Assembly: GCF_021922985.1 (NCBI RefSeq)
Contig: NZ_CP040788.1
Location: 1,798,001 to 1,862,000, forward strand
Reading direction: 5' to 3'
Source of the DNA: Clavibacter michiganensis subsp. tessellarius
Lineage (GTDB): Bacteria > Actinomycetota > Actinomycetes > Actinomycetales > Microbacteriaceae
Length of the DNA stretch: 64,000 bases
The notes under the pieces were generated by a model that saw only the letters and a program-made list of their open reading frames with translations, made no database searches and had not been told where the DNA came from. The translations under genes were made by a program, and so were the position numbers. Shown one piece after another: positions 1 through 64,000 of this stretch (position 1 is the stretch's first letter; the number at the start of each line of letters is the position of its first letter).

Positions 1-40
1 GAGGCGCGACATGGGACGGAGCGTCCGCACGACGACGACC

Positions 41-1993
<1,953 letters not shown>

Positions 1994-2054
1994 GCGTCCA
2001 CGCTACGCGCGGGGCGCGCGACGGGACCAGGCGGACGAGACCAGGCGGACGGGG

Positions 2055-3215
2055 TCAGATCCAGTCGCGCTTGCGGAAGATGCCGTAGAGCACGCCGCTC
2101 ACGCCGAGCATGAGCACGATCGAGAACGGGTAGCCCCAGTCCCAGTGCAGCTCCGGCATGATGTCGAAGTTCATGCCGTAGACGCTCGAGACGAGCGTGG
2201 GCGCGAAGAGGATGGCCGCCCAGCCGGAGATCTTGCGGGTCTCCACGCTCTGCCGGTTGCTCGACTCGCTGAGCTCGCGCATCTCCTCGTTCTGGCGCTG
2301 GCCGACGAGCGTCGAGTTCACCGTGAGGATGTCGCGGAGCAGCACGCGGAACTCCTCCACGCGCTCGTTCACGACGATGACGTGGTCGGCCACGTCGCGG
2401 AGCGCCTGCTGGAGGTCCTCGCTCACCTCGTACTTGCCGGATCCCGCCTGCAGCTGCTGCAGCATGCCGCCGAGCGGACGCACCGCGCGCTGGAAGTCGA
2501 TGACCTCGCGGCTGAGCTCGTAGATGCGGCGGGACACGGCCGGGTCCCCGTCGAACACCTGGTCCTCGATCTCGTCGATGTCGTTGGCGAGGCCCGTGAC
2601 GACGGGCGCGTACCCGTCGACGACCGCGTCGAGGATCGCGTACAGCACCGACTGCGGCCCGTGCGAGAGGAGCTCGGGCCGCTCCTGCATGCGCGTGCGG
2701 ATGGCCGAGAGGTCGGGCGACTCGGCGTGCCGCACGGTGATGACGAAGTTGCGGCCGAGGAACACGTGCAGCTCGCCGAACTCCACCTCCTCGCGGTCGT
2801 CCACGTAGCGGGCCGCGCGCAGCACGGTGAAGAGGGTGGAGCTGTAGCGCTCGGTCTTGGGGCGCTGGTGGGCCTGCACCGCGTCCTCCACCGCCAGCTC
2901 GTGCAGGTCGAACTCCTCGGCGAGCGCCTGCAGCTCCTCGACGGTGGGGCGATAGAGGCCGATCCACGCCATGGCCTCGGGCCGCTCGTCGAGCTCGCGG
3001 AAGGTGTCGGCGAGCGTGGCGGGCGAGGCGACGCGGCAGCCGTCCACGTACACGCCGTTGTCGACGAGGCTGGGGCGGCGCCCGCCCGCCTGCTCCGTCG
3101 GATGCTCCCGTTCCGACCGCGCCCGCGACGCCCCGCCCGCGTGCCCGCCGCCGAGGGGCGCGACGCCCCGGGAGACCACGGACTTGAGGCGCGTGCGGAT
3201 GCGGTGCTGGGACAT
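2055..3215 (-). CDS. corA: CorA-family magnesium/cobalt channel
   Basis: A protein of about 386 residues with a long soluble N-terminal domain and two C-terminal membrane segments. The signature YGMNFD (GMN selectivity loop) lies between the two helices near the C-terminus, and the chain ends in a basic KRDW tail, as in CorA. It forms a pentameric Mg2+/Co2+ channel in the plasma membrane (family knowledge). The frame also permits an ATG three codons upstream at 3224; 3215 (MSQHRIR) was chosen because it looks like the natural N-terminus. The first 60 residues are Gly/Arg-rich and less conserved. It stands alone between the DUF255 gene and an aldo/keto reductase on the same strand. Confidence 0.92.
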   Translation of the reverse strand: MSQHRIRTRLKSVVSRGVAPLGGGHAGGASRARSEREHPTEQAGGRRPSLVDNGVYVDGCRVASPATLADTFRELDERPEAMAWIGLYRPTVEELQALAEEFDLHELAVEDAVQAHQRPKTERYSSTLFTVLRAARYVDDREEVEFGELHVFLGRNFVITVRHAESPDLSAIRTRMQERPELLSHGPQSVLYAILDAVVDGYAPVVTGLANDIDEIEDQVFDGDPAVSRRIYELSREVIDFQRAVRPLGGMLQQLQAGSGKYEVSEDLQQALRDVADHVIVVNERVEEFRVLLRDILTVNSTLVGQRQNEEMRELSESSNRQSVETRKISGWAAILFAPTLVSSVYGMNFDIMPELHWDWGYPFSIVLMLGVSGVLYGIFRKRDWI

Positions 3216-3282
3216 GAGCCACACCGTACCCGGCGGACATGTCGCCTCCGCGCCGCCCGAGGGCGTCTGGGGAGCGGCCGGG

Positions 3283-4125
3283 TCAGACCACCTGGTCGGG
3301 GTGGCTGCCGACGCGTCCGGCGGTCTCGAGCGCGGTGATCCCGGCCATCTCGTCGTCGGTCAGCGCGAAGTCGAACACGTCCGCGTTCTCGACGAGCCGC
3401 GCGCGGCGCGTCGTCTTCGGGAAGACGACCGTGCCGCGCTGCACGTGCCAGCGGAGCACGACCTGCGCGTCCGTCCTCCCGTGCGCACGGGCGGCGTCGC
3501 GCACGACGTCCGCGTCGGCGACGGCCCCGCGCGCGAGCGGGCTCCACGCCTGCACCGTGATCCCGTGCTCGGCCAGATACGCGGTGGTCTCCCGCTGCTG
3601 GTGCCGCGGGTGCAGCTCGATCTGGTCGACCGCGGGCGCGGGCAGGCCGGCCGCATCCAGCGCCTCGAGGTGCGGCACGAGGAAGTTGGAGACGCCGATC
3701 GAGCGGGTCAGCCCCTCCTCGCGCGCGGCGGCGAGCGCCTCCCACGTCTCGACGTAGAGGCCGCGCTCGGCCGCCGGCCAGTGGATGAGGTGCAGGTCGA
3801 CCGCGGGCAGGCCGAGCCGGTCGAGGCTCCGGCGGATCGCGTCGCGGGCGCGCGCGCGTCCGTGGTCGTCGTTCCAGACCTTGGTGGTGACGAACAGCTG
3901 GTCGCGCGGGATGCCGGACGCGCGGATCGCGCGCCCGACGCCCTCCTCGTTGCCGTACATGGCGGCGGTGTCGATGTGCCGGTAGCCGACCTCGAGGGCC
4001 TCGGCGACGATCCGCTCGGCGTCGGCGTCCGACACCTTGTAGGTGCCCACGCCGAACTGCGGGATGGGGACGCCGTCGCCCATCGGCACCGACGGGATGG
4101 GCGTGCGGATGACGTCGTCGCTCAC
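3283..4125 (-). CDS. Aldo/keto reductase (AKR5-like)
   Basis: A 280-residue NADPH-dependent oxidoreductase of the AKR superfamily with a (beta/alpha)8 barrel. The catalytic tetrad is visible: Asp and Tyr in HIDTAAMYGNEE, Lys in VTTKVWND and His in LHLIHWP. The NADPH-binding C-terminal region includes FPKTTRRARLVEN. This pattern resembles 2,5-diketo-D-gluconate reductase-type enzymes, but the substrate cannot be read from sequence. The GTG start at 4125 overlaps the TGA of the upstream acyl-CoA ligase by three bases within a GTGA, so the two genes are translationally coupled. The longer frame to 4347 is out-of-frame ligase sequence and was not used. Confidence 0.9.
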   Translation of the reverse strand: MSDDVIRTPIPSVPMGDGVPIPQFGVGTYKVSDADAERIVAEALEVGYRHIDTAAMYGNEEGVGRAIRASGIPRDQLFVTTKVWNDDHGRARARDAIRRSLDRLGLPAVDLHLIHWPAAERGLYVETWEALAAAREEGLTRSIGVSNFLVPHLEALDAAGLPAPAVDQIELHPRHQQRETTAYLAEHGITVQAWSPLARGAVADADVVRDAARAHGRTDAQVVLRWHVQRGTVVFPKTTRRARLVENADVFDFALTDDEMAGITALETAGRVGSHPDQVV

Positions 4126-5714
4126 GCGCCGAACCGCTCGACGAGCTCGCGCTTCAGCACCTTCCCGCTGGGCCCGAGCGGCAGCGCGTCCACGATCTCC
4201 ACGCGTCGAGGGTACTTGTACGAGGCGATGCGCTCGCGGAGGAACGCGATGACCTCGTCCGGATCCACCTCGGCGTCGGCGCGCACCACGATCGCCGCCG
4301 CCACCTCCTGGCCGTGCAGCTCGTGCGCGACGCCGAAGACCGCGCACTGCGCCACGCCGGGATGCCGGGCGAGCACCTCCTCGACCTCGCGCGGGTACAC
4401 GTTGTAGCCGTTGCGCAGGATCATGTCCTTCGTCCGGTCGACCACGCGGATGTAGCCCTCGTCGTCGATCGTGCCGAGGTCGCCCGTGCGGAACCAGCCG
4501 TCCACGATCGCGCGGGCGGTGTCCTCCGGGCGGTGCAGGTAGCCGTTCATGAGGTTGTGGCCGCGGATCACGATCTCGCCCAGCACGTCGCGCTCGAGCA
4601 GCTCCACCCGGTCCTCGTGCTCGGGGTCGGCGATCTCGATCTGCACTCCCCAGATGGCCTTGCCCACCGTGCCGGGGCGGGCCGTGACCCCCACGTGGTT
4701 GAACGAGGCCACGGGCGAGGTCTCCGTGAGGCCGTAGCCCTCGTGGATCTCGGCGTCGAACGCCTCCCGGAACGCCTCGATGACGGCCACCGGGAGCGCG
4801 GCGCCGCCCGAGATGGCGTAGCGCAGGTGCGGCCGGGCCGGGTTCCGCCCGGCGGCGGCCAGCAGCGCGAAGTACATGGTCGGCACGCCCATGAACACCT
4901 GCGTGTCGTGCTCGACCATGAGCGCGAGCGCGGCGTCGCCGTCGAAGCGCGGCACCATCACGATCGTCGCCCCCGCCCGGAACGACGCGTTCATGGTGCA
5001 GGTCTGGCCGAAGGTGTGGAACAGCGGGAGGCAGCCGAGGATCCGGTCGCCCGCGCGCAGGTCGAAGGTGTCGAGCAGCAGCACGTCGACCTGCATCACG
5101 AGCGCGAGGTGGCAGCCCTCGGCGCCCTTGGGCTGGCCGGTGGTGCCGGACGTGTAGAGGATCGTCGCGGTGTCGGACGGACGGCGCGGCACGTAGGTGC
5201 GGACGGGCGTCGCGGCCTGCGCGAGCTCCTCCAGCCGGTCGGGTCCGCCCTCGGTCGCGGCGGGCACGAGGACGCTGATCACGGGCACCTCGGCGAGCGC
5301 CGCGCCCTTCCCGCCCTGCTCGAGCAGCGGGCCGGCGCAGACCAGCAGCGCGGATCCGGAGTCGCGCAGCACGTACGCGATCTCCTCGCTCTTCAGGAGC
5401 GCGTGCACGGGCACGACGACCCCGCCGAGCGCGAGCACCGCGTAGTACACGCGCGGGAAGTCGGCGACGTTCGGGATGAGCATCGCGACGCGCGTGCCCT
5501 CGCCCACGCCGCGGTCACGGAGGGCGCCCGCGTACGCGCGGGTCTCGTCCCACAGCTGGCGGTAGGTGGTGGAGACGTCGCCGACGACCACGGCCACCCG
5601 GTCGGCGTGGCGGTCGGCCGACTCGGCGAGGATCGCGGCGACCGAGACCGAGGCGAACCCGGTGCCCGCCTGCTCGCGGTCGTGCTCGGGCAGGAGGGGC
5701 GTGTCGGAGGTCAT
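4122..5714 (-). CDS. Long-chain fatty-acid--CoA ligase / AMP-binding enzyme
   Basis: A 530-residue ANL-superfamily adenylate-forming enzyme that activates a carboxylic acid to acyl-AMP and then the CoA thioester. The P-loop is LYTSGTTGQPKG, the A5 motif YGLTETSP, the A7 motif GWFRTGDLG and the A10 lysine is in PSGKVLKRE. All core motifs are intact. Close relatives are annotated as long-chain acyl-CoA synthetases; chain length and substrate are inference. The ATG at 5714 was chosen because upstream sequence becomes intergenic with stop-free, non-coding composition. Its stop overlaps the aldo/keto reductase start, so the pair is an operon. It is divergent from hrpA, sharing a 138-bp promoter region. 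Confidence 0.92.
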   Translation of the reverse strand: MTSDTPLLPEHDREQAGTGFASVSVAAILAESADRHADRVAVVVGDVSTTYRQLWDETRAYAGALRDRGVGEGTRVAMLIPNVADFPRVYYAVLALGGVVVPVHALLKSEEIAYVLRDSGSALLVCAGPLLEQGGKGAALAEVPVISVLVPAATEGGPDRLEELAQAATPVRTYVPRRPSDTATILYTSGTTGQPKGAEGCHLALVMQVDVLLLDTFDLRAGDRILGCLPLFHTFGQTCTMNASFRAGATIVMVPRFDGDAALALMVEHDTQVFMGVPTMYFALLAAAGRNPARPHLRYAISGGAALPVAVIEAFREAFDAEIHEGYGLTETSPVASFNHVGVTARPGTVGKAIWGVQIEIADPEHEDRVELLERDVLGEIVIRGHNLMNGYLHRPEDTARAIVDGWFRTGDLGTIDDEGYIRVVDRTKDMILRNGYNVYPREVEEVLARHPGVAQCAVFGVAHELHGQEVAAAIVVRADAEVDPDEVIAFLRERIASYKYPRRVEIVDALPLGPSGKVLKRELVERFGA

Positions 5715-5837
5715 GGGCGGATCCCGTCGGTCGTCGTCGACTCGGGAGGCGGTGCCGCCCGCGCGCCGGTGAGGCCGGCGCCTTCTCCCGAACATATCCA
5801 CCGCGACCCCCGCCGGGGAGGGTCGACGGCCCGCGGA

Positions 5838-5843
5838 TAGACT
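5838..5843 (+). promoter_or_regulatory. Putative -10 element of hrpA
   Basis: TAGACT lies nine bases before the hrpA ATG. No Shine-Dalgarno is evident, so the transcript would have a very short leader or none. The same hexamer precedes two other genes here (9699 and 32895). Call rests on motif and spacing only. Confidence 0.4.
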
Positions 5844-5852
5844 GACCCCAGC

Positions 5853-8800
5853 ATGGAATTCAGCATCGCGTACCCGCCGGAGCTCCCCGTCAGCCGGATG
5901 CGCGACGAGATCGCCGACGCCATCCGCGACAACCAGGTCGTCATCGTGGCGGGCGCCACGGGCTCGGGCAAGACCACGCAGCTGCCGAAGATCTGCCTCG
6001 AGCTCGGCCGCGAGAGCATCGGCCACACGCAGCCCCGCAGGCTCGCCGCGCGCACCATCTCGGAGCGCATCGCGGAGGAGCTCGGCGGCGAGGTCGGCCA
6101 GCTCGTCGGCTACCAGGTGCGCTTCACCGACAAGGTCTCCGCCGACACCCGCATCAAGCTGATGACCGACGGCATCCTCCTGAACGAGCTGCAGCGCGAC
6201 CGGCTGCTCAGGAAGTACGACACGATCATCATCGACGAGGCCCACGAGCGCAGCCTCAACATCGACTTCCTGCTCGGCTACCTCAAGCAGCTGCTGCCGC
6301 GCCGGCCCGACCTCAAGCTCATCATCACGTCGGCGACCATCGACCCGCAGAGCTTCTCGCGGCACTTCGGCGACGCGCCCATCGTCGAGGTCTCGGGGCG
6401 CACGTACCCGGTGGAGATCCGCTACCGGCCGCTCGTCGCGGAGGCCGCGGTCGCGGGCGAGGACGACGACCTCGCCGACGCCCCGATGGAGCGCCCGGCC
6501 GACGACCGCGACTACCTCGAGGGCATCAACGCCGCGCTCGACGAGCTGGCCGCCGAGTCCTCGGGCGACGTGCTCGTGTTCCTCAGCGGCGAGAACGAGA
6601 TCCGCGACGCCGAGGACGCGATCCGCAGCCGGAACCTCCCGCACACCGAGGTGCTGCCGCTCTACGGCCGGCTCTCCTCCGCCGACCAGCACCGCGTCTT
6701 CCAGCCGTCGACGCAGGCGGGCGTGCGCCGCCGCATCGTGCTCGCCACCAACGTCGCCGAGACGAGCCTCACGGTGCCCGGCATCAAGTACGTGATCGAC
6801 GCCGGCACCGCGCGCATCTCCCGGTACTCCGTGCGCTCCAAGGTGCAGCGGCTCCCCATCGAGGCCGTCTCGCAGGCGTCGGCCAACCAGCGCTCGGGCC
6901 GCTCCGGCCGCACGAGCGACGGCATCGCGATCCGCCTCTACTCGGAGGAGGACTTCCTCCGCCGACCCGAGTTCACCGAGCCCGAGATCCTCCGCACGAA
7001 CCTCGCGGCCGTGATCCTGCAGATGGTGTCGCTCGGCCTCGGCGACATCGCCGCGTTCCCGTTCCTCCAGCCGCCGGACTCCCGCGGCATCAAGGACGGC
7101 GTCGACCTGCTCACGGAGCTCGGCGCGGTCGTCCGCTCCCCCGACGGCACGCCGGCGCTCACCAAGGTGGGCCGCGACCTGTCGCGCCTGCCCATCGACC
7201 CGCGGTTCGCGCGCATGGTCGTCGAGTCGCGCAAGCACGGCGTGAGCCGCGAGGTCATGATCATCGTGGCCGGCCTCACCATCCAGGACGTCCGCGAGCG
7301 CCCGCTCGAGAAGCGCCCGCAGGCCGACCAGCAGCACGCGCGATTCGTGGATCCGTCGAGCGACTTCATCACCCTCCTCAACCTCTGGAACCACCTGGAG
7401 GAGAAGGAGGCCGAGCTCTCCTCGAGCGCGTTCCGCCGCATGTGCAAGGCGGAGTTCCTCAACTACGTGCGGGTGCGCGAGTGGAAGGACGTGTTCCGGC
7501 AGCTGCGCCAGCTCGCCCGCCCGCTCGACCTCCAGATGAACGAGCCGAAGGCCGACCCGGACGGGATCCACAAGTCGCTCCTCGCGGGCCTCCTCTCCCA
7601 CATCGGGCTGAAGGACGCGCAGAAGAAGGACTACGTGGGCGCCCGGCAGGCCCGGTTCGTGGTGTTCCCCGGATCCGCGCTCGCGAAGAAGCAGCCCGAC
7701 GCGATCATGAGCGCCGAGCTCGTGGAGACCAGCCGCCTGTTCGCGCGCACCAACGCGGCCATCGACCCGGCGTGGGCCGAGCCCATCGCGGGCGGGCTCG
7801 TCAAGCGCACCCACAGCGAGCCGCACTGGGAGAAGAAGCAGGGCGCGACCGTGGCGTGGGAGCGGGTGACGCTGTACGGCGTGCCGATCGTGCTCAAGCG
7901 CCGCGTGCAGTTCTCCCGCATCGACCCCGCGTACGCGCGCGAGCTCTTCATCCGGCACGCGCTCGTCGAGGGCGACTGGGAGTCGCAGCAGGCGTTCGAC
8001 CGCGCCAACCGGAAGCTCCGCGAGGAGCTCGCGGAGGTGGAGGAGCGCACGCGCCGCCGCGACATCCTCAACGACGACGAGGCCGTCTTCGAGTTCTACG
8101 ACAAGCGCATCCCGCGCGACGTCGCCTCCACGCGCGCCTTCGAGGGCTGGTGGAAGAAGCAGCGCCAGGAGACGCCCGAGCTCCTCACCATGACCGCCGA
8201 GGAGCTCCTCGCGGAGGACGCGGTGGACGTCGACGAGGCCGCCTTCCCGCCCACCTGGCAGCAGGGCGACCAGCGCCTCTCCCTCACCTACCGCTTCGAG
8301 CCGGGCGCGCCCGACGACGGCGTGACCGTGCAGGTGCCGCTCGCGCTCCTCGCGCGCCTCAGCCCCGCCGGGTTCGACTGGCAGGTGCCCGGCATGCGGC
8401 ACGACCTCGTCACCGCGATGATCAAGGCGCTGCCCAAGGCGCTCCGGAAGAACGTGGTGCCGGCGGCCGACTGGGCCGCGCGCCTCATCGAGGGGCTGCC
8501 CGACCCGGATCCGCAGCACCCCGTGGCCTTCACCACCACCATCGCGGGGCTCATCATGCGGAAGGCGCACGTGCGCGTCGCGGACGACGACTTCGACCTC
8601 GACCGGATCCCCGCGCACCTGCGCATGGCGTTCCGCGTGGTCGACGAGCGGGGCCGCGAGGTGGCCGCAGGACGCGACCTCACGGAGCTGCAGGCGCGGC
8701 TCTCCAGCCGCGCGCGCGACAGCGTGGCCCGCGCCACCGCCCGCCCGGTCGAGCGCGTCGCCGGGGCATCCGGACCCGCGACGCGCGGCATGGAGCGCAC

Positions 8801-9671
8801 CGGCCTCACCACGTGGGACCTCGACGAGCTGCCCCGCTTCGTCGACACCGCGCAGGGCGGCACGGGCGACAGCCGGCACGTCATCCGCGCCTACCCCGCG
8901 CTCGTCGACGAGGGATCCACCGTCGCGATCCGCCTCATGGCGACCGCCGAGGACCAGGCGCGCGCGATGCCCGGCGGCGTCCGGCGCCTGCTCGTGCTCG
9001 CCATCGCGAACCCCTCGGCCTACGTGAAGCAGCACCTCACGAGCCAGGAGAAGCTGATGCTCGCGACGAGCCCGTACCCGAACGTGCAGGCGCTCTTCGA
9101 CGACTGCCTGCTCGCCTGCATCGACCAGGTCCTCGAGCGCGTGGCCCCCGGCGGCGCGATCTACTCCAAGGAGCTGTTCGAGACGGCGCGCGACCGCGTC
9201 TCGGGCGTCGTCATGGACTCCATGTTCGACACCGTGGCGCTCGTCAACCGGATCCTCACGGGGTACCGCGACGCCGAGCGCGCCATCAAGCAGGCCACGA
9301 GCATGCAGCTCATCGGCGCCCTCACCGACGCGCGCGAGCAGCTCGCGGGCCTCGTGCACCCCGGCTTCGTCTCGGCGACCGGGCTCGCGCGGCTGCAGCG
9401 CCTGCCCGCCTACCTCTCCGGCCTCACCCACCGCGTGCAGCGCCTCCCCGACCAGCCCGCGCGCGACCGCGCCTGGATGACCGAGGTGCAGAAGGCGACC
9501 GACCTCTACCGCGAGGCCGGCGGCGTCATCCCGTCCGCGCCGCACGCCCCCGAGTCGCTCGTGCACGCCCGCTGGATGCTGGAGGAGCTGCGCCTCAGCC
9601 TCTTCGCCCAGCACCTGCCGACGGCCGAGCCGGTCTCGCTGCAGCGGATCCGCAAGGTGCTCGCGGGCTGA
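5853..9671 (+). CDS. hrpA: ATP-dependent RNA helicase HrpA
   Basis: A 1272-residue DEAH-box (SF2) RNA helicase. Motif I is GATGSGKTTQ (residues 34-43), motif II DEAH (128-131), motif III SATI, and motif VI QRSGRSGRTSDG. These are followed by the winged-helix/HA2 and OB-fold regions and a long C-terminal DUF3418 extension typical of bacterial HrpA. Length matches E. coli HrpA (about 1300). HrpA acts in the cytoplasm on mRNA; in E. coli it rescues stalled or collided ribosomes (family knowledge). The gene is monocistronic, flanked by a divergent acyl-CoA ligase and followed by 120 bp before a GAF-phosphatase gene. The minus strand is also open across this gene, but only as a GC-bias artefact. 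Confidence 0.96.
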   Translation: MEFSIAYPPELPVSRMRDEIADAIRDNQVVIVAGATGSGKTTQLPKICLELGRESIGHTQPRRLAARTISERIAEELGGEVGQLVGYQVRFTDKVSADTRIKLMTDGILLNELQRDRLLRKYDTIIIDEAHERSLNIDFLLGYLKQLLPRRPDLKLIITSATIDPQSFSRHFGDAPIVEVSGRTYPVEIRYRPLVAEAAVAGEDDDLADAPMERPADDRDYLEGINAALDELAAESSGDVLVFLSGENEIRDAEDAIRSRNLPHTEVLPLYGRLSSADQHRVFQPSTQAGVRRRIVLATNVAETSLTVPGIKYVIDAGTARISRYSVRSKVQRLPIEAVSQASANQRSGRSGRTSDGIAIRLYSEEDFLRRPEFTEPEILRTNLAAVILQMVSLGLGDIAAFPFLQPPDSRGIKDGVDLLTELGAVVRSPDGTPALTKVGRDLSRLPIDPRFARMVVESRKHGVSREVMIIVAGLTIQDVRERPLEKRPQADQQHARFVDPSSDFITLLNLWNHLEEKEAELSSSAFRRMCKAEFLNYVRVREWKDVFRQLRQLARPLDLQMNEPKADPDGIHKSLLAGLLSHIGLKDAQKKDYVGARQARFVVFPGSALAKKQPDAIMSAELVETSRLFARTNAAIDPAWAEPIAGGLVKRTHSEPHWEKKQGATVAWERVTLYGVPIVLKRRVQFSRIDPAYARELFIRHALVEGDWESQQAFDRANRKLREELAEVEERTRRRDILNDDEAVFEFYDKRIPRDVASTRAFEGWWKKQRQETPELLTMTAEELLAEDAVDVDEAAFPPTWQQGDQRLSLTYRFEPGAPDDGVTVQVPLALLARLSPAGFDWQVPGMRHDLVTAMIKALPKALRKNVVPAADWAARLIEGLPDPDPQHPVAFTTTIAGLIMRKAHVRVADDDFDLDRIPAHLRMAFRVVDERGREVAAGRDLTELQARLSSRARDSVARATARPVERVAGASGPATRGMERTGLTTWDLDELPRFVDTAQGGTGDSRHVIRAYPALVDEGSTVAIRLMATAEDQARAMPGGVRRLLVLAIANPSAYVKQHLTSQEKLMLATSPYPNVQALFDDCLLACIDQVLERVAPGGAIYSKELFETARDRVSGVVMDSMFDTVALVNRILTGYRDAERAIKQATSMQLIGALTDAREQLAGLVHPGFVSATGLARLQRLPAYLSGLTHRVQRLPDQPARDRAWMTEVQKATDLYREAGGVIPSAPHAPESLVHARWMLEELRLSLFAQHLPTAEPVSLQRIRKVLAG

Positions 9672-9698
9672 GGCGGCGCGTCCGTTTCCCCACGCGCG

Positions 9699-9704
9699 TA
9701 GACT
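9699..9704 (+). promoter_or_regulatory. Putative -10 element upstream of the GAF-SpoIIE gene
   Basis: TAGACT lies about 87 bases before the start at 9792. Unlike the leaderless candidates, this gene has a conventional GGGGGGA-type Shine-Dalgarno a few bases before its ATG, so it would have an 80-nt leader. Motif-only call. Confidence 0.3.
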
Positions 9705-9791
9705 CTGGGCATCCCGCACGACCGGCCGGACAGGCGGCGTGCGCGATGCGCGGATCGGGGGATCCACGGTCGACGGCACAGGGGGGACCGC

Positions 9792-10958
9792 ATGGACACC
9801 GACCTCCGGGAGCGCCAGCGGCTCGAGTCGCTGGAGGCGCTGCACATCTTCGGCACGGCTCCCGAGACGCGCTTCGACCGCATCACGGTGATGATCGCCG
9901 AGTTCTACCGCGTGCCGATGGCGGCCGTCGGCATGGTCGGCGCCGACGCCATCTGGATGAAGTCGGCCACCGGTCTGCCCAGCCCGCGCTGGGCCCGGAA
10001 CGGCACGTTCACCGAGGCGGCCCTCGACGCGGACGGCATGCTCGTCGTCGAGGACGCCCTGCTCGACCCGCGCCTCGCCTCCTCGCCCAGCGTCACGGGT
10101 CCGCTCGGCATCCGCTTCTACGCGGCGCAGCAGCTGCGCGCGCCCGACGGCAACGTGGTCGGCGTCTTCCTCATCGCCGACACCGTGCCGCGCTCCTTCG
10201 GCCCGACCGACCGCGCCCGCCTGTCCCTCATCGGCGACTTCTTCTCCGAGGAGCTCGCCCGCGAGACCGACAGCCACCGCGCCGCGGAGGTCGCCCGCGC
10301 GCTCTCGCCGCGGCCGGCCCCGCACCTCGACGGCTACGAGGTCGCGGGCACGAGCATCCCCGCGCAGACGGTCGGCGGCGACGTGCACGACTGGTTCCTC
10401 GAGGGCGGCGACCTCCGCCTGACGCTCGCCGACGTGATGGGCAAGGGCGTGGGCGCCGCGATCCTCGCCGCGGGCGTCCGCGCGACCATCCGCCTGGCGG
10501 CCCGCACGGACGGCGTCCGCAGCACGATGGTGCGCACCGCCACCGCGCTCGTCGACGACCTGGCGTCCGCGGGATCCTTCAGCACGCTCTTCCACGCCCG
10601 GCTGGAGCTCACGACGGGCATCCTCACCTACGTCGACGCCGGGCACGGCCTCACCCTCGTGATCCGCGCGGACGGCAGCACCGTGCGCCTGCGCGGCCGC
10701 CATCTGCCGCTCGGGCTCGAGGCGCCGGATGCGTGGCAGGAGGAGTCGATCCGGCTGGAACCCGGCGACACCCTCCTCGTCTTCAGCGACGGCCTCCTCG
10801 ACTTCTTCGACGACGAGGTGGCCGCCCAGGCGTACCTGGCGGAGTTCCTGCGGCTCCACGGCTCGCCGCGCCGGTTCATCGACGCGCTCAACGCGCGCAC
10901 GCCGGTCAGCCAGGCCGACGACTGCACGATCATCGCCGTGCAGCGCCTGCCCCTCTGA
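9792..10958 (+). CDS. GAF-domain PP2C/SpoIIE-type serine phosphatase
   Basis: A 388-residue cytoplasmic signalling protein. Residues 1-165 form a GAF-like sensor, containing DAIWMKSATGLP and FYAAQQLRAPDG. Residues 180-388 form a SpoIIE/RsbU-type PP2C phosphatase. Metal-binding motifs are visible as VGGDVHDWF, ADVMGKGVGAA, DAGHGL, FSDGLLDFFDD and the terminal DDCTIIAV. Such enzymes dephosphorylate anti-sigma antagonists or cyclic-di-GMP/stress partners; the target is not encoded next door, so its pathway is unknown. The start is fixed by a strong GGGGGGA Shine-Dalgarno. Its stop TGA abuts the stop of the convergent sulfurtransferase with no base between them. Confidence 0.9.
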   Translation: MDTDLRERQRLESLEALHIFGTAPETRFDRITVMIAEFYRVPMAAVGMVGADAIWMKSATGLPSPRWARNGTFTEAALDADGMLVVEDALLDPRLASSPSVTGPLGIRFYAAQQLRAPDGNVVGVFLIADTVPRSFGPTDRARLSLIGDFFSEELARETDSHRAAEVARALSPRPAPHLDGYEVAGTSIPAQTVGGDVHDWFLEGGDLRLTLADVMGKGVGAAILAAGVRATIRLAARTDGVRSTMVRTATALVDDLASAGSFSTLFHARLELTTGILTYVDAGHGLTLVIRADGSTVRLRGRHLPLGLEAPDAWQEESIRLEPGDTLLVFSDGLLDFFDDEVAAQAYLAEFLRLHGSPRRFIDALNARTPVSQADDCTIIAVQRLPL

Positions 10959-11810
10959 TCAGCGGTCCCCGTCCGGCGCGGCGCCCGTCGCGGCCGGCAG
11001 CTCCGGGCGGTTGGCCCAGGCGGACCAGGATCCCGGGTACAGCGCCGCGTCGATCCCCGCGATCCGGAGCGCCGCCACCTCGAGGGCCGCGCTGACGCCC
11101 GATCCGCAGTACACCGCGACCTCGCCCGCGTCGGGCACGCCGAGCCCGGCGTACCGCGCGCGCAGCTCCTCCGGCCGCCGGAACGCGCCGTCGGCGGCGA
11201 GGGCGTCCGAGGAGGGTGCGCTGCGGGCACCGGGGATGTGGCCGGCGCGCGGATCCCACGGCTCGACCTCCCCGCGGTACCGCTCCCCCGCGCGCGCGTC
11301 GAGCAGGACGCCGTCGTGCGCGACGCGCGCGGCGCCCGCCTCGTCGACCACCGCGAGGAGCCCGCTCGTGAGCGTGACGTCGCCGGGCGTCGGCGCCACC
11401 GGGCCGGTCGCGAGCGGCAGGCCGGCCGCGATCCAGGCGGGCAGCGCGCCGTCGAGGATCCGGACGTCCGCGATCCCGGCGTCGCGCAGCACCCACCACG
11501 CGCGCGCCGCCGCGATGCTGCCACCGCCGTCGTACGCGACGACGACGTCGCCCATCCGGATGCCCCAGCCCCGAGCCGCCTCCTGCAGCGCCGCGGCGTC
11601 GGGCAGCGGATGCCGCCCCTCCTCGGGCGAGCCGTGGCGCGACAGCTCTGTGTCGAGGTCCACGTAGACGGCCCCGGGGACGTGGCCGGCCTCGTGCAGC
11701 GGCCGGCCGGGAGGACCGCCGAGCGACCAGCGCACGTCGAGCACGCGCACGTCGTCGCGGGTGCGCAGGGCATGGTCGAGCTCGGTCGGCGTGATGAGGA
11801 TGTCCATCAC
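10959..11810 (-). CDS. Thiosulfate/3-mercaptopyruvate sulfurtransferase
   Basis: A 283-residue protein of two tandem rhodanese domains. The N-terminal domain (residues 1-130) lacks a catalytic cysteine. The C-terminal domain has the active-site loop YCGSGVSA near residue 240, in which Cys carries the persulfide. The CGSGVS(A) loop is closer to the mercaptopyruvate sulfurtransferase type than to classical CRKGVT rhodanese. It transfers sulfane sulfur in the cytoplasm. Two Met codons are possible at the start (MMDIL); the outer one is used. It is convergent and gapless with the phosphatase gene, and its own upstream neighbour is a same-strand GNAT gene 25 bp away. Confidence 0.93.
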   Translation of the reverse strand: MMDILITPTELDHALRTRDDVRVLDVRWSLGGPPGRPLHEAGHVPGAVYVDLDTELSRHGSPEEGRHPLPDAAALQEAARGWGIRMGDVVVAYDGGGSIAAARAWWVLRDAGIADVRILDGALPAWIAAGLPLATGPVAPTPGDVTLTSGLLAVVDEAGAARVAHDGVLLDARAGERYRGEVEPWDPRAGHIPGARSAPSSDALAADGAFRRPEELRARYAGLGVPDAGEVAVYCGSGVSAALEVAALRIAGIDAALYPGSWSAWANRPELPAATGAAPDGDR

Positions 11811-11835
11811 CCCATCCTCCCCGCGTCGGCCGCCG

Positions 11836-12369
11836 TCAGCCCAGCGGCTTCTCGAAGCAGACGGAGTTCGTGACCGGGATGTACGGCGGGTACACGTCGA
11901 TGGGCAGCCATCCCGCGGTCGCGTAGAGCTGGATCGCGTCGGGCTGCCGGTCGCCCGTCTGCAGGATCAGCCGTCGCGCGCCGCGCTCCTGCGCCACGCG
12001 CTCCAGCTCCGCCATGAGCACGCGGGAGAGGCCGGTGCCGCGGTGCGCGGGATCCACGACGACCTTCTTCAGCTCGAGCTCGTCGCCGAGGTGCCGGATG
12101 ACGCCGTGCGCGGCCGCGTCCCGGTCGTCCCCGTCGAGGACGAGCAGCACGATCGCCTCCACGTCGGCCGGGTCGAACGCGAACGCCACCGCGGCCTTCG
12201 CGGGCCAGTCGGGGTCGTCGGCGTGCCGCCCCTCGTACCGCACGTCCATCTCGGCCTCCATGGCGGCACGGATCCGCGCCCCGCGCGGGTCGTCCCAGCC
12301 GACCACCTCGGTGCGGTACGCCCGCCCGTCGCGCGCGACGTGCCGGGGCCCGGGCTCCTGCTCGGTCAT
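11836..12369 (-). CDS. GNAT-family N-acetyltransferase
   Basis: A 177-residue acetyl-CoA-dependent acetyltransferase. The GNAT core is visible: LKKVVVDPAHRGTGLSRVLM, which contains the acetyl-CoA-binding RGTGLS pyrophosphate loop (usual Q/RxxGxG/A), then LILQTGDRQPDAIQLY and a C-terminal strand ending NSVCFEKPLG. The ending VCFEKPL is typical of this subfamily. Substrate is unknown. Start ATG 12369 was chosen because it opens a compact full-length domain; further upstream is the nrdB terminator region. It could be co-transcribed with the sulfurtransferase downstream. Confidence 0.88.
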   Translation of the reverse strand: MTEQEPGPRHVARDGRAYRTEVVGWDDPRGARIRAAMEAEMDVRYEGRHADDPDWPAKAAVAFAFDPADVEAIVLLVLDGDDRDAAAHGVIRHLGDELELKKVVVDPAHRGTGLSRVLMAELERVAQERGARRLILQTGDRQPDAIQLYATAGWLPIDVYPPYIPVTNSVCFEKPLG

Positions 12370-12397
12370 GCTCCCTCTCCCTGTCCGTCCCGGCCGG

Positions 12398-12431
12398 TGC
12401 CGGCGCGGGCATGACGACGCCCGCACCGGCA
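12398..12431 (-). terminator. Inverted-repeat terminator after nrdAB
   Basis: Thirteen-base arms TGCCGGCGCGGGC and GCCCGCACCGGCA (one mismatch) flank an 8-base loop, directly downstream of the nrdB stop on the minus strand. There is no clear U-tract, as is common in high-GC actinobacteria. Confidence 0.6.
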
Positions 12432-12497
12432 TCCGGGAGGATGCGCGGCGCGGGCGGCGTCGGGTCGTGCGATGCGGCGCGGGCGCGCCGGTCGGTC

Positions 12498-13493
12498 CTA
12501 CTTGGCGCCGACGGTGGCCGACGCGTTCGACTCGTACGACGTGTTCGTCGACTCGAAGAAGTTGACGAGCTGCAGCGTGTCGTTCGCCGTCGCCATCCAC
12601 TTCGCCGGGTTGGAGACCTTGTACTCGGCCTCGAAGCCGAGCTCCTCCAGGCGGCGGTCGGCCAGGTACTTCACGTACTGGTTGATGTAGTTCGCGTTGA
12701 GGCCGAGGATGCCGTTCGGCAGGAGGTCGCGGTTGTACTGCTCCTCCATCTCGACGGCGTCGAGGATCATCTGCTTGATCTCGGCGGCGAACTCCTCCGT
12801 CTGCAGGTCGGGGTTCTCCTCGAGCACCGTGAGGATGAGGTTGATCCCGAACTTGAGGTGCAGCGACTCGTCGCGCACGATCCAGTCCATGAGCGAGCCG
12901 AAGTTGCGCAGCAGGTTCCGCTGGCGGAACGACAGCGACACCATGAAGCCCGAGTAGAACCAGATGCCCTCGAGGATCACGTTGTACGCGACGAGGTTCC
13001 GGACGAAGTCCTTCTTGCCCTCGGTGGTGGTGATGTCGAGGGTCTGCTCGGTCATGCGCTTGATGAACTTGACCTCGAACTCCTCCTTGCGGGCCATCGA
13101 CGGGATGTCGACGTGGGAGTTGTACGCGGCCTCGCGGTCGATCGGGAACGTCTCCAGGACGTACTCGAACGACATGCAGTGGTTCGCCTCCTCCCACATC
13201 TGCTTCGCCAGGTAGAGGTGGCACTCCGGCGCGTTGATGTAGGGGTAGACGCCGAAGGCGAGCGCCTTGTTCACGAGGAGCTCGTTCGGGTTGAAGTAGC
13301 TCATGAGGAACGTGATCGCGTGGCGCTCCTCGTCCGTCATCTTCTTGAAGTCCGCGATGTCCTCGCCGAGCTGGATCTCGTTGGGGAACCACGTGTTGGC
13401 GACGGCCTGGTCGTACAGGTCCATGGCCCACTGGTAGTTGACGGGCTTGAGGAGGAGGCCCTCCTGGATTCCCGTGCCGAGGATCTTCGACAT
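12498..13493 (-). CDS. nrdB: Ribonucleotide reductase class I, beta (radical) subunit
   Basis: A 331-residue R2 ferritin-fold subunit that carries the metal cofactor and radical source for deoxyribonucleotide synthesis. Ligand helices are visible: NAPECHLYLAKQMWEEANHCMSF supplies Glu and His ligands, and GIWFYSGF plus VRDESLHLKFG supply the second Glu and the final Glu-x-x-His pair. The C-terminal tail, which docks to NrdA in this family, ends NASATVGAK. It follows nrdA on the same strand with only a 25-codon ORF in between, and an 84-bp gap separates that ORF from nrdB. It is probably co-transcribed from the promoter near 16350. Confidence 0.95.
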   Translation of the reverse strand: MSKILGTGIQEGLLLKPVNYQWAMDLYDQAVANTWFPNEIQLGEDIADFKKMTDEERHAITFLMSYFNPNELLVNKALAFGVYPYINAPECHLYLAKQMWEEANHCMSFEYVLETFPIDREAAYNSHVDIPSMARKEEFEVKFIKRMTEQTLDITTTEGKKDFVRNLVAYNVILEGIWFYSGFMVSLSFRQRNLLRNFGSLMDWIVRDESLHLKFGINLILTVLEENPDLQTEEFAAEIKQMILDAVEMEEQYNRDLLPNGILGLNANYINQYVKYLADRRLEELGFEAEYKVSNPAKWMATANDTLQLVNFFESTNTSYESNASATVGAK

Positions 13494-13577
13494 GTGCTTC
13501 TTCTCTCCGAATGCGTCGTGCGGGGTGATGCGGTGGGGCGGCCGTGCGGCCGGGAGGGCTCTAGGAGCGGCGCCTGC

Positions 13578-13655
13578 CTACTGGCAGGAGTCGCACTGGA
13601 GCTCGTCCATGGGGTCCATGGGGACGACGTAGTCGCCGAACGTGTCGTCGTTCAT
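13578..13655 (-). CDS. 25-aa CxxC micro-ORF between nrdA and nrdB (detached NrdA redox tail?)
   Basis: The peptide starts MNDDTFGDYVV and ends DELQCDSCQ. Its ATG overlaps the nrdA stop by one base (TGATG), and GGGAGGTG lies nine bases before the ATG, an excellent Shine-Dalgarno match inside the nrdA tail. The nrdA frame itself ends GFGGVGGAR with no cysteine. Class I R1 proteins normally end with a flexible tail carrying a redox cysteine pair that re-reduces the active site, and many end in CxxCQ. The inference is that this ORF supplies that pair, either as a separate peptide or through a frameshift. No slippery heptamer is visible, so termination-reinitiation is favoured. A sequencing error is the alternative. 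Confidence 0.7.
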   Translation of the reverse strand: MNDDTFGDYVVPMDPMDELQCDSCQ

Positions 13656-16156
13656 CAGCGTGCACCTCCCACTCCGCCGAAGCCGAAGCCCTTGCGGGGC
13701 GCGGGAGCGGACTGCGGGGCCGGGGCCTCCGCGGTCGCGGTGGACGCGGGGGCCGATGCGGGCGCGGCCGCGGGAGCGCCGCCACCGAATCCGCCGAAGC
13801 CCTTGCGCTTGGTGCCGTCGGCGTCCTGCGACTTGTCGACCTTGACGGTCGACTGCTCGGCCGTGTGACGCGGCTTCATGTGCAGGTAGTACGTGGTCTT
13901 GACCCCGCGCTCCCAGCCGGCGAAGTAGATGTCCATCATGTCGCCGAGGTCGCGCGTCTCGAGGTACATGTTGCGGCTGATGGCCTGGTCGATCCACTTC
14001 TGCGCGCGCGCCGCGACCTCGAGGAACGCGTACGGCGAGAGCTGGAAGCTCGTGCGGTACGTGGCCTTGACCGAGTCCGGGATCGCCGCGATGTTCTGGA
14101 TGTCGCCCTGGCTGCGGAGGATGCTCTCGCGCACCGTCTCCCAGAGGCCGAGCTCCTGCAGGTCCTTCACCAGGTTCCGGTTGACCTCGAGGAACTTGCC
14201 CGAGGAGGTGGAGCGGCTGAAGATCTGCGAGAACTGCGGGTCGAGGCCGGGCGTGGTGCCGGCGACGAGGCCGATGGACGCGGTGGGCGCGATCGCCATG
14301 AGCGTCGCGTTGCGCATGCCGCCCTTGACCTTGGCGCGCAGCGCGTCCCAGTCGAGGCGCGTGGTGCGGTTCACCTTGACGGGCACGCCGCGGTCGGCCT
14401 CCATCAGCGCGATCGAGTCGAGCGGCACGAGGCCCTCCGACCAGCGCGAGCCCTCGAAGTTCGGGTACGCGCCGCGCTCCTTCGCGAGGTCCGCCGACTC
14501 GTCGATGGCCGCGTAGGAGACGTGCTCCATGATCTCGTCGATCAGGTCGTACGACTCCTCGGACTCGTACGAGAAGCCGAGCTTCTCGACGACGTCGGTG
14601 AAGCCCATGACGCCGAGGCCCACCGCGCGGTTCTGCTGGTTGGAGAAGTCCGCCTCCTTCACGCTGGAGCGCGTGATGTCGATGAGGTTGTCGAGCTGGC
14701 GCACCGCGAGGCGGGCGCTCTGCTCGATCTTCGCGAAGTCGATCTTCCCGTCGGAGAAGTGCTGCGACAGGTTGATGGACGCCAGGTTGCAGACGGAGAC
14801 GTTGTCCTCGTCCTGCGGCAGCGTGATCTCGGTGCAGAGGTTCGAGAGGTGGATCGTGCCCGTGTTGTTGTTGAGGGCGCGGTTGTTGATCGTGTCCTTC
14901 CAGGTCAGCCACGGGTGGCTGGTGGTCTGGAGCGAGATGAGGATCGACTTGAACTGCTCGCGCGCCTTGATTCGCTTGAACATCCGGATGCGCCCGGCCT
15001 CAGCCTCGCCGACGTAGAACGCGTAGCGCTCCGAGAACGCCTTGCCGTACAGCTCGTTGAGGTCGGAGACCTCCAGCGGGTCGAAGAGGTACCAGTCCTC
15101 GTCGTTCTGGACGCGCTTCATGAACTCGTCGCTGATCCACACGGCCGTGTTGGCGGTGCGGGTGCGGCGGTACGGGTCGCCCGAGTTCTGGCGGAGGTCG
15201 AGGAACTCGGGGAAGTCGAGGTGCCAGTTCTCCATGTAGAAGCACAGGGCGCCGAACTTCTTGCCGCCGCGGCTGACGGCCCGGAGCACCGAGTCGATGG
15301 TGTGCATGAACGGGATCGGGCCCGTGGAGGTGGTGTTGTTCGAGCGGATGGGCGAGCCCTGCGCGCGCAGCTTCGAGACGGAGAGGCCGATGCCACCCGT
15401 GCCCTTGGTGAGCCACATGACGTCGCGCGTGGTCTTCGCGATGTGCTCGATGTCGTCCTGCATCTCCATGACGAAGCAGTTCGCGAGCTGCGGGTAGATG
15501 GTGCCCGCGTTGACGAGGGTGGAGCCGGCCGCGAGGTACTCGAGCTTCGACATCTTCTCGTAGAAGGCGATGGCCGTCTCGGTGGGGTTCTGCTCGTTGA
15601 GCGTGAGGCCCATCGCGATGCGCATCCAGAAGTACTGGGGCACCTCGAGGGCGTCGCCGTTGCGGCCCTTGATGCCGTAGCGGTTGTTCAGCGTGACGAC
15701 GCCGATGTACTTGAGCAGCTCGTCGTGCGCGGGCTCGAGGGCCTGGGCGAGGCGCTCCAGGTCGAACAGCTGCACCAGGCGGGAGTCGAGGAGCATCTCG
15801 TCGACGCCGCGCTGGATGTTGCGGGCGAAGTGCTCCGCGTGGAGGCGCTTGAGCTCCTCGGGCGACGAGTAGTCGCCGAGGACGCGCTTGTAGATGGTCT
15901 TGAGGAGGAGGCGCGCGGCGACGGTGTCGAACGCCGGGTCGTCCTTGACGTTCTGGAGCGCGACCTGGATGACGGCCTCATCCAGCTGCTGCGTGGTGAT
16001 CCCGTCGAAGAGGGTGATCTCCAGCTCGGACGCGATCTGCGTGACCCAGCCGATGTTCTCGTCGAGGCCCTGCGTGGCATCCTCGATCGCCAGGTTGATG
16101 CGGTTCGCGTCGTACGGCTCCCGCGTGCCGTCGCGCTTCACTACGGTGATGGACAC
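13655..16156 (-). CDS. nrdA: Ribonucleotide reductase class I, alpha (catalytic) subunit
   Basis: An 833-residue R1 subunit. Residues 1-95 are an ATP-cone (VVKRDGTREPYDANRI), the allosteric activity site. Catalytic cysteines appear in LANCFVMEM, NLCTEITLP (thiyl-radical cysteine by analogy with E. coli C439) and VCNLASINLS. A glycine-rich C-terminal tail (KGFGGFGGG through GFGGVGGAR) has no cysteine pair, which is atypical; see the micro-ORF at 13578-13655. It reduces ribonucleoside diphosphates to deoxyribonucleotides in the cytoplasm together with NrdB. The GTG start has a GAGGAG Shine-Dalgarno. Two NrdR-like boxes and three DnaA boxes lie 194-285 bp upstream. Confidence 0.95.
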   Translation of the reverse strand: MSITVVKRDGTREPYDANRINLAIEDATQGLDENIGWVTQIASELEITLFDGITTQQLDEAVIQVALQNVKDDPAFDTVAARLLLKTIYKRVLGDYSSPEELKRLHAEHFARNIQRGVDEMLLDSRLVQLFDLERLAQALEPAHDELLKYIGVVTLNNRYGIKGRNGDALEVPQYFWMRIAMGLTLNEQNPTETAIAFYEKMSKLEYLAAGSTLVNAGTIYPQLANCFVMEMQDDIEHIAKTTRDVMWLTKGTGGIGLSVSKLRAQGSPIRSNNTTSTGPIPFMHTIDSVLRAVSRGGKKFGALCFYMENWHLDFPEFLDLRQNSGDPYRRTRTANTAVWISDEFMKRVQNDEDWYLFDPLEVSDLNELYGKAFSERYAFYVGEAEAGRIRMFKRIKAREQFKSILISLQTTSHPWLTWKDTINNRALNNNTGTIHLSNLCTEITLPQDEDNVSVCNLASINLSQHFSDGKIDFAKIEQSARLAVRQLDNLIDITRSSVKEADFSNQQNRAVGLGVMGFTDVVEKLGFSYESEESYDLIDEIMEHVSYAAIDESADLAKERGAYPNFEGSRWSEGLVPLDSIALMEADRGVPVKVNRTTRLDWDALRAKVKGGMRNATLMAIAPTASIGLVAGTTPGLDPQFSQIFSRSTSSGKFLEVNRNLVKDLQELGLWETVRESILRSQGDIQNIAAIPDSVKATYRTSFQLSPYAFLEVAARAQKWIDQAISRNMYLETRDLGDMMDIYFAGWERGVKTTYYLHMKPRHTAEQSTVKVDKSQDADGTKRKGFGGFGGGAPAAAPASAPASTATAEAPAPQSAPAPRKGFGFGGVGGAR

Positions 16157-16349
16157 TCTGCTCCTCGTCGTCTTCGTCGTCCGCCCTGATCGGCTGCGGA
16201 CCGTCCTGCTGTCGGCGGCGACGCGGTGCGGGTCGTGCCCGCCGCGCCATGTGCCTCACCAGCCCTGGTCCTCACCAGGGGAAATGCTCGGCGGGCCCTC
16301 ATCCGCCCGGCTCCAGGGAGCCAAGGCGGCGGGGTGTCCCGCGGTCCCA

Positions 16350-16397
16350 TCACTATATATGCGGGCCCCCGGCCGAGCCCAACCCCATATGTAGTGG
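16350..16397 (-). promoter_or_regulatory. Tandem NrdR-type boxes upstream of nrdA
   Basis: Two 16-bp sites at 16350-16365 (core CTATATATGC) and 16382-16397 (core CCATATGTAG) each match 8 of the 10 core positions of the NrdR consensus CWATATATWG. Their equivalent positions are 32 bp apart, about three helical turns, which is the spacing known for NrdR box pairs. The first box overlaps a TATAGT hexamer on the minus strand that could be the nrdA -10. NrdR is the ATP/dATP-sensing repressor of nrd operons; its gene is not in this window. Confidence 0.7.
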
Positions 16398-16402
16398 GCG
16401 TG

Positions 16403-16441
16403 TCGTCCACAGGTGTGGACAACTCCGCGGACTTGTCCACA
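16403..16441. promoter_or_regulatory. Cluster of DnaA boxes upstream of nrdA
   Basis: TTGTCCACA at 16433-16441, its exact reverse complement at 16414-16422 and TCGTCCACA at 16403-16411 form three DnaA boxes within 39 bp. TTGTCCACA is the preferred actinobacterial DnaA box. DnaA boxes regulate nrdAB in E. coli, so coupling of dNTP supply to replication initiation is plausible. The sites also face the divergent MFS gene at 16535. There is no dnaA or dnaN nearby, so this is not an origin. Confidence 0.65.
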
Positions 16442-16534
16442 GGTTCCACAGGCTACGGAGCGCCGCCGACATCCCTGTCCGGTGGCGCCCGGGGCTGCGG
16501 GCGGATGCCTGCCGGACGGTAGGATCTGACCCTC

Positions 16535-17746
16535 GTGAGCACGTACGGAAGCCTCCTCAAGACCCGCGGCGTGGGCCGGATCATCGCCGCCCAGCTCGTG
16601 GCGCGCTTCCCCGGCGGCATGCTCTCGCTCGCGTTCCTCATGCACGTCGAGCGGATCCACGACTCGTACGGCGCCGCCGGCCTCGTGCTCGCCGCGACGA
16701 GCATCGGCCAGGCCGTGGCCGGCCCCCTCACCAGCAGGTGGATGGGCGTCTGGGGCATGAGGCCCGTCCTCATCCTCACGTCCCTCGTGTGCACCGTGGC
16801 CGTCGTCGCGGTCGCGCTCGGCGACGCGGGCACCTCGGTGCCGGTCTTCATGGTGCTCGGCCTCGTCGCCGGCCTCGCCAACCCGCCCGTGCAGCCCGCC
16901 GTCCGCACCATCTACCCGAAGATGGTCAACTCCAAGCAGCTCACGCCCCTGTTCTCGCTCGACGCCTCGGCGCAGGAGATCATCTGGGTGCTCGGGCCCG
17001 TCATCGCGACGTTCCTCGCCATCCAGGTCGACACGAGCGCGGGGATCCTCGTCGCGGCCGCCTTCCTCGTCGGCGGCGGCGCGTGGTTCATCTCCTCCCC
17101 CGAGCTCGGCCGGGTGCGCATCCCGCGCAGCAAGCGCCGCTTCGGCGTCGTGCTCGGGCGTCCTCCTGTGCTGCTCAGCACGGTGGTCGGCTTCCTGCTC
17201 ATCGCCGCGTGCTCGGCCATCGAGGCCGGCGTCGTGGCGGTGTACGGGCACGGCGGGCCGGAGGCCGGCTTCGTCCTCGCGATCTTCGCGGTCGGCTCGC
17301 TCATCGGCGGCCTGTCGCTCGGGCACATCCCCATCAGCCCGTGGGCCATGGCCCGACGCCTCACGATCATCCTGGTCGGCACGGCCCTCGCCGCCGTCTG
17401 GATGCAGTTCGCCTGGCTCTCCGTGTTCCTCTTCCTCGCGGGCGTCGGCATCGCGCCGGCACTCGCGGTGCTGTTCGCCGTCGTCTCCTCGTCGGTGCGG
17501 TTCAGCGACACCGCCGAGGCGTACGGCTGGGTCGGCACCGGCCAGCTGATCGGGGCCGCGCTCGGCTCGGCGGCCGCCGGCTTCGTGATCGACGCGCAGG
17601 GGGCCCAGGGCGCCTTCGTCGTGGCGGCTGTGCTGCTCGCAGCGGGCACCGCGATCGCGGCCGTCTTCCACCGGCACAGCCCCGATCTGCGGGGGCGCGA
17701 TGCCGGCCCCATCCCGGACACGGAGCCGGTCGCCATCGTCACCTGA
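16535..17746 (+). CDS. MFS transporter
   Basis: A 403-residue integral membrane protein with roughly 11-12 hydrophobic segments and the MFS loop LTSRWMGVWGMRPVLIL between helices 2 and 3, a form of the GxxxDRxGRR motif. There is a central cytoplasmic loop around residue 200 (RIPRSKRRFG). The substrate cannot be inferred; similar proteins are annotated as multidrug or sugar efflux permeases. The start is GTG 16535, chosen because a TAGGAT hexamer lies nine bases before it and the helix 1 region starts immediately. It is divergent from nrdA over a 378-bp intergenic region that carries the NrdR and DnaA sites. Confidence 0.85.
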   Translation: MSTYGSLLKTRGVGRIIAAQLVARFPGGMLSLAFLMHVERIHDSYGAAGLVLAATSIGQAVAGPLTSRWMGVWGMRPVLILTSLVCTVAVVAVALGDAGTSVPVFMVLGLVAGLANPPVQPAVRTIYPKMVNSKQLTPLFSLDASAQEIIWVLGPVIATFLAIQVDTSAGILVAAAFLVGGGAWFISSPELGRVRIPRSKRRFGVVLGRPPVLLSTVVGFLLIAACSAIEAGVVAVYGHGGPEAGFVLAIFAVGSLIGGLSLGHIPISPWAMARRLTIILVGTALAAVWMQFAWLSVFLFLAGVGIAPALAVLFAVVSSSVRFSDTAEAYGWVGTGQLIGAALGSAAAGFVIDAQGAQGAFVVAAVLLAAGTAIAAVFHRHSPDLRGRDAGPIPDTEPVAIVT

Positions 17747-17842
17747 CGCGCCGCTCCCCTTCCGCACGACAGGCCCGGCCGCACGCCGCGGGCCGCGCCC
17801 CAAAGTTCCCGCCCCCGCGGAAAACGACGTCGTCCGGCTGGA

Positions 17843-17848
17843 TAGTGT
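17843..17848 (+). promoter_or_regulatory. -10-like hexamer of a leaderless transcript
   Basis: TAGTGT ends exactly six bases before the ATG of the lipoprotein at 17855, so transcription would start at or next to the initiation codon. The GAGGG that follows could alternatively act as a weak Shine-Dalgarno, but its spacing is too short. Confidence 0.4.
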
Positions 17849-17854
17849 GAGGGC

Positions 17855-18328
17855 ATGACCTCTCAGCAGACCCCTCTGACCACGCGACGCCTGCGGGCCG
17901 GGATCGCCGGGCTGGGGCTCGTCCTCGGCCTGACGCTCGCCGGCTGCAGCTCGCCTGCCGCCGACGACGCCGCGACGCCCACGCCCTCCGCCTCCGCGAG
18001 CGCATCCGCCGAGGCCGCGACGCCCACGCCCGACGCGAGCGCCGACGCCGGTTCCGGTGACGCCGCCGCGACCGGATCCCGCGAGGCCATCGCCGCGAAG
18101 ACCCGCGACATCGCCTGCGGCCTCAAGGACAAGTCGACGCTCGAGGAGTCCGACGTCCAGGCGTTCCGCGACCTCGGCACCGAGATCTCCGCCTCGCCTG
18201 AGAGCGGCGCCGCCGCGGCCGGCCAGCAGATCACGGCCCTCGCCGACCAGATCGCGCCCGGCGTCGGACAGCCCATCAGCGCCGACCTGAAGACGCAGAT
18301 GTCGAGCGCCTGCGACTCGCTCCAGTAG
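17855..18328 (+). CDS. Small secreted lipoprotein of unknown function
   Basis: A 157-residue protein with a twin-arginine-containing n-region, a hydrophobic stretch GLVLGLTLAG and a lipobox LAGC near residue 30, so it should be diacylated and membrane-anchored outside. After the cysteine come an Ala/Thr/Pro/Ser-rich linker (residues 35-70) and a short alpha-helical domain. That domain holds a cysteine pair (IACGLKDK and SSACDSLQ) that could form a disulfide. No family was recognised. It is a single gene ended by a strong terminator and convergent with an aldo/keto reductase. Confidence 0.82.
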   Translation: MTSQQTPLTTRRLRAGIAGLGLVLGLTLAGCSSPAADDAATPTPSASASASAEAATPTPDASADAGSGDAAATGSREAIAAKTRDIACGLKDKSTLEESDVQAFRDLGTEISASPESGAAAAGQQITALADQIAPGVGQPISADLKTQMSSACDSLQ

Positions 18329-18342
18329 GTCCCGCACGCCAG

Positions 18343-18377
18343 ACGGCCCCGACCCGCGCAGAGCGGGTCGGGGCCGT
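18343..18377. terminator. Bidirectional terminator hairpin
   Basis: A 15-bp perfect stem, ACGGCCCCGACCCGC with its complement, encloses a 5-base loop. It is placed between the convergent stops of the lipoprotein (18328) and the aldo/keto reductase (18394). Confidence 0.75.
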
Positions 18378-18393
18378 CGTACGTCCGGCGCGA

Positions 18394-19386
18394 CTACCAG
18401 CGGGGGTGCACGGCCTCGCGGAAGTACCGGTCGTAGACGTCGGCGACCTGACGCTCGAACACCTCACCGAGCGCGGGGGCGTCGCCGGCGCGGGCGTTGG
18501 CCTGCGCCTGCTCCGCGTTGCGCGCGCCGGGGATCACCGTGGAGACGCCCTCGCGCTGCACGATCCAGGCCAGCGCGACCTGCGCCGGCGTGAGGTCGGG
18601 CGCGGCCTCGTGGGCGGCGGAGGCGAACTCGCGCGCCGCGGCGACGCCCTGCTCGTAGTCGACGCCGGAGAAGGTCTCGCCGACGTCGAACGCCTCGCCC
18701 TTCCGGTTGAAGTTCCGGTGGTCGGTCTCGGCGAAGGTCGTGTCCGCCGAGTAGCGGCCGCTGAGGAGGCCCGAGGCGAGCGGGACGCGCGCGATGATGC
18801 CGACGCCCGCCTCCACAGCGGCGGGCAGCACGCGGTCGAGCGGCTTGAGGCGGAACGCGTTGAGGATGATCTGCACGCTCGCGACGCCGGGGCGGGCGAT
18901 GGCGAGGAGGGCCTCGTCGGTCGTCTCGACGCTGACGCCGTAGGACGCGATCGCGCCGTCGGCGACGAGCTCGTCGAGGGCGTCGTAGACGCGGTCGCTC
19001 GAGAAGACGGGCGTGGGCGGGCAGTGCAGCTGGACGAGGTCGAGCGTGTCGACCCCGAGGTTGCGGCGCGAGCGGTCGGTCCACTCGCGGAAGCGGTCGA
19101 GGGTGAAGTTCGCGGGGTCCTGCGCGTCGCGGCGGCCCATCTTCGTGGCGACCGTGACGCCCGAGTCCGGGTGCGCGCGGAGCCAGGATCCGATGATCGT
19201 CTCGCTGCGGCCGTCGCCGTAGACGTCGGCCGTGTCGAAGAAGGTGATGCCCGCGTCGGCCGCCGCGTCGAGCACGGCGAGCGCGTCGTCCTCGGCGACG
19301 TCACCCCAGTCCCCGCCGAGCTGCCAGGTCCCGAGTCCGATGACCGAGACGTTCCGATGGGTCCTGCCGAGGCTTCTCTGCTCCAT
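18394..19386 (-). CDS. Aldo/keto reductase (AKR, YajO/Tas-like)
   Basis: A 330-residue (beta/alpha)8 oxidoreductase. The tetrad is visible in FFDTADVYGDGRSE (Asp, Tyr), VATKMGRRD (Lys) and LVQLHCPP (His). NADPH contacts include VIPGARNAEQAQANA near the C-terminus, and the N-terminus LGRTHRNVSVIGLGTWQLGG is typical of the larger AKR group that includes Tas and potassium-channel beta-like enzymes. Substrate is unknown. It is unrelated in detail to the AKR at 3283, which has the shorter AKR5-like plan. Its promoter region faces the HtrA-like gene in a divergent arrangement (19387-19541). Confidence 0.9.
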   Translation of the reverse strand: MEQRSLGRTHRNVSVIGLGTWQLGGDWGDVAEDDALAVLDAAADAGITFFDTADVYGDGRSETIIGSWLRAHPDSGVTVATKMGRRDAQDPANFTLDRFREWTDRSRRNLGVDTLDLVQLHCPPTPVFSSDRVYDALDELVADGAIASYGVSVETTDEALLAIARPGVASVQIILNAFRLKPLDRVLPAAVEAGVGIIARVPLASGLLSGRYSADTTFAETDHRNFNRKGEAFDVGETFSGVDYEQGVAAAREFASAAHEAAPDLTPAQVALAWIVQREGVSTVIPGARNAEQAQANARAGDAPALGEVFERQVADVYDRYFREAVHPRW

Positions 19387-19541
19387 GCGTCGAGCCTACG
19401 CGCGGGGCGGGCGGCGATCGGCGGGCGGCGGCGGCTCGGATCCATGGCCGACGCTCGTGCTCGTCATGGGGTGCTCATAGGGACGGGCGGTGTGATCTCC
19501 TCATCGCCCCCATCGGGCCACCCCAGACACGAAGGACCGTC

Positions 19542-21089
19542 ATGAACGAGACACCGCAGGAGCCGACCGGACGCCCGGACGAGGCCCCGGCCGGCGACGC
19601 CGGCACGACCACCCCCGCGCCCTCCGCCGACGCGACTCCCACACCCTCCGTCACGCCCGACTCCGACGCGACCCCCACCGCCGCCACCGCGCCTCGCGCC
19701 GACGTGACTCCCACCGCCGCCGCCGGCACCTGGGCCGCCCCGAGCGGCCCCGCCGTCGGAGGCCCCGCCGCCCCGACCGCCGCCTACGCCACCGCGTCGC
19801 CGTCCGTCGGCCACGGCGCCCCCGCCGGATCGCCCTGGCCCGCTCCCGCCACCGACGCGTTCGGCCGGCCCGTGCACGTGGACGGCGCGGGCCACCCGGT
19901 CCCGCAGAAGCGCATGGGCCGCGGCCTCCGCACGGGCCTCATCGCCGGCGCATCCGCCCTCGCCCTCCTCCTCGCCTTCGGCAGCGGCACCGCGGTCGGC
20001 TTCATGGCCGACCTCGGGCGCCACTCCTCCGCGGCGGGCGAGTCGCGCGTCCAGGACCCCGGCTCCTTCGTCCCCGGCCAGGGCCACGGCCGAGGCATGG
20101 GCGGCACCGGGCAGGGCTCCGGCGACGGGTCCGGCACGCAGCGCGGCTCGGGATCCGGCACCGGCACCTCGGCGACCTCCCCCGAGGCCTCGGCCGAGCA
20201 GATCGCCGGGGTCGTCACCGTCGACTCCGCCCTCACCTACGAGAACGCGGCGGGGGCCGGCACGGGCATCATCTTGTCCTCCGACGGCACCATCCTCACC
20301 AACAACCACGTCGTCAGCGGCGCCACGAGCATCCGCGTCACGGTGGAGTCCACCGGCAAGGCGTACGTCGGGAAGGTCGTCGGCACCGACGCCACGAACG
20401 ACGTCGCGGTGCTCAAGCTCGAGGGCGCGTCGGGCCTCACCCCGGCGAAGATCGACACGGACGGCGTCCAGGTCGGCGAGGCCGTCACCGGCGTCGGCAA
20501 CGCCGGCGGCACGGGCACGCTCACGGCGGCGTCGGGCTCGGTCACGGCGCTCGGCCAGTCGGTCACGACGCAGTCCGAGGGCACGGCGGCGGGCGAGACG
20601 CTCACCGACCTGATCCAGACGGACGCGCCCATCGTCTCCGGCGACTCCGGCGGCCCCCTCCAGGACGCGGACGGCGAGGTCGTCGGCATCGACACGGCCG
20701 CCTCGAGCGGATCCGCCGACATCACGGGCTTCGCCATCCCGATCGACCGCGCGATGTCCATCGCGAAGCAGATCGAGAGCGGCGTCGAGTCCGGCACCGT
20801 GAAGATCGGCTACCCCGCCTTCCTCGGCGTCCTGCTCGCGAACCAGCCGGGCGCCGTCGCGGGCGCGCCGCTCTCCGGCGTCGTCGACGGCTCCGGCGCG
20901 GCGAAGGCCGGGCTCGCCCAGGGCGACGTCGTCACCTCGGTCGACGGCAAGCCCGTCGCCTCCGCATCCGAGCTCAGCACCGCGGTCTCCGGCCACAAGC
21001 CGGGCGACCGCGTGAAGCTCGGCTGGACCACCGCGGCCGGCGCGCAGAAGACGGCCGAGGTCACCCTCACGGAGGGCCCCGTCAGCTGA
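19542..21089 (+). CDS. HtrA/DegP-type trypsin-like serine protease with PDZ domain
   Basis: A 515-residue membrane-anchored protease. Residues 1-120 are a Pro/Ala/Thr-rich cytoplasmic segment, and a single transmembrane helix lies near 131-153. A Gly/Ser-rich linker of about 60 residues follows. The trypsin fold has catalytic His256 (TNNHVV), Asp287 (TNDVAVLKL) and Ser369 (GDSGGPL), and a PDZ domain spans about 410-510. All three catalytic residues are present. It is expected to degrade misfolded proteins outside the membrane (family knowledge). A strong terminator follows. The N-terminal low-complexity segment is longer than in enteric DegP but usual for actinobacteria. Confidence 0.94.
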   Translation: MNETPQEPTGRPDEAPAGDAGTTTPAPSADATPTPSVTPDSDATPTAATAPRADVTPTAAAGTWAAPSGPAVGGPAAPTAAYATASPSVGHGAPAGSPWPAPATDAFGRPVHVDGAGHPVPQKRMGRGLRTGLIAGASALALLLAFGSGTAVGFMADLGRHSSAAGESRVQDPGSFVPGQGHGRGMGGTGQGSGDGSGTQRGSGSGTGTSATSPEASAEQIAGVVTVDSALTYENAAGAGTGIILSSDGTILTNNHVVSGATSIRVTVESTGKAYVGKVVGTDATNDVAVLKLEGASGLTPAKIDTDGVQVGEAVTGVGNAGGTGTLTAASGSVTALGQSVTTQSEGTAAGETLTDLIQTDAPIVSGDSGGPLQDADGEVVGIDTAASSGSADITGFAIPIDRAMSIAKQIESGVESGTVKIGYPAFLGVLLANQPGAVAGAPLSGVVDGSGAAKAGLAQGDVVTSVDGKPVASASELSTAVSGHKPGDRVKLGWTTAAGAQKTAEVTLTEGPVS

Positions 21090-21108
21090 CCGACGCACCC
21101 CACCACCA

Positions 21109-21144
21109 CGACGGCCCGTCCCGCATCGCGCGGGGCGGGCCGTC
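21109..21144. terminator. Bidirectional terminator hairpin
   Basis: Sixteen-base arms CGACGGCCCGTCCCGC and GCGGGGCGGGCCGTCG (one G-U wobble) have a 4-base loop. It sits between the convergent protease gene and the ABC transporter operon. Confidence 0.75.
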
Positions 21145-21179
21145 GTCGTGCGCCGGGCGTCAGCTCCGCGGAGCGCGGG

Positions 21180-22100
21180 TCACTGCCCGCCGAACCCGGT
21201 CGTCGAGATGCCCTTGATGATCTGCCGCTGGAAGAACAGGAACACCACGATGAGCGGCAGCGCGGCGAGCACGGCCGAGGCCATGTTCTGCGCGTACTGG
21301 ATCCCGTAGGCGCTCTTCACCGTCTGCAGCCCGACCGGCAGGGTCATGAGGCTCGAGTCGTTGGTCGCGATGAACGGCCAGAGGAAGTTGTTCCACGCGC
21401 CGATGAAGATGAAGATCGCCACCGCCGACAGGATGGGGCGCGACAGCGGCATCACGATCTGCAGGAACACGCGCACGCGCCCGGCGCCGTCCACGCGCGC
21501 CGCGTCCTCGAGCTCGATGGGGATCTGGTCGAAGAACGCCTTCAGGATGAAGACCATGGCGGGGTGCACGAGCTGCGGCAGGATCACCGCCCAGAGGGTG
21601 TCGATGAGGTCGAACGAGAGCATCTGGTAGAAGAGCGGGACGATCAGGATCTGCGGCGGCACGATGATCGCCGCCACGATCGCCCCCATCAGCACCTTGC
21701 GCCCGCGGAAGTCGATGCGGCTGAGCGCGTAGCCGGCGAGCGCGGAGAACACGACGGCCACCACCGTGATCACGCTGCTCGTGAGGAGGCTGTTCCAGGT
21801 CCACAGCGGGATGGTCCCGCCGTTCAGCACCGAGGCGTAGGCGTCGAGCGTGAAGCCGCCCGCCGGGAAGAGCGTCACGGGGAAGGCGGCCGCGTCGGTC
21901 TCGGACTTGAACGACGTGAGCACCGCCCAGAGGAACGGCAGCAGCCAGGCGGCCGCGAGCACGATCAGGATCAGGAGGGCCGCGATGCGGGAGGGCGCGA
22001 ACCGCGGCGTCCCCGTGCGCCCGGCGCGCGCGGCGGAGGTGACGGACGGCTTGCGGGCGAGCGTGCCGGCGGAGAAGGCGGGTCGGGTGGCGGTGGTCAT
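21180..22100 (-). CDS. Sugar ABC transporter permease (MalG-like)
   Basis: A 306-residue inner-membrane subunit of a CUT1 carbohydrate importer with about six transmembrane helices. The EAA loop, which contacts the ATPase, is visible as ELEDAARVDGAGRVRVFLQIVMP. The N-terminal 35 residues are basic and cytoplasmic. It is the last gene of the operon. Its ATG overlaps the TGA of the upstream permease within ATGA, showing translational coupling. No ATP-binding subunit is encoded nearby, so it probably uses a shared MsiK-type ATPase encoded elsewhere, as is common in actinobacteria. Confidence 0.93.
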   Translation of the reverse strand: MTTATRPAFSAGTLARKPSVTSAARAGRTGTPRFAPSRIAALLILIVLAAAWLLPFLWAVLTSFKSETDAAAFPVTLFPAGGFTLDAYASVLNGGTIPLWTWNSLLTSSVITVVAVVFSALAGYALSRIDFRGRKVLMGAIVAAIIVPPQILIVPLFYQMLSFDLIDTLWAVILPQLVHPAMVFILKAFFDQIPIELEDAARVDGAGRVRVFLQIVMPLSRPILSAVAIFIFIGAWNNFLWPFIATNDSSLMTLPVGLQTVKSAYGIQYAQNMASAVLAALPLIVVFLFFQRQIIKGISTTGFGGQ

Positions 22101-23041
22101 GGCTTCCTCCGGGTGGCGGTGAGCTGCACGATCGAGATGACCACGATCAGGGCGAAGAAGATGTACGAGATGGCGGCCGAGTAGCCGAAGCGGAAGCCGG
22201 TGAACCCGGTCTCGAAGACGTACTGGACGATGGGCCGGGTCGCGCCGCCGGGGCCGCCCGCGGTCATCTGGTAGATCTGGTCGAAGACCTTGAGCGACGC
22301 GAGCACCTGCAGGATCGCGAGGAGCGCGGTCGTCGGCGCCAGCTGCGGGATCGTGATGGAGAACAGCTGCCGCCACCTCCCGGCGCCGTCGAGGGCCGCG
22401 GCCTCGTACTGCTGGTCGGGGATGTTCTGCAGCGCCGCCAGGTAGATGAGGAAGTTGAACCCGACGGTCCACCACACGGTGGTGATCACGACGCTCGCCA
22501 TCGCCAGCGACGAGTCCTGCAGCCAGGCCGGTTGCGGGAGGCCGAGCGACCCGGCGATCGCGTTCACGACGCCGAGCTGCGGGTTGTACATCCACAGCCA
22601 GAAGAGCGACACCACGGTGGAGGCCAGCAGGAACGGCAGGAAGAACGACAGCCGCCACAGCCACTGGCCCGGCAGCCCGAGGTTCACGAGCAGCGCGAGG
22701 ACCAGGCCGACCACGAGGAGGGGCACGGTGCTCGCGACCGTGAACACCACGGTGTTGCCGAGCGAGCGCCACATCTGGGAGTCGCCGAACGCCTCCGCGT
22801 AGTTGGCGAACCCGATGAAACCGCCGTTCGCGCCTGTCAGGCTCTGGCCCGTGAGGCTCTGGTAGAAGCCGTAGAGCACGGGCCACACGAGGAAGAGCAG
22901 GAAGGTGACGAGGAAGGGGGCGATGAAGAGCATCCCCTGCATCTGCTCCTTCGCGCGCGGACGGGGACGGCCGGCGGCGGGGCTCGGGGAGGCGGGACCG
23001 GTCGCGGGCGCGACCGGGGCGGGTGGTGCTGCTGTCGTCAC
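22097..23041 (-). CDS. Sugar ABC transporter permease (MalF/UgpA-like)
   Basis: A 314-residue CUT1-type permease with six predicted transmembrane helices. The EAA-type loop reads YEAAALDGAGRWRQLFSITIPQL. The first 35 residues are Ala/Pro-rich and cytoplasmic. It pairs with the MalG-like permease immediately downstream (4-bp overlap) and follows the binding-protein gene by 63 bp. Substrate is unknown; the arrangement of binding protein, two permeases and LacI regulator indicates a plant or microbial oligosaccharide. Confidence 0.93.
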   Translation of the reverse strand: MTTAAPPAPVAPATGPASPSPAAGRPRPRAKEQMQGMLFIAPFLVTFLLFLVWPVLYGFYQSLTGQSLTGANGGFIGFANYAEAFGDSQMWRSLGNTVVFTVASTVPLLVVGLVLALLVNLGLPGQWLWRLSFFLPFLLASTVVSLFWLWMYNPQLGVVNAIAGSLGLPQPAWLQDSSLAMASVVITTVWWTVGFNFLIYLAALQNIPDQQYEAAALDGAGRWRQLFSITIPQLAPTTALLAILQVLASLKVFDQIYQMTAGGPGGATRPIVQYVFETGFTGFRFGYSAAISYIFFALIVVISIVQLTATRRKP

Positions 23042-23104
23042 GAGAGGACTCCTTCGTCGTTTCGCTGGGAGGATGCGCCGGGCCGCGGAGGCGGCCGCCG
23101 GCCG

Positions 23105-24454
23105 CTACAGGGGGTTGGGCTTGGCGAGCAGCGCGTCGATCTGCGCGATGAAGGCGTCGAGGCCGGCCGCCGGATCCAGACGGCCGAGGAACACGTTCTG
23201 CATGTTCTCGGCGAAGAACGTCTGGAAGTCCGAGCCGGACCCGGTGAAGTACGCGACCGGGTCGTACTCGATCTGCTCGGCCGCGTACGCGTAGTGCGCC
23301 TGCGGCAGGAGCTCGGCGTACTCGGGGCTGTCGATCACGGGCTTGTACGCCGGGATGTGCCCGGCGCCCGCCCACTGCAGCGAGTTCTTGAGGAGGTCGG
23401 TGACGAACTCGTAGCTCTTGCGGCGCTTCTCCGGGTCCGGCGCGTTCTGGTGCGGCAGCACGAACGCGTGCGAGTCGGCGAAGGACGCGGGCGTGCCGTA
23501 GAGGGTCGGGATCGGCATCGCGTCGAACGGCAGCTTCGCGGTCTGGAACGTCGGCAGCTCCCACACGCCCGTGAAGATGGCGCCGCTCTTGCCGCCCGCG
23601 AACTCGGCGATGGCGGTGCCGGCGTCGCCGCTCGGGGTGGCGATGGTGCCGTCGAGGAGCGTGCGGATGAAGTCCACCGCGGCGAGCGCCTTCTCGCGGT
23701 CGTAGACCACCTGGCCGCCGGTGGGCAGCTCCATCTGGCCGCCCATCTGCTTGTAGAGCGTGTAGAAGAGCCGCCACATCTGCGTACCGTCGCCGAGGTA
23801 GCCGTAGCTGAGCCCGTGCACGCCCGTGACGCGCTGCATGGCGCGCATCGCGTCGGCGAACGCCTCCGGCGAGCTGAGGGGGGCGAGCTGGCCGTCGTCG
23901 CCGAGGAGGCCGGCCTGGCCCGCGATGTCGGTGTTGTACATCATCACGAACGGGTGGCTGTCGAGCGCGATCGAGTACAGCTTCCCGTCCACCACGCCCT
24001 TGTCCCAGACGCGCGGCTCGAAGTCGGCCTGCGTGACGCCGAGCTCGGCGAGCACGTCGAGGTCCCACGGGTCGAGGAGGCCGCCGGGCGCGAAGCCGGG
24101 CACGCGGGCCGCGTGCATCACGGCGACGTCGGGTGCGCGACCGCCGACCGAGGCCATGGCGAGCTTCGTGTAGTACGGCTGGCCCCAGGCGAGGACCGTG
24201 GCGGTGACGTCGAACCCGTCGCCCGTCTCCTCCGCCTCGCGCACCATCTCCGTCATGCGGATGCCGTCGCCGCCCGACAGCAGGTGCCAGTACTTCAGGT
24301 CGACGATGCCGCCGGCGGATGCCACCTGGGGCGCGCAGCCGGAGAGACCCCCGACCAGGAACGCGCCGCCCAGGGCGGCCGCGCCGCCCATGATCAGCTG
24401 ACGCCTCGACCATGCCGTGGGACGTGCCCCGGCCTCTCCTGCAACAGGATCCAT
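23105..24454 (-). CDS. Extracellular sugar-binding lipoprotein (ABC transporter)
   Basis: A 449-residue family-1 solute-binding protein. The N-terminus carries a twin-arginine motif SRRQLIMGG followed by a hydrophobic core and lipobox LSGC near residue 40, so it is likely exported folded by Tat and lipidated. The mature domain starts VDLKYWHLLSGGDG, typical of sugar binders. ATG 24454 was chosen over an upstream alternative at 24508 because AAGGAG lies seven bases before it. It is the first gene of the transporter operon, and candidate LacI operators lie 27-62 bp upstream. Confidence 0.93.
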   Translation of the reverse strand: MDPVAGEAGARPTAWSRRQLIMGGAAALGGAFLVGGLSGCAPQVASAGGIVDLKYWHLLSGGDGIRMTEMVREAEETGDGFDVTATVLAWGQPYYTKLAMASVGGRAPDVAVMHAARVPGFAPGGLLDPWDLDVLAELGVTQADFEPRVWDKGVVDGKLYSIALDSHPFVMMYNTDIAGQAGLLGDDGQLAPLSSPEAFADAMRAMQRVTGVHGLSYGYLGDGTQMWRLFYTLYKQMGGQMELPTGGQVVYDREKALAAVDFIRTLLDGTIATPSGDAGTAIAEFAGGKSGAIFTGVWELPTFQTAKLPFDAMPIPTLYGTPASFADSHAFVLPHQNAPDPEKRRKSYEFVTDLLKNSLQWAGAGHIPAYKPVIDSPEYAELLPQAHYAYAAEQIEYDPVAYFTGSGSDFQTFFAENMQNVFLGRLDPAAGLDAFIAQIDALLAKPNPL

Positions 24455-24480
24455 TGACCACTCCTTCGTGATGCGATGAT

Positions 24481-24498
24481 CATTACATCGTTGTAATG
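24481..24498 (-). promoter_or_regulatory. LacI-type operator upstream of the sugar-ABC operon
   Basis: CATTACATCGTTGTAATG is an 18-bp inverted repeat with a central CG and one mismatched pair, the usual form of LacI/GalR-family operators. It lies between the LacI-gene stop and the binding-protein start, so it should control the transporter. Confidence 0.7.
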
Positions 24499-24502
24499 CC
24501 GA

Positions 24503-24516
24503 GCGCAACGTTTCGC
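24503..24516 (-). promoter_or_regulatory. Second candidate LacI-type operator
   Basis: GCGCAACGTTTCGC is a 14-bp near-palindrome around a central CG with one mismatched pair. It is 23.5 bp (centre to centre, 19 to 26 by alignment choice) from the first operator. Its core AACGTT resembles general LacI-family sites. Weaker than the first site. Confidence 0.4.
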
Positions 24517-24552
24517 GGGGCCGATCTCAGGAGTCGGCGGACAGCGGTGAGA

Positions 24553-25560
24553 TCAGAAGGCGGGCGCCGAGCGCGTGCTCCCGCGCGCGACGATGCGGTG
24601 CGGGATGACGACGTGCACGGGCGGGCCCTCGCGCTCCTCGATGCGCCGCACGAGCTGGGCGACCGCCGCCTCCGCGTAGGCGCGGATGTCGAAGTGCACG
24701 GTCGTGAGCGTGGGGATCGAGAAGCGGGACTGGTCGACGTCGTCGAAGCCCGCGACCTGGACGTCCTCGGGCACGCGGACGCCGTGGTCGGCGAGCGCGC
24801 GCAGGGCGCCGAACGCGAGGCCGTCCGTGAAGCAGAACAGCGCGTCCGGCGGGGCGTTGCCGCCGGAGAGCCACGCGTCGACGGCCTCGGCGCCGGACGC
24901 GCTGTTCCAGCCGGTGCGATCGATCTCGATCGGCGCCTCGCCCGCCTCCTCCATCGCGCGCCGGTAGCCGATGCGGCGGAGGTCGCCCGCCGCCGACTCC
25001 TCGCGCGTGGCCGTGCCGACGGCGGCGATGCGCCGGGCGCCGGTGCCGAGCAGGAACCGGGTCATGTCGTAGGCGGCCTGGACGCTGTCGACGCCCACCC
25101 GGTCGGCGATCTCCTGCTCGACCTCGCCGATCACCACGACGGGCGGCAGCGACTCGGCGCGCACGATGGCGCTCTTCGACAGCAGCACCGGGTTGAGGAT
25201 CAGGCCGTCGACCAGGTGCTCCCGGGCGCGCGACATGAGGTCGCGCTCCCGGTCCGGCCGCGACCCGGTCTCCTCCATCTGGATGCTGTAGCCGGCCTCG
25301 TGCGCCACCTCCACCAGGTGGTGGGCGAGCTCCGCGGAGTACGCCGTGCCGAGGTCCGGTAGCGCCACCGCGATGACGCCCGTGCGGCCGTTGCGGAGGC
25401 CGCGGGCGGAGAGGTTGGGCACGTAGTCGAGCGCGGCCACCGCCTGCTCGACGCGCTCGCGGGTGGCCGGGCTCACGGCGACGCGGCCGGTGATCACGTT
25501 GGAGACGGTCTTCGGGGAGACGCCGGCGCGCGCGGCCACGTCCTTCACTGTCGCGCGCAT
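24553..25560 (-). CDS. LacI-family transcriptional regulator
   Basis: A 335-residue repressor. The helix-turn-helix and hinge occupy residues 1-60 (TVKDVAARAGVSPKTVSNVI, then ARGLRNGRTG). A periplasmic-binding-protein-like effector domain follows, with GFDDVDQSRFSIPTLTTV near the C-terminus. It acts as a dimer on palindromic operators and releases DNA when a sugar binds (family knowledge). It is encoded directly upstream of, and on the same strand as, the sugar ABC operon, which it most likely represses. Confidence 0.95.
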   Translation of the reverse strand: MRATVKDVAARAGVSPKTVSNVITGRVAVSPATRERVEQAVAALDYVPNLSARGLRNGRTGVIAVALPDLGTAYSAELAHHLVEVAHEAGYSIQMEETGSRPDRERDLMSRAREHLVDGLILNPVLLSKSAIVRAESLPPVVVIGEVEQEIADRVGVDSVQAAYDMTRFLLGTGARRIAAVGTATREESAAGDLRRIGYRRAMEEAGEAPIEIDRTGWNSASGAEAVDAWLSGGNAPPDALFCFTDGLAFGALRALADHGVRVPEDVQVAGFDDVDQSRFSIPTLTTVHFDIRAYAEAAVAQLVRRIEEREGPPVHVVIPHRIVARGSTRSAPAF

Positions 25561-25666
25561 GGTCCTCCCGGGCCCGGACGGCGGCGATCGGCGGCCGCGG
25601 TCGGTGCCCCGAATCTAATGCACCCACATTCCCCCACCTGCGGAGGCGACGCCCGGGAGCGGCGGG

Positions 25667-25672
25667 CATACT
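25667..25672 (+). promoter_or_regulatory. -10-like hexamer of a leaderless transcript
   Basis: CATACT ends six bases before the ATG at 25679, with no Shine-Dalgarno between them. It is the same geometry seen at 17843 and 32895. Confidence 0.35.
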
Positions 25673-25678
25673 GCACGG

Positions 25679-26101
25679 ATGATCTCCACCGCGCACGCGA
25701 CGACCCTCCTGGAGCTCGGCCTCGAGTGGAGCCCCGAGCCCGGCGACCGGTTCCGGATCCGCGGCCAGGGCTTCGAGTCGGACGTCTTCACCATCAGCGA
25801 GCTCACCATCGAGGCCCACGAGCACGCGACCGGCACGGTGCTCGGCTTCAACGGCACGACCGAGTGGGCGCTCGACTCCGTCGCGCTCGAGGACAGCCTG
25901 TGGCTGCCCCGGGAGGACCAGCTGCGGTCGCTGCTCGGCGGCGCCTTCCGGTCGCTGCGCCGCGAGATCGGCGGGGCCGAGGACGGCGCCCACGTGGTGC
26001 TCGTCGTGATCGACGGCGAGGAGGCCGAGCACCGCGACCTCGAGGCGGAGGAGGCCTACGCGAAGGCGCTCATCGCCGTGCTGGAGGCGGCGGCCGCCTA
26101 G
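25679..26101 (+). CDS. Conserved hypothetical protein (small, acidic)
   Basis: A 140-residue soluble protein with no signal peptide or membrane helix. The central segment TGTVLGFNGTTEWALDSV is followed by LWLPREDQLRSLLGG, a pattern I associate with a Microbacteriaceae conserved hypothetical sometimes loosely annotated as a pilus-assembly protein; nothing in the sequence supports that name. The C-terminal third is helical and acidic. It probably has a leaderless mRNA. It is convergent with the DUF3054 gene. Confidence 0.75.
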   Translation: MISTAHATTLLELGLEWSPEPGDRFRIRGQGFESDVFTISELTIEAHEHATGTVLGFNGTTEWALDSVALEDSLWLPREDQLRSLLGGAFRSLRREIGGAEDGAHVVLVVIDGEEAEHRDLEAEEAYAKALIAVLEAAAA

Positions 26102-26141
26102 CCGCCGACCCGACGGAGCCGGGGACGGCGACGGGTGCGGG

Positions 26142-26537
26142 TCAGGCCCGCGCCCGGCGGCGGCTCGCGACGGCGGCGATCCCCCGCCAGCCGAGGAGCA
26201 GGATCCCCAGGATGATCGCGGTCGTGATCACGAACGGCACCACCACGCCCTCACCGGTGAGCGCGCGCAGCACCATGCCCACGACGATCGTGACGCCCCA
26301 CACCAGGAGGCCCGTGGGCACCACGCGGGACGGCGCCCGCCAGGCGCGCGCCACGATCCAGCCGACGACGCCGGCCGCGAGGAACGGCCACGCGGTGCCG
26401 AGCACGCCCGACGGCGCGAGGTCCTCGCCGTGGCTGGCGCGTCCGATGAGGACGAAGACGACGACGAGGGCGGCGTCGAGCACGACGGCGCGGAGGATCT
26501 CGGGACGGGCGGCGGGGCGGGCGGTTCGGCGGGTCAC
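26142..26537 (-). CDS. DUF3054 membrane protein
   Basis: A 131-residue protein with four hydrophobic segments (about residues 18-36, 47-65, 73-90 and 98-118) and basic ends, matching DUF3054, an actinobacterial membrane family without known function. The signature VVFVLIGRASHGE near residue 30 is visible. It is separated by 9 bp from the end of the upstream methyltransferase gene on the same strand, so probably one transcript. Confidence 0.85.
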   Translation of the reverse strand: MTRRTARPAARPEILRAVVLDAALVVVFVLIGRASHGEDLAPSGVLGTAWPFLAAGVVGWIVARAWRAPSRVVPTGLLVWGVTIVVGMVLRALTGEGVVVPFVITTAIILGILLLGWRGIAAVASRRRARA

Positions 26538-26546
26538 CCGGAGATC

Positions 26547-28175
26547 CTAGGCGTCGTCGCCTGGGCGGGCGGCGCCCTGTCCCGCATCCGCGTCCGCCGT
26601 CGCGTCCGGCAGCAGCAGGAAGCCGTCGGCGACGAGCCCGCGGATCCGCGGCAGCAGCTCCGCGCGCAGGGCCGCGGCGTCGACGGAGGTCAGCTGCGCC
26701 ACGGCGTCCGCGATGGCGCCCACGGTGAGCTCGCCGTCGCAGGCGCCCACGAGCGCCGCCAGCCCGGTGTCGAGCGGCACCTCGCGGCCGAAGCCGGCGC
26801 CCTGGCGGAGGATCATCACGGTGGGGTCCTCGGCGCCCGGCCAGTGGTGCCGCTCCTCGGTGACGTCGCCCGCCAGCACGAGCGCGGCCGCGGCCAGCGC
26901 GTCGTCGTCGAGGAGCGCCAGGGCGTCGTGCGCGGAGAACGACGCGGCGAGGTGCTCGCCCAGGCCGGTCGGGTTGTGGCCGAGGCCCCCGGGCAGGCGC
27001 TCGAGGCGGCGGAGCGTCGGCGCGGCCGCGGCGGGCCGGCGCAGGGTCAGGTAGCCGAAGCCGACGGCGTCCACCCCGCGGGCGGCGAAGTCGTCGAGCC
27101 ACGCGCCCATGAGCGACTCGGACTCCGGCGTGCCGGCGCGGGTGCCGCCGTCGCGGATCCACGTCTCGGCGTAGAGGGCCGCGTCCTGCACCTCGCGCTC
27201 CACGACCCACGCGTCGAGGCCGGACCCCGTGCGCGCCGCCGCGCGGTCGAGCCAGCCCGCGACCCGCCCGAGGCCCGGCTCCCCCGCCCGGTGCTCCCAG
27301 TTGCCGAGGAGCTGCGCGACGCCGCCGGGCGTCAGGTGGTCGGCGAGGTCCGCGATCACGCCCTCCACGAGCGCGTCGCCGACGAGCCCGGCGTCGCGGT
27401 ACTCGTACGCCGGGACGCCCTCCGCCCTCGGCGTGATCACGAACGGCGGGTTCGAGACGATGTGGTCGAAGCGCTCCCCCGCGACCGGCTCGAACAGGCT
27501 GCCGAGCCGGAGCTCGATGGTCGTGATGCCGTTGAGCGCCGCGTTGAGGGCGGCGAAGGCGAGCGCACGGGCGGAGATGTCGGTGGCGACCACGCGGTCG
27601 GCGTGGCGGGAGGCGTGCAGGGCCTGGATGCCGCAGCCGGTCCCGAGGTCGAGCGCGCTCGCGACGGGGGTGGAGATCATCAGGCCGCTGAGGGTGGCCG
27701 ACGCCCCGCCGACGCCGAGCACGTGGTCCTCGTCCAGCGCGCCGCCGGTGGCGAGCTCGCCGAGGTCGGAGGCGATCCACCACTCGCCGACCCCGTGCGC
27801 GTCGATGAAGCCGTAGGGCCGCAGGTCGACCGCCGGCCGCACGCGCTCGCCGTCGACCTCGACCAGCCCGAGGCGCACGGCGCCGTCCACTCCGAGGGAC
27901 GGCAGGGCGGCGCGGAGGTCGACGGCGTCGACCGGGTCGCCGAGCACGAAGAGGGCCGCGAGGGCGGCGGGAGCCGGGAGGCCCGCCGCGGTGCGCGCGG
28001 CGGCGACGGCGCGGCGGGCGGGGATCCGGTTGCCGCGGTGAAGCGCCTGGCCCGCCGCGTCGCCCCAGACGTCGAGCGCCGAGGCCAGGGTGAAGGGCGC
28101 CGCCTCGAGGTCGGCGCGCAGCGCCCGCACCTCCGGGGTCGCGACGGTCACGGACGGGATCGCGGGGCGGGGCAC
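26547..28175 (-). CDS. SAM-dependent methyltransferase (PrmC/RsmC-like N-methylase)
   Basis: A 542-residue protein. Residues 1-150 are a helical N-terminal domain. A class I Rossmann methyltransferase domain follows, with motif I LDLGTGCGIQALHA and the amino-methylase motif SNPPF, which marks methylation of an exocyclic amino or amide nitrogen (protein Gln or nucleic-acid base). A long C-terminal region (about residues 330-542) is not recognised in detail. Similar actinobacterial proteins are annotated only as class I methyltransferases. GTG start at 28175. The target cannot be inferred. Confidence 0.88.
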   Translation of the reverse strand: MPRPAIPSVTVATPEVRALRADLEAAPFTLASALDVWGDAAGQALHRGNRIPARRAVAAARTAAGLPAPAALAALFVLGDPVDAVDLRAALPSLGVDGAVRLGLVEVDGERVRPAVDLRPYGFIDAHGVGEWWIASDLGELATGGALDEDHVLGVGGASATLSGLMISTPVASALDLGTGCGIQALHASRHADRVVATDISARALAFAALNAALNGITTIELRLGSLFEPVAGERFDHIVSNPPFVITPRAEGVPAYEYRDAGLVGDALVEGVIADLADHLTPGGVAQLLGNWEHRAGEPGLGRVAGWLDRAAARTGSGLDAWVVEREVQDAALYAETWIRDGGTRAGTPESESLMGAWLDDFAARGVDAVGFGYLTLRRPAAAAPTLRRLERLPGGLGHNPTGLGEHLAASFSAHDALALLDDDALAAAALVLAGDVTEERHHWPGAEDPTVMILRQGAGFGREVPLDTGLAALVGACDGELTVGAIADAVAQLTSVDAAALRAELLPRIRGLVADGFLLLPDATADADAGQGAARPGDDA

Positions 28176-28196
28176 CGGTCGAGCTTAACGAGCGGA

Positions 28197-28234
28197 GGCG
28201 CCGGCCGCCGGGCGGATGCCCGACGACCGGCGCC
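28197..28234 (-). terminator. Terminator after the cellulase gene
   Basis: GGCGCCGG and CCGGCGCC form an 8-bp outer stem, with inner CCGGG/CCCG pairing, 14 bp beyond the cellulase stop on the minus strand. Confidence 0.5.
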
Positions 28235-28247
28235 GTGGAGGGATGGG

Positions 28248-29882
<1,635 letters not shown>

Positions 29883-29968
29883 GGCGGAAGGCTAGGAGCC
29901 TCGGAGGATCCGCGAGGACATCCCTCACAGGGCGTGAGGGTGAAAAGTCGGTGACGCGGGAAAGCAAA

Positions 29969-29988
29969 AACCCCGCCGGAGCGGGGTT
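29969..29988 (-). terminator. Rho-independent terminator of tRNA-Ala
   Basis: AACCCCGC and GCGGGGTT arms have a 4-base loop. On the minus strand they are followed by a run of T, immediately downstream of the tRNA. Confidence 0.85.
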
Positions 29989-29992
29989 CTTG

Positions 29993-30065
29993 TGGACCTA
30001 AGGAGATTCGAACTCCTGACCTCCTCGATGCGAACGAGGCGCGCTACCAACTGCGCCATAGGCCC
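29993..30065 (-). tRNA. tRNA-Ala (anticodon CGC)
   Basis: A 73-nt cloverleaf. The acceptor stem GGGCCTA pairs with TAGGTCC and the D-arm contains GCGCAGTTGGTAGCGC. The anticodon stem CCTCG/CGAGG encloses loop TTCGCAT with anticodon CGC, which reads GCG. The T-arm GGAGTTCGAATCTCC is intact. The 3' CCA is not encoded. The anticodon matches a codon heavily used in this GC-rich genome. Confidence 0.96.
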
Positions 30066-30131
30066 TGACAACTCCACGAGACTACCACGTCGCGGGGAGC
30101 CCTCCGAACCGCTGGGCCCGGAGGAACGGGG

Positions 30132-31097
30132 TCAGCCGACGGCGCGGCGACGTCGCAGGACCTCGTCGAGGTCGCCCATGCCGGGCTCCGCGTCGTCGAC
30201 GATGCCCATGCGGGAGAAGCGGCTGACCGGAGCGGTGCGCGCGGCGGGCGCGACCGGAGCGGCGGATGCGGCGGGCGCGGCCTCCTCCTCGGCGGCCAGG
30301 CGGGCGACCTCGGGCTCCATGTGCGCGCGGCGGAGCGTCTCCTCGGACGCGGCAGCGGCGCGGCGCATCTCCTCGACGGGCGACAGCGGCGTGCGCGGCG
30401 CGTTGCCGGCGCCGGGTCGCGGGCCGGGCGCCTGGGAGCGCGAGAGGTAGAGCGGCTTCGGGACGGGGACGGGGGTCCACGACTCGCCCTCCTCGCGCTC
30501 GGCCACGGGGGCCGCGGGCTGCTCGGTCGACTCGTGGAAGTCGGTGAAGCCCGTCTGCGGTCGCGGACGCGCCTCGGGCGCCTGGAGGCGGCGGGCGGCG
30601 GCGACCTGGGACATGCGCTGCAGGATCGCGAGCGAGCCCATCGTGGCGAGGGACGAGATCACGAGCAGCGTCCACGCGGCACCGCCGGCGACCTGGGCGA
30701 GCCCGGCGACGACGCCCACGAGGGCGAGCGCGAGGATCGCGGTGGCGACGAGCCGGGTGCGGCGGAGGCGCGTGGCGGCGGAGGGCGACGTTGCGGACAC
30801 GGGGGCCACTTTCGGTAGGGCGCGCTGGGCGGCGGCGTCTCGCGCGCGCGCGGCGGCTTCGGCTTCTTCGGCGGCGCGGCGGAGCGCGCGCTGCTGCTCG
30901 ACGACGCTGCGGGCGCTGGTCTCGGCCCGCACCGCGTCGGGGACCTCGGCCGTCTCGGCCAGGATCCGCAGGGTCTGCTGCAGCCGCACGGCGTTGCGCT
31001 CGGTCGCCATGTACTGGCGGCGGTGCAGCCACGTGGGCAGGAGGTAGGCGAGCCAGAGCACCGCGGAGAGCGCGATGATGATGCCGCCGGATTGCAT
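30132..31097 (-). CDS. sepX: SepX/GlpR-like divisome membrane protein
   Basis: A 321-residue protein. An N-terminal membrane helix (residues 4-23, IIIALSAVLWLAYLLPTWL) is followed by an Arg/Glu/Ala-rich coiled segment. Two adjacent membrane helices lie near 115-160, then a long Pro/Ala-rich disordered tail that ends in a conserved-looking block GIVDDAEPGMGDLDEVL. This plan and the gene neighbourhood (rimJ, galU, 5-FCL, fmdB, mscL) match actinobacterial SepX, called GlpR in corynebacteria. There it is the membrane receptor of the gephyrin-like cell-division protein Glp. Function here is inferred from architecture and synteny. Its partner gene is missing from this locus. Confidence 0.75.
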   Translation of the reverse strand: MQSGGIIIALSAVLWLAYLLPTWLHRRQYMATERNAVRLQQTLRILAETAEVPDAVRAETSARSVVEQQRALRRAAEEAEAAARARDAAAQRALPKVAPVSATSPSAATRLRRTRLVATAILALALVGVVAGLAQVAGGAAWTLLVISSLATMGSLAILQRMSQVAAARRLQAPEARPRPQTGFTDFHESTEQPAAPVAEREEGESWTPVPVPKPLYLSRSQAPGPRPGAGNAPRTPLSPVEEMRRAAAASEETLRRAHMEPEVARLAAEEEAAPAASAAPVAPAARTAPVSRFSRMGIVDDAEPGMGDLDEVLRRRRAVG

Positions 31098-31207
31098 GTC
31101 CCGAGGCTAGGAGGTCGGGGGCGCACCGCGCGGGAAGCGCGCCGCGTGTCCACCGCCGGACCGGCGCATCCGCAGGCGGGGACTGCGCGTAGCGTGGCGC
31201 CCGCGGA

Positions 31208-31876
31208 TCAGATGCGGCGCTGCACGGCGAGCGGTGCCGCGGCCGCCTGGACGTCGGCCTCGGGCACGCGCGACCACTCCGGATCCACGCCGCCCTGCTT
31301 CCACCGGTCGAGCACGCTGGTGGACAGCTCCTCCACGACGAGACCGAAGCAGAAGTGGTCGCGCCAGTCGCCGTTGATGTGGATGTAGCGGCGGCGCAGC
31401 CCCTCGTACCGGAAGCCGAGCTTCTGCACGACGCGGAGGCTGGGGGCGTTCTCGGGGCGGATGCAGATCTCCATCCGGTGGAGCCCCAGCGTGGTGAAGC
31501 AGTGGTCGGTGGCGAGCGCGACGGCCGTGGGCGTCACGTTCCGGCCGGCGAAGTCCTGGCCGACCCAGTAGCCGATGGTCGCGCTGGACAGCGAGCCGTA
31601 CGCGATGGACGACACGTTGAGCTGCCCGGCGAACTCGTCGTCGTACTCGATCACGAGGGGCACGCCGAGCCCGGCGCGCGCGTTGGCCTGGAGCGACCGG
31701 ATGCTCGCGCGGGTGTCGAACGCCATGGGCGCGTACGGGCTGGTCGCCTCCCACTTGCGGAGCCACGATCGGTTGTCGAGCAGCGAGCGCTCGAGGGCCC
31801 GCGAGTCGCGGAGCCGGATGGGGCGGACGGAGATGCGCCCGTCCCGCATGGTGGGTACGGTCTGCGGCACGTCCAT
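31208..31876 (-). CDS. GNAT acetyltransferase, RimJ/RimL type
   Basis: A 222-residue acetyltransferase. Recognisable elements are RDSRALERSLLDNRSWLRKWEA near the N-terminus, GYWVGQDFAGRNVTPTAV (acetyl-CoA pyrophosphate loop with Q/RxxGx-like residues) and LHRMEICIRPENAPSLRVVQKLGFRYEGLRRRYI, typical of RimJ-type protein N-terminal or side-chain acetylases. It lies between sepX and galU on the same strand, the same order as the mycobacterial rimJ neighbourhood. The target protein is unknown. Confidence 0.9.
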   Translation of the reverse strand: MDVPQTVPTMRDGRISVRPIRLRDSRALERSLLDNRSWLRKWEATSPYAPMAFDTRASIRSLQANARAGLGVPLVIEYDDEFAGQLNVSSIAYGSLSSATIGYWVGQDFAGRNVTPTAVALATDHCFTTLGLHRMEICIRPENAPSLRVVQKLGFRYEGLRRRYIHINGDWRDHFCFGLVVEELSTSVLDRWKQGGVDPEWSRVPEADVQAAAAPLAVQRRI

Positions 31877-31969
31877 GAGCCTAGGCCCGACCGGGACGGG
31901 CGGGGATCCGCCCCGACGAAGCCGCGCGGAGCGGATCGAGGGAGGCGGGCCGACCGCCGGACGCGCGGA

Positions 31970-32866
31970 TCAGCGCTCGAGCGTCTTGACGAACTCGGGC
32001 AGCCACTCGCGCAGGCCCTCGCCGAGGTCCTCGTGGTCGACGCCGAGCTGCACGATGGCCTTCAGGTAGTCGAGCCGATCGCCCGTGTCGTAGCGGCGGC
32101 CGCGGAAGACGACGCCGTAGACGCCGCCGGTCCACTCGGGCGCGGCGGCCATCTTCTCGAGCGCGTCGGTGAGCTGGATCTCGCCGCCCTTGCCGGGCTC
32201 GGTCTTGTGCAGCACGTCGAAGACCTCGGGGCGCAGCACGTAGCGGCCGATGATGGCGAGGTTGGAGGGGGCGGTGCCGGCGGCCGGCTTCTCGACCATG
32301 CCGGTGATGCGCACGACGTCGTCGTCGTCCGTCTCCTCGACCGTGGCGACGCCGTAGAGGTGCGTCTGCGAGGGATCCACCTCGAGGAGCGCGACGACGG
32401 AGCAGCCGCGCTGGAGCTGGACCTCGATCATGCGGGAGAGGAGCACGTCGCGCTTGTCGATGATGTCGTCGCCGAGGAGCACGGCGAACGGCTCGCGGCC
32501 CACGTGCATCTCCGCGCGGAGCACCGCGTGGCCGAGGCCCTTGGGGTCGCCCTGGCGGACGTAGTGCATGTCGGCGAGGTCGGTGGACTCGTTGACCTTG
32601 CGGAGCTTCGCGTCGTCGCCCTTGAGCTGCAGGGTGGCCTCGAGCTCGGCGTTGCGGTCGAAGTGGTTCTCGAGGGCCGTCTTGTTGCGGCCCGTGATCA
32701 TGAGGACGTCGTGGAGGCCCGCGCCCACGGCCTCCTCCACCACGTACTGGATGGCCGGGCGGTCGACGACCGGCAGCATCTCCTTCGGCATCGCTTTCGT
32801 GGCGGGCAGGAATCGCGTCCCGAGCCCCGCCGCGGGGATGACAGCCTTCGTGATGTGGGTGACCAT
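31970..32866 (-). CDS. galU: UTP--glucose-1-phosphate uridylyltransferase
   Basis: A 298-residue nucleotidyltransferase that makes UDP-glucose for cell-wall glycans and exopolysaccharide. Motifs: IPAAGLGTRFLPATKAMPKEM (nucleotide-binding loop with catalytic Arg/Lys), MITGRNKTALENHFD, VLLGDDIID (metal-binding Asp) and VVEKPAAGTAPSNLAIIGRYVL. Full length and intact. Its start is only 40 bp from the divergent 5-formyltetrahydrofolate cyclo-ligase gene, so the promoters must overlap. Confidence 0.96.
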   Translation of the reverse strand: MVTHITKAVIPAAGLGTRFLPATKAMPKEMLPVVDRPAIQYVVEEAVGAGLHDVLMITGRNKTALENHFDRNAELEATLQLKGDDAKLRKVNESTDLADMHYVRQGDPKGLGHAVLRAEMHVGREPFAVLLGDDIIDKRDVLLSRMIEVQLQRGCSVVALLEVDPSQTHLYGVATVEETDDDDVVRITGMVEKPAAGTAPSNLAIIGRYVLRPEVFDVLHKTEPGKGGEIQLTDALEKMAAAPEWTGGVYGVVFRGRRYDTGDRLDYLKAIVQLGVDHEDLGEGLREWLPEFVKTLER

Positions 32867-32894
32867 GCGATCGAGCGTATCGAGAAAAGCTACC

Positions 32895-32900
32895 TAGACT
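32895..32900 (+). promoter_or_regulatory. -10-like hexamer of a leaderless transcript (5-FCL)
   Basis: TAGACT ends six bases before the ATG at 32907. There is no room or match for a Shine-Dalgarno within the 40-bp divergent spacer to galU. Confidence 0.45.
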
Positions 32901-32906
32901 CGACCC

Positions 32907-33482
32907 ATGCCGAGCGATGTCCCCACCGAGAAGAGGGCCCTGCGCGCCCAGCTGCGGGAGCGTCGTCGCCAGATGACCTCGACGGAGCGGGACGACGCGG
33001 CCCACGGCCTCACCAGCAGGCTGACGGAGCTCGTGGGGAACCACGACGCGCGACGCGTCGCCTGCTACCTCTCCACCGTCGACGAGCCGACCACGCGCCC
33101 GTTCCTGCAGTGGCTGCACGCGGACGGCCGCCGGGTGCTCCTGCCGGTGTCGCGCGACGACGGCCTGCTCGACTGGGTCGTCAGCGACGGCACCGAGACC
33201 GAGGGCCTGTTCGGCCTGCCGGAGCCGGTGGGCGAGCTGCTCGGGCCGATCGCCATCAACGACGTCGACCTGATCATCGTGCCGGCCGCCGCGGTCGACC
33301 AGGGCGGCATGCGCATGGGCTGGGGCCGCGGCTACTTCGACAAGACCCTCGGATCGATGGAGGCCTGCCCCCCGGTCTACGCTGTGGTGTTCGACGCCGA
33401 GTTCGTCGACGAGCTCCCGCGGGAGAAGCACGACATGCCGGTCGACGGCATCGTGACCCCGACCCTCATCCACTCCTTCTAG
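32907..33482 (+). CDS. 5-formyltetrahydrofolate cyclo-ligase
   Basis: A 191-residue enzyme that converts 5-formyl-THF to 5,10-methenyl-THF with ATP. The family signature GMRMGWGRGYFDKTL lies near residue 135 and the basic N-terminal helix KRALRAQLRERRRQM is typical. The chain ends PVDGIVTPTLIHSF. It is cytoplasmic and belongs to folate recycling. It starts a three-gene run with fmdB (6-bp gap) and mscL (28-bp gap), the order conserved in mycobacteria. Confidence 0.93.
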   Translation: MPSDVPTEKRALRAQLRERRRQMTSTERDDAAHGLTSRLTELVGNHDARRVACYLSTVDEPTTRPFLQWLHADGRRVLLPVSRDDGLLDWVVSDGTETEGLFGLPEPVGELLGPIAINDVDLIIVPAAAVDQGGMRMGWGRGYFDKTLGSMEACPPVYAVVFDAEFVDELPREKHDMPVDGIVTPTLIHSF

Positions 33483-33488
33483 GGACCC

Positions 33489-33899
33489 ATGCCCACGTAC
33501 TCCTACCGCTGCACGGTGTGCGGCAACGCCTTCGACATCGTCCAGGCGTTCACCGACGACTCCCTCACCGAGTGCCCCGTGTGCGGCGGCAAGCTCCGCA
33601 AGCTCTTCGCGGCGGTCGGCGTGAGCTTCACGGGCAGCGGCTTCTACCGCAACGACTCGCGCACCGAGGACGCGGCCAAGCGGTCGCGGTCGTCGTCCGG
33701 GTCGTCCTCGGCGAAGTCGGGCGACGCGTCGTCGTCGTCCTCCGACTCCTCGTCGTCCTCGTCGTCGTCGTCCGGATCCTCGGACTCCTCGGGCTCGTCC
33801 GGATCCGGCACGACCGGCCAGGGGTCCGGTACCGTGACCCCCAGCACCCCCTCCGGTCCCGCGTCCTCGGGCTCCGGTCCGTCCTCGCCGTCCACCTGA
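33489..33899 (+). CDS. FmdB-family zinc-ribbon protein with long serine-rich tail
   Basis: A 136-residue protein. Residues 1-45 form a zinc ribbon with two CxxC pairs (YRCTVCGNAF and ECPVCGGKL). A short conserved stretch SFTGSGFYRND follows, and then about 75 residues almost entirely of Ser, Asp, Gly and Thr. The mycobacterial homologue in the same position (Rv0991c) has been reported as a redox-regulated chaperone in which the cysteines sense oxidation and the tail is disordered. A similar role here is inference. The tail is unusually serine-rich. Confidence 0.85.
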   Translation: MPTYSYRCTVCGNAFDIVQAFTDDSLTECPVCGGKLRKLFAAVGVSFTGSGFYRNDSRTEDAAKRSRSSSGSSSAKSGDASSSSSDSSSSSSSSSGSSDSSGSSGSGTTGQGSGTVTPSTPSGPASSGSGPSSPST

Positions 33900-33927
33900 T
33901 CGGGCGGCCCGCACGACAGGAGCACCC

Positions 33928-34410
33928 GTGAAGGGCTTCAAGGAGTTCATCCTCCGCGGCAACGTCATCGACCTCGCGGTCGCCGTCGTCATCGGCGCCG
34001 CGTTCACCGCGATCGTGACGGCCATCGTCACCAACCTCATCAACCCGGTCATCGCGGCGGTCGTGAACTCGTCGTCCCTCGAGACCGCGCTGCGCGTCGA
34101 CCTGCCGACCGCGTCCGGCGAGCCGTCGCCCATCTTCTTCGGCGCGATCATCGCGGCCGTCATCAACTTCCTCATCGTCGCCGCGGTCGTCTACTTCGGC
34201 CTCGTGCTCCCGGTCAACCACCTCAAGAAGGTGGCGTTCGCCAAGCAGAAGGCCGAGGAGGAGGCGACCCCGAAGGACGTGCCGCCGACCGAGGCCGAGC
34301 TGCTCATCGAGATCCGCGACCTGCTCGCCGGCCGCCCGTCGCCCGAGGGCGCGCACACGATCCCGTCGACCGCCGGCCAGCACGCGGCCGAGCCCGGCAA
34401 GCCGGCCTAG
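33928..34410 (+). CDS. mscL: Large-conductance mechanosensitive channel MscL
   Basis: A 160-residue homopentameric channel that opens under membrane tension to release osmolytes. The N-terminal signature MKGFKEFILRGNVIDLAVAVVIG covers the amphipathic helix and first membrane segment. The second segment lies near residues 70-92. A cytoplasmic C-terminal helix (EAELLIEIRDLLAG) is present, then a short disordered extension. It starts with GTG after an ACAGGAGC Shine-Dalgarno. It is last in the 5-FCL-fmdB-mscL run and convergent with the 34451 gene. Confidence 0.95.
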   Translation: MKGFKEFILRGNVIDLAVAVVIGAAFTAIVTAIVTNLINPVIAAVVNSSSLETALRVDLPTASGEPSPIFFGAIIAAVINFLIVAAVVYFGLVLPVNHLKKVAFAKQKAEEEATPKDVPPTEAELLIEIRDLLAGRPSPEGAHTIPSTAGQHAAEPGKPA

Positions 34411-34428
34411 CCCGCCCTTCGCACGACC

Positions 34429-34489
34429 GACCGCCTCCGGCGTCGACCCGTCAGCCCCAGTGGGGCGGGCGGTCGAGCCGGAGGCGGTC
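34429..34489. terminator. Long inverted repeat between mscL and the convergent helicase operon
   Basis: GACCGCCTCCGGC (34429-34441) pairs with GCCGGAGGCGGTC (34477-34489), extended by TCGACC/GGTCGA after one bulged base. The stop codon of the 34451-34672 gene falls in the loop, so the terminator overlaps coding sequence. Probably bidirectional. Confidence 0.6.
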
Positions 34490-34672
34490 GTCGTTGGCGT
34501 CGGATGCGGCGGGCGCGTCGCCCCAGCCCTGCGGCGCGTCCTCGGCGGCGCGCACCGCCGGTGCGTGCGCGTCGGCCTGCGGCGTGGGGTCGGATCCGGG
34601 CACGGGCGGCGTCGACGCGCGACGCGACCGGCGGGCCGGGCGGCGCTCCCCCGACGCGTCGCGCTCCGGCAT
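34451..34672 (-). CDS. 73-aa hypothetical protein coupled to the helicase-nuclease gene
   Basis: A small, disordered-looking protein. It has a basic N-terminus (RRPARRSRRAS), then a Pro/Asp/Ala-rich middle, and ends DRLRLDRPPHWG. Its ATG overlaps the upstream stop by one base (TGATG), so it is probably translated by reinitiation. No family was recognised. The basic-to-acidic charge gradient could suit a nucleic-acid or protein-binding accessory, but that is speculation. Its 3' end is part of the terminator stem. Confidence 0.55.
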   Translation of the reverse strand: MPERDASGERRPARRSRRASTPPVPGSDPTPQADAHAPAVRAAEDAPQGWGDAPAASDANDDRLRLDRPPHWG

Positions 34673-37600
34673 CAATCCGCCCGGTGCGCGCCGGCCTGCA
34701 CCTGCACGGGCGCGGTGACCGGGTGCGCGTCCGAGATGGCGCCGAGGGCGGTGGCGATGCGGCGGGCGACGGCGTCCGGATCCGCGAACAGCTCGAAGGA
34801 GTGCACGCGCAGGTAGTGCCAGCCGAGGCGCTTGAGCATCTCGGGGCGCAGGCGCAGCGACTCGCGGAGGCTCGTCTGGTTGACGACCGGATCCGTCTCG
34901 ATCGCGATCGCCCGGCCGCCATAGGAGGCGACGAGGCCGAGCTTGTCGCGGTGGCCGAGGGCGGGCGCGAGGCCGAGGCCCTCGAGGCGGCGGGCGAGGT
35001 CGACGAGCATGGCGTCGCCGTCGTCCGGGATCGGGTCCTCGCGGAAGCGCGCCTCCGCCTCGGACAGGATCTGCGCGAGCGCGACGATGCCGTGCTTCAT
35101 CCGGTCCTGGTCGATGTCCGACGGCTGGAAGCAGGAGACGACCACCATCGAGCGGCGGGCGCGCGTCATGGCGACGGCGAGCAGCCGCTCCCCGCCGGGC
35201 GCCGCGAGCGAGCCGAAGTTCGACAACACGCGGCCGTGCGGGGTGCGGCCGTAGCCGACCGAGAAGATCACGCGGTCGCGGCTCTGCGCGACGCACTGCT
35301 CGAGGGTCGCGACCATGAACGGCTCGGCGCGGTCGCCGATGAAGAACTCGGTGACGTCGCTGCGCTTGGCCGCCGCGTGGAGCACGGCCTGCTGCACGCG
35401 CACGGCGTGCCGGGCGCTCGCGGTGATGACCATGAGGGACTCGCGCGGGCGGTGGCTCGCGTGGTCGAGCACCAGCTCCACGACGCGGATCACCTCGGCG
35501 TCGACGCTCTCGACCGCGCCGGTGTCCTCGTCGGGCATGCCGTGTCCGTCGGCGACGAAGTCGAGCGACAGGCTGCCGTGGCCGAGGAACGTGCCGGCCC
35601 ACGGGAGGGACTGGATGCGGCCGCCATAGAACCGGCGGTTGACGAGCTCGGCCAGGTCCTCGCCGCCGGCGCGGTAGCTGCGGGTGAGCGCGAGGGACGG
35701 CAGGAGCTCGCCGAGGCGCGCGAGGGCGGAGTCGGCGTGGCGCTCCTCGAGCGTCGAGTCGTCGTCCGCGAGCTGGGGCGTCGAGCGCTCCGGCTGCGGC
35801 ACGACCGCGATCGTGAAGGGCGACGGGGTCTGGGTGACGGGATCGCCGAAGACCACGGTCTGCTTGCCGCGCCGGATGCCGCCGAGGGCCTCCGCGAGCG
35901 TCATCGCGCCGGCGTCCACGAGGAACACGGCGTCGAACGGCATCTCGTCGGTGATCGCGGGCACCTCGTAGGGCGACGCGAGCCAGACCGGCGCGATGGT
36001 GCGGGAGAGGTGGGGCGCGGAGTGGTGGAGGGCCGCGGCGTCGACGGGGGCGGATCCGCCGAGCAGCTGACGCAGGTGGTGCGCCTCCTCGGGCCAGTCG
36101 ACCACGCCGATCTTCCACGTCTCCGCGAGCTGCCAGGCCAGGAGGCCCGCGCTCGCGGTCGCGTGCGCCTCGTCGACGAGGCGGAAGTCGGACTCGAGCC
36201 GGTCGAGCACGCTCGTGTTCGCGTTGAGGAGCGCCTTGTCGCCCGCGAGCATCTGCTCGAGCACGGACTGCCACCAGGCGAGCTCGAGCTCGGCGGCGAC
36301 GGCCTCCTGCGGCACGTGCCGGTCGGAGAGGTCGCGCAGCAGCGGGTCGAGGTCGAGGCGGCGGAGCTCGGCCAGCAGGGAGGTGCGCTCCTGCAGGTTC
36401 TGGAGCACCTCGCTGTCCTCGGCGAGCTGGGCGACCTTCTCGCGCAGCTCGTCGACGGGCAGCTCGGCGAGCGGGGTGGGGCGCGTGAGCATGCTCAGCG
36501 GCTCGTCGAGCACGCGGAGGTCGGCGGCGACCTCCTGGTAGCGGACGTGCACGTCGGAGATGCCGCGCGGGACCTCGGGGGTCGAGCCGACCGCGACGTA
36601 GCGCTGCCACAGGATCCGCTGCTTCTGGATGGCCTTGAGGCTCTCGTGCATGTCGGAGATGTGGACGCCTGGGCGCACGTACTCGCGGGCGAGCTTGCGG
36701 AGGCGACGGCGGGTGATGCTCGTCATCTCGGGGGCGTCGCGGCGGGATCCGGTGGCCGCGATGATCTCGCTGAGCGACCGGTCGAACACCACGGGCTGGA
36801 ACTTGTCGAGCGTCTCGCGCACGTCGAGCAGGAGGCGGAGGTACACGCCGAGCTCGTCGATGGAGCGGTAGGCGCGCATCCGAGTCTGGCCGATGAGCTC
36901 GTCGGCGCGCTCGAGGAGGCGCGGGAGGCCATCGGCGGAGAGGGACTTCGCGAGCTCGTGCGCGTGCGTCGCGGCGGCGCTCGTGGGGAAGGTCGCGCCG
37001 TACCAGGGCGAGTCGCCCGGGCCGTAGCGGAACTCGCCGAGGCTCGCGGCCTTGACGAGGGAGGCGGCGGCGCTCGCGCGGTCGTGCGCGATGGCCTTCA
37101 CGGCGTCGCGGGTGAGGCGCGCGGTGGTGGCCGGTGGGCTGGGGAGGAGCGCGAGGCGCGAGAGCTCGCCGAGCGCGTCGAGCACGGAGACGCCGAGGTC
37201 CGCGTCCGGGCGGCCGAGCGCGAAGCGGTAGTCGAGCAGCACGTGCCGCAGGCGCACGAGCGCGTCGTCGACCTCGGCGGTCTGCGCGGGCGCGGCCTTC
37301 TCGTTGCGGACGATGGACTGCACCACGTCGCGCTTCAGCGACTTCGGCGCGACCGCGAGGCCCGGCAGGCCCACGTCGGCGAGGCGCTGGCCGATGCCCT
37401 TGAGGGAGGAGGCGCGCGGGCTGACCACGAGCACGCGCTTGTTCTGCGCGACGAGGCAGCCGATGGAGTTGACGATGGTCTGCGTGCCGCCCGTGCCGGG
37501 CAGCGTCGTCACCACGAGCGAGTTGCCCGCGTTGATCTGCGCGATGACGTACTCCTGCTCCGGATCCGCGTCGAGCAGCAGCGTGTCGGTGACGGGCGGG

Positions 37601-38397
37601 CGCTGGTCCTGCGGGATCGGGTCGACCGGCGCGTAGGCCTCGCCCACTCCCCACTTGGCGGTGGGATTGCCGGCGATGGCGTCGATGACGAGGTGCTCGA
37701 GGTGCTCGGCGTCCTCGGCGAGCGACCGGCCCACCTCGGCGAAGGAGGAGACGACGAGGCGCGGCTGCACGGCGAACGCCGGCAGGTGCGACGTGAGGCC
37801 GCGCAGGCGGTCGATGACCGGCTGCGGCTTGAAGGCGCCGTTCTGCACGGCGAGCGCGACGAACGACTCGGCGTCGAGCGTGATCTGGAACTGCTCCTCG
37901 AGCGCCCGGGCGAGCGCCGGGTTGAGGAACGGCTGGCCCTTGAGGCGCACCTCGTAGTCGCTGCCGTGGCGGCGGATCGCGAGCGGGCGCAGCAGCACCG
38001 GCGCGCGGAACTGCTCGTCGGCGAAGCGCCACTCGGCGAGGCCGATGGCCAGGTGGATCGACTCGATGCCCCGGGCCGAGACCAGCTCGATGCCCTTCTG
38101 GGTGATCCGGTTGGCGGCCTTGCGGGCGCTGCGGAGCGCGAGCTCGTCGCGGATGAGGGACGACAGCAGCGTCGTCTTGCCCGTGATGAACTGCGCGAGC
38201 CCGCCCGGGTGCGTGGTGCTCAGCTCGATGCGGGAGCCCGGGTTGTCCACGAAGTGGAGGAGGGGCGAGGGCCCGCCGATGCCGGCCAGCTGCTCGCGCC
38301 ACTCGCGCCAGCGGGGCTCGGCCACGTTGCCGCTGCCCAGCTGCACGTCGCCGACGCGGAGGTCGTGGGGGCTGGTGCTGTTGTGGGAAGCATTCAC
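34672..38397 (-). CDS. SF1 helicase-like protein with degenerate Walker A and C-terminal Vsr/MTES-type nuclease domain
   Basis: About 1240 residues. The helicase core is recognisable, but the P-loop reads LPGTGGTQT where PGTGKTQT is expected. Codons GGC ACG GGC GGC ACG at about 37490 confirm Lys replaced by Gly. The Walker B region reads FLVDAGAM (Glu lost). The motif near GDPVTQ and the late motif VAMTRARRSMVVV (UvrD/Dna2-type VAxTRA) remain. The last 110 residues contain AIETDP, then LRPEMLKRLGWHYLRVHSFELF, the pattern of Vsr/MTES restriction-like nucleases attached to large helicases. GTG 38397 has an AGAGGA Shine-Dalgarno; a longer GTG start at 38478 adds an acidic stretch. Function is unknown; nucleic-acid processing or defence is possible. 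Confidence 0.8.
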   Translation of the reverse strand: MNASHNSTSPHDLRVGDVQLGSGNVAEPRWREWREQLAGIGGPSPLLHFVDNPGSRIELSTTHPGGLAQFITGKTTLLSSLIRDELALRSARKAANRITQKGIELVSARGIESIHLAIGLAEWRFADEQFRAPVLLRPLAIRRHGSDYEVRLKGQPFLNPALARALEEQFQITLDAESFVALAVQNGAFKPQPVIDRLRGLTSHLPAFAVQPRLVVSSFAEVGRSLAEDAEHLEHLVIDAIAGNPTAKWGVGEAYAPVDPIPQDQRPPVTDTLLLDADPEQEYVIAQINAGNSLVVTTLPGTGGTQTIVNSIGCLVAQNKRVLVVSPRASSLKGIGQRLADVGLPGLAVAPKSLKRDVVQSIVRNEKAAPAQTAEVDDALVRLRHVLLDYRFALGRPDADLGVSVLDALGELSRLALLPSPPATTARLTRDAVKAIAHDRASAAASLVKAASLGEFRYGPGDSPWYGATFPTSAAATHAHELAKSLSADGLPRLLERADELIGQTRMRAYRSIDELGVYLRLLLDVRETLDKFQPVVFDRSLSEIIAATGSRRDAPEMTSITRRRLRKLAREYVRPGVHISDMHESLKAIQKQRILWQRYVAVGSTPEVPRGISDVHVRYQEVAADLRVLDEPLSMLTRPTPLAELPVDELREKVAQLAEDSEVLQNLQERTSLLAELRRLDLDPLLRDLSDRHVPQEAVAAELELAWWQSVLEQMLAGDKALLNANTSVLDRLESDFRLVDEAHATASAGLLAWQLAETWKIGVVDWPEEAHHLRQLLGGSAPVDAAALHHSAPHLSRTIAPVWLASPYEVPAITDEMPFDAVFLVDAGAMTLAEALGGIRRGKQTVVFGDPVTQTPSPFTIAVVPQPERSTPQLADDDSTLEERHADSALARLGELLPSLALTRSYRAGGEDLAELVNRRFYGGRIQSLPWAGTFLGHGSLSLDFVADGHGMPDEDTGAVESVDAEVIRVVELVLDHASHRPRESLMVITASARHAVRVQQAVLHAAAKRSDVTEFFIGDRAEPFMVATLEQCVAQSRDRVIFSVGYGRTPHGRVLSNFGSLAAPGGERLLAVAMTRARRSMVVVSCFQPSDIDQDRMKHGIVALAQILSEAEARFREDPIPDDGDAMLVDLARRLEGLGLAPALGHRDKLGLVASYGGRAIAIETDPVVNQTSLRESLRLRPEMLKRLGWHYLRVHSFELFADPDAVARRIATALGAISDAHPVTAPVQVQAGAHRAD

Positions 38398-38655
38398 GTG
38401 GGGGTCCTCTAGAGGCTCGGCGGCGAACCCGGAGAGCAGGTCGTCGTCGTCGTCGGATCGTTCATTGGCACGCCACACCCGGCAACAGTACGACGCGGCA
38501 GGTGGGGAAACCGGCAGGCGACGCCGTGCGGGGGCGGATCCGGGAGCCGTGTCGGCTACTGGTTCGCGGGCGGGGCCGCGCCCGCCGGCCAGCCGGCCGC
38601 CCGACCCCGCGGGCCTCGGCCGGGCCGCCTCCCCTCCGCTACCATGGGCCCGTCA

Positions 38656-38727
38656 GCCTCTGTAGCTCAATGGAAGAGCAGTTCCGTCCTAAGGAAAGGG
38701 TTGGGGGTTCGAGTCCCTCCAGGGGCA
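38656..38727 (+). tRNA. tRNA-Arg (anticodon CCT)
   Basis: A 72-nt cloverleaf. The acceptor GCCTCTG pairs with CAGGGGC (one G-U). The D-arm is GCTCAATGGAAGAGC. The anticodon loop GTCCTAA has anticodon CCT, reading AGG, a rare codon here. The T-arm GGGGGTTCGAGTCCCTC is present. The first anticodon-stem pair is a G-A mismatch. CCA is not encoded. A TACCAT -10-like hexamer lies about 11 bases upstream. Confidence 0.93.
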
Positions 38728-38863
38728 CCTTCCGCTTCTCGCGTTCTCCCGTCGCGGACCTCTCGGCTCGGCCCGACCGCGTCGCCGATCCCCGCCGTGG
38801 AGAACGCCGGTGGCCGGCCGTCGGCTGCCGCTACTTTCAGCGCATGATCAGGTCAGCCGCCCC

Positions 38864-40870
38864 GTGCACCGCGTGACGAGGCGCCGACCGACCCGGGACA
38901 TTCCGGGGGCGCGCGGGCGCCGACGCCTCGCCGCCACCGTGCTGGGCATCGTCATCGCCCTCGCCCTCAGCGCCTGCGGCGCGGTGATCGACACCACGAT
39001 GACCGTGGACGGCGGCGGATCCGGCTCCCGCCAGATGACCGTCACGCTGAGCCAGCAGGACCTCGCCAAGGTCCCGGGCGGCCCGGCCGCCATCGACGCG
39101 TCCATCCGTCGGCACCTGCCGTCCCCGCTGGCGTACTCGGGCATCAGCGGCACGGCCGACGGCGGCGTCACCGCGACCTTCACGCTCGCGTTCTCCTCCC
39201 CCGCGGACTACTCGGGCGAGGTCGCCGCGCTCCTCTCCTCGCGCACGGGCTCGTCCGCGCCCCGGTTCGCGGTCACCGACTCCGCGCTCGTGCGGGGCAT
39301 CGACCTGCAGGAGTCGTTCACGAGCAGCGACCTGCTGGGGTGGATGTTCTCCGGCCTGATCGCGGACGGCGTCGTGGACGGCAGCGAGGGCGTCGGATCG
39401 CTGCGCGAGGAGGGCCGCGCGGCCGTCGTGTTCGCGGGACAGCGGCACACAGACGTCGGGGATCCGCTCTCCTACTCGCACGAGGAGAACCACGGCTTCG
39501 ACGGCGTCTCGATGGCGACCGACGCATCCGACCCGGGGCGCATCACGCGGACCATCACGTACCGCGCCGAGCAGGGACGGGACCAGGCCGACCTGGCGCG
39601 CCTCGACGCGTTCGTCCAGGGCGCCATGCCTGCGGGAGGCGAGGTCGCCGCGCCCGAGCCGGGCACGTGGACGACGGCCTTCACCGGCGACGCGGGGGCG
39701 ATCCAGGCGGACACCACGACCGCGCTCGGCGGCGGCGCCACGAGCTTCGCGGTCGACGTCTCCCCGCGGGCGGACGACCCGTCGCAGGAGGTCCTGCAGC
39801 TCACCGACACGGCATCGTGCGCGGCAGTGTGCGCCGTCGACGCCATCGGGCGCAGCGGGGTGCCCGATCACTTCACCGCAGGCGCCGGCTACTCCCCGGA
39901 GTCGATGGACGTGGGGTCGGCCGCCGCCGGCCCCGTGAGCTTCGTGCTCAGCCCGCCCGTCTCGTCGGTCGCGTCGCACCTCTCCATCGGCTCCGGCGGG
40001 GACGTCACCGGCACGACCACCATCGTCGTCCCGAGGTCCAGCGTCGACGCCGTCGGGGACGGATTCCTGCAGCGCTACCGGCCGGATCCGGACGTCGGCA
40101 CGATCGCCTCCGACGCGGGTCCGGACAGCACGACCTACACCGTGACCATCGCGGGCACGAGCGTCGAGGACTTCGCGGACCGCTACGCGAGGTGGGCCCC
40201 GGGAGCATCCGTCGGAGCGCGGGTGGTGGACGACGGGTTCCTCGTCCGGCGCTCGGAGTACGCGATCGACCCCGGCTTCGACGCCCTCGCGTCCGGGCAC
40301 CGCGTCCTCGACGGCACCGACGTGACGCTGGACCTCCCGCTCGGCTCCTGGGTCGACGGGGCGCAGGGCGGCTCGGGCGCAGACGGCGCCCGGATCACCG
40401 TCGTCCGAACGAGCAGCCTGACGCCGGCGGGCGTCGCCGCCGCGGCCGTCCTGGCACTCGGGCTCGCCGTCGGGCTCGTGCTCCTGCTCCGCCGTCGACG
40501 GGCGGTGGCGGCGCGGTTCGGGGCGGCACGGGCGCAACTGGACGCAGCGCTGGCCGCGCGACGCCGGACCCGGCTCGACGAGCGGCTCGCGATCGAGCCC
40601 GCCCTCGGCGCCGACGCGGAGGAGCGCGGCTCGCTGCTCGCGATCCCGGCACCGGCCCCGTCCACCATGGCCGGCGGTCGCACGGGTGCGCTCGACATGG
40701 ATCCGCCGCGCGATGTAGCCGGCGGACCGCCCCACCACGGGGCGCTGTCCATGACCCCGCCGCGCCGCAGCACGGGCACGCGACCGACCCTGCTCGGCGC
40801 CCGCCCCACCTCGGCCACGACGTCCAACACCGCACGCACCACCGACCGCACCGACCCCTGGGGAGCCTGA
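38864..40870 (+). CDS. Membrane-anchored lipoprotein of unknown function (LppM-like start)
   Basis: About 668 residues. A basic n-region and a hydrophobic core (ATVLGIVIALALSAC) with lipobox LSAC direct it outside. A large extracellular region follows with the repeated theme of TMTVDGGGSGSRQMTVTLSQ, which recalls LppM/DUF3153-type domains. A C-terminal membrane helix (AAAVLALGLAVGLVLLL) precedes a basic cytoplasmic tail of about 120 residues, so the protein is anchored twice. The start is uncertain: GTG 38864 or 38873 give a proper signal, while earlier starts overlap non-coding sequence. It is followed after 4 bp by the bPH-like membrane gene, suggesting one transcript. Confidence 0.75.
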   Translation: MHRVTRRRPTRDIPGARGRRRLAATVLGIVIALALSACGAVIDTTMTVDGGGSGSRQMTVTLSQQDLAKVPGGPAAIDASIRRHLPSPLAYSGISGTADGGVTATFTLAFSSPADYSGEVAALLSSRTGSSAPRFAVTDSALVRGIDLQESFTSSDLLGWMFSGLIADGVVDGSEGVGSLREEGRAAVVFAGQRHTDVGDPLSYSHEENHGFDGVSMATDASDPGRITRTITYRAEQGRDQADLARLDAFVQGAMPAGGEVAAPEPGTWTTAFTGDAGAIQADTTTALGGGATSFAVDVSPRADDPSQEVLQLTDTASCAAVCAVDAIGRSGVPDHFTAGAGYSPESMDVGSAAAGPVSFVLSPPVSSVASHLSIGSGGDVTGTTTIVVPRSSVDAVGDGFLQRYRPDPDVGTIASDAGPDSTTYTVTIAGTSVEDFADRYARWAPGASVGARVVDDGFLVRRSEYAIDPGFDALASGHRVLDGTDVTLDLPLGSWVDGAQGGSGADGARITVVRTSSLTPAGVAAAAVLALGLAVGLVLLLRRRRAVAARFGAARAQLDAALAARRRTRLDERLAIEPALGADAEERGSLLAIPAPAPSTMAGGRTGALDMDPPRDVAGGPPHHGALSMTPPRRSTGTRPTLLGARPTSATTSNTARTTDRTDPWGA

Positions 40871-40874
40871 CCGC

Positions 40875-41648
40875 ATGTTCGAACCGCAGATGGATGACGA
40901 CGCCGCGACGAAGCCGATCGTCGAGGACGCCGGCGGGGGCGGTGCCGTCACCCCCGCACCGACCTACCCCTTCCGCCTCCTGCCCGACGAGACCGTCCTC
41001 GGCACCTACCCCGTGGCGCGCCGCACCCGCCCCCTCGGCCGCCTGGTGAGCTACCTCTTCGTCACCGACTCCCGCGTCATCTACTCGGCCGAGGCGAAGA
41101 CGGTCTCGTCCTCGTCCACCTACTCGCGCGAGTACAAGATCGACAAGGTCGACGGCATCGAGGTGGGCCGCGACACCGGCTACGACGCGCTCGGCGTGGC
41201 GGCGCTCGCCGGCACCGCGATCAACTTCCTCTTCAGCCTCATCGCCTGGCTGGTGCTCGTGGGCGCCGACTCCTCCAACCTCGACGGCCTCGCGTGGCTG
41301 TTCGGCGTGGGCACCTTCTTCGCCCTCGTCCTCGGGGTGATCGGGTTCTTCGTGCTCCGCAGCAGGGCCGCGGTGCTCAGCGTGATCACCGGCAGCCAGC
41401 GGCAGGAGATCACCACGCGGCACGACGTGGCGAAGATCCTCTTCGTGCTCGTCCTCTTCGTCGCGCTGGGGGTCATCGCGCTCCTCGGCGCGGCGCTCTG
41501 GGTGCTGCTGCGGGAGCTGGGCATCGTCAGCGCATCGGACGCGGGCCTCTACATCCGCACGGACGACCTCGACCGCGTCTCGTTCGAGGCCGGCGCGCTG
41601 ATCCTCGACGCCCAGGCGCGCGGCAAGCTCGCGGGTACGTGGGACTGA
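40875..41648 (+). CDS. Membrane protein with bacterial-PH-like N-terminal domain
   Basis: A 257-residue protein. Residues 30-105 (LLPDETVLGTYPVARRT, then YLFVTDSRVIYSAEAKT, then YSREYKIDKVDGIEVG) have the pattern of a bacterial PH/bPH domain that folds on the membrane face. Three hydrophobic segments (about 113-135, 142-162 and 188-212) follow. A C-terminal PH-like strand pair (LYIRTDDLDRVSFEAGALI) closes it. No enzyme motif is present. It sits 4 bp after the lipoprotein gene and 42 bp before the first MHVV gene, so it may belong to the same operon. Confidence 0.75.
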   Translation: MFEPQMDDDAATKPIVEDAGGGGAVTPAPTYPFRLLPDETVLGTYPVARRTRPLGRLVSYLFVTDSRVIYSAEAKTVSSSSTYSREYKIDKVDGIEVGRDTGYDALGVAALAGTAINFLFSLIAWLVLVGADSSNLDGLAWLFGVGTFFALVLGVIGFFVLRSRAAVLSVITGSQRQEITTRHDVAKILFVLVLFVALGVIALLGAALWVLLRELGIVSASDAGLYIRTDDLDRVSFEAGALILDAQARGKLAGTWD

Positions 41649-41690
41649 CCGGCCGCACGATCACGGATCACGCAGCAGACAGGGAGACAC

Positions 41691-42284
41691 ATGCACGTCG
41701 TACAGCTGGGCCAGCTCCGGGACTCTGGACCGACGCCGGACATCACCATCCAGGACCCCGTGACGAACGAAGCCCGGAGCTACACCCTCACGCCGCGGCT
41801 CCTCGACCTGATCCGACGCGTCGACCCCGTCGCCGCCGACCAGCCCTTCACGGCGGATGAACGCCGGATCCTCCGCAACATGGCCGGGATCGGCGTCATC
41901 GCGCTCGTCCCCGATGACGCGCCGTTCGCACGCTTCGACTTCCTCCCCGTCACCCGGACCGACATCCTCTTCGACCAGGCGCTCGAGGAGGGGTACCGCC
42001 TCACCTCGGAGCAGGGGGGTCCGTTCGAGCTGAGCGAGTACGGCGCGAGGTTCCTGCACGAGGCCGACGGCCGGCGCACCCTCGGCGAGATCATGCGGAG
42101 CGTCCGGGACCGCGCGCTCGACGACGACGAGCGCCGGGAGATCGAGGAGGACGAGCGGCGCGGCATCCCGTTCGACGATCTGCTCCGGGATGAGGCCTTC
42201 CAGTTCGCGAAGGCCTGCGCCGCGAATCCCGCCCTCAGCCTCGAGCCGCGTCACACCCGCCCGGCGGACACGCTCCTCGCGTAG
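41691..42284 (+). CDS. MHVV-family PqqD-like protein, copy 1
   Basis: A 197-residue soluble protein, the first of five tandem paralogues. It starts MHVVQLGQL. An N-terminal module (residues 20-75) has IQDPVTNEARSYTLTPRLLDLI then FTADERRILRNMAGIGVIAL. A second module (about 95-140) has GYRLTSEQ then FELSEYGARFLHEADGRRTLGEI, closely like the PqqD signature in which a conserved Gly precedes the L-x-x-DG-x-x-T-x-x-EI helix. A helical C-terminal tail ends in NPALSLEP. PqqD-type domains are RiPP leader-recognition elements, but no radical-SAM or peptidase partner is adjacent. A CAGGGAG Shine-Dalgarno fixes the start. Function is unknown. Confidence 0.8.
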   Translation: MHVVQLGQLRDSGPTPDITIQDPVTNEARSYTLTPRLLDLIRRVDPVAADQPFTADERRILRNMAGIGVIALVPDDAPFARFDFLPVTRTDILFDQALEEGYRLTSEQGGPFELSEYGARFLHEADGRRTLGEIMRSVRDRALDDDERREIEEDERRGIPFDDLLRDEAFQFAKACAANPALSLEPRHTRPADTLLA

Positions 42285-42328
42285 GTCCCCTCGTCCGCAG
42301 CCCGCGATCCCCACGGAGGAACACCACC

Positions 42329-42988
42329 ATGCACGTCGTACCTCTTGGTCACGTCAGCGAGTCAGCAGGCGCCCCCACCGTCACCGTCCAGGATCCGCTC
42401 ACCGAGGAGGCGAGGAGCTACACGCTCAGCCCTCCTCTCGCGAATCTGATCCCGTCGCTCGACCCTCGGGAGACCAACAGGGCGTTCAGCGATGAGGAAT
42501 CCCGCCTGCTGGAGGGGATGGCCCGGCTGGGCGTCGTCGCCCTGGTCGATGACGACGCTCCGCTCACGGCTCTCCGCTTCATCCCCGTCACCCGCGCCGA
42601 CGTCAGGTTCGACGCGGCGCTAGACGATGGCTTCCGCTTCGACTCCGACCTCCATCGGCCGTTCGAGCTGAGCGAGTACGGGACGCGGCTGCTGGAGAAG
42701 GTCGACGGCCGCACAGACATGGGCGCGATCGCGGAAGCGGTTCGGCAGGAGGCGCTAACCGACGAGGGCGACCGGGCGGAGATCGAGGCGCACCAGCGCA
42801 CCCGTGGGCAGGACTTCGAGGCCTTCCTCGTCGCCGAGTCATATCGCTTCGTGGACGCCCTGCGCGGGAACCCGACGGTGACCTTCGAGCCGGCGCCCGC
42901 GGCGTCGGTCATCGGCGAGTCCCCCGCCAGCGCTCCTCCGGCGACAGCCATCACGACGACGGATAAGAGGGCGGCATGCACGTCATAG
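42329..42988 (+). CDS. MHVV-family PqqD-like protein, copy 2
   Basis: A 219-residue paralogue starting MHVVPLGHV, aligned with copy 1 over its whole length: VQDPLTEEARSYTLSP, FSDEESRLLEGMARLGVVAL, FIPVTRADVRFD and FELSEYGTRLLEKVDGRTDMGAI. After the shared end (NPTVTFEP) it has an extra Ala/Pro/Thr-rich tail of about 30 residues, the last five codons of which overlap the start of copy 3 in another frame. Codon choice (TCA, TAT, CTA present) is less GC-biased than that of neighbouring housekeeping genes. It follows copy 1 after 44 bp. Confidence 0.8.
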   Translation: MHVVPLGHVSESAGAPTVTVQDPLTEEARSYTLSPPLANLIPSLDPRETNRAFSDEESRLLEGMARLGVVALVDDDAPLTALRFIPVTRADVRFDAALDDGFRFDSDLHRPFELSEYGTRLLEKVDGRTDMGAIAEAVRQEALTDEGDRAEIEAHQRTRGQDFEAFLVAESYRFVDALRGNPTVTFEPAPAASVIGESPASAPPATAITTTDKRAACTS

Positions 42989-43626
42989 GTCTCGGATATC
43001 TGAGCGAGGTGGACGGCGAACCCAATGTCACCATCCAGGACCCGCGTACGGAGGAGAGGAAGGGATATCGGCTCGACCCGTCCATGTACGCGTTGCTGCA
43101 CGAGCTCGACCCGACAGAGACTGTCCACGACTTCACGCCGGAGGAATGGCGATGTCTCCGCGGCTTCGCGCGGCTCGGCATCGTGGCCATCACGAGCGAC
43201 CGCGACTCCGTCGACGAGCTGACGTTCATCCCGGTCCCGCGTGCCGACATCCGCTTCGTCGGGATGACCGATCGCGGCTATCAGCTGACGTCGATGCTCA
43301 GCCGGACATTCGAGCTGAGCGAGCACAGCACCCGCTTCCTCGGGATGGCCGACAGCAGGCGGAGTCTCGCGGAGATCGTCACGTCCGTCCAGCAGGAGGC
43401 CCTCGCGCGCGCGGAGGAGCAGCCCGCCATCGAGGAGATCGAACGGGAGTCGGGCGCGTCCTTCGGCGAGTTCCTCGAAGCCGAGGCGTACCGGTTCATC
43501 CGAGCACTCCGCGGGAACCAGGCCGTCTCGTTCGAACCGCACGCGATCCCCCTGGCCGTGGATGAGCCGATCGCGGGTCAGGCGGAGCCCAGCAGACTCC
43601 CTCCGACGGGCGAGTCCGGCGAGTGA
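42976..43626 (+). CDS. MHVV-family PqqD-like protein, copy 3 (diverged)
   Basis: A 216-residue paralogue starting MHVIGLGYL. The N-terminal module is preserved (IQDPRTEERKGYRLDP and FTPEEWRCLRGFARLGIVAI, then FIPVPRADIRF). The PqqD-like signature is altered: FELSEHSTRFLGMADSRRSLAEI loses both glycines (YG to HS, DG to DS). This copy may therefore have a changed or lost binding function. The tail after NQAVSFEP is about 30 residues and Pro/Glu-rich. An AAGAGGG Shine-Dalgarno lies within the end of copy 2, and the overlap with copy 2 is 13 bp. Confidence 0.8.
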   Translation: MHVIGLGYLSEVDGEPNVTIQDPRTEERKGYRLDPSMYALLHELDPTETVHDFTPEEWRCLRGFARLGIVAITSDRDSVDELTFIPVPRADIRFVGMTDRGYQLTSMLSRTFELSEHSTRFLGMADSRRSLAEIVTSVQQEALARAEEQPAIEEIERESGASFGEFLEAEAYRFIRALRGNQAVSFEPHAIPLAVDEPIAGQAEPSRLPPTGESGE

Positions 43627-43672
43627 GCGCGCAGGACGCCTCACCCACAGCACCCTCGAGAGGATGAATGAC

Positions 43673-44251
43673 ATGCACGTCGTGCAACTCGGTCACATCG
43701 CTGAGATCGACGGCCGCCACAACATGGCCGTCCAGGATCCCCTCACGCGCAAGTCTGCGAGCTACGACCTCACCCCGGAGGCGCTCGAGCTCCTCCTCTC
43801 CCTCGACCCCACCGAGACCGGCCGCGTCTTCACCCCGGAAGAGCATCGCCTCCTCGAGATCTGCGCCGCGCTCCGAATGGTCGCGCTCGTCGAGGATGGG
43901 GCGCCTCTGTCCGAGCTGTCGTTCATCCCGGCCCCTCGGTACGACGTGATCCTCGACGCCATCCTCGATGACGGCTACCGCTTTACCTCGGAGGTGGACG
44001 ACCCCTTCGAGCTCAGCGAGTACGGGGGACGATTCCTGCTCCGGGTCGACGGCGAACGCACCCTCGGGGAGATCGCTCTCGCAGTGAAGGAGGACGCGCT
44101 CGCGAACGAGGAGGACCGCGCCGCGATCCGCGTCGGCGAGGTGGAGCTGCAGCAGACGTTCGACGAGTACATCGAGGCCGAGGTCTTCCGCTTCGTCGCC
44201 GCCCTGCGCGGGCGGGAAGCGATCACGTTCGAGGCGACTGCCGGGGCATGA
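43673..44251 (+). CDS. MHVV-family PqqD-like protein, copy 4
   Basis: A 192-residue paralogue starting MHVVQLGHI, with VQDPLTRKSASYDLTP, FTPEEHRLLEICAALRMVAL, FIPAPRYDVILD and an intact PqqD-like signature FELSEYGGRFLLRVDGERTLGEI. The start at 43673 was chosen because it gives the family N-terminus with GAGAGG nine bases upstream, although an in-frame ATG exists three codons earlier. It lacks the tail seen in copies 2 and 3. Its stop overlaps the next gene's ATG within ATGA, so it is translationally coupled to the anchor protein. Confidence 0.8.
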   Translation: MHVVQLGHIAEIDGRHNMAVQDPLTRKSASYDLTPEALELLLSLDPTETGRVFTPEEHRLLEICAALRMVALVEDGAPLSELSFIPAPRYDVILDAILDDGYRFTSEVDDPFELSEYGGRFLLRVDGERTLGEIALAVKEDALANEEDRAAIRVGEVELQQTFDEYIEAEVFRFVAALRGREAITFEATAGA

Positions 44252-44907
44252 GAGGCAGGACGTTCATCGGCGGGGGCCTCCTGGGAGGAACCGTCGTCAT
44301 CGCGTCGCTAGGTGGGGCACCGCACCTTGCGGACTCCGACCCCGAGGCACTCCTCGACGGCATCGAGGCGGTCGCCGTGACACCCACCGAGAGGAGAGAG
44401 GAGCTGCAAGCGCGCCTCGACGAGGCGAGCATCTCGTCTGACGACGAGACTCCATCGCTCCGGGACGACCTCCCGGAGCCCGACGCCGTGGAGACGAGCG
44501 GCACGACGTTGGTCGACGTCGATCCCGTCGACTCCGAGCCGGGAGCCAGCGAGGGTGCGCCGGCGCCGGCCGATGGATCCGCGGATCCGGCGACCGGAGC
44601 GGAGCCCGAGCCCGAGCCCGAGCCCGAGGATGCAGGTTCCGCGCTCCCCCAGGGAGCCGACGCGCCCCAGGGCGGCGCGGAGGAGACGGTGACGGATGCG
44701 ACCGCGAGCGGCCCGCCTGTCGGACCGGACCGCGCTGCCGCGGAACTCGACGCCTCGGGCGACCACGAAGCAGCGGAAGAGGCAGCGCCCGATGCAGGCG
44801 GAGAGCAGCACCTGGATGCTGCTGCGCCCGAGCCCTCGACGCCATCGGAGGCCTCCGCGGAGACCGGTCCGGACCCCGACATCCACGACCCCGAACCGGA
44901 GTGGTGA
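44248..44907 (+). CDS. Small membrane-anchored or secreted acidic protein, copy 1
   Basis: A 219-residue protein. The first 25 residues (RGRTFIGGGLLGGTVVIASLGG) are a basic n-region plus a glycine-rich hydrophobic segment, either a signal peptide or an N-terminal anchor. A conserved block follows, DPEALLDGIEAVAVTPTERREELQ, shared with the 46914 gene, then LRDDLPEP. The remaining 140 residues are low-complexity and strongly acidic (PEPEPEPE and Ala/Asp/Gly runs), ending DPEPEW. No known domain. It is coupled upstream to MHVV copy 4 (ATGA) and downstream to the VirD4-like ATPase (TGATG), so the three products are probably made together. Confidence 0.75.
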   Translation: MRGRTFIGGGLLGGTVVIASLGGAPHLADSDPEALLDGIEAVAVTPTERREELQARLDEASISSDDETPSLRDDLPEPDAVETSGTTLVDVDPVDSEPGASEGAPAPADGSADPATGAEPEPEPEPEDAGSALPQGADAPQGGAEETVTDATASGPPVGPDRAAAELDASGDHEAAEEAAPDAGGEQHLDAAAPEPSTPSEASAETGPDPDIHDPEPEW

Positions 44908-46220
44908 TGCCCTACTCGGAGGAGGTCGTCAGCGGCACCGCGCTGCGGGACTGCGCGGGGCACCTCGGTCCGCGGCCGGCGGAGTTCGGCGTGCACGGCG
45001 TCGCCGGTACGAGCATCGGGTTCGACGACGCGATGCTCGGCCGCCACGTGCTCTACCTCGGCGGCATCGGCACGGGCAAGACCGTCGGCATCTCCGCGCT
45101 CGTCGCCTCGGTGCGCGCGAGCATGACCGCCGACGACGTGATGGTCGTGTTCGACACCAAGGGCGACTACCACGAGACGTTCCACCGGCCGGGCGACGCG
45201 GTGCTCGCCGCGACGCTCGCCGACGAGTTCGCGGGGCAGGTCTCCTGGAACCTGTTCGAGGAATTCCGCGCGCTGCCCCCGGGCCGCCTGCCCGAGGACG
45301 AGATCTTCGAGATGTGCAGCGGCCTGTTCTCCCGCCTCATCGCCGACGCCGGCGACAACGCCTACTTCGCCCGCGCCGCGCGCGACGTGTTCACCGCCCT
45401 CGTCACCGCGATGTACCGGGAATCCGAGGAGCGGTCGAACCGCGACATCCGCATGATCGTCGGCGGCATGGGCATCGGCGAGATGCACGCGCTGCTGGAC
45501 CGACCGGGGAACGCCGACCTGCGCGGCGCCCGCCACTACATCGCCAAGGAGGGGTCGAACTCGACCATGGCGACGATGGCGTTCACGCAGCAGGTGATCC
45601 AGGAGTCGTTCCGCTCCTCGTTCGGGCGCCCGGGGGACTTCTCCATCCGCGCCTTCCTCCGCGCGAAGGGCGCGCGGGCGCTCTTCCTCGAGTACGACAT
45701 CGCCTCCGGCAGCACGCTCGCGCCGGTCTTCACGGCCATGCTCGACGTCGCGATGAAGGAGGCCATGTCCCGTCGCCGCGCGGCCGGGCGCGTCTTCTTC
45801 GTGCTCGACGAGTTCGCGCTCCTGCCCGAGCTCACGCACCTCTCCGACGGCGTGAACTTCGGCCGCTCGCTCGGGCTGCGGTTCATCGTCGGCACGCAGA
45901 ACGTCAAGCAGGTGCAGGAGATGTACGGGCCCGAGATGGCCGCGTCCGTGCTGTCGGCGTTCGGATCCGTGTTCGCGTTCCGCCTCTACGACGGGGACTC
46001 CCGCCGCTTCGTGGGCGACCGGTTCGGCGCGAACCGCAAGCTGACGCGGTTCGACTCCTCCGTGCGCGGCTCCGGCCTCCGCGAGGAGGTCATCACGGGC
46101 GCGGTGGTCGAGGATTGGGACCTCTCGAGCCTCGGCGTCGGGACCTGCATCGCGGCGCTGCCCGACGGCCCGCCGGTGCGGTTCACGTTCGCGGCGCCGG
46201 CGGTGTCGCCGTCGCGGTAG
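44907..46220 (+). CDS. VirD4/TraD-like ATPase without membrane domain
   Basis: A 437-residue P-loop ATPase. Walker A GGIGTGKTV is at residues 52-60, VVFDTKGDYHETF near 80-92 (the DxKGD strand of TraD/TrwB) and Walker B FFVLDEFALLPEL near 297-309. Next comes GRSLGLRFIVGTQNVKQVQEMYG, the TraG/TraD sensor region with the terminal Gln. It lacks the N-terminal transmembrane helices of conjugative coupling proteins and the plasmid-transfer genes that usually accompany them. Its role is probably to move or remodel a protein or DNA substrate; in this locus the MHVV and anchor proteins are the likely partners (inference). The ATG overlaps the anchor stop by one base. Confidence 0.85.
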   Translation: MPYSEEVVSGTALRDCAGHLGPRPAEFGVHGVAGTSIGFDDAMLGRHVLYLGGIGTGKTVGISALVASVRASMTADDVMVVFDTKGDYHETFHRPGDAVLAATLADEFAGQVSWNLFEEFRALPPGRLPEDEIFEMCSGLFSRLIADAGDNAYFARAARDVFTALVTAMYRESEERSNRDIRMIVGGMGIGEMHALLDRPGNADLRGARHYIAKEGSNSTMATMAFTQQVIQESFRSSFGRPGDFSIRAFLRAKGARALFLEYDIASGSTLAPVFTAMLDVAMKEAMSRRRAAGRVFFVLDEFALLPELTHLSDGVNFGRSLGLRFIVGTQNVKQVQEMYGPEMAASVLSAFGSVFAFRLYDGDSRRFVGDRFGANRKLTRFDSSVRGSGLREEVITGAVVEDWDLSSLGVGTCIAALPDGPPVRFTFAAPAVSPSR

Positions 46221-46338
46221 GACCACGACGCAGGGCTCCGGCGCGTCGCCCGCGCCGTCGCTACCATCGCCGGACGGGGTGCGCGCCTGAGCACGAGCGA
46301 CGCATCGAAGCCGTCCATCGACAGGAAGAAGAGGACCC

Positions 46339-46917
46339 ATGCACGTCGTCCCGCTCGGGTACATCGGCGAGTTCGAGGGCAAGCCGAACCTCGCGCTGCT
46401 GGATCCCCTCACGACGGAGACCAGGAACCACACGCTCGCGCCGGAGACGGCCCGGTTGCTGCGGTCGATCGACCCGACCCTGTCCGACCAGGATCTCGAC
46501 GAGCAGGAGCGCCGTCTCCTCGTGGGATACGCGACGCTCGGCATCGTCGCCCTGATCGGCGACGACGCACCCCTCTCGGCCCTGGACGTCATACCCGTGC
46601 CCCGCGTGGACATCATCCTCGAGGAGGTGATCGACGACGGATACCGCTTCAGCTCGGGATCCGACGAGCCGTTCGAGCTGACCGAGTACGGCGCCCGGTT
46701 CCTCACCAAGGCCGACGGCCGACGCACGCTCGGGGAGATCGTCGAGGCGACGCGCGACGAGGCCCTCGCGGACGACGCCGACCGTGCCGCGATCGAGGAG
46801 GGCGTGACGCGCACCGGGCAGTCGTTCGACCGCTTCCTGATGGACGAGGCGTACCGCCTCATCTCCGCCCTCCAGGGTCGCGTCGCCGTGACGTTCGAGG
46901 CGACCGGGCGACCGTGA
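46339..46917 (+). CDS. MHVV-family PqqD-like protein, copy 5
   Basis: A 192-residue paralogue starting MHVVPLGYI, with LLDPLTTETRNHTLAP, LDEQERRLLVGYATLGIVAL, VIPVPRVDIILE and signature FELTEYGARFLTKADGRRTLGEI. It ends VAVTFEATGRP, almost the same as copy 4, and like copy 4 it is coupled by a 4-bp overlap (GTGA) to an anchor gene. Copies 4 and 5 with their anchors therefore look like a duplicated two-gene unit, with the ATPase between them. An AAGAGG Shine-Dalgarno precedes it in a 118-bp gap that may hold its own promoter. Confidence 0.8.
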   Translation: MHVVPLGYIGEFEGKPNLALLDPLTTETRNHTLAPETARLLRSIDPTLSDQDLDEQERRLLVGYATLGIVALIGDDAPLSALDVIPVPRVDIILEEVIDDGYRFSSGSDEPFELTEYGARFLTKADGRRTLGEIVEATRDEALADDADRAAIEEGVTRTGQSFDRFLMDEAYRLISALQGRVAVTFEATGRP

Positions 46918-47390
46918 AGGGGCACCGGGTACTGGGCGGCGTCCTGGTCGGAGGAGTCGCCTTCATCGGCGCCGCGGGCATGCCCCCTCAGGTCGACGGC
47001 CCGGATCCGAACGCGCTGCTGGACAGCGTCGAGGCAGCAGCGGTGACACCCGGCGAGAGACGTGAGGAGCAGGAGGAGCGGATCCGAGCCGCGCACGATT
47101 CCTCCCGGAGCGACGCGCCCGCCCTCCGAGACGACCTGCCTCATCCGCACGATCTCCCCGTGGTCGGAACGAGATCCCTTCCCGTGGCGTCCGCCGGCGA
47201 GCGCGAGGGACGCCCCGGAGGATCAGCCGAAGACGCTGACCCCGCGACGGCGAGCGCCGGGGCGCCTCCCGCTCCGCGGACACGCCCCAGCGGATCCCCG
47301 GCGGCGATCGTCCGACGTCCGACGCCCGCCGCGGGACGGCTCGGGAGGGGCGTCGGTCGACGTGATCCGCCCGGAGGACGCGGACGGTGA
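46914..47390 (+). CDS. Small membrane-anchored or secreted protein, copy 2 (C-terminus possibly frame-shifted)
   Basis: A 158-residue paralogue of the 44248 product. The first 80 residues align: a basic start (KGHRVLGGVLVGGVAFIG), then DPNALLDSVEAAAVTPGERREEQ and LRDDLPHP. Beyond about residue 135 the product becomes Arg/Gly/Pro-rich with many A/T third positions (CGA, CGT, GGA), unlike real genes here. The +1 frame over the same bases regains high third-position GC and an acidic peptide (SVDVIRPEDADGD). This suggests a recent frameshift or sequence error near 47310-47340. Confidence 0.6.
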   Translation: MKGHRVLGGVLVGGVAFIGAAGMPPQVDGPDPNALLDSVEAAAVTPGERREEQEERIRAAHDSSRSDAPALRDDLPHPHDLPVVGTRSLPVASAGEREGRPGGSAEDADPATASAGAPPAPRTRPSGSPAAIVRRPTPAAGRLGRGVGRRDPPGGRGR

Positions 47391-47401
47391 CCGGGCAGGG
47401 T

Positions 47402-47431
47402 GGACGGGCCCGCAGCGCGCGCAGCCCGTCC
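47402..47431. terminator. Weak inverted repeat between convergent genes
   Basis: GGACGGGC and GCCCGTCC form an 8-bp stem with a 14-base loop, between the stop of the 46914 gene and the stop of the convergent 47452 gene. Confidence 0.3.
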
Positions 47432-47451
47432 GTCCCGCTCGGCGCCTCGGG

Positions 47452-48564
47452 CTACGTGCCGACCGACTCCCCCGCGTGCACCCGGATCGCCTCCCGGATC
47501 GCATCCGCGTGCGCGTAGATCTCGTCGAGCGATCCGATGGGGTGGCGCGTCTCGACCTTGTGCGCGTCGAAGAGGCCGAGGTACTTCTGCTTCTTGCCGT
47601 TGAAGTGCAGGCGCGCGATGGGCTTGCGGTTGTTGTCGTCGAGGAGGATCGCCAGGTAAGACTTCGCGTCGCGGTGCACCACGCGCTGCGGCTTCACCTC
47701 GCTGCAGGCGATGGCCTTGACGATCTGGTAGCCCTCGAGCTCCTCGAGCGTCGTCTCGATCTCCGTGTCGCGGTCGAGGTCCGCCTCCACGACCTCCTCG
47801 CTGGTGATCACGTCGGCTGATGCGGCGGTCGGCGCCGAGGGGAACGCGGGAGCCCCGAGCGCGGTCTTGAGCCGGTCGTTCACCTGCTCGTTCAGGTACT
47901 GCTTCGACGCCTTGCCCACGAGCGTCGTGAACTGCTCACGCACCTTCTCGGTGAACATGCCGTCGTACACGCGACGGGTGAGGAGCTTCACCCAATCCGT
48001 GGTCGGCTCGCGGAACTCGGCGGCGATCGCGCGCTTCAGCGCACCGACGTACTTGAGCTCGCCGGCGGCGCTGATGATCGAGTCGAGGTCGAACACGTCC
48101 TTCGTGAGCTTCATCAGCTCGGGCAGGAGGGTCTCGTCGATGTCGGCGAGGTCGAGCACGAGGAACGGCTTCTCGTCCATGCGGTTCGGCGCGTCGAGGT
48201 CCGTGTAGAAGTGGTACGTCTCGCCGTTCGTCAGCACCGCGATGCGCGCGTTCGTCACCGCGAAGTAGCGGAACAGCTGCGACGCGTGCTCGATCTTGAG
48301 CGGCTCCGTCGACTTCTTGCACTCGATGAGGATCTGCACCTCGCCGTCGCGCATGATCGCGTAGTCGATCTTCTCGCCCTTCTTGAGGCCGAGGTCCGCC
48401 GTGAACTCGGGGACCACCTCGAGCGGGTTGAACACGTCGTATCCGAGGATCGTGGAGATGAACGGCATGATGAACGCGTTCTTCGTCGCCTCCTCCGTCT
48501 GGATGGCCTCGCGCTGGTTGCGCACCTTCAGGGCCAGGGCGGCCAGTCGTTCGGCGAATTCCAT
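47452..48564 (-). CDS. Orphan type I restriction HsdR N-terminal-domain protein
   Basis: A 370-residue protein. Residues 20-160 match the HSDR_N PD-(D/E)xK nuclease fold: NAFIMPFISTILGYDVFNPLEVVPEF, then EKIDYAIM (Asp) and ILIECKKS (Glu-x-Lys), so the catalytic residues are intact. The C-terminal part (about 280-370) contains RLHFNGKKQKYLGLFD, a short beta domain found in stand-alone members. There is no helicase, HsdM or HsdS nearby, so it is not a restriction system by itself. It may be a nuclease or a domesticated nucleic-acid-binding protein. The ATG has a GGGAG Shine-Dalgarno. It is convergent with the MHVV cluster. Confidence 0.85.
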   Translation of the reverse strand: MEFAERLAALALKVRNQREAIQTEEATKNAFIMPFISTILGYDVFNPLEVVPEFTADLGLKKGEKIDYAIMRDGEVQILIECKKSTEPLKIEHASQLFRYFAVTNARIAVLTNGETYHFYTDLDAPNRMDEKPFLVLDLADIDETLLPELMKLTKDVFDLDSIISAAGELKYVGALKRAIAAEFREPTTDWVKLLTRRVYDGMFTEKVREQFTTLVGKASKQYLNEQVNDRLKTALGAPAFPSAPTAASADVITSEEVVEADLDRDTEIETTLEELEGYQIVKAIACSEVKPQRVVHRDAKSYLAILLDDNNRKPIARLHFNGKKQKYLGLFDAHKVETRHPIGSLDEIYAHADAIREAIRVHAGESVGT

Positions 48565-48864
48565 GGGGACTCCCTCGTCTCGGTGATCCCGACGATACGG
48601 AGGTCCATGCGCGTTCATGGAAGGGCGGGTGCCCCCATTTCGGGATATATGCCCTCCGAGCCACATCGGCCGGATGCTCGCGCACCCGGTCCGGTGGACA
48701 ACCGGATCGACCCCCGTCCCCCTCCGCGCACACTGGGGCGGTCCCGAGCGCGCCGCGACGATGCGCCCCACGGATCGCCTCGACGGCGCGGCTCGGGGCA
48801 GCAGCCATCGGCTCGGCGGGCGTCGCCGGGCAGGCCCGCACCGCCGATCCGAGGAGCCCCGCCC
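48565..48864. other. Intergenic region between divergent HsdR-N and LLM genes
   Basis: Three hundred bases carrying both promoters. I see GC-rich sequence with an AT-richer patch at 48640-48650 (GGGATATATGCC), no tRNA and no convincing ORF. Short open frames here lack Shine-Dalgarno sequences. Confidence 0.5.
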
Positions 48865-50010
48865 ATGACCCCTGCGAGCGACCGGGTCGACTCCCGCACG
48901 CGCGTCCCGCTCTCCGTGCTCGACCTCGTCCCCGTCTCCGCCGGGTCGTCGTCCGCCGCCGCGCTGCGCGACAGCGTCGACCTGTCCTTGCGCGCGGAGG
49001 CCGCCGGGTACGCGCGGTACTGGCTCGCCGAGCACCACATGAACCCCGGCCTCGCGGGATCCAGCCCGCACGCCATGCTCGCCGCCGTCGCCGCGGCGAC
49101 CCGCTCCATCCGCGTCGGCTCGGCCGCGACCCTCATCGGGAACCACAGCGCCCTGCAGGTGGCCGAGGCGTTCGGCACCGTCACGGGGCTGTACGGGCCG
49201 CGGTTCGACCTCGGGCTCGGTCGCAGCCCGATGCCGCCGAAGCGACCGGCGGGGACGGGAGCCGCCGCCGACGCCGAGGCCCGCGTCGTCGACGGCCTCC
49301 TCGTCCCCGCGCGCGCCGTGATGTTCCGGGACCGGTCGCGGGCCCAGCTGCAGGCGCGGCTCCTCCGCCGCGGTGACGCCGACGTCGCGCCGTTCGGCGA
49401 GACCGTGGACGACCTCCTCGCGTTCCTCGACGGGACGTACGCGGATCCCGCGGTCGGGCCGGTCGCGGTCCCGCCGGCGGACGGGTCCGCGGTGGAGGTC
49501 TGGGTCCACGGATCCTCGGCAGGCGAGAGCGCCCGTGTCGCCGGCATCCGCGGCCTCCCCTTCGGCGCCAACTACCACTCGACCCCGTGGGGCGTGCTCG
49601 ACGCCGTGGCGGCCTACCGGGAGGACTTCGTGCCGGGCGTGCTCGCGGCCCCGCACGTGATCGTCTCGGCCGACGTGCTCGTGGCCGACACGGACGCGGA
49701 GGCCCGCCGCCTCGCCTCCGGCTTCGCGCGCTGGGTGCTCTCGATCCGCTCGGGTCGCGGGGCGATCCCCTACCCGGCCCCCGACGACGAGGGCGCCGCG
49801 CCGCTCGACGCCGCGGAGCTGGCACAGGTGCAGGACCGCCTCGACACGCGCATCGTCGGGGATCCCGCGAGCGTCGTCCGACAGCTGGAGACCCTCCGCC
49901 GCGTCACGGACGCCGACGAGCTGCTCATCACGACGACGACCCACGAGCACGCCGCGAGGGTGCGGTCCTACGAGCTGCTCGCGGAGGCGTGGGGGCCGCG
50001 CGGCCGCTGA
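48865..50010 (+). CDS. Luciferase-like flavin-dependent monooxygenase
   Basis: A 381-residue LLM-class oxidoreductase with a TIM barrel that uses reduced FMN or F420. The typical elements are RYWLAEHHMNPGLAGSSPHAMLAAVAAAT and IRVGSAATLIGNHSALQVAEAFGTVTGLYGPRFDLGLGR. The substrate is not inferable. A GAGGAG Shine-Dalgarno sets the ATG at 48865. It stands alone: upstream is a 300-bp gap to the HsdR-N gene, divergent from it, and downstream it is convergent with the small membrane protein at 50035. Confidence 0.9.
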   Translation: MTPASDRVDSRTRVPLSVLDLVPVSAGSSSAAALRDSVDLSLRAEAAGYARYWLAEHHMNPGLAGSSPHAMLAAVAAATRSIRVGSAATLIGNHSALQVAEAFGTVTGLYGPRFDLGLGRSPMPPKRPAGTGAAADAEARVVDGLLVPARAVMFRDRSRAQLQARLLRRGDADVAPFGETVDDLLAFLDGTYADPAVGPVAVPPADGSAVEVWVHGSSAGESARVAGIRGLPFGANYHSTPWGVLDAVAAYREDFVPGVLAAPHVIVSADVLVADTDAEARRLASGFARWVLSIRSGRGAIPYPAPDDEGAAPLDAAELAQVQDRLDTRIVGDPASVVRQLETLRRVTDADELLITTTTHEHAARVRSYELLAEAWGPRGR

Positions 50011-50034
50011 GCGGTCCACCGCCGCCGCGACGGA

Positions 50035-50637
50035 TCAGCGCGGGTCCCCGTCCCCTCCCGCCTCCCGGCGCTTCCGCTCGATCGCGTCGCGGTACCTCTG
50101 CATGCTCCGTTCCCCGGCACGACGGCGGATCTCCTCCACGTCGGGTGCGAAGGTCTCCTTCGTCATCTCCTTCAACTCGACCCACTTGGCATCGTGCTCA
50201 GCCTGCGTCATGCCGGGCTCCCACGGGCGGCCGAGGGCGATCCCGACCGCGGATGCCAGCCCCCAGGCGGCTCCCACCGCCGTGCCCATCTCGAGCGAGC
50301 CGCTCATGAGCCAGCCGAGGGCCACCACCGCGATCAGCGCGACGAGCGGGGGCACGAGCGCGAAGTCCCAGCCGCCCGGCGACGAGAGCTTCCGCCGCCG
50401 GGCGAAGGGGTCCTCGACCAGGACCTCGATCAGCGCGCCGATGCCGATGGCCACGGCGACGAACGCCACCAGGTCACCGGCTCCCCGCGAGGGGACGGCG
50501 GGCAGGAGGGTCGCGAGCCACAGGAGCACCAGCACGACCGGCGCCTTGACCAGCCCGAGGACGAGATGTCCCGACAGGGGCGCCCACAGCCCAGGCGGCT
50601 CCCAGGAGTCGGGGTTCCGAGGTCGCGCGTCGTCCAT
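50035..50637 (-). CDS. Conserved membrane protein, three to four helices
   Basis: A 200-residue protein with hydrophobic segments around residues 20-45, 52-72, 88-105 and 110-130. A charged cytoplasmic C-terminus (EHDAKWVELKEMTKETF, ending RKRREAGGDGDPR) follows. No motif was recognised. The ATG at 50637 was chosen for a GGGAG Shine-Dalgarno; the frame remains open to 50811, but that part is Arg/Gly-rich and non-coding in character. It is divergent from the permease at 50796. Confidence 0.7.
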   Translation of the reverse strand: MDDARPRNPDSWEPPGLWAPLSGHLVLGLVKAPVVLVLLWLATLLPAVPSRGAGDLVAFVAVAIGIGALIEVLVEDPFARRRKLSSPGGWDFALVPPLVALIAVVALGWLMSGSLEMGTAVGAAWGLASAVGIALGRPWEPGMTQAEHDAKWVELKEMTKETFAPDVEEIRRRAGERSMQRYRDAIERKRREAGGDGDPR

Positions 50638-50795
50638 GAGGCTCCCGATGCTCGCAGGCTCGGAGCCGGCCCGCCCGCGCTCTCCCCCAGCACTCCGCCC
50701 CGCTCCCCGCCCCCGACGGGGCACTCTGCACATGGCGCCCTCCGCGAGCGGATCCCTACGCTGTGGCAACCCGTCGTGACACCCGAGGAGCATCC

Positions 50796-52163
50796 ATGGC
50801 ATCCACCGCACCCGACGACTACGCGCTCGCGCGGGTCCCGCAGGAGGCGCGCTACCACTGGTTCCCCATCGCGACCCAGCGCGTCGGCCAGCTGTCCGCG
50901 CTGAGCGCGTTCGTCGTCGCCGCCACGCTCGGCTTCAGCATGTCGTTCTGGGATGCCTTCTGGGCGATCACCATCGGCGCCGTGATCCTCGAGGTCGTGT
51001 GCGTCTTCACCGGCCTCATCGGGCAACGCGAGGGGCTCAACACCTCGATCCTGTCGCGGTGGACGGGATTCGGGCACGCGGGCTCCGCCGTCATCGGCCT
51101 GGCCATCGGCGTCAGCCTCATCGGCTGGTTCGGCATCCAGTCGGGCGTCTCCGCCTCCGGGCTGCACTCGATCATGCCGTGGCTCCCGGTGTGGGCCTGG
51201 TCGCTCGCGTTCGGCCTGATCATCACGGCCGTCGTGATGCTCGGCTTCCACGGCATGCAGTGGGTCGCGAACGTCGCCGTGCCCCTCTTCCTGCTGCTCG
51301 TCGGCTGGGCCGTCGTCATCGAGCTGCAGAAGCACGACATCTCGGAGCTCGTGACGCAGCCGGCACCGGGCCCGCCCATGTCGATCCTCGCGGGCGCGTC
51401 GATCGTGGCCGGCGGCTTCATCGTGGGCGCGCTCATCTCGCCGGACCAGACGCGCTACAACCGGTCGGCCATCGACGTGGTGAAGCAGACGGTCGTGAGC
51501 ATCACGGTCGGCGAGTACCTCACGGGCCTCTCGGGCGTGCTGCTCGCGCACGCGGTGCGCACGGCGGACGTGTCGGCGATCATCCTGTCGTCGGTGGGCT
51601 GGGTGGGCGTGCTCGTGATCCTGCTCGGCACGATCAAGATCAACGACTGGAACCTGTACTCGTCGGGCCTCGGCATCGTGAACTTCATCGACACCGTGTT
51701 CGGGCGGCGGGTGAACCGGGCGCTCGTCACCGTGGTGGTGGGCGTGATCGGGTCGGCGCTCGCGGCCGCGGGGATCCTCGGCCAGTTCACCGCGTTCCTC
51801 ACCCTGCTGGGCGTGGCGTTCCCGCCCATCGTCGGGATCATGATCGCCGAGTACTTCGTCGTGAGGAACTGGCGGCCGGCGCTCGACGCGTCCCGCACGA
51901 CCGGCGCGCTCCCGGCGAGCGCGCCGCGCTGGGTGCCGGTGAGCCTCGGCATCTGGCTGGTCTCGGCCCTCGTCGGCTACTACGCGACCTTCGGGCTCGG
52001 CAGCCTCAACGCCGTCATCACGGCATTCGTGCTCTACGCGGTGCTCGGCAAGGCCGGCCTGATCCGCGGGTTCGGCGAGGTCGTCACCGAGGCCGCCGCG
52101 CAGCCGGCGCCGGGAGCCGCGACGCCGGTCGCCGCCACGGCCGGGACGGGGGCGACGCGATGA
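50796..52163 (+). CDS. NCS1-family permease (cytosine/hydantoin/purine type)
   Basis: A 455-residue integral membrane protein with about 12 helices, of the CodB-like nucleobase:cation symporter-1 family. Recognisable elements are ARYHWFPIATQRVGQLSALSAF at the start and PDQTRYNRSAIDVV in the middle loop (SPDxxRY-like). The substrate is probably a nucleobase, allantoin or hydantoin, given the hydantoinase and DUF917 genes directly downstream. A GAGGAG Shine-Dalgarno precedes ATG 50796. The stop overlaps the next ATG (ATGA), so it heads a five-gene operon. Confidence 0.92.
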   Translation: MASTAPDDYALARVPQEARYHWFPIATQRVGQLSALSAFVVAATLGFSMSFWDAFWAITIGAVILEVVCVFTGLIGQREGLNTSILSRWTGFGHAGSAVIGLAIGVSLIGWFGIQSGVSASGLHSIMPWLPVWAWSLAFGLIITAVVMLGFHGMQWVANVAVPLFLLLVGWAVVIELQKHDISELVTQPAPGPPMSILAGASIVAGGFIVGALISPDQTRYNRSAIDVVKQTVVSITVGEYLTGLSGVLLAHAVRTADVSAIILSSVGWVGVLVILLGTIKINDWNLYSSGLGIVNFIDTVFGRRVNRALVTVVVGVIGSALAAAGILGQFTAFLTLLGVAFPPIVGIMIAEYFVVRNWRPALDASRTTGALPASAPRWVPVSLGIWLVSALVGYYATFGLGSLNAVITAFVLYAVLGKAGLIRGFGEVVTEAAAQPAPGAATPVAATAGTGATR

Positions 52164-53719
52164 GGATCGGCATCGACGTCGGCGGCACCAACACGGACGC
52201 CGTGCTCATGGACGGCGACCGCGTGGTCGTCGGCATCAAGTCCTCCACCTCCGAGGACGTCACCTCCGGGATCGTCGGCGCGCTCGCGGAGCTCGACCGG
52301 CAGCACCCCTTCGACCCGGCCGCGATCGACGCGGTCATGATCGGCACGACCCACTTCATCAACGCGCTCGTCGAGGCGCGGCGGCTCGCGCCCACCGCGG
52401 CCGTGCGCCTCGCCCTGCCGGCGACCGCCTCGCTGCCGCCCTTCGTGGACTGGCCGCGGGAGCTGGTCGACGCGGTCCGCGGCACCGGGTACCTCGCGCA
52501 CGGCGGCCACGAGTTCGACGGCCGGGTCATCGCGCCCCTCGACCACGACGAGCTCAAGCGGCACGCGGCCGACATCGCCCGGCGGGGCCTCCGCTCCGTC
52601 GCGATCTCGTCGGTGTTCGCGCCCGTCAACAGCGAGTTCGAGGTGGAGGCCGCGGCCGTCCTCGCGGCGGAGCTCGGACCGGACGTCGCCATCTCTCTCT
52701 CGCACGAGATCGGCCGCATCGGCCTGCTGGAGCGCGAGAACGCGACCATCATCAACGCGTCGCTGCGGGAGCTGGCCGACGGCATCGTCGGCGGGCTCGA
52801 GCAGGCCGTGCGCGGCCACGGGATCACCGCTCCCCTCTACCTCTCGCAGAACGACGGCACGCTCATGGGCGCCGACTTCGCGCGCCGCTACCCCGTGGCG
52901 ACCTTCGCGTCCGGACCCACCAACTCGATGCGCGGCGCGGCCCTCCTCTCCGGCCTCGATACGTGCGCGGTCGTCGACATCGGCGGCACCACGAGCGACG
53001 TCGGCGTGCTGGCGGGCGGGTTCCCGCGGGAGGCGACGACCGAGATCAGCGTGGCGGGCATCCGCACGAACTTCCGCATGCCGGACGTGCTCTCCATCGG
53101 CATCGGCGGCGGATCCCGGGTGCGCGGCGACGGCGACCTGGTCGGCCCCGACTCGGTCGGCTACGAGCTCGGCCGACGCGCGCTCGTCTTCGGCGGCGAC
53201 ACCCTCACGACCACGGACGTCGCGGTCGCGGCCGGCATGGTCGACGTGGGCGATCCCGCGTGCGTGGCGCACCTGTCGCCCCAGCTCGTGCGGCGGACGC
53301 TCGACACCATCGCGGTGCGCGTCGCCGACGTCGTGGAGCGCATGCGCACCTCGTCGGCGCCGCTGCCCGTGGTCGCCGTGGGCGGCGGCTCGATCCTGCT
53401 GCCCGACGAGCTGGAGGGCCTCGGCCGCATCACCCGGCCGGCCGACTTCGCCGTCGCCAACGCCGTGGGCGCGGCCATCGCCCAGGTCTCCGGCGAGCTC
53501 GACCGCGTCTACAGCGTCACCGAGGGGTCGCGCCAGCAGGCCCTCGACGACGCCCGGCAGGAGGCCGTGGAGCGCGCGGTCGCCGCGGGCGCCTCCCCGG
53601 CGAGCGTCGAGATCGTGGACTTCGACGAGCTCGTCATCCCCTACCTGCCCGGCAACGCGATCCGCATCCGCGCCAAGGCCGTCGGCGACCTCGACATCAG
53701 GAAGGCCGCGCATGTCTGA
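52160..53719 (+). CDS. Hydantoinase/oxoprolinase family protein (HyuA-like)
   Basis: A 519-residue ATP-dependent amidohydrolase-type protein with an actin-like fold. The N-terminal nucleotide loop MRIGIDVGGTNTDAVLMDG, then VMIGTTHFINALVEA, the second phosphate loop VVDIGGTTSDVGVLAGG, and SIGIGGGSRV are all present. The family hydrolyses cyclic amides such as hydantoins or 5-oxoproline. It is the short single-subunit form without the HyuB partner. It is coupled to the permease by ATGA and overlaps the next gene by 8 bp, so transport and ring opening are probably linked. Confidence 0.93.
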   Translation: MRIGIDVGGTNTDAVLMDGDRVVVGIKSSTSEDVTSGIVGALAELDRQHPFDPAAIDAVMIGTTHFINALVEARRLAPTAAVRLALPATASLPPFVDWPRELVDAVRGTGYLAHGGHEFDGRVIAPLDHDELKRHAADIARRGLRSVAISSVFAPVNSEFEVEAAAVLAAELGPDVAISLSHEIGRIGLLERENATIINASLRELADGIVGGLEQAVRGHGITAPLYLSQNDGTLMGADFARRYPVATFASGPTNSMRGAALLSGLDTCAVVDIGGTTSDVGVLAGGFPREATTEISVAGIRTNFRMPDVLSIGIGGGSRVRGDGDLVGPDSVGYELGRRALVFGGDTLTTTDVAVAAGMVDVGDPACVAHLSPQLVRRTLDTIAVRVADVVERMRTSSAPLPVVAVGGGSILLPDELEGLGRITRPADFAVANAVGAAIAQVSGELDRVYSVTEGSRQQALDDARQEAVERAVAAGASPASVEIVDFDELVIPYLPGNAIRIRAKAVGDLDIRKAAHV

Positions 53720-54827
53720 CACGACCGTGCCCCGCACCCGCCTCACCGAGATCCGGCTGGAGCACCTTCCCGCCATCGCGCGCGGCGCCGCCATCCTCGG
53801 CACGGGCGGCGGCGGCGATCCCTACATCGGGCGCCTGCTCGCGGCCGAGGCGATCAGGGAGCTCGGCCCCATCCCGCTCGCCGACCCCTTCGACCTGCCG
53901 GACGACGCGGTCGTGATCCCCGTCGCGATGATGGGCGCGCCGACCGTGATGGTGGAGAAGCTGCCGACCGTCGAGCAGCTGCAGGGCGCGATCCTCTCCC
54001 TCGCCCGCTACCTCGGGGTGACGCCCACGCACGTCGCCTGCATCGAGGTGGGCGGCGCGAACTCCACCATCCCGATGGTCGCGGCGGCGCGCATGGGCCT
54101 GCCGCTCGTGGACGGCGACGGGATGGGACGCGCGTTCCCCGAGATCCAGATGGTGATCCCCACGATCGACGGCATCCGCGCCACGCCCATGTCCTTCGCC
54201 GACGAGAAGGGCAACACGGGCGTCGTCGACACCATCGACAACGCCTGGGCCGAGCGCCTCACCCGGCCGGTGGCGGTGCAGATGGGCAGCTCGATGATCA
54301 TGTCGAACTACGCGATGACGGGCGCCCAGATCAAGACGTCCTTCGTGCCGCGCACGCTCTCGCTGTGCCACGAGCTCGGCACGCTGGTGGAGGAGGCGCG
54401 CGACGCGCTCGTCGACCCGGTGGAGGCGGTGGCCGGGCGACTCGGCGGCGCGGTGCTCCTCGGCGGCAAGGTCGTGGACGTGGCCCGGCGCACGGTCGCG
54501 GGCTTCGCGAAGGGCGAGGCCAGGATCCAGGGCACGGGCGCCGATGAGGGCCGCGAGATCGTGCTCGGCTTCCAGAACGAGATGCTGCTCGCCTCGATCG
54601 ACGGGGTCCCCGTGGCCTCGACGCCCGACCTGATCATGGTGCTCGACAGCGAGACGGGCGAGCCGATCACGACGGAGACGCTCCGCTTCGGCCAGCGCGT
54701 GCGCGTGGTCTCCGCGCCGGCCGACGAGCGCTGGCACAGCCCGCGCGGCATCGAGCTCGCGGGGCCGCGGTACTTCGGCTACGACATCGATCCCGTCCGC
54801 TCCCCCGTCGACGTCTTCCCGCGGTAG
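53712..54827 (+). CDS. DUF917 protein (S-methyl-thiohydantoin desulfurase type), copy 1
   Basis: A 371-residue DUF917 protein. The N-terminal glycine loop is ILGTGGGGDPYIGRLLA near residue 30, followed by IPVAMMGAPTVMVEKL, EVGGANSTIPMVAAARMGLPLVDGDGMGRAFPEIQM (the most conserved block) and ENEMLL-like FQNEMLL. DUF917 proteins occur with HyuA-type hydantoinases in many bacteria, and some are linked to (thio)hydantoin catabolism. The exact reaction here is unknown. It overlaps the hydantoinase gene by 8 bp, a tight operon. Confidence 0.9.
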   Translation: MSDTTVPRTRLTEIRLEHLPAIARGAAILGTGGGGDPYIGRLLAAEAIRELGPIPLADPFDLPDDAVVIPVAMMGAPTVMVEKLPTVEQLQGAILSLARYLGVTPTHVACIEVGGANSTIPMVAAARMGLPLVDGDGMGRAFPEIQMVIPTIDGIRATPMSFADEKGNTGVVDTIDNAWAERLTRPVAVQMGSSMIMSNYAMTGAQIKTSFVPRTLSLCHELGTLVEEARDALVDPVEAVAGRLGGAVLLGGKVVDVARRTVAGFAKGEARIQGTGADEGREIVLGFQNEMLLASIDGVPVASTPDLIMVLDSETGEPITTETLRFGQRVRVVSAPADERWHSPRGIELAGPRYFGYDIDPVRSPVDVFPR

Positions 54828-54894
54828 GCGGGCGACGGTCGCGGGCGGGCGGGTCTGGGTGGCGCCCGGGGAGGGCGGACGACCGGGTGCTACC

Positions 54895-55977
54895 GTGACG
54901 CCGGTGAGCCGGGACCTGGGAGCGGACGACCTCCCCGACCTCGTCGCCGGGCTGATGCTGCTGGGCTCCGGCGGCGGCGGCGACCCGCGGATCCTGGCGG
55001 CGGCCACCGCGCGGCAGCTCGCCACGGCCCCGGTGCGCGGCATCGGGCTCGACGACCTCGACCCGGACGACCTCGTGGTGCCGGTGGGCTACATCGGATC
55101 CACGTCGGTGCTCCGCGAGAAGCTGCCGTCCGGCACCGAGCTGCCCGAGGCGGTGCAGGCGCTCACCCGCTGGACGGGCACCCCGCCCGCGGCGCTCATG
55201 CCGCTCGAGATGGCGGGCGTCAACGGGCTCGCGCCGCTCGCGGCGGCGTCGATGACCGGCCTCCCGCTCCTCGACGCCGACCTCATGGGGCGCGCGTTCC
55301 CCCGCATCGACCAGTCGAGCCTCGTCGTCTCCGGCCGCGCCATCTCGCCGTGCGCCGCCGCCGAGCCGGGCGGACGCACCCTGCTGCTCGACGGCGTCAG
55401 CCCCTCGGAGGTGGAGAGCCTGCTGCGGCTCGCGATCGCGCACTCCTCCGGCTGGGCCGCGCTCGCCCTGCCGCCGCAGCGCGCCGCCGACCTCCGCGCG
55501 ACGGCGATCCCGGGCACCGCCGAGCGGGCCCTGCGGCTCGGGCGTGCCCTGCGCGCGGCGGACGACGCCGCCACGCCTGCCGGCCTCGCCCAGTCGCTGG
55601 GCGGCACGCTCCTCGGGCACGGCCGCGTCGCCGACGTCGTCACCTCGCCGCGCCGCGGCCGCTTCGACGTCACGACCGTGAGCGTCGTGGACGAGCGGAG
55701 CGGCGCGATCCTCCGGCTCGAGGCCGAGAACGAGTTCGTCGTCGCGCTCGCGGACGGCGTCCCCGTGGCGGCGGCGCCCGACCTCATCGCCGTCATCGCC
55801 GTTCCGGGCCTCTCCATGGCGGGCGCCCACGCGCTCCTCGTCGACGCCGTGCGGCCGGGCGCGAAGGTCGCCGTCGTCGCGCTGGAGGCCCCCGCCTGGT
55901 GGACGGCCACGGACGCGCGCCGGGCCGCGGTCTCCCCCGCCTCCTTCGGCTTCGACGCCCCCGAGGTGCCCGCGTGA
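54895..55977 (+). CDS. DUF917 protein, copy 2
   Basis: A 360-residue paralogue of the preceding protein. It shares the loop LLGSGGGGDPRILAAAT, the block EMAGVNGLAPLAAASMTGLPLLDADLMGRAFPRI and ENEFVVAL, but overall is well diverged, so the two may form a heteromer or act on successive intermediates (inference). GTG 54895 is used; GTG 54904 is also possible, and neither has a good Shine-Dalgarno. Its TGA overlaps the regulator's GTG within GTGA. Confidence 0.85.
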   Translation: MTPVSRDLGADDLPDLVAGLMLLGSGGGGDPRILAAATARQLATAPVRGIGLDDLDPDDLVVPVGYIGSTSVLREKLPSGTELPEAVQALTRWTGTPPAALMPLEMAGVNGLAPLAAASMTGLPLLDADLMGRAFPRIDQSSLVVSGRAISPCAAAEPGGRTLLLDGVSPSEVESLLRLAIAHSSGWAALALPPQRAADLRATAIPGTAERALRLGRALRAADDAATPAGLAQSLGGTLLGHGRVADVVTSPRRGRFDVTTVSVVDERSGAILRLEAENEFVVALADGVPVAAAPDLIAVIAVPGLSMAGAHALLVDAVRPGAKVAVVALEAPAWWTATDARRAAVSPASFGFDAPEVPA

Positions 55978-57515
55978 TCCGCCCGGTCGCGCTCTCCGCG
56001 CTGCTCGACCACGCGTCGCTCGCCGACGTGCGCCGCCTGGCCGGATCCGCGGACCCGGCCGTGACGCGCGTCCAGGGCGCGCTGATGGACGCCCCCGCCG
56101 ACGAGCCGCTCCCCGACGGCACGGATGTGCTCGTCGTCCTCGACCGCGCCCCGCGCACCACCTGGCGCTTCGACGCCCGGCTGCGGCGCCTCGCCGACCG
56201 CGGCGTGTCCGTCGTCGTGCTCGACGCCGCCGTCGCCGTGGATCCCGCTACGGCCCTCCTCGCGGCACGGCTCGGCGTCGTCGTCCTGGCCTGCGACGAC
56301 GCGTGGGCCACCTCGCTCGCCCTGCACGACCGGCTCGGCGACGCCCGCTCCGCCGCGGGCCGGGCCGCGCTCGACGCCGTCTCGGCGCTCGCGGACACCG
56401 ACCGGGATCCCGCCGACGCCCTCGCCGCCGCCGCCGCGCTCCTCGGCCGCCCGGCGCTCCTCGTCGACTCCTCCGGCCGCGTCCTCGCACCCGAGGGCGC
56501 CGTGTCCTCCCCGGATGCGCGGGCCGCCGTCGCCGCGGGGCTCCCCGGGCACGTCGACGCGCGTCCCGTCGGCGAGCGCGGCACCCTGGTCAGCGCCCGC
56601 GTCGACTCGGGGCTGGTCGCGCCCAGCTGGCTGGTGGTGGAGGTGCCCGGGTCCGTGCCCGCGGAGGTGGACGCCGTGGCCGGCGCCCTGCCCGTCGTCG
56701 CGCTCGCGCTCGGTCACCGGCTGTCGCTGCGGCGCGTGGTCGACGAGCGCGAGGCCCGCTGGCGCATCGCGCTGCTCGGCGAGCTGCTGGAGGCGGGGGA
56801 CGCGCCCGGCGCCGGGCTCCTGCGCCGCGCCCTCGAGCTGGGCTGGCGCGTCGAGGGCTGGCACATGGGGATCCGCGTCGTCGCGCGCCAGGACCCGGAC
56901 ACCGTCGGCCGCCGCTACGAGGTCATCGAGGCGCTCGCGGCGGAGGGCCTCGACGTGGGCGTGGTCGAGCAGGGCGACGGCTGGGCGGCGTGGATCACGT
57001 TCGACCTCGAACCCGACGTCCCCGCGGCGCAGGAGGCCGCGCGCGCGGTGCGGCGGGCGCAGCAGCGGTGGGACGACGACCTGCCGAGCGCGGTCGGCGT
57101 CGGCCGCGTGCACCACGGCCCGGCGGGGATCGCGCGCTCGCTCACGGAGGCCGCGGACGCGGCGCGCCTCGCCGCCTCCCGGCCGCAGTCCGGCCGCTTC
57201 CTCCACGTCGACCGCCTGGGCCTCGCGCAGCTGCTCCTCGCCTGGACCCAGACGGACACCTTCCAGCCGGCCGCGCTCGAGCTGCTCGCCCCGCTGCGCC
57301 CCCCGACCGCGGGCGACCTCCTCGCCACCCTCGCCACCTACCTCGACGCCGAGTCCTCGGTCGCCGAGACCGCCTCGATCCTGGCGGTGCACCGCAACAC
57401 CGTGGCCGAGCGGATCCAGCGCGTGCAGCGCATCCTCCAGGTCGACCTCGCCGACGCCGAGACGCGCCTCGCCCTCCACCTCGCCTGCCGCACGGTGCTC
57501 GCGGCGGAGGGCTAG
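55974..57515 (+). CDS. PucR-family transcriptional regulator
   Basis: A 513-residue regulator. The N-terminal PucR domain (residues 1-130) is a purine-catabolism-type sensor, a middle GGDEF-like/CdaR region follows, and the C-terminal helix-turn-helix is ETASILAVHRNTVAERIQRVQRIL near residues 460-485. PucR proteins control purine, allantoin or related nitrogen-compound use. It is translationally coupled to the upstream DUF917 gene, so it is likely the pathway-specific regulator of the operon and may be autoregulated. Confidence 0.93.
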   Translation: MIRPVALSALLDHASLADVRRLAGSADPAVTRVQGALMDAPADEPLPDGTDVLVVLDRAPRTTWRFDARLRRLADRGVSVVVLDAAVAVDPATALLAARLGVVVLACDDAWATSLALHDRLGDARSAAGRAALDAVSALADTDRDPADALAAAAALLGRPALLVDSSGRVLAPEGAVSSPDARAAVAAGLPGHVDARPVGERGTLVSARVDSGLVAPSWLVVEVPGSVPAEVDAVAGALPVVALALGHRLSLRRVVDEREARWRIALLGELLEAGDAPGAGLLRRALELGWRVEGWHMGIRVVARQDPDTVGRRYEVIEALAAEGLDVGVVEQGDGWAAWITFDLEPDVPAAQEAARAVRRAQQRWDDDLPSAVGVGRVHHGPAGIARSLTEAADAARLAASRPQSGRFLHVDRLGLAQLLLAWTQTDTFQPAALELLAPLRPPTAGDLLATLATYLDAESSVAETASILAVHRNTVAERIQRVQRILQVDLADAETRLALHLACRTVLAAEG

Positions 57516-57673
57516 GGTCGATTCCCTGTGGATGCTCACCAGCTCCGCCCAGCCACCGCGCCTACCGTCGATCGCACCGCCTGATCGCCGCACGCGCGGC
57601 GCGGCGCACCCCGGCCCGACGCAGGTGCGCCAGGGCTCCTCCATCCCCCGACATGCACGAGAGGCACGCGCCC

Positions 57674-58456
57674 ATGACCGACACCACCCGCACGATCCCC
57701 TGGGACGGCAGCCTCGACGAGCGCGCCGCCGCCGCGATCGAGGCCCCCGGCGGGCTCGTCGTCGCCGCCACCAAGGTCGGCTACATCCTCATGACCACCG
57801 ACGGCGCCGGCCTCGAGCGCAAGTTCGACGCGAAGCAGCGCAACCGCGACAAGCCGGGCGTGGTCCTCTGCACGAGCATCGAGCAGCTGCAGCAGCTCGC
57901 CGTGCTCAACGACGAGATCCTCGCCTTCTACCAGGAGCACTGGGACGCCGACGTGCTCCTCGGCTGCATCCTCCCCTGGCGCGAGGACGCGAAGCACCTG
58001 CTGCCCGACGAGACGGCGGCCCAGCTCGCCATGGACCGCCGCGGCACGAGCTGCTTCGTGATCCGCTTCGGCCGTCCCGCGGAGCAGCTCGCCGAGCACC
58101 TGTGGGCGAGCGGGCGCCTCGCGTTCGCCAGCTCTGCCAACCCGTCCGGCAAGGGCAACCGCGGTCGCGTCGAGGGCATCGGCGAGCGCATCGAGCAGCA
58201 GGCCGACGTCATCGTCGCGGCCGACGAGTACGTCGCCTCCATCCAGCCGGGTCTCGACGAGACGAGCCGGCACGAGCAGGGCGTCATGGTCTCGATGGTC
58301 GACGCGTCCGGCGCGCTCGTCCCCGAGCAGCGCGGCGAGCGGTCCGTCACGCCGAGCCCCACGCTCATCCGCCGCGGGCTCGCGGTCGACGTCATCATGT
58401 CGGCGCTCGCCCGGTCGTTCCCGTCGTGGGACTACCGCCACGGCGAGTACTACTGA
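57674..58456 (+). CDS. YrdC/Sua5-like (YciO) domain protein
   Basis: A 260-residue protein with the YrdC fold. The C-terminal half has SSANPSGKGN, typical of the family, and KQRNRDKPGVVLC resembles the KxRp..kP motif. The usual substrate loop PTETVYGL is replaced by ATKVGYILMT, so this is unlikely to be the essential TsaC that makes threonylcarbamoyl-AMP; it is better seen as a diverged YciO/Sua5-like enzyme. ATG 57674 is used with a GAGAGG upstream; an ATG seven codons earlier is possible. A perfect hairpin follows. Confidence 0.85.
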   Translation: MTDTTRTIPWDGSLDERAAAAIEAPGGLVVAATKVGYILMTTDGAGLERKFDAKQRNRDKPGVVLCTSIEQLQQLAVLNDEILAFYQEHWDADVLLGCILPWREDAKHLLPDETAAQLAMDRRGTSCFVIRFGRPAEQLAEHLWASGRLAFASSANPSGKGNRGRVEGIGERIEQQADVIVAADEYVASIQPGLDETSRHEQGVMVSMVDASGALVPEQRGERSVTPSPTLIRRGLAVDVIMSALARSFPSWDYRHGEYY

Positions 58457-58481
58457 TCCCGCATCGCCGTCGGATCGGCGT

Positions 58482-58516
58482 CGAGGGCCCGCGGAGCGCG
58501 TCTCCGCGGGCCCTCG
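58482..58516 (+). terminator. Terminator after the YrdC-like gene
   Basis: Perfect 15-bp arms CGAGGGCCCGCGGAG and CTCCGCGGGCCCTCG with a 5-base loop, 25 bp after the stop. Confidence 0.8.
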
Positions 58517-58822
58517 CGCGTCCGGCCGGCCGCGTGGGACCCGGAGCGACGGGACCGCGGATCCGTTGCGGGACGCATCAAATTCCTCACATTCCGAAAA
58601 TAAGCGGCGAGAACGCGGGAGCGGTCGTCCGCGGCGTCCCGGAAACGGCCGGGTCGCGCAGACCGGACGGGTCCGGAATGCGAATGCGGGGGCCGGCAGC
58701 CGCGCATATCACGTAATCGGGGAGCGGATCGCCCGTCACGTTTCGGAATTCCCGTCGTGAACGGGTATCGTGTGGAACTCAGGCATCGTGAGGATGCATC
58801 ATCCGCAAGGAAAGGAATGGAC
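58517..58822 (+). promoter_or_regulatory. AT-richer promoter region of lsr2
   Basis: About 300 bases without a gene and with lower GC than the surroundings. Blocks such as AAATTCCTCACATTCCGAAAATAA near 58580 and CATATCACGTAATC near 58705 stand out. ATTCCGAAA near 58591 recurs inverted as TTTCGGAAT near 58741. TATCGT near 58767 is a possible -10. Lsr2 binds AT-rich DNA and commonly autoregulates, so this may be its own target (inference). Confidence 0.45.
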
Positions 58823-59173
58823 GTGGCTCGCAAGGTTGTCACCACGCTCGTCGACGACATCGACGGCGTCGTCATCGATGAGGGAAAGGGCGAGACCGTC
58901 CCCTTCGCACTCGACGGCGTGAACTACGAGATCGATCTGAGCGACGCGAACGCCGCGAAGCTCCGTGAGGCGCTGGACACATACGTCGACCGCGCACGCC
59001 GCGTCGGCCGCGCCTCCTCCGGGCGCTCCTCCAGCCCGCGTCGCTCGTCCTCGAGCGCGCCCAAGGAGGACCTCGGCGCCGCCCGCGAATGGCTGCGCGC
59101 GCACGGCCACAAGGTCTCCGAGCGCGGCCGCATCTCGGCCGATCTGCTCGAGGAGTACCGCTCCAACAAGTAG
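58823..59173 (+). CDS. lsr2: Lsr2-type nucleoid-associated xenogeneic silencer
   Basis: A 116-residue protein. It has an N-terminal dimerisation domain (ARKVVTTLVDDIDG and VNYEIDLSDANAAKLREALD) and a Ser/Arg-rich linker. The C-terminal DNA-binding domain has AREWLRAHGHKVSERGRIS, including the RGR AT-hook-like motif that inserts into the minor groove of AT-rich DNA. It bridges DNA and silences horizontally acquired genes (family knowledge). GTG 58823 is chosen because it gives the canonical MARKVV start, with AAGGA seven bases upstream; an ATG two codons earlier would leave no spacing. The gene is single and followed by a perfect hairpin. Confidence 0.95.
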   Translation: MARKVVTTLVDDIDGVVIDEGKGETVPFALDGVNYEIDLSDANAAKLREALDTYVDRARRVGRASSGRSSSPRRSSSSAPKEDLGAAREWLRAHGHKVSERGRISADLLEEYRSNK

Positions 59174-59209
59174 TCGCACCGCTTCCCGCGCCCGGCGCGG
59201 AATGCATCC

Positions 59210-59243
59210 GAGAGGGCCGATCCGCATGCGGATCGGCCCTCTC
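59210..59243. terminator. Terminator after lsr2
   Basis: A 34-bp perfect palindrome: arms GAGAGGGCCGATCCG and CGGATCGGCCCTCTC with a CATG centre. Confidence 0.8.
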
Positions 59244-59396
59244 CGCGTTCACGCCGGACTCATGTAATGAATGGCCCCCGCGCCGCGCCCGTGGGCATCC
59301 GGCGCCGCGGCGCGCCGGGTGTCACGCGCCGGTCACGCCGATGTCGCGGCCATGTCGCGCACCTGCGAGCACGCTCGCTCCCGAACAAGGAGCACC

Positions 59397-60707
59397 GTGC
59401 CGAATCACCTCGCATCACCCGGGTCCGCCGTACCCGCCACCCGAACCACCCGCCCCCGACGCCCGCTGCGCGCGCGTCTCGTCGCCGCCGGCGGAGCCGC
59501 CCTCATCGCCCTCGTGGCCGTGGTCGGCATCGGAGTCGGCGTCGGCAGCTCCCTCGACTCCGCGTCGGCCGCCACCGCGACCGCGGTCCAGCAGTGCGAC
59601 GGGCTCTCCAACGTGGGCGGCCAGCAGGTCACCTGCTCGGTCACCGTCGTGAACAACCTGAACGTGGCCACCGGCAACGGCTCGTCCACCGTCACCACCG
59701 TCATCTGCGTCGGCGCCGCGAACACCGCCGGCACCTGCACCACGGACGTGCAGCGCGCGCAGACGATCGTCACCTCGGTCGACCAGTGCAACGGATCCGG
59801 GAACGGCGGCGGCGGCGAGGTCGACTGCACCGTGAACGTCACGAACAACATCACCGGCACGAGCACCACCACGCCGGCGACGGTCAACCAGTGCATCGGC
59901 GCGGGACAGGGCGGCGGCGCGAACGCCGTCAACTGCTCCCCGGTCGCCAGCACCACGAACGCCGACATCACCCAGTGCAACCAGTCCGGCAACGGCGGCG
60001 GCGGGGCCGGTCGCGTGACCTGCACCGTGCCGACCTCCACGACCAGCACCGCCCTCGTGGTGCAGGTCGACCAGTGCATCGGCTCCGGCAACGGCGGCGG
60101 CGCGACCGTCACCTGCTCGGCCCGCATCCGCAACTTCGTGACCGCCGTCGTCACGCCGACCGTGACGCCCACCGTGGCGCCTACGGTCGCGCCGACCACA
60201 TCGCCCACCGTGGCCCCGACGACGTCGCCCACCGTGGCGCCGACCGTCGCTCCCACCCCGACGCCGACCCCGACGCCGACGGCCACCGCGCCCACCCCGA
60301 CGCCCACGGCCACCGCGCCCACCCCGACGCCGACCGCCACCGCACCGACGCCGACGCCCACCGCACCCACGCCCACCGCGACCGCACCGACCCCGACCGC
60401 GACGGCCCCCACGCCGACCGCGACCGCACCGACGCCCACCGCGACGGCCCCGACCCCGACGGCGACGGCTCCCACGCCCACCGCCACGACGGGCACCCCG
60501 ACGCCGACGGCCGGCACCCCGACCGCGACGCCGAGCGCCACGCGCACGCCGGTCACGCCGATCGTCCCGGGCGGCACCACGCCGGGCGGGAACCTCCCCG
60601 TCACCGGCTACGACCCGACGCCCACCATCGGCTGGGGCCTCGCCGCCCTGGTCCTCGGCGCCATGGGCCTCGGCATCCACGCACGACGGAGGACCGCGAA
60701 GGCCTAG
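59397..60707 (+). CDS. LPxTG surface protein with Cys/Gly repeats and a Pro-Thr stalk
   Basis: A 436-residue cell-surface protein. It starts with GTG after a perfect AAGGAG. A signal peptide (LVAAGGAALIALVAVVGIGVGVG) ends near residue 55. Five degenerate repeats follow, each with QC, a Gly/Asn-rich turn and a second Cys (for example QCNGSGNGGGGEVDC), about 35-45 residues apart, so each may form a disulfide loop. About 130 residues of TP/TPTA/VAPT repeats form an extended stalk. The C-terminal sorting signal is LPVTG, a hydrophobic helix and RRRTAKA, a sortase substrate. Adhesin-like function is inference. A terminator follows. Confidence 0.88.
   Translation: MPNHLASPGSAVPATRTTRPRRPLRARLVAAGGAALIALVAVVGIGVGVGSSLDSASAATATAVQQCDGLSNVGGQQVTCSVTVVNNLNVATGNGSSTVTTVICVGAANTAGTCTTDVQRAQTIVTSVDQCNGSGNGGGGEVDCTVNVTNNITGTSTTTPATVNQCIGAGQGGGANAVNCSPVASTTNADITQCNQSGNGGGGAGRVTCTVPTSTTSTALVVQVDQCIGSGNGGGATVTCSARIRNFVTAVVTPTVTPTVAPTVAPTTSPTVAPTTSPTVAPTVAPTPTPTPTPTATAPTPTPTATAPTPTPTATAPTPTPTAPTPTATAPTPTATAPTPTATAPTPTATAPTPTATAPTPTATTGTPTPTAGTPTATPSATRTPVTPIVPGGTTPGGNLPVTGYDPTPTIGWGLAALVLGAMGLGIHARRRTAKA
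60155..60545 (+). repeat. Pro-Thr coding tandem repeat
   Basis: Imperfect repeats of ACGCCCACC-, CCGACC- and GCGACC-type codons (about 12-18-nt units reading TPTA, TAPT and VAPT) encode the stalk. Likely variable in copy number between strains. Confidence 0.75.
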
Positions 60708-60722
60708 CCCCTCGCGCTCACC

Positions 60723-60762
60723 CGTCGCCCCGCCCGTCGATCCCTCGACGGGCGGGGCGACG
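60723..60762 (+). terminator. Terminator after the LPxTG protein
   Basis: Perfect 18-bp arms CGTCGCCCCGCCCGTCGA and TCGACGGGCGGGGCGACG with a 4-base loop (TCCC). Confidence 0.85.
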
Positions 60763-60837
60763 CTCCTAGCCCCAAAAGCACCTACATATTCGGCTTTCGT
60801 CGTCGAACGGATACGTTGACGACGACGGAGGTTCCCG

Positions 60838-60951
60838 ATGCACCATCACGCGCACGACGGACGCACCCTCGTCGAGCGCCCTGATCCCCTGGCACCGACC
60901 GGGCCCGCCGCTCCCGTCGCCTCTCCCCCCGAGGCCGGAGCCGTCCGGTGA
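60838..60951 (+). CDS. 37-aa micro-ORF coupled to the SARP regulator
   Basis: The peptide starts MHHHAHDGRTL and continues Pro/Ala-rich to EAGAVR. GGAGGT lies a few bases before its ATG, a textbook Shine-Dalgarno, and its TGA overlaps the regulator's GTG start within GTGA. The regulator has no independent Shine-Dalgarno, so its translation probably depends on this ORF. It may be only a translational leader, or a histidine-rich peptide with its own role. No homologue was recognised. Confidence 0.6.
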   Translation: MHHHAHDGRTLVERPDPLAPTGPAAPVASPPEAGAVR

Positions 60952-61721
60952 TCCGCGTGGACCTGCTCGGCGGGTTCCACGTCTCCGGCCTCGCCGCGCC
61001 GTCATCCGAGATGCAGGGCACGGCCGCCGTCGTCCCGCCGGCCACCGCGATGTCCGACGGCACGCAGCGCCTCATCGCCGCCCTCGCGCTCCGCACGCGC
61101 CCCGCCGACCGCGGCGCGCTCGCGGCCGAGCTGTGGCCGGAGGCCCGCGACGGCCGCGCCGCCTCCAGCCTCCGCTCCGCCGTCGCGCGCCTCGGCGACG
61201 CCGGCCGTGAGATCGTGGAGACGACGCCCGGCGGGCTCCTCCTCCGCGACGACGTCCGGGTCGACCTGCGCGTCGCGCGCGTCACCGCGGCCCGGCTCCT
61301 CGAGCCCCGGATCGTCGACCCGGACGACGCGGACCTCGCCCCGGACGCCGTCGCGCTCTTCGGCGCGCCCCTCCTGCCCGACTGGTTCGACGGCTGGCTG
61401 GAGACCGCGGCCGACGAGTGGCGGCACCTCCGCGTCAACGCCCTGGAGGCGCAGTCCGACGCCCTCCGCGCGCGCGGCCGGCTCCACGAGGCGGCCCAGG
61501 CGGCCCGCCGGGCGATCGAGGTGGATCCGCTCCGCGAGACCGCCCAGCGCTGCCTCATCTCCGTGCACCTCGCCGCCGGCAACCAGTCGGATGCGCTGCA
61601 GGCCTACGGCGCGTACCGGACCCGGCTCGAGCGCGAGGTGGGGCTCGCGCCGACGGCGATGCTCTCCGACCTCATCTCCGGGATGCACCAGCGCTCGCGG
61701 GCCCTCGACCGCACCGGCTGA
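60948..61721 (+). CDS. SARP/BTAD-type transcriptional regulator
   Basis: A 257-residue regulator of the AfsR/SARP type. Residues 1-105 are an OmpR-like winged-helix DNA-binding domain (IRVDLLGGFHVSG; RGALAAELWPEARDGRAASSLRSAVARL). Residues 110-250 are the bacterial transcriptional-activation domain, made of TPR-like helices (NALEAQSDALRARGRLHEAAQAARRAIEVDPLRETA; YGAYRTRLEREVGLAP). Stand-alone SARPs usually activate neighbouring secondary-metabolite or surface genes by binding direct repeats near -35. No biosynthetic cluster is adjacent here; the LPxTG gene upstream is a possible target (inference). Confidence 0.88.
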   Translation: MIRVDLLGGFHVSGLAAPSSEMQGTAAVVPPATAMSDGTQRLIAALALRTRPADRGALAAELWPEARDGRAASSLRSAVARLGDAGREIVETTPGGLLLRDDVRVDLRVARVTAARLLEPRIVDPDDADLAPDAVALFGAPLLPDWFDGWLETAADEWRHLRVNALEAQSDALRARGRLHEAAQAARRAIEVDPLRETAQRCLISVHLAAGNQSDALQAYGAYRTRLEREVGLAPTAMLSDLISGMHQRSRALDRTG

Positions 61722-61776
61722 TCCGGACCAGACGGACGCCGGGGCGCGAGGAACGCGGCCTGACGACGCCGCCGGG

Positions 61777-63840
61777 TCAGCCGCGCGCGCCGAGCCGCTC
61801 CCACAGGAAGCCGTGGATCAGCGACTGCAGCCGCGCCGTCGCGGGGTTGTCCGCGGATCCGCCGTGCCCGCCCGCGGTGTTCTCGAAGTACCAGGCGTCC
61901 TCGACGCCGGTCTCGTGCAGCAGCGCGACCATCTTGCGCGCCTGCACGGGCCCGACGCGGTCGTCGCTCGTCGCCGCGTAGACGAGCGTCGGCGGGTACG
62001 CGACCCCCTCCCGCACGTTGTGGTACGGCGAGAACGTGCGGATGAACTCCCAATCCGCGGGCACGTCCGGGTCCCCGTACTCGGCGATCCACGACGCCCC
62101 CGCCGACAGCCGCGTGTACCGCCGCATGTCGAGGAGCGGGACCCCGCAGACCACGGCGCCGAACAGCTCCGGGTAGGCGGTGAGCATGTTGCCCACGAGC
62201 AGGCCGCCGTTGCTCCGCCCCTCGCAGCCGAGGCGCGCCGGCACGGTGACGCCGCGGGTCACGAGGTCGCGCGCGACGGCCGCGAAGTCCTCGTAGGCGC
62301 GGTGGCGGTCCTGCCGGAGCGCGGCCCGGTGCCACGCCGGCCCGTACTCGCCGCCGCCGCGGATGTTGGCGAGCACGTAGACGCCGCCGCGCGCGAGCCA
62401 GCCGCGCCCCCGGACGCCGCTGTACGACGGCAGCAGGCTGTTCTCGAAGCCGCCGTAGCCCGAGAGCAGCGTGGGGGCAGATCCGTCGAGCGGCAGGTCC
62501 CGCGGCCCCACCTGGAAGTAGGGCACGCGCGTGCCGTCGTCCGAGACGGCGAAGTGCTGCGCGACCTCGAGCCCCGCGGCGTCGAAGGACGCGGGCTGAT
62601 CCTTGACGGCCCGCGGCGGGCCCTCGCCCACCACGCCGCGCAGGAGCGTGGGCGGCGTGAGGAAGCCCGTCACCGCGAGCCAGTACTCGTCGGTCTCGCG
62701 GTCGGTGGCCACGACGGAGACGGAGGCGAGCGGCGTCCCGACGGGCACGTCCTCCTCGGTCCAGCCGCCGGATCCGCCCGCCGTCGGCGGCGTGAGCACG
62801 CGGATCCGGCTCGCCACGTCCTCCAGAAGCGTCACCACGAGGTGCCCCGCCGTCCACGCCCAGTCCTCGAGGCTCCGCGACGAGGTCGGGGCGACCAGCA
62901 CCGCGAGGGCCCGGGATCCGGCGAGGAAGTCGTCGAGGCGCGCCGCGAGCAGCGACCCGCCAGCGTGCACGACGCCGCCGATCTCCGTGTCGCGCCGCGG
63001 CCGCAGCAGGAGCCACTCGCGGTGCAGGTCCACGTCGACGTCGTCGGGCACGTCGATCGGCACGGTCCCCGCGTCGGTGAGCAGCAGCGTGCGCGACGTG
63101 AAGAAGTCGGGCACCTCGCGGACCACGTCCCGCTCGAAGCCCGGCGTGGGGTCGTGCGTCACGTGGACGAGCATGTCGCCCGCCGCGACGGCGTGGACCT
63201 CGGCGGCGTCGGCGAGCGCCTGGCCGCGGCTCCAGCGCCGTGCCGTGCGCGCGTAGGAGCTCTCGGTGAGGCTGCCCGGTCCGAAGTCGGTGCCGACGAA
63301 GACGGTGTCCCGGTCGATCCACGAAACCATCGTCTTCGCGACCGGCACCGCGAAGCCGTCCTCGACGAAGCGGCCGGTGGCGAGGTCGAGCTCGCGGACC
63401 GCGACGGCGTCCCCGCCGTCGGGCGAGAGCGACACGAGGGCGCGGTCGCGCGTCGGCGACAGCAGCTGCGCCCGGGAGAACTGCCACGGGATCCCCTCGG
63501 CCGCGCCCAGCGCGTCGAGGTCGAGCAGGACCTCCCACTCGGGCGACGGGGCCTCGTACTCGTCGAGCGTCGTGCGCCGCCAGAGTCCCTGCACGTGCTC
63601 GGCGTCGCGCCAGAGGTTGTACAGGTGGTCGCCGTGCCGGGTCACGTACGGGATGCGCTCGTCCGACTCGAGCACCTCGAGCAGCTCGGAGGTGAGCCCG
63701 GCGCGCGCGTCCTCGGGAGAGCGCGCGAGCGTCCGGTCGTTCTCGGCGCGCACCCACGCCAGGGCGCGGTCGCCGTGGATGTCCTCCAGCCACAGGAACG
63801 GATCGTCGGGGGTCGCGGGGCCATGGGCGTCGTCGGTCAT
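61777..63840 (-). CDS. Prolyl oligopeptidase (S9A family)
   Basis: A 687-residue serine peptidase. An N-terminal seven-bladed propeller (about residues 65-400) gates access to the C-terminal alpha/beta hydrolase. Nucleophile Ser lies in CEGRSNGGLL, Asp in ATSDDRV, and His in TAGGHGG. The length and an N-terminus starting DDPFLWLEDIHGDRALAWV match prolyl oligopeptidase or oligopeptidase B. It cleaves short peptides after proline or basic residues. No signal peptide, so cytoplasmic. It is convergent with the SARP gene. Confidence 0.94.
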   Translation of the reverse strand: MTDDAHGPATPDDPFLWLEDIHGDRALAWVRAENDRTLARSPEDARAGLTSELLEVLESDERIPYVTRHGDHLYNLWRDAEHVQGLWRRTTLDEYEAPSPEWEVLLDLDALGAAEGIPWQFSRAQLLSPTRDRALVSLSPDGGDAVAVRELDLATGRFVEDGFAVPVAKTMVSWIDRDTVFVGTDFGPGSLTESSYARTARRWSRGQALADAAEVHAVAAGDMLVHVTHDPTPGFERDVVREVPDFFTSRTLLLTDAGTVPIDVPDDVDVDLHREWLLLRPRRDTEIGGVVHAGGSLLAARLDDFLAGSRALAVLVAPTSSRSLEDWAWTAGHLVVTLLEDVASRIRVLTPPTAGGSGGWTEEDVPVGTPLASVSVVATDRETDEYWLAVTGFLTPPTLLRGVVGEGPPRAVKDQPASFDAAGLEVAQHFAVSDDGTRVPYFQVGPRDLPLDGSAPTLLSGYGGFENSLLPSYSGVRGRGWLARGGVYVLANIRGGGEYGPAWHRAALRQDRHRAYEDFAAVARDLVTRGVTVPARLGCEGRSNGGLLVGNMLTAYPELFGAVVCGVPLLDMRRYTRLSAGASWIAEYGDPDVPADWEFIRTFSPYHNVREGVAYPPTLVYAATSDDRVGPVQARKMVALLHETGVEDAWYFENTAGGHGGSADNPATARLQSLIHGFLWERLGARG

Positions 63841-63905
63841 CCCGTCAGCCTACGGACGCGCGCTCGGCGCGGCCGCGGGGCGCACGCCGCCCGCGTCGCC
63901 CCGGG

Positions 63906-64000
63906 TCAGGCGGCGGGTGCCAGGAACTCGTCCCAGCCGGGCGCCGGACGCTCCATGCCGCTGACGACCCAGCCGCTCCCCTGCGGGGCGCGCGGCGCGG
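63906..64000 (-). CDS. 3' end of a gene running off the window (partial)
   Basis: The minus strand from the window edge is open for 31 codons with high third-position GC and ends SGWVVSGMERP then GWDEFLAPAA. This is too little to name the protein. Confidence 0.5.
   Translation of the reverse strand, partial: APRAPQGSGWVVSGMERPAPGWDEFLAPAA

What the first reader, a model, noticed from the sequence alone, without database searches (positions are those of the whole stretch)
41691..47390. Candidate undescribed system: five tandem PqqD-like 'MHVV' paralogues, two anchor proteins and a soluble VirD4-like ATPase
Seen: five proteins of 192-219 aa all begin MHV[VI]xLG and share the pattern DP.T...Y.L.P, then a ...LGIVAL block, then FxPVxRxD, then FEL[ST]E...RFL..x(D)...EI. 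Copies 4 and 5 are coupled by 4-bp overlaps to a small anchor-protein family (shared DPxALLDxxEAxAVTPxERREE), and the first anchor gene is coupled by TGATG to a TraD/VirD4-type ATPase lacking membrane helices. Known: PqqD-type domains bind RiPP leader peptides, and TraD-type ATPases move DNA or proteins. Inference: the paralogues form a multi-subunit recognition set, the anchors give a membrane dock, and the ATPase drives movement or remodelling. No radical-SAM, protease or conjugation genes are adjacent, so it fits no standard class I know.
Basis: partly seen in the sequence, partly recalled or inferred. Interest (0 to 1): 0.85.

Follow-up and report, generated by a model that had tools for sequence, protein, structure and literature searches.

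The report
Membrane motor island with adaptor proteins
A swappable ten-gene block in a plant-associated bacterium encodes a motor protein related to DNA-transfer pumps, probable membrane partners, and five sister proteins built from peptide-binding-type folds; close relatives of the motor keep the same membrane partners, but nobody knows yet what it moves.

Summary
Five paralogues (192-219 aa), two small proteins with a hydrophobic N-terminus and a TrwB-like ATPase without predicted membrane helices lie in one tightly packed block of a Clavibacter chromosome. AlphaFold2 models copy 5 (pLDDT 93.8) as two tandem winged-helix domains; its PDB matches include PqqD and several RiPP-recognition (RRE) enzymes. 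The PqqD idea is thus supported by fold, only weakly by sequence. The ten-gene island (about 38744-47441) fills a slot beside a tRNA-Arg; four of four island-less Clavibacter slots fetched hold a nucleotidyltransferase-HEPN pair instead. Lipoprotein, membrane protein and ATPase recur together in Cryobacterium, Marisediminicola and two Curtobacterium megaplasmids; a Paenibacillus plasmid keeps membrane protein plus ATPase. Usually an acidic, disordered-looking protein with a tryptophan-bearing end (DPEPEW-like) is encoded nearby. MHVV proteins were found only in Clavibacter and metagenomes. Best reading: a membrane-tethered coupling-protein-type ATPase fed by lineage-specific adaptors. What it moves is not shown; an anti-phage role is a serious rival.

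The parts
38656..38729 (+). tRNA-Arg (CCT), left border of the variable slot
   Evidence: ARAGORN; Rfam; left-flank homology in 11 of 11 island-less Clavibacter searched ends within 14 bases of its 3' end
38744..47441 (.). island present in 5 of 18 Clavibacter genomes, replaced in others
   Evidence: blastn boundaries 38738-38743 on the left in 4 of 4 loci, 47442 on the right in 3 of 4 (L068-L070), 48677 in L071; presence
38861..40870 (+). predicted lipoprotein (LSAC lipobox, by eye) with C-terminal hydrophobic helix; start could be upstream
   Evidence: homologue near the ATPase in 4 of 4 other Microbacteriaceae loci
40875..41648 (+). membrane protein with hydrophobic helices and a conserved GALI.D.Q..G end; PH-like only by pattern (recalled), fold not established
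   Evidence: low-confidence model
41691..42284 (+). MHVV copy 1 (two RRE-like domains by homology)
42329..42988 (+). MHVV copy 2
42976..43626 (+). MHVV copy 3
43673..44251 (+). MHVV copy 4
44248..44907 (+). anchor 1 / tail protein: hydrophobic 6-24, acidic Pro-rich linker, C-terminal DPEPEW
44901..46220 (+). soluble TrwB/VirD4-like ATPase (Walker A GIGTGKT, Walker B FFVLDE)
46339..46917 (+). MHVV copy 5 (modelled: two tandem RRE-like winged helices, about 1-78 and 83-190)
46914..47390 (+). anchor 2: N-terminal part like anchor 1, basic ...GRGR end

Best explanation
A ten-gene island encodes a membrane-associated complex driven by a coupling-protein-type (TrwB/VirD4) ATPase that lacks its own membrane domain. 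SHOWN: gene content, predicted fold of one small protein, the recurring set of partners, the island's borders. INFERRED: the integral membrane protein and the lipoprotein hold the ATPase at the membrane. The tail protein, usually encoded next to the ATPase, contacts it through its acidic, W-bearing C-terminus, much as the acidic C-terminal extensions of DotL or TraD work, but in trans. The MHVV proteins use their two RRE-like domains as adaptors that capture peptide segments (perhaps first the conserved DPxALLDxxEAxAVTPxERREE stretch of the co-translated anchors, or substrate proteins) and hand them to the motor for unfolding or translocation. The six MHVV subfamilies would give different specificities on one motor.
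For: TrwB_AAD_bind E 6e-42 and TrwB as the only relative found in PDB. Invariant Walker A/B residues in 10 aligned ATPases from Actinomycetota and Paenibacillus. No hydrophobic helix in the ATPase, membrane partners encoded alongside. Lipoprotein + membrane protein + ATPase together in 9 of 9 Microbacteriaceae loci compared (5 Clavibacter, 4 others), membrane protein + ATPase in the Paenibacillus locus. Among 72,556 plasmid records the lipoprotein is found in 2, the same 2 that carry an ATPase of 60-80% identity. Copy 5 fold: two RRE-like domains, pLDDT 93.8. W-bearing acidic end: once in each of 8 of 10 loci scanned. Anchor-type genes in the five Clavibacter loci directly follow a copy of the c4, c5 or c6 type, or c2 in L038. 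A coupling-protein class lacking the membrane domain and pairing with small membrane proteins is described in PMC7434980 (passages), which also tells of DotL's acidic tail receiving effectors from IcmSW.
Confidence: 0.45

Rival explanations
1. Anti-phage (or anti-plasmid) defence system: the ATPase is a DNA- or protein-remodelling motor at the membrane, the RRE-like proteins are sensors, and the island is a defence cassette in a hotspot. This concerns purpose and could be true together with the best explanation.
For: The slot holds an HTH/nucleotidyltransferase + HepT-like HEPN pair in 4 of 4 island-less Clavibacter loci fetched, in lower-identity or split matches in L071; the left neighbour matches PADLOC PDC-S37/Hhe, the right neighbour is HSDR_N; in the Marisediminicola locus L034 an ApeA-type HEPN gene, an nSTAND gene and a DruE-like gene follow the cassette; patchy distribution (5 of 18 Clavibacter; 3 of 398 family genomes counting the window's own); best PADLOC match of the ATPase is mad8, E 5e-15.
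Against: No nuclease, toxin or effector domain matched in the ten island proteins by Pfam or NCBIfam, nor in the 5 scanned with PADLOC, where only the ATPase matched; the Cryobacterium copy lies between flagellin-like and fliD-like genes and the Curtobacterium copies on megaplasmids; the left neighbour's start region is there also in island-less genomes, so it is not tied to the island.
Confidence: 0.3
2. Conjugation accessory: the ATPase is the coupling protein of a mobile element or resident plasmid and serves a type IV secretion system encoded elsewhere.
For: TrwB family; homologues on Curtobacterium and Paenibacillus megaplasmids; a VirB4-like AAA_10 protein exists on contig C3 of the same genome and 63-66 kb from the cassette on the two Curtobacterium plasmids; a distant homologue (31%) on a Haloarcula plasmid follows a gene annotated as relaxase; the Cryobacterium genome holds a TrwC relaxase (distance to the cassette not determined).
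Against: No relaxase or channel gene among the ten island proteins; no TrwC-type relaxase in G000, G123 or the 4 plasmid records searched (other relaxase families not searched); both Curtobacterium plasmids and the Paenibacillus plasmid are typed non-mobilizable; identity to the annotated plasmid TraD proteins listed is only 23-26%.
Confidence: 0.12
3. RiPP-type pathway: the anchors are precursor peptides and the MHVV proteins their RRE carriers, with the ATPase exporting the product.
For: RRE-like double domains; anchors are small and translationally coupled to a copy of the MHVV family; they differ in their C-terminal parts.
Against: No radical SAM, YcaO, LanB, protease or ABC transporter family matched among the ten island proteins; the tail or repeat proteins elsewhere are 440-620 aa; the ATPase is the gene under the strongest constraint (dN/dS 0.08-0.09).
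Confidence: 0.07

Closest known systems
Type IV coupling proteins lacking a transmembrane domain (TraJ/TraI of pIP501), TraG-TraJ pairs
   Same: TrwB-type motor without membrane helices, membrane partner encoded beside it (class described in PMC7434980, passages read)
   Different: no relaxase or secretion channel in the island; the partners here are a lipoprotein, a membrane protein, a W-tailed acidic protein and RRE-pair proteins; relation to the pIP501 proteins not tested
Dot/Icm coupling complex (DotL with IcmSW)
   Same: coupling ATPase with an acidic C-terminal tail and small adaptor proteins that bring substrates (PMC7434980, passages; PMC7280309 and PMC7251119, search listing with abstract start only)
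   Different: here the acidic tail is a separate protein and the adaptors are RRE-like folds; no sequence relation tested
PqqD / RiPP recognition elements
   Same: winged-helix fold with matches to TbiB1-leader complexes, PqqD, ThcOx, TruD
   Different: two such domains in one free-standing protein, six subfamilies, no RiPP enzyme in the island, Pfam cut-off missed by all five copies here
MADS defence system, Mad8
   Same: weak similarity of the ATPase (PADLOC E 5e-15)
   Different: no other MADS model matched among the 5 island proteins scanned; no paper describing MADS in depth came up in the library

Membership tests
Type IV coupling proteins (VirD4/TrwB) | nucleotide-binding domain with Walker A and B | tested here: met
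   Pfam PF10412 6e-42, PF02534, PF12696; invariant motifs in alignment A8 of 10 sequences
Type IV coupling proteins (VirD4/TrwB) | N-terminal transmembrane domain (most subfamilies) | tested here: not met
   no hydrophobic segment; a subfamily without it is known (PMC7434980)
Type IV coupling proteins (VirD4/TrwB) | works with a relaxase and type IV channel | tested here: inconclusive
   none in the island; AAA_10 match only on contig C3; TrwC relaxase not found in G000; other relaxases not searched
PqqD / RRE | score above Pfam PF05402 cut-off | tested here: not met
   best of the five copies 17.9 bits against 23.4; orthologue-like P0134 of C. sepedonicus carries a precomputed PF05402 hit and the name PqqD family protein
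PqqD / RRE | winged-helix fold of the RRE type | tested here: met
PqqD / RRE | binds a peptide by strand addition | not testable with these tools
   needs a binding assay or complex structure
PqqD / RRE | encoded with RiPP enzymes | tested here: not met
   none of the ten island proteins matches such a family in Pfam or NCBIfam, apart from the weak PqqD hits of the copies themselves
MADS defence system | full set of Mad proteins | tested here: not met
   only the ATPase matches (mad8) among 5 of the 10 island proteins, those scanned with PADLOC

The most novel reading that the evidence does not exclude
A previously undescribed envelope machine, found in Actinomycetota and in a related form in Bacillota, in which a coupling-protein ATPase works without a type IV channel. 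Its membrane dock and its acidic substrate-receiving tail are split off as separate proteins, and RRE domains, so far known to me from peptide-natural-product enzymes, serve as exchangeable substrate adaptors; it is traded as a cassette at a defence-type hotspot.
Probability: 0.3. Interest if true: 0.85.

Novelty: new variant of a known kind. Interest (0 to 1): 0.6.

Why it matters
It would be a stand-alone use of the conjugation motor family with defined membrane, tail and adaptor parts, and would extend RRE domains from RiPP biosynthesis to feeding an ATPase. The recurring gene set and the clean slot borders give a testable minimal unit. The mad8 similarity and the hotspot location make a phage test worthwhile.

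Tried and rejected
Profile-profile comparison of MHVV with the small proteins beside the Curtobacterium and Paenibacillus ATPases: no signal (those two alignments have only 2 sequences each, so the test is weak). Pfam on those four small proteins: nothing relevant. Profile search of MHVV against sequences of solved structures: nothing below E 0.9. NCBIfam on the copies: one weak PqqD hit for copy 4 (E 0.001, no single stretch passing) and one chance-like hit for copy 3. Membrane protein fold: AlphaFold2 from 4 sequences gave pLDDT 51.5, so no fold is claimed; hmmsearch against PDB gave nothing meaningful. ATPase in phage records: no match; in PHROGs two weak motor-domain hits; in IMG/VR none by the pattern scan. 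MHVV in plasmids: no match. ATPase in 227 genomes of one other genus: none, which the tool says shows nothing by itself. Large genome searches scored only a few candidates per genome, so low counts are lower bounds. Lipoprotein as a marker of the system: rejected, since relatives at about 30% identity occur without a match to ATPase or membrane protein in 4 of 4 loci fetched (L051-L054). Integration by a repeat of the tRNA end: words of 9-14 bases shared by the two borders were sought and none printed; no integrase among the ten proteins. Paper searches that gave no description of such a system: (held open-access library only); the one paper with both PqqD and VirD4 is a Streptococcus suis genome report (listing only). 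A Clavibacter comparative-genome paper (PMC4059874, passages) has TraG once, in a plasmid context, and no VirD4.

Rows dropped: structure alignment A6 left out P0005, P0127 and P0139; the tree left out copies broken in relatives. Island-less genomes G002 and G009 were not given to the flank search (11 of 13 were); the downstream side was fetched for 4 of those 11. The second tail pattern (acidic stretch ending in WA or WG) was written after seeing the Curtobacterium ends.
Full report
WHERE IT IS. The window is a stretch of a Clavibacter chromosome: the closest named proteins are Clavibacter, and it is G000 contig C1 1798001-1862000. All genes of the finding are on the + strand. They form a tightly packed series from 38861 to 47390 with gaps of at most 118 bases or short overlaps. 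The consensus scan gave no promoter-like site, and its three terminator-like hits (two of them overlapping) lie inside genes.

OBSERVATION. The five paralogues, two anchors and ATPase are as described, with the exceptions to the patterns given in the observation check. Orthologue comparison shows purifying selection on all ten genes, weakest on the lipoprotein (dN/dS 0.47-0.56). Orthologues of each copy in other Clavibacter species group together (c1-c5 and a sixth, c6, present in two genomes), so the duplications predate these species and the copies have stayed distinct. The copies beside anchors in most loci (c4, c5, c6) form one group (97/96), which suggests that a copy-anchor pair was duplicated as a unit.

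THE ATPASE. TrwB_AAD_bind (6e-42) is the best family. TrwB is the only PDB relative found at E<=0.01 (E 2e-17). There are no hydrophobic helices. Walker A, Walker B and a C-terminal EDWD...L..G motif are invariant in ten sequences from Actinomycetota to Paenibacillus. In 5.8 billion clustered proteins there are 627 relatives at E<=0.001, only the 7997 best candidates having been scored; named near ones are Microbacteriaceae, with Propionibacteriales MAGs at 48-49%. In whole genomes it is rare: 4 of 17 other Clavibacter and none of the other 42 genomes in the same call; 3 of 398 family genomes and 2 of 396 phylum genomes, the window's own counted each time.

THE UNIT IS LARGER THAN REPORTED. 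Two genes directly upstream belong to it: a 669-aa lipoprotein with a C-terminal hydrophobic helix, and a 257-aa membrane protein. In the Paenibacillus amylolyticus plasmid (L040) a membrane protein matches (E 9e-5, 28% identity) with the same C-terminal GALI.D.Q..G motif. There the ATPase is followed by two genes of 198 and 184 aa and then an acidic repeat protein of 620 aa. The lipoprotein family also exists without the system (L051-L054). A more distant locus of the same phylum (L055, ATPase 32%) has no match to lipoprotein or membrane protein; vWA-, phosphatase- and kinase-like genes lie upstream (domains read by eye).

THE TAIL PROTEIN. Anchor 1 ends in DPEPEW. The same place before the ATPase in other genera holds frames of 440-584 aa (counted stop to stop) with Glu/Gln-Pro or Thr/Gln-Pro repeats, ending DNDPEMDW, DNDPEPDW, EEGQSWGGGWA or EEGQNWGGGWG. 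Scanning 1819 open frames in ten loci, such an end occurs once in each of eight loci and not in L037 or L040. In L038 the tail protein sits behind copy 2 instead of copy 4, yet keeps ...LADPEPEW. In L036 a transposase-like frame separates the N-terminal and the W-tailed piece. Anchor 2 lacks this end and has a basic one. The N-terminal segment of the Clavibacter anchors may be a membrane anchor or a signal peptide; this was not decided.

THE SLOT. The left flank matches in 11 of 11 island-less Clavibacter genomes searched, ending within 14 bases of the 3' end of tRNA-Arg. In four of these, fetched further, the right side resumes at 47442 (L068, L069, L070) or at 48677 (L071). In L068 the slot holds an HTH + nucleotidyltransferase gene and a HepT-like gene; tblastn finds both in L069 and L070 at 88-95% identity and in L071 in lower-identity or split matches. 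The ten genes are thus present or absent as one block, which is independent evidence that lipoprotein, membrane protein, MHVV copies, anchors and ATPase belong together.

MECHANISM. Known coupling proteins without membrane domain work with small membrane proteins, and acidic C-terminal regions of coupling proteins receive substrates or adaptors (PMC7434980, passages; PMC7431656, passages, on domain roles). By analogy I infer a split coupling complex: motor, separate membrane dock, separate acidic tail, and RRE-like adaptors. Every binding step is inference. The defence reading rests on location and a weak mad8 similarity and concerns purpose more than mechanics.

NOVELTY. The motor family and the domain fold are known; the combination is not described in the searches made (open-access library only). 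I therefore call it a new variant of a known kind, with a substantial chance that it is a distinct system.

Noticed in passing
window 34675-38478 (-): 1268-aa DUF4011-type helicase with weak MTES_1575 nuclease match, PADLOC PDC-S37/Hhe; its start region lies left of the slot also in island-less Clavibacter.
   Followed up: partly
window 47452-48624 (-): 390-aa HSDR_N protein right of the slot; no methylase or specificity partner seen next to it in the ORF list, not searched further.
   Followed up: partly
L068 1086-1879: HTH-nucleotidyltransferase plus HepT-like HEPN pair occupying the island's slot; a Schlafen-group helicase gene follows at 3400-5193 beyond the HSDR_N gene.
   Followed up: partly
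L034 11103-18993: ApeA-type HEPN protein, nSTAND NTPase (below cut-off) and DruE-like protein follow the Marisediminicola cassette.
   Followed up: partly
L035, L036, L037 (relatives): Copy 1 (L035, L036), copy 5 (L036) and anchor 2 (L037) are split in tblastn, as if broken in frame, while the ATPase is open in all four relatives; single copies may be dispensable or switched.
   Followed up: no
L036 8811-9770 (-): Transposase-like gene inside the anchor 1 gene of one Clavibacter relative.
   Followed up: no
L036 3566-4482 and L038 4297-5213 (-): A sixth MHVV copy with its own anchor-like gene lies beyond the HSDR_N gene in two Clavibacter genomes.
   Followed up: partly
L055 5163-12517: vWA-, phosphatase- and kinase-like genes (by eye), then a 32% identical ATPase and a second gene that looks like a coupling-type ATPase.
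   Followed up: no
L040 18209-21314: AAA ATPase followed by an HNH-like protein, resembling a Septu-type pair (by eye), two genes after the Paenibacillus repeat protein.
   Followed up: no
L029 41-11514: The Cryobacterium cassette lies between two flagellin-like genes and fliD/fliS-like genes (by eye).
   Followed up: no
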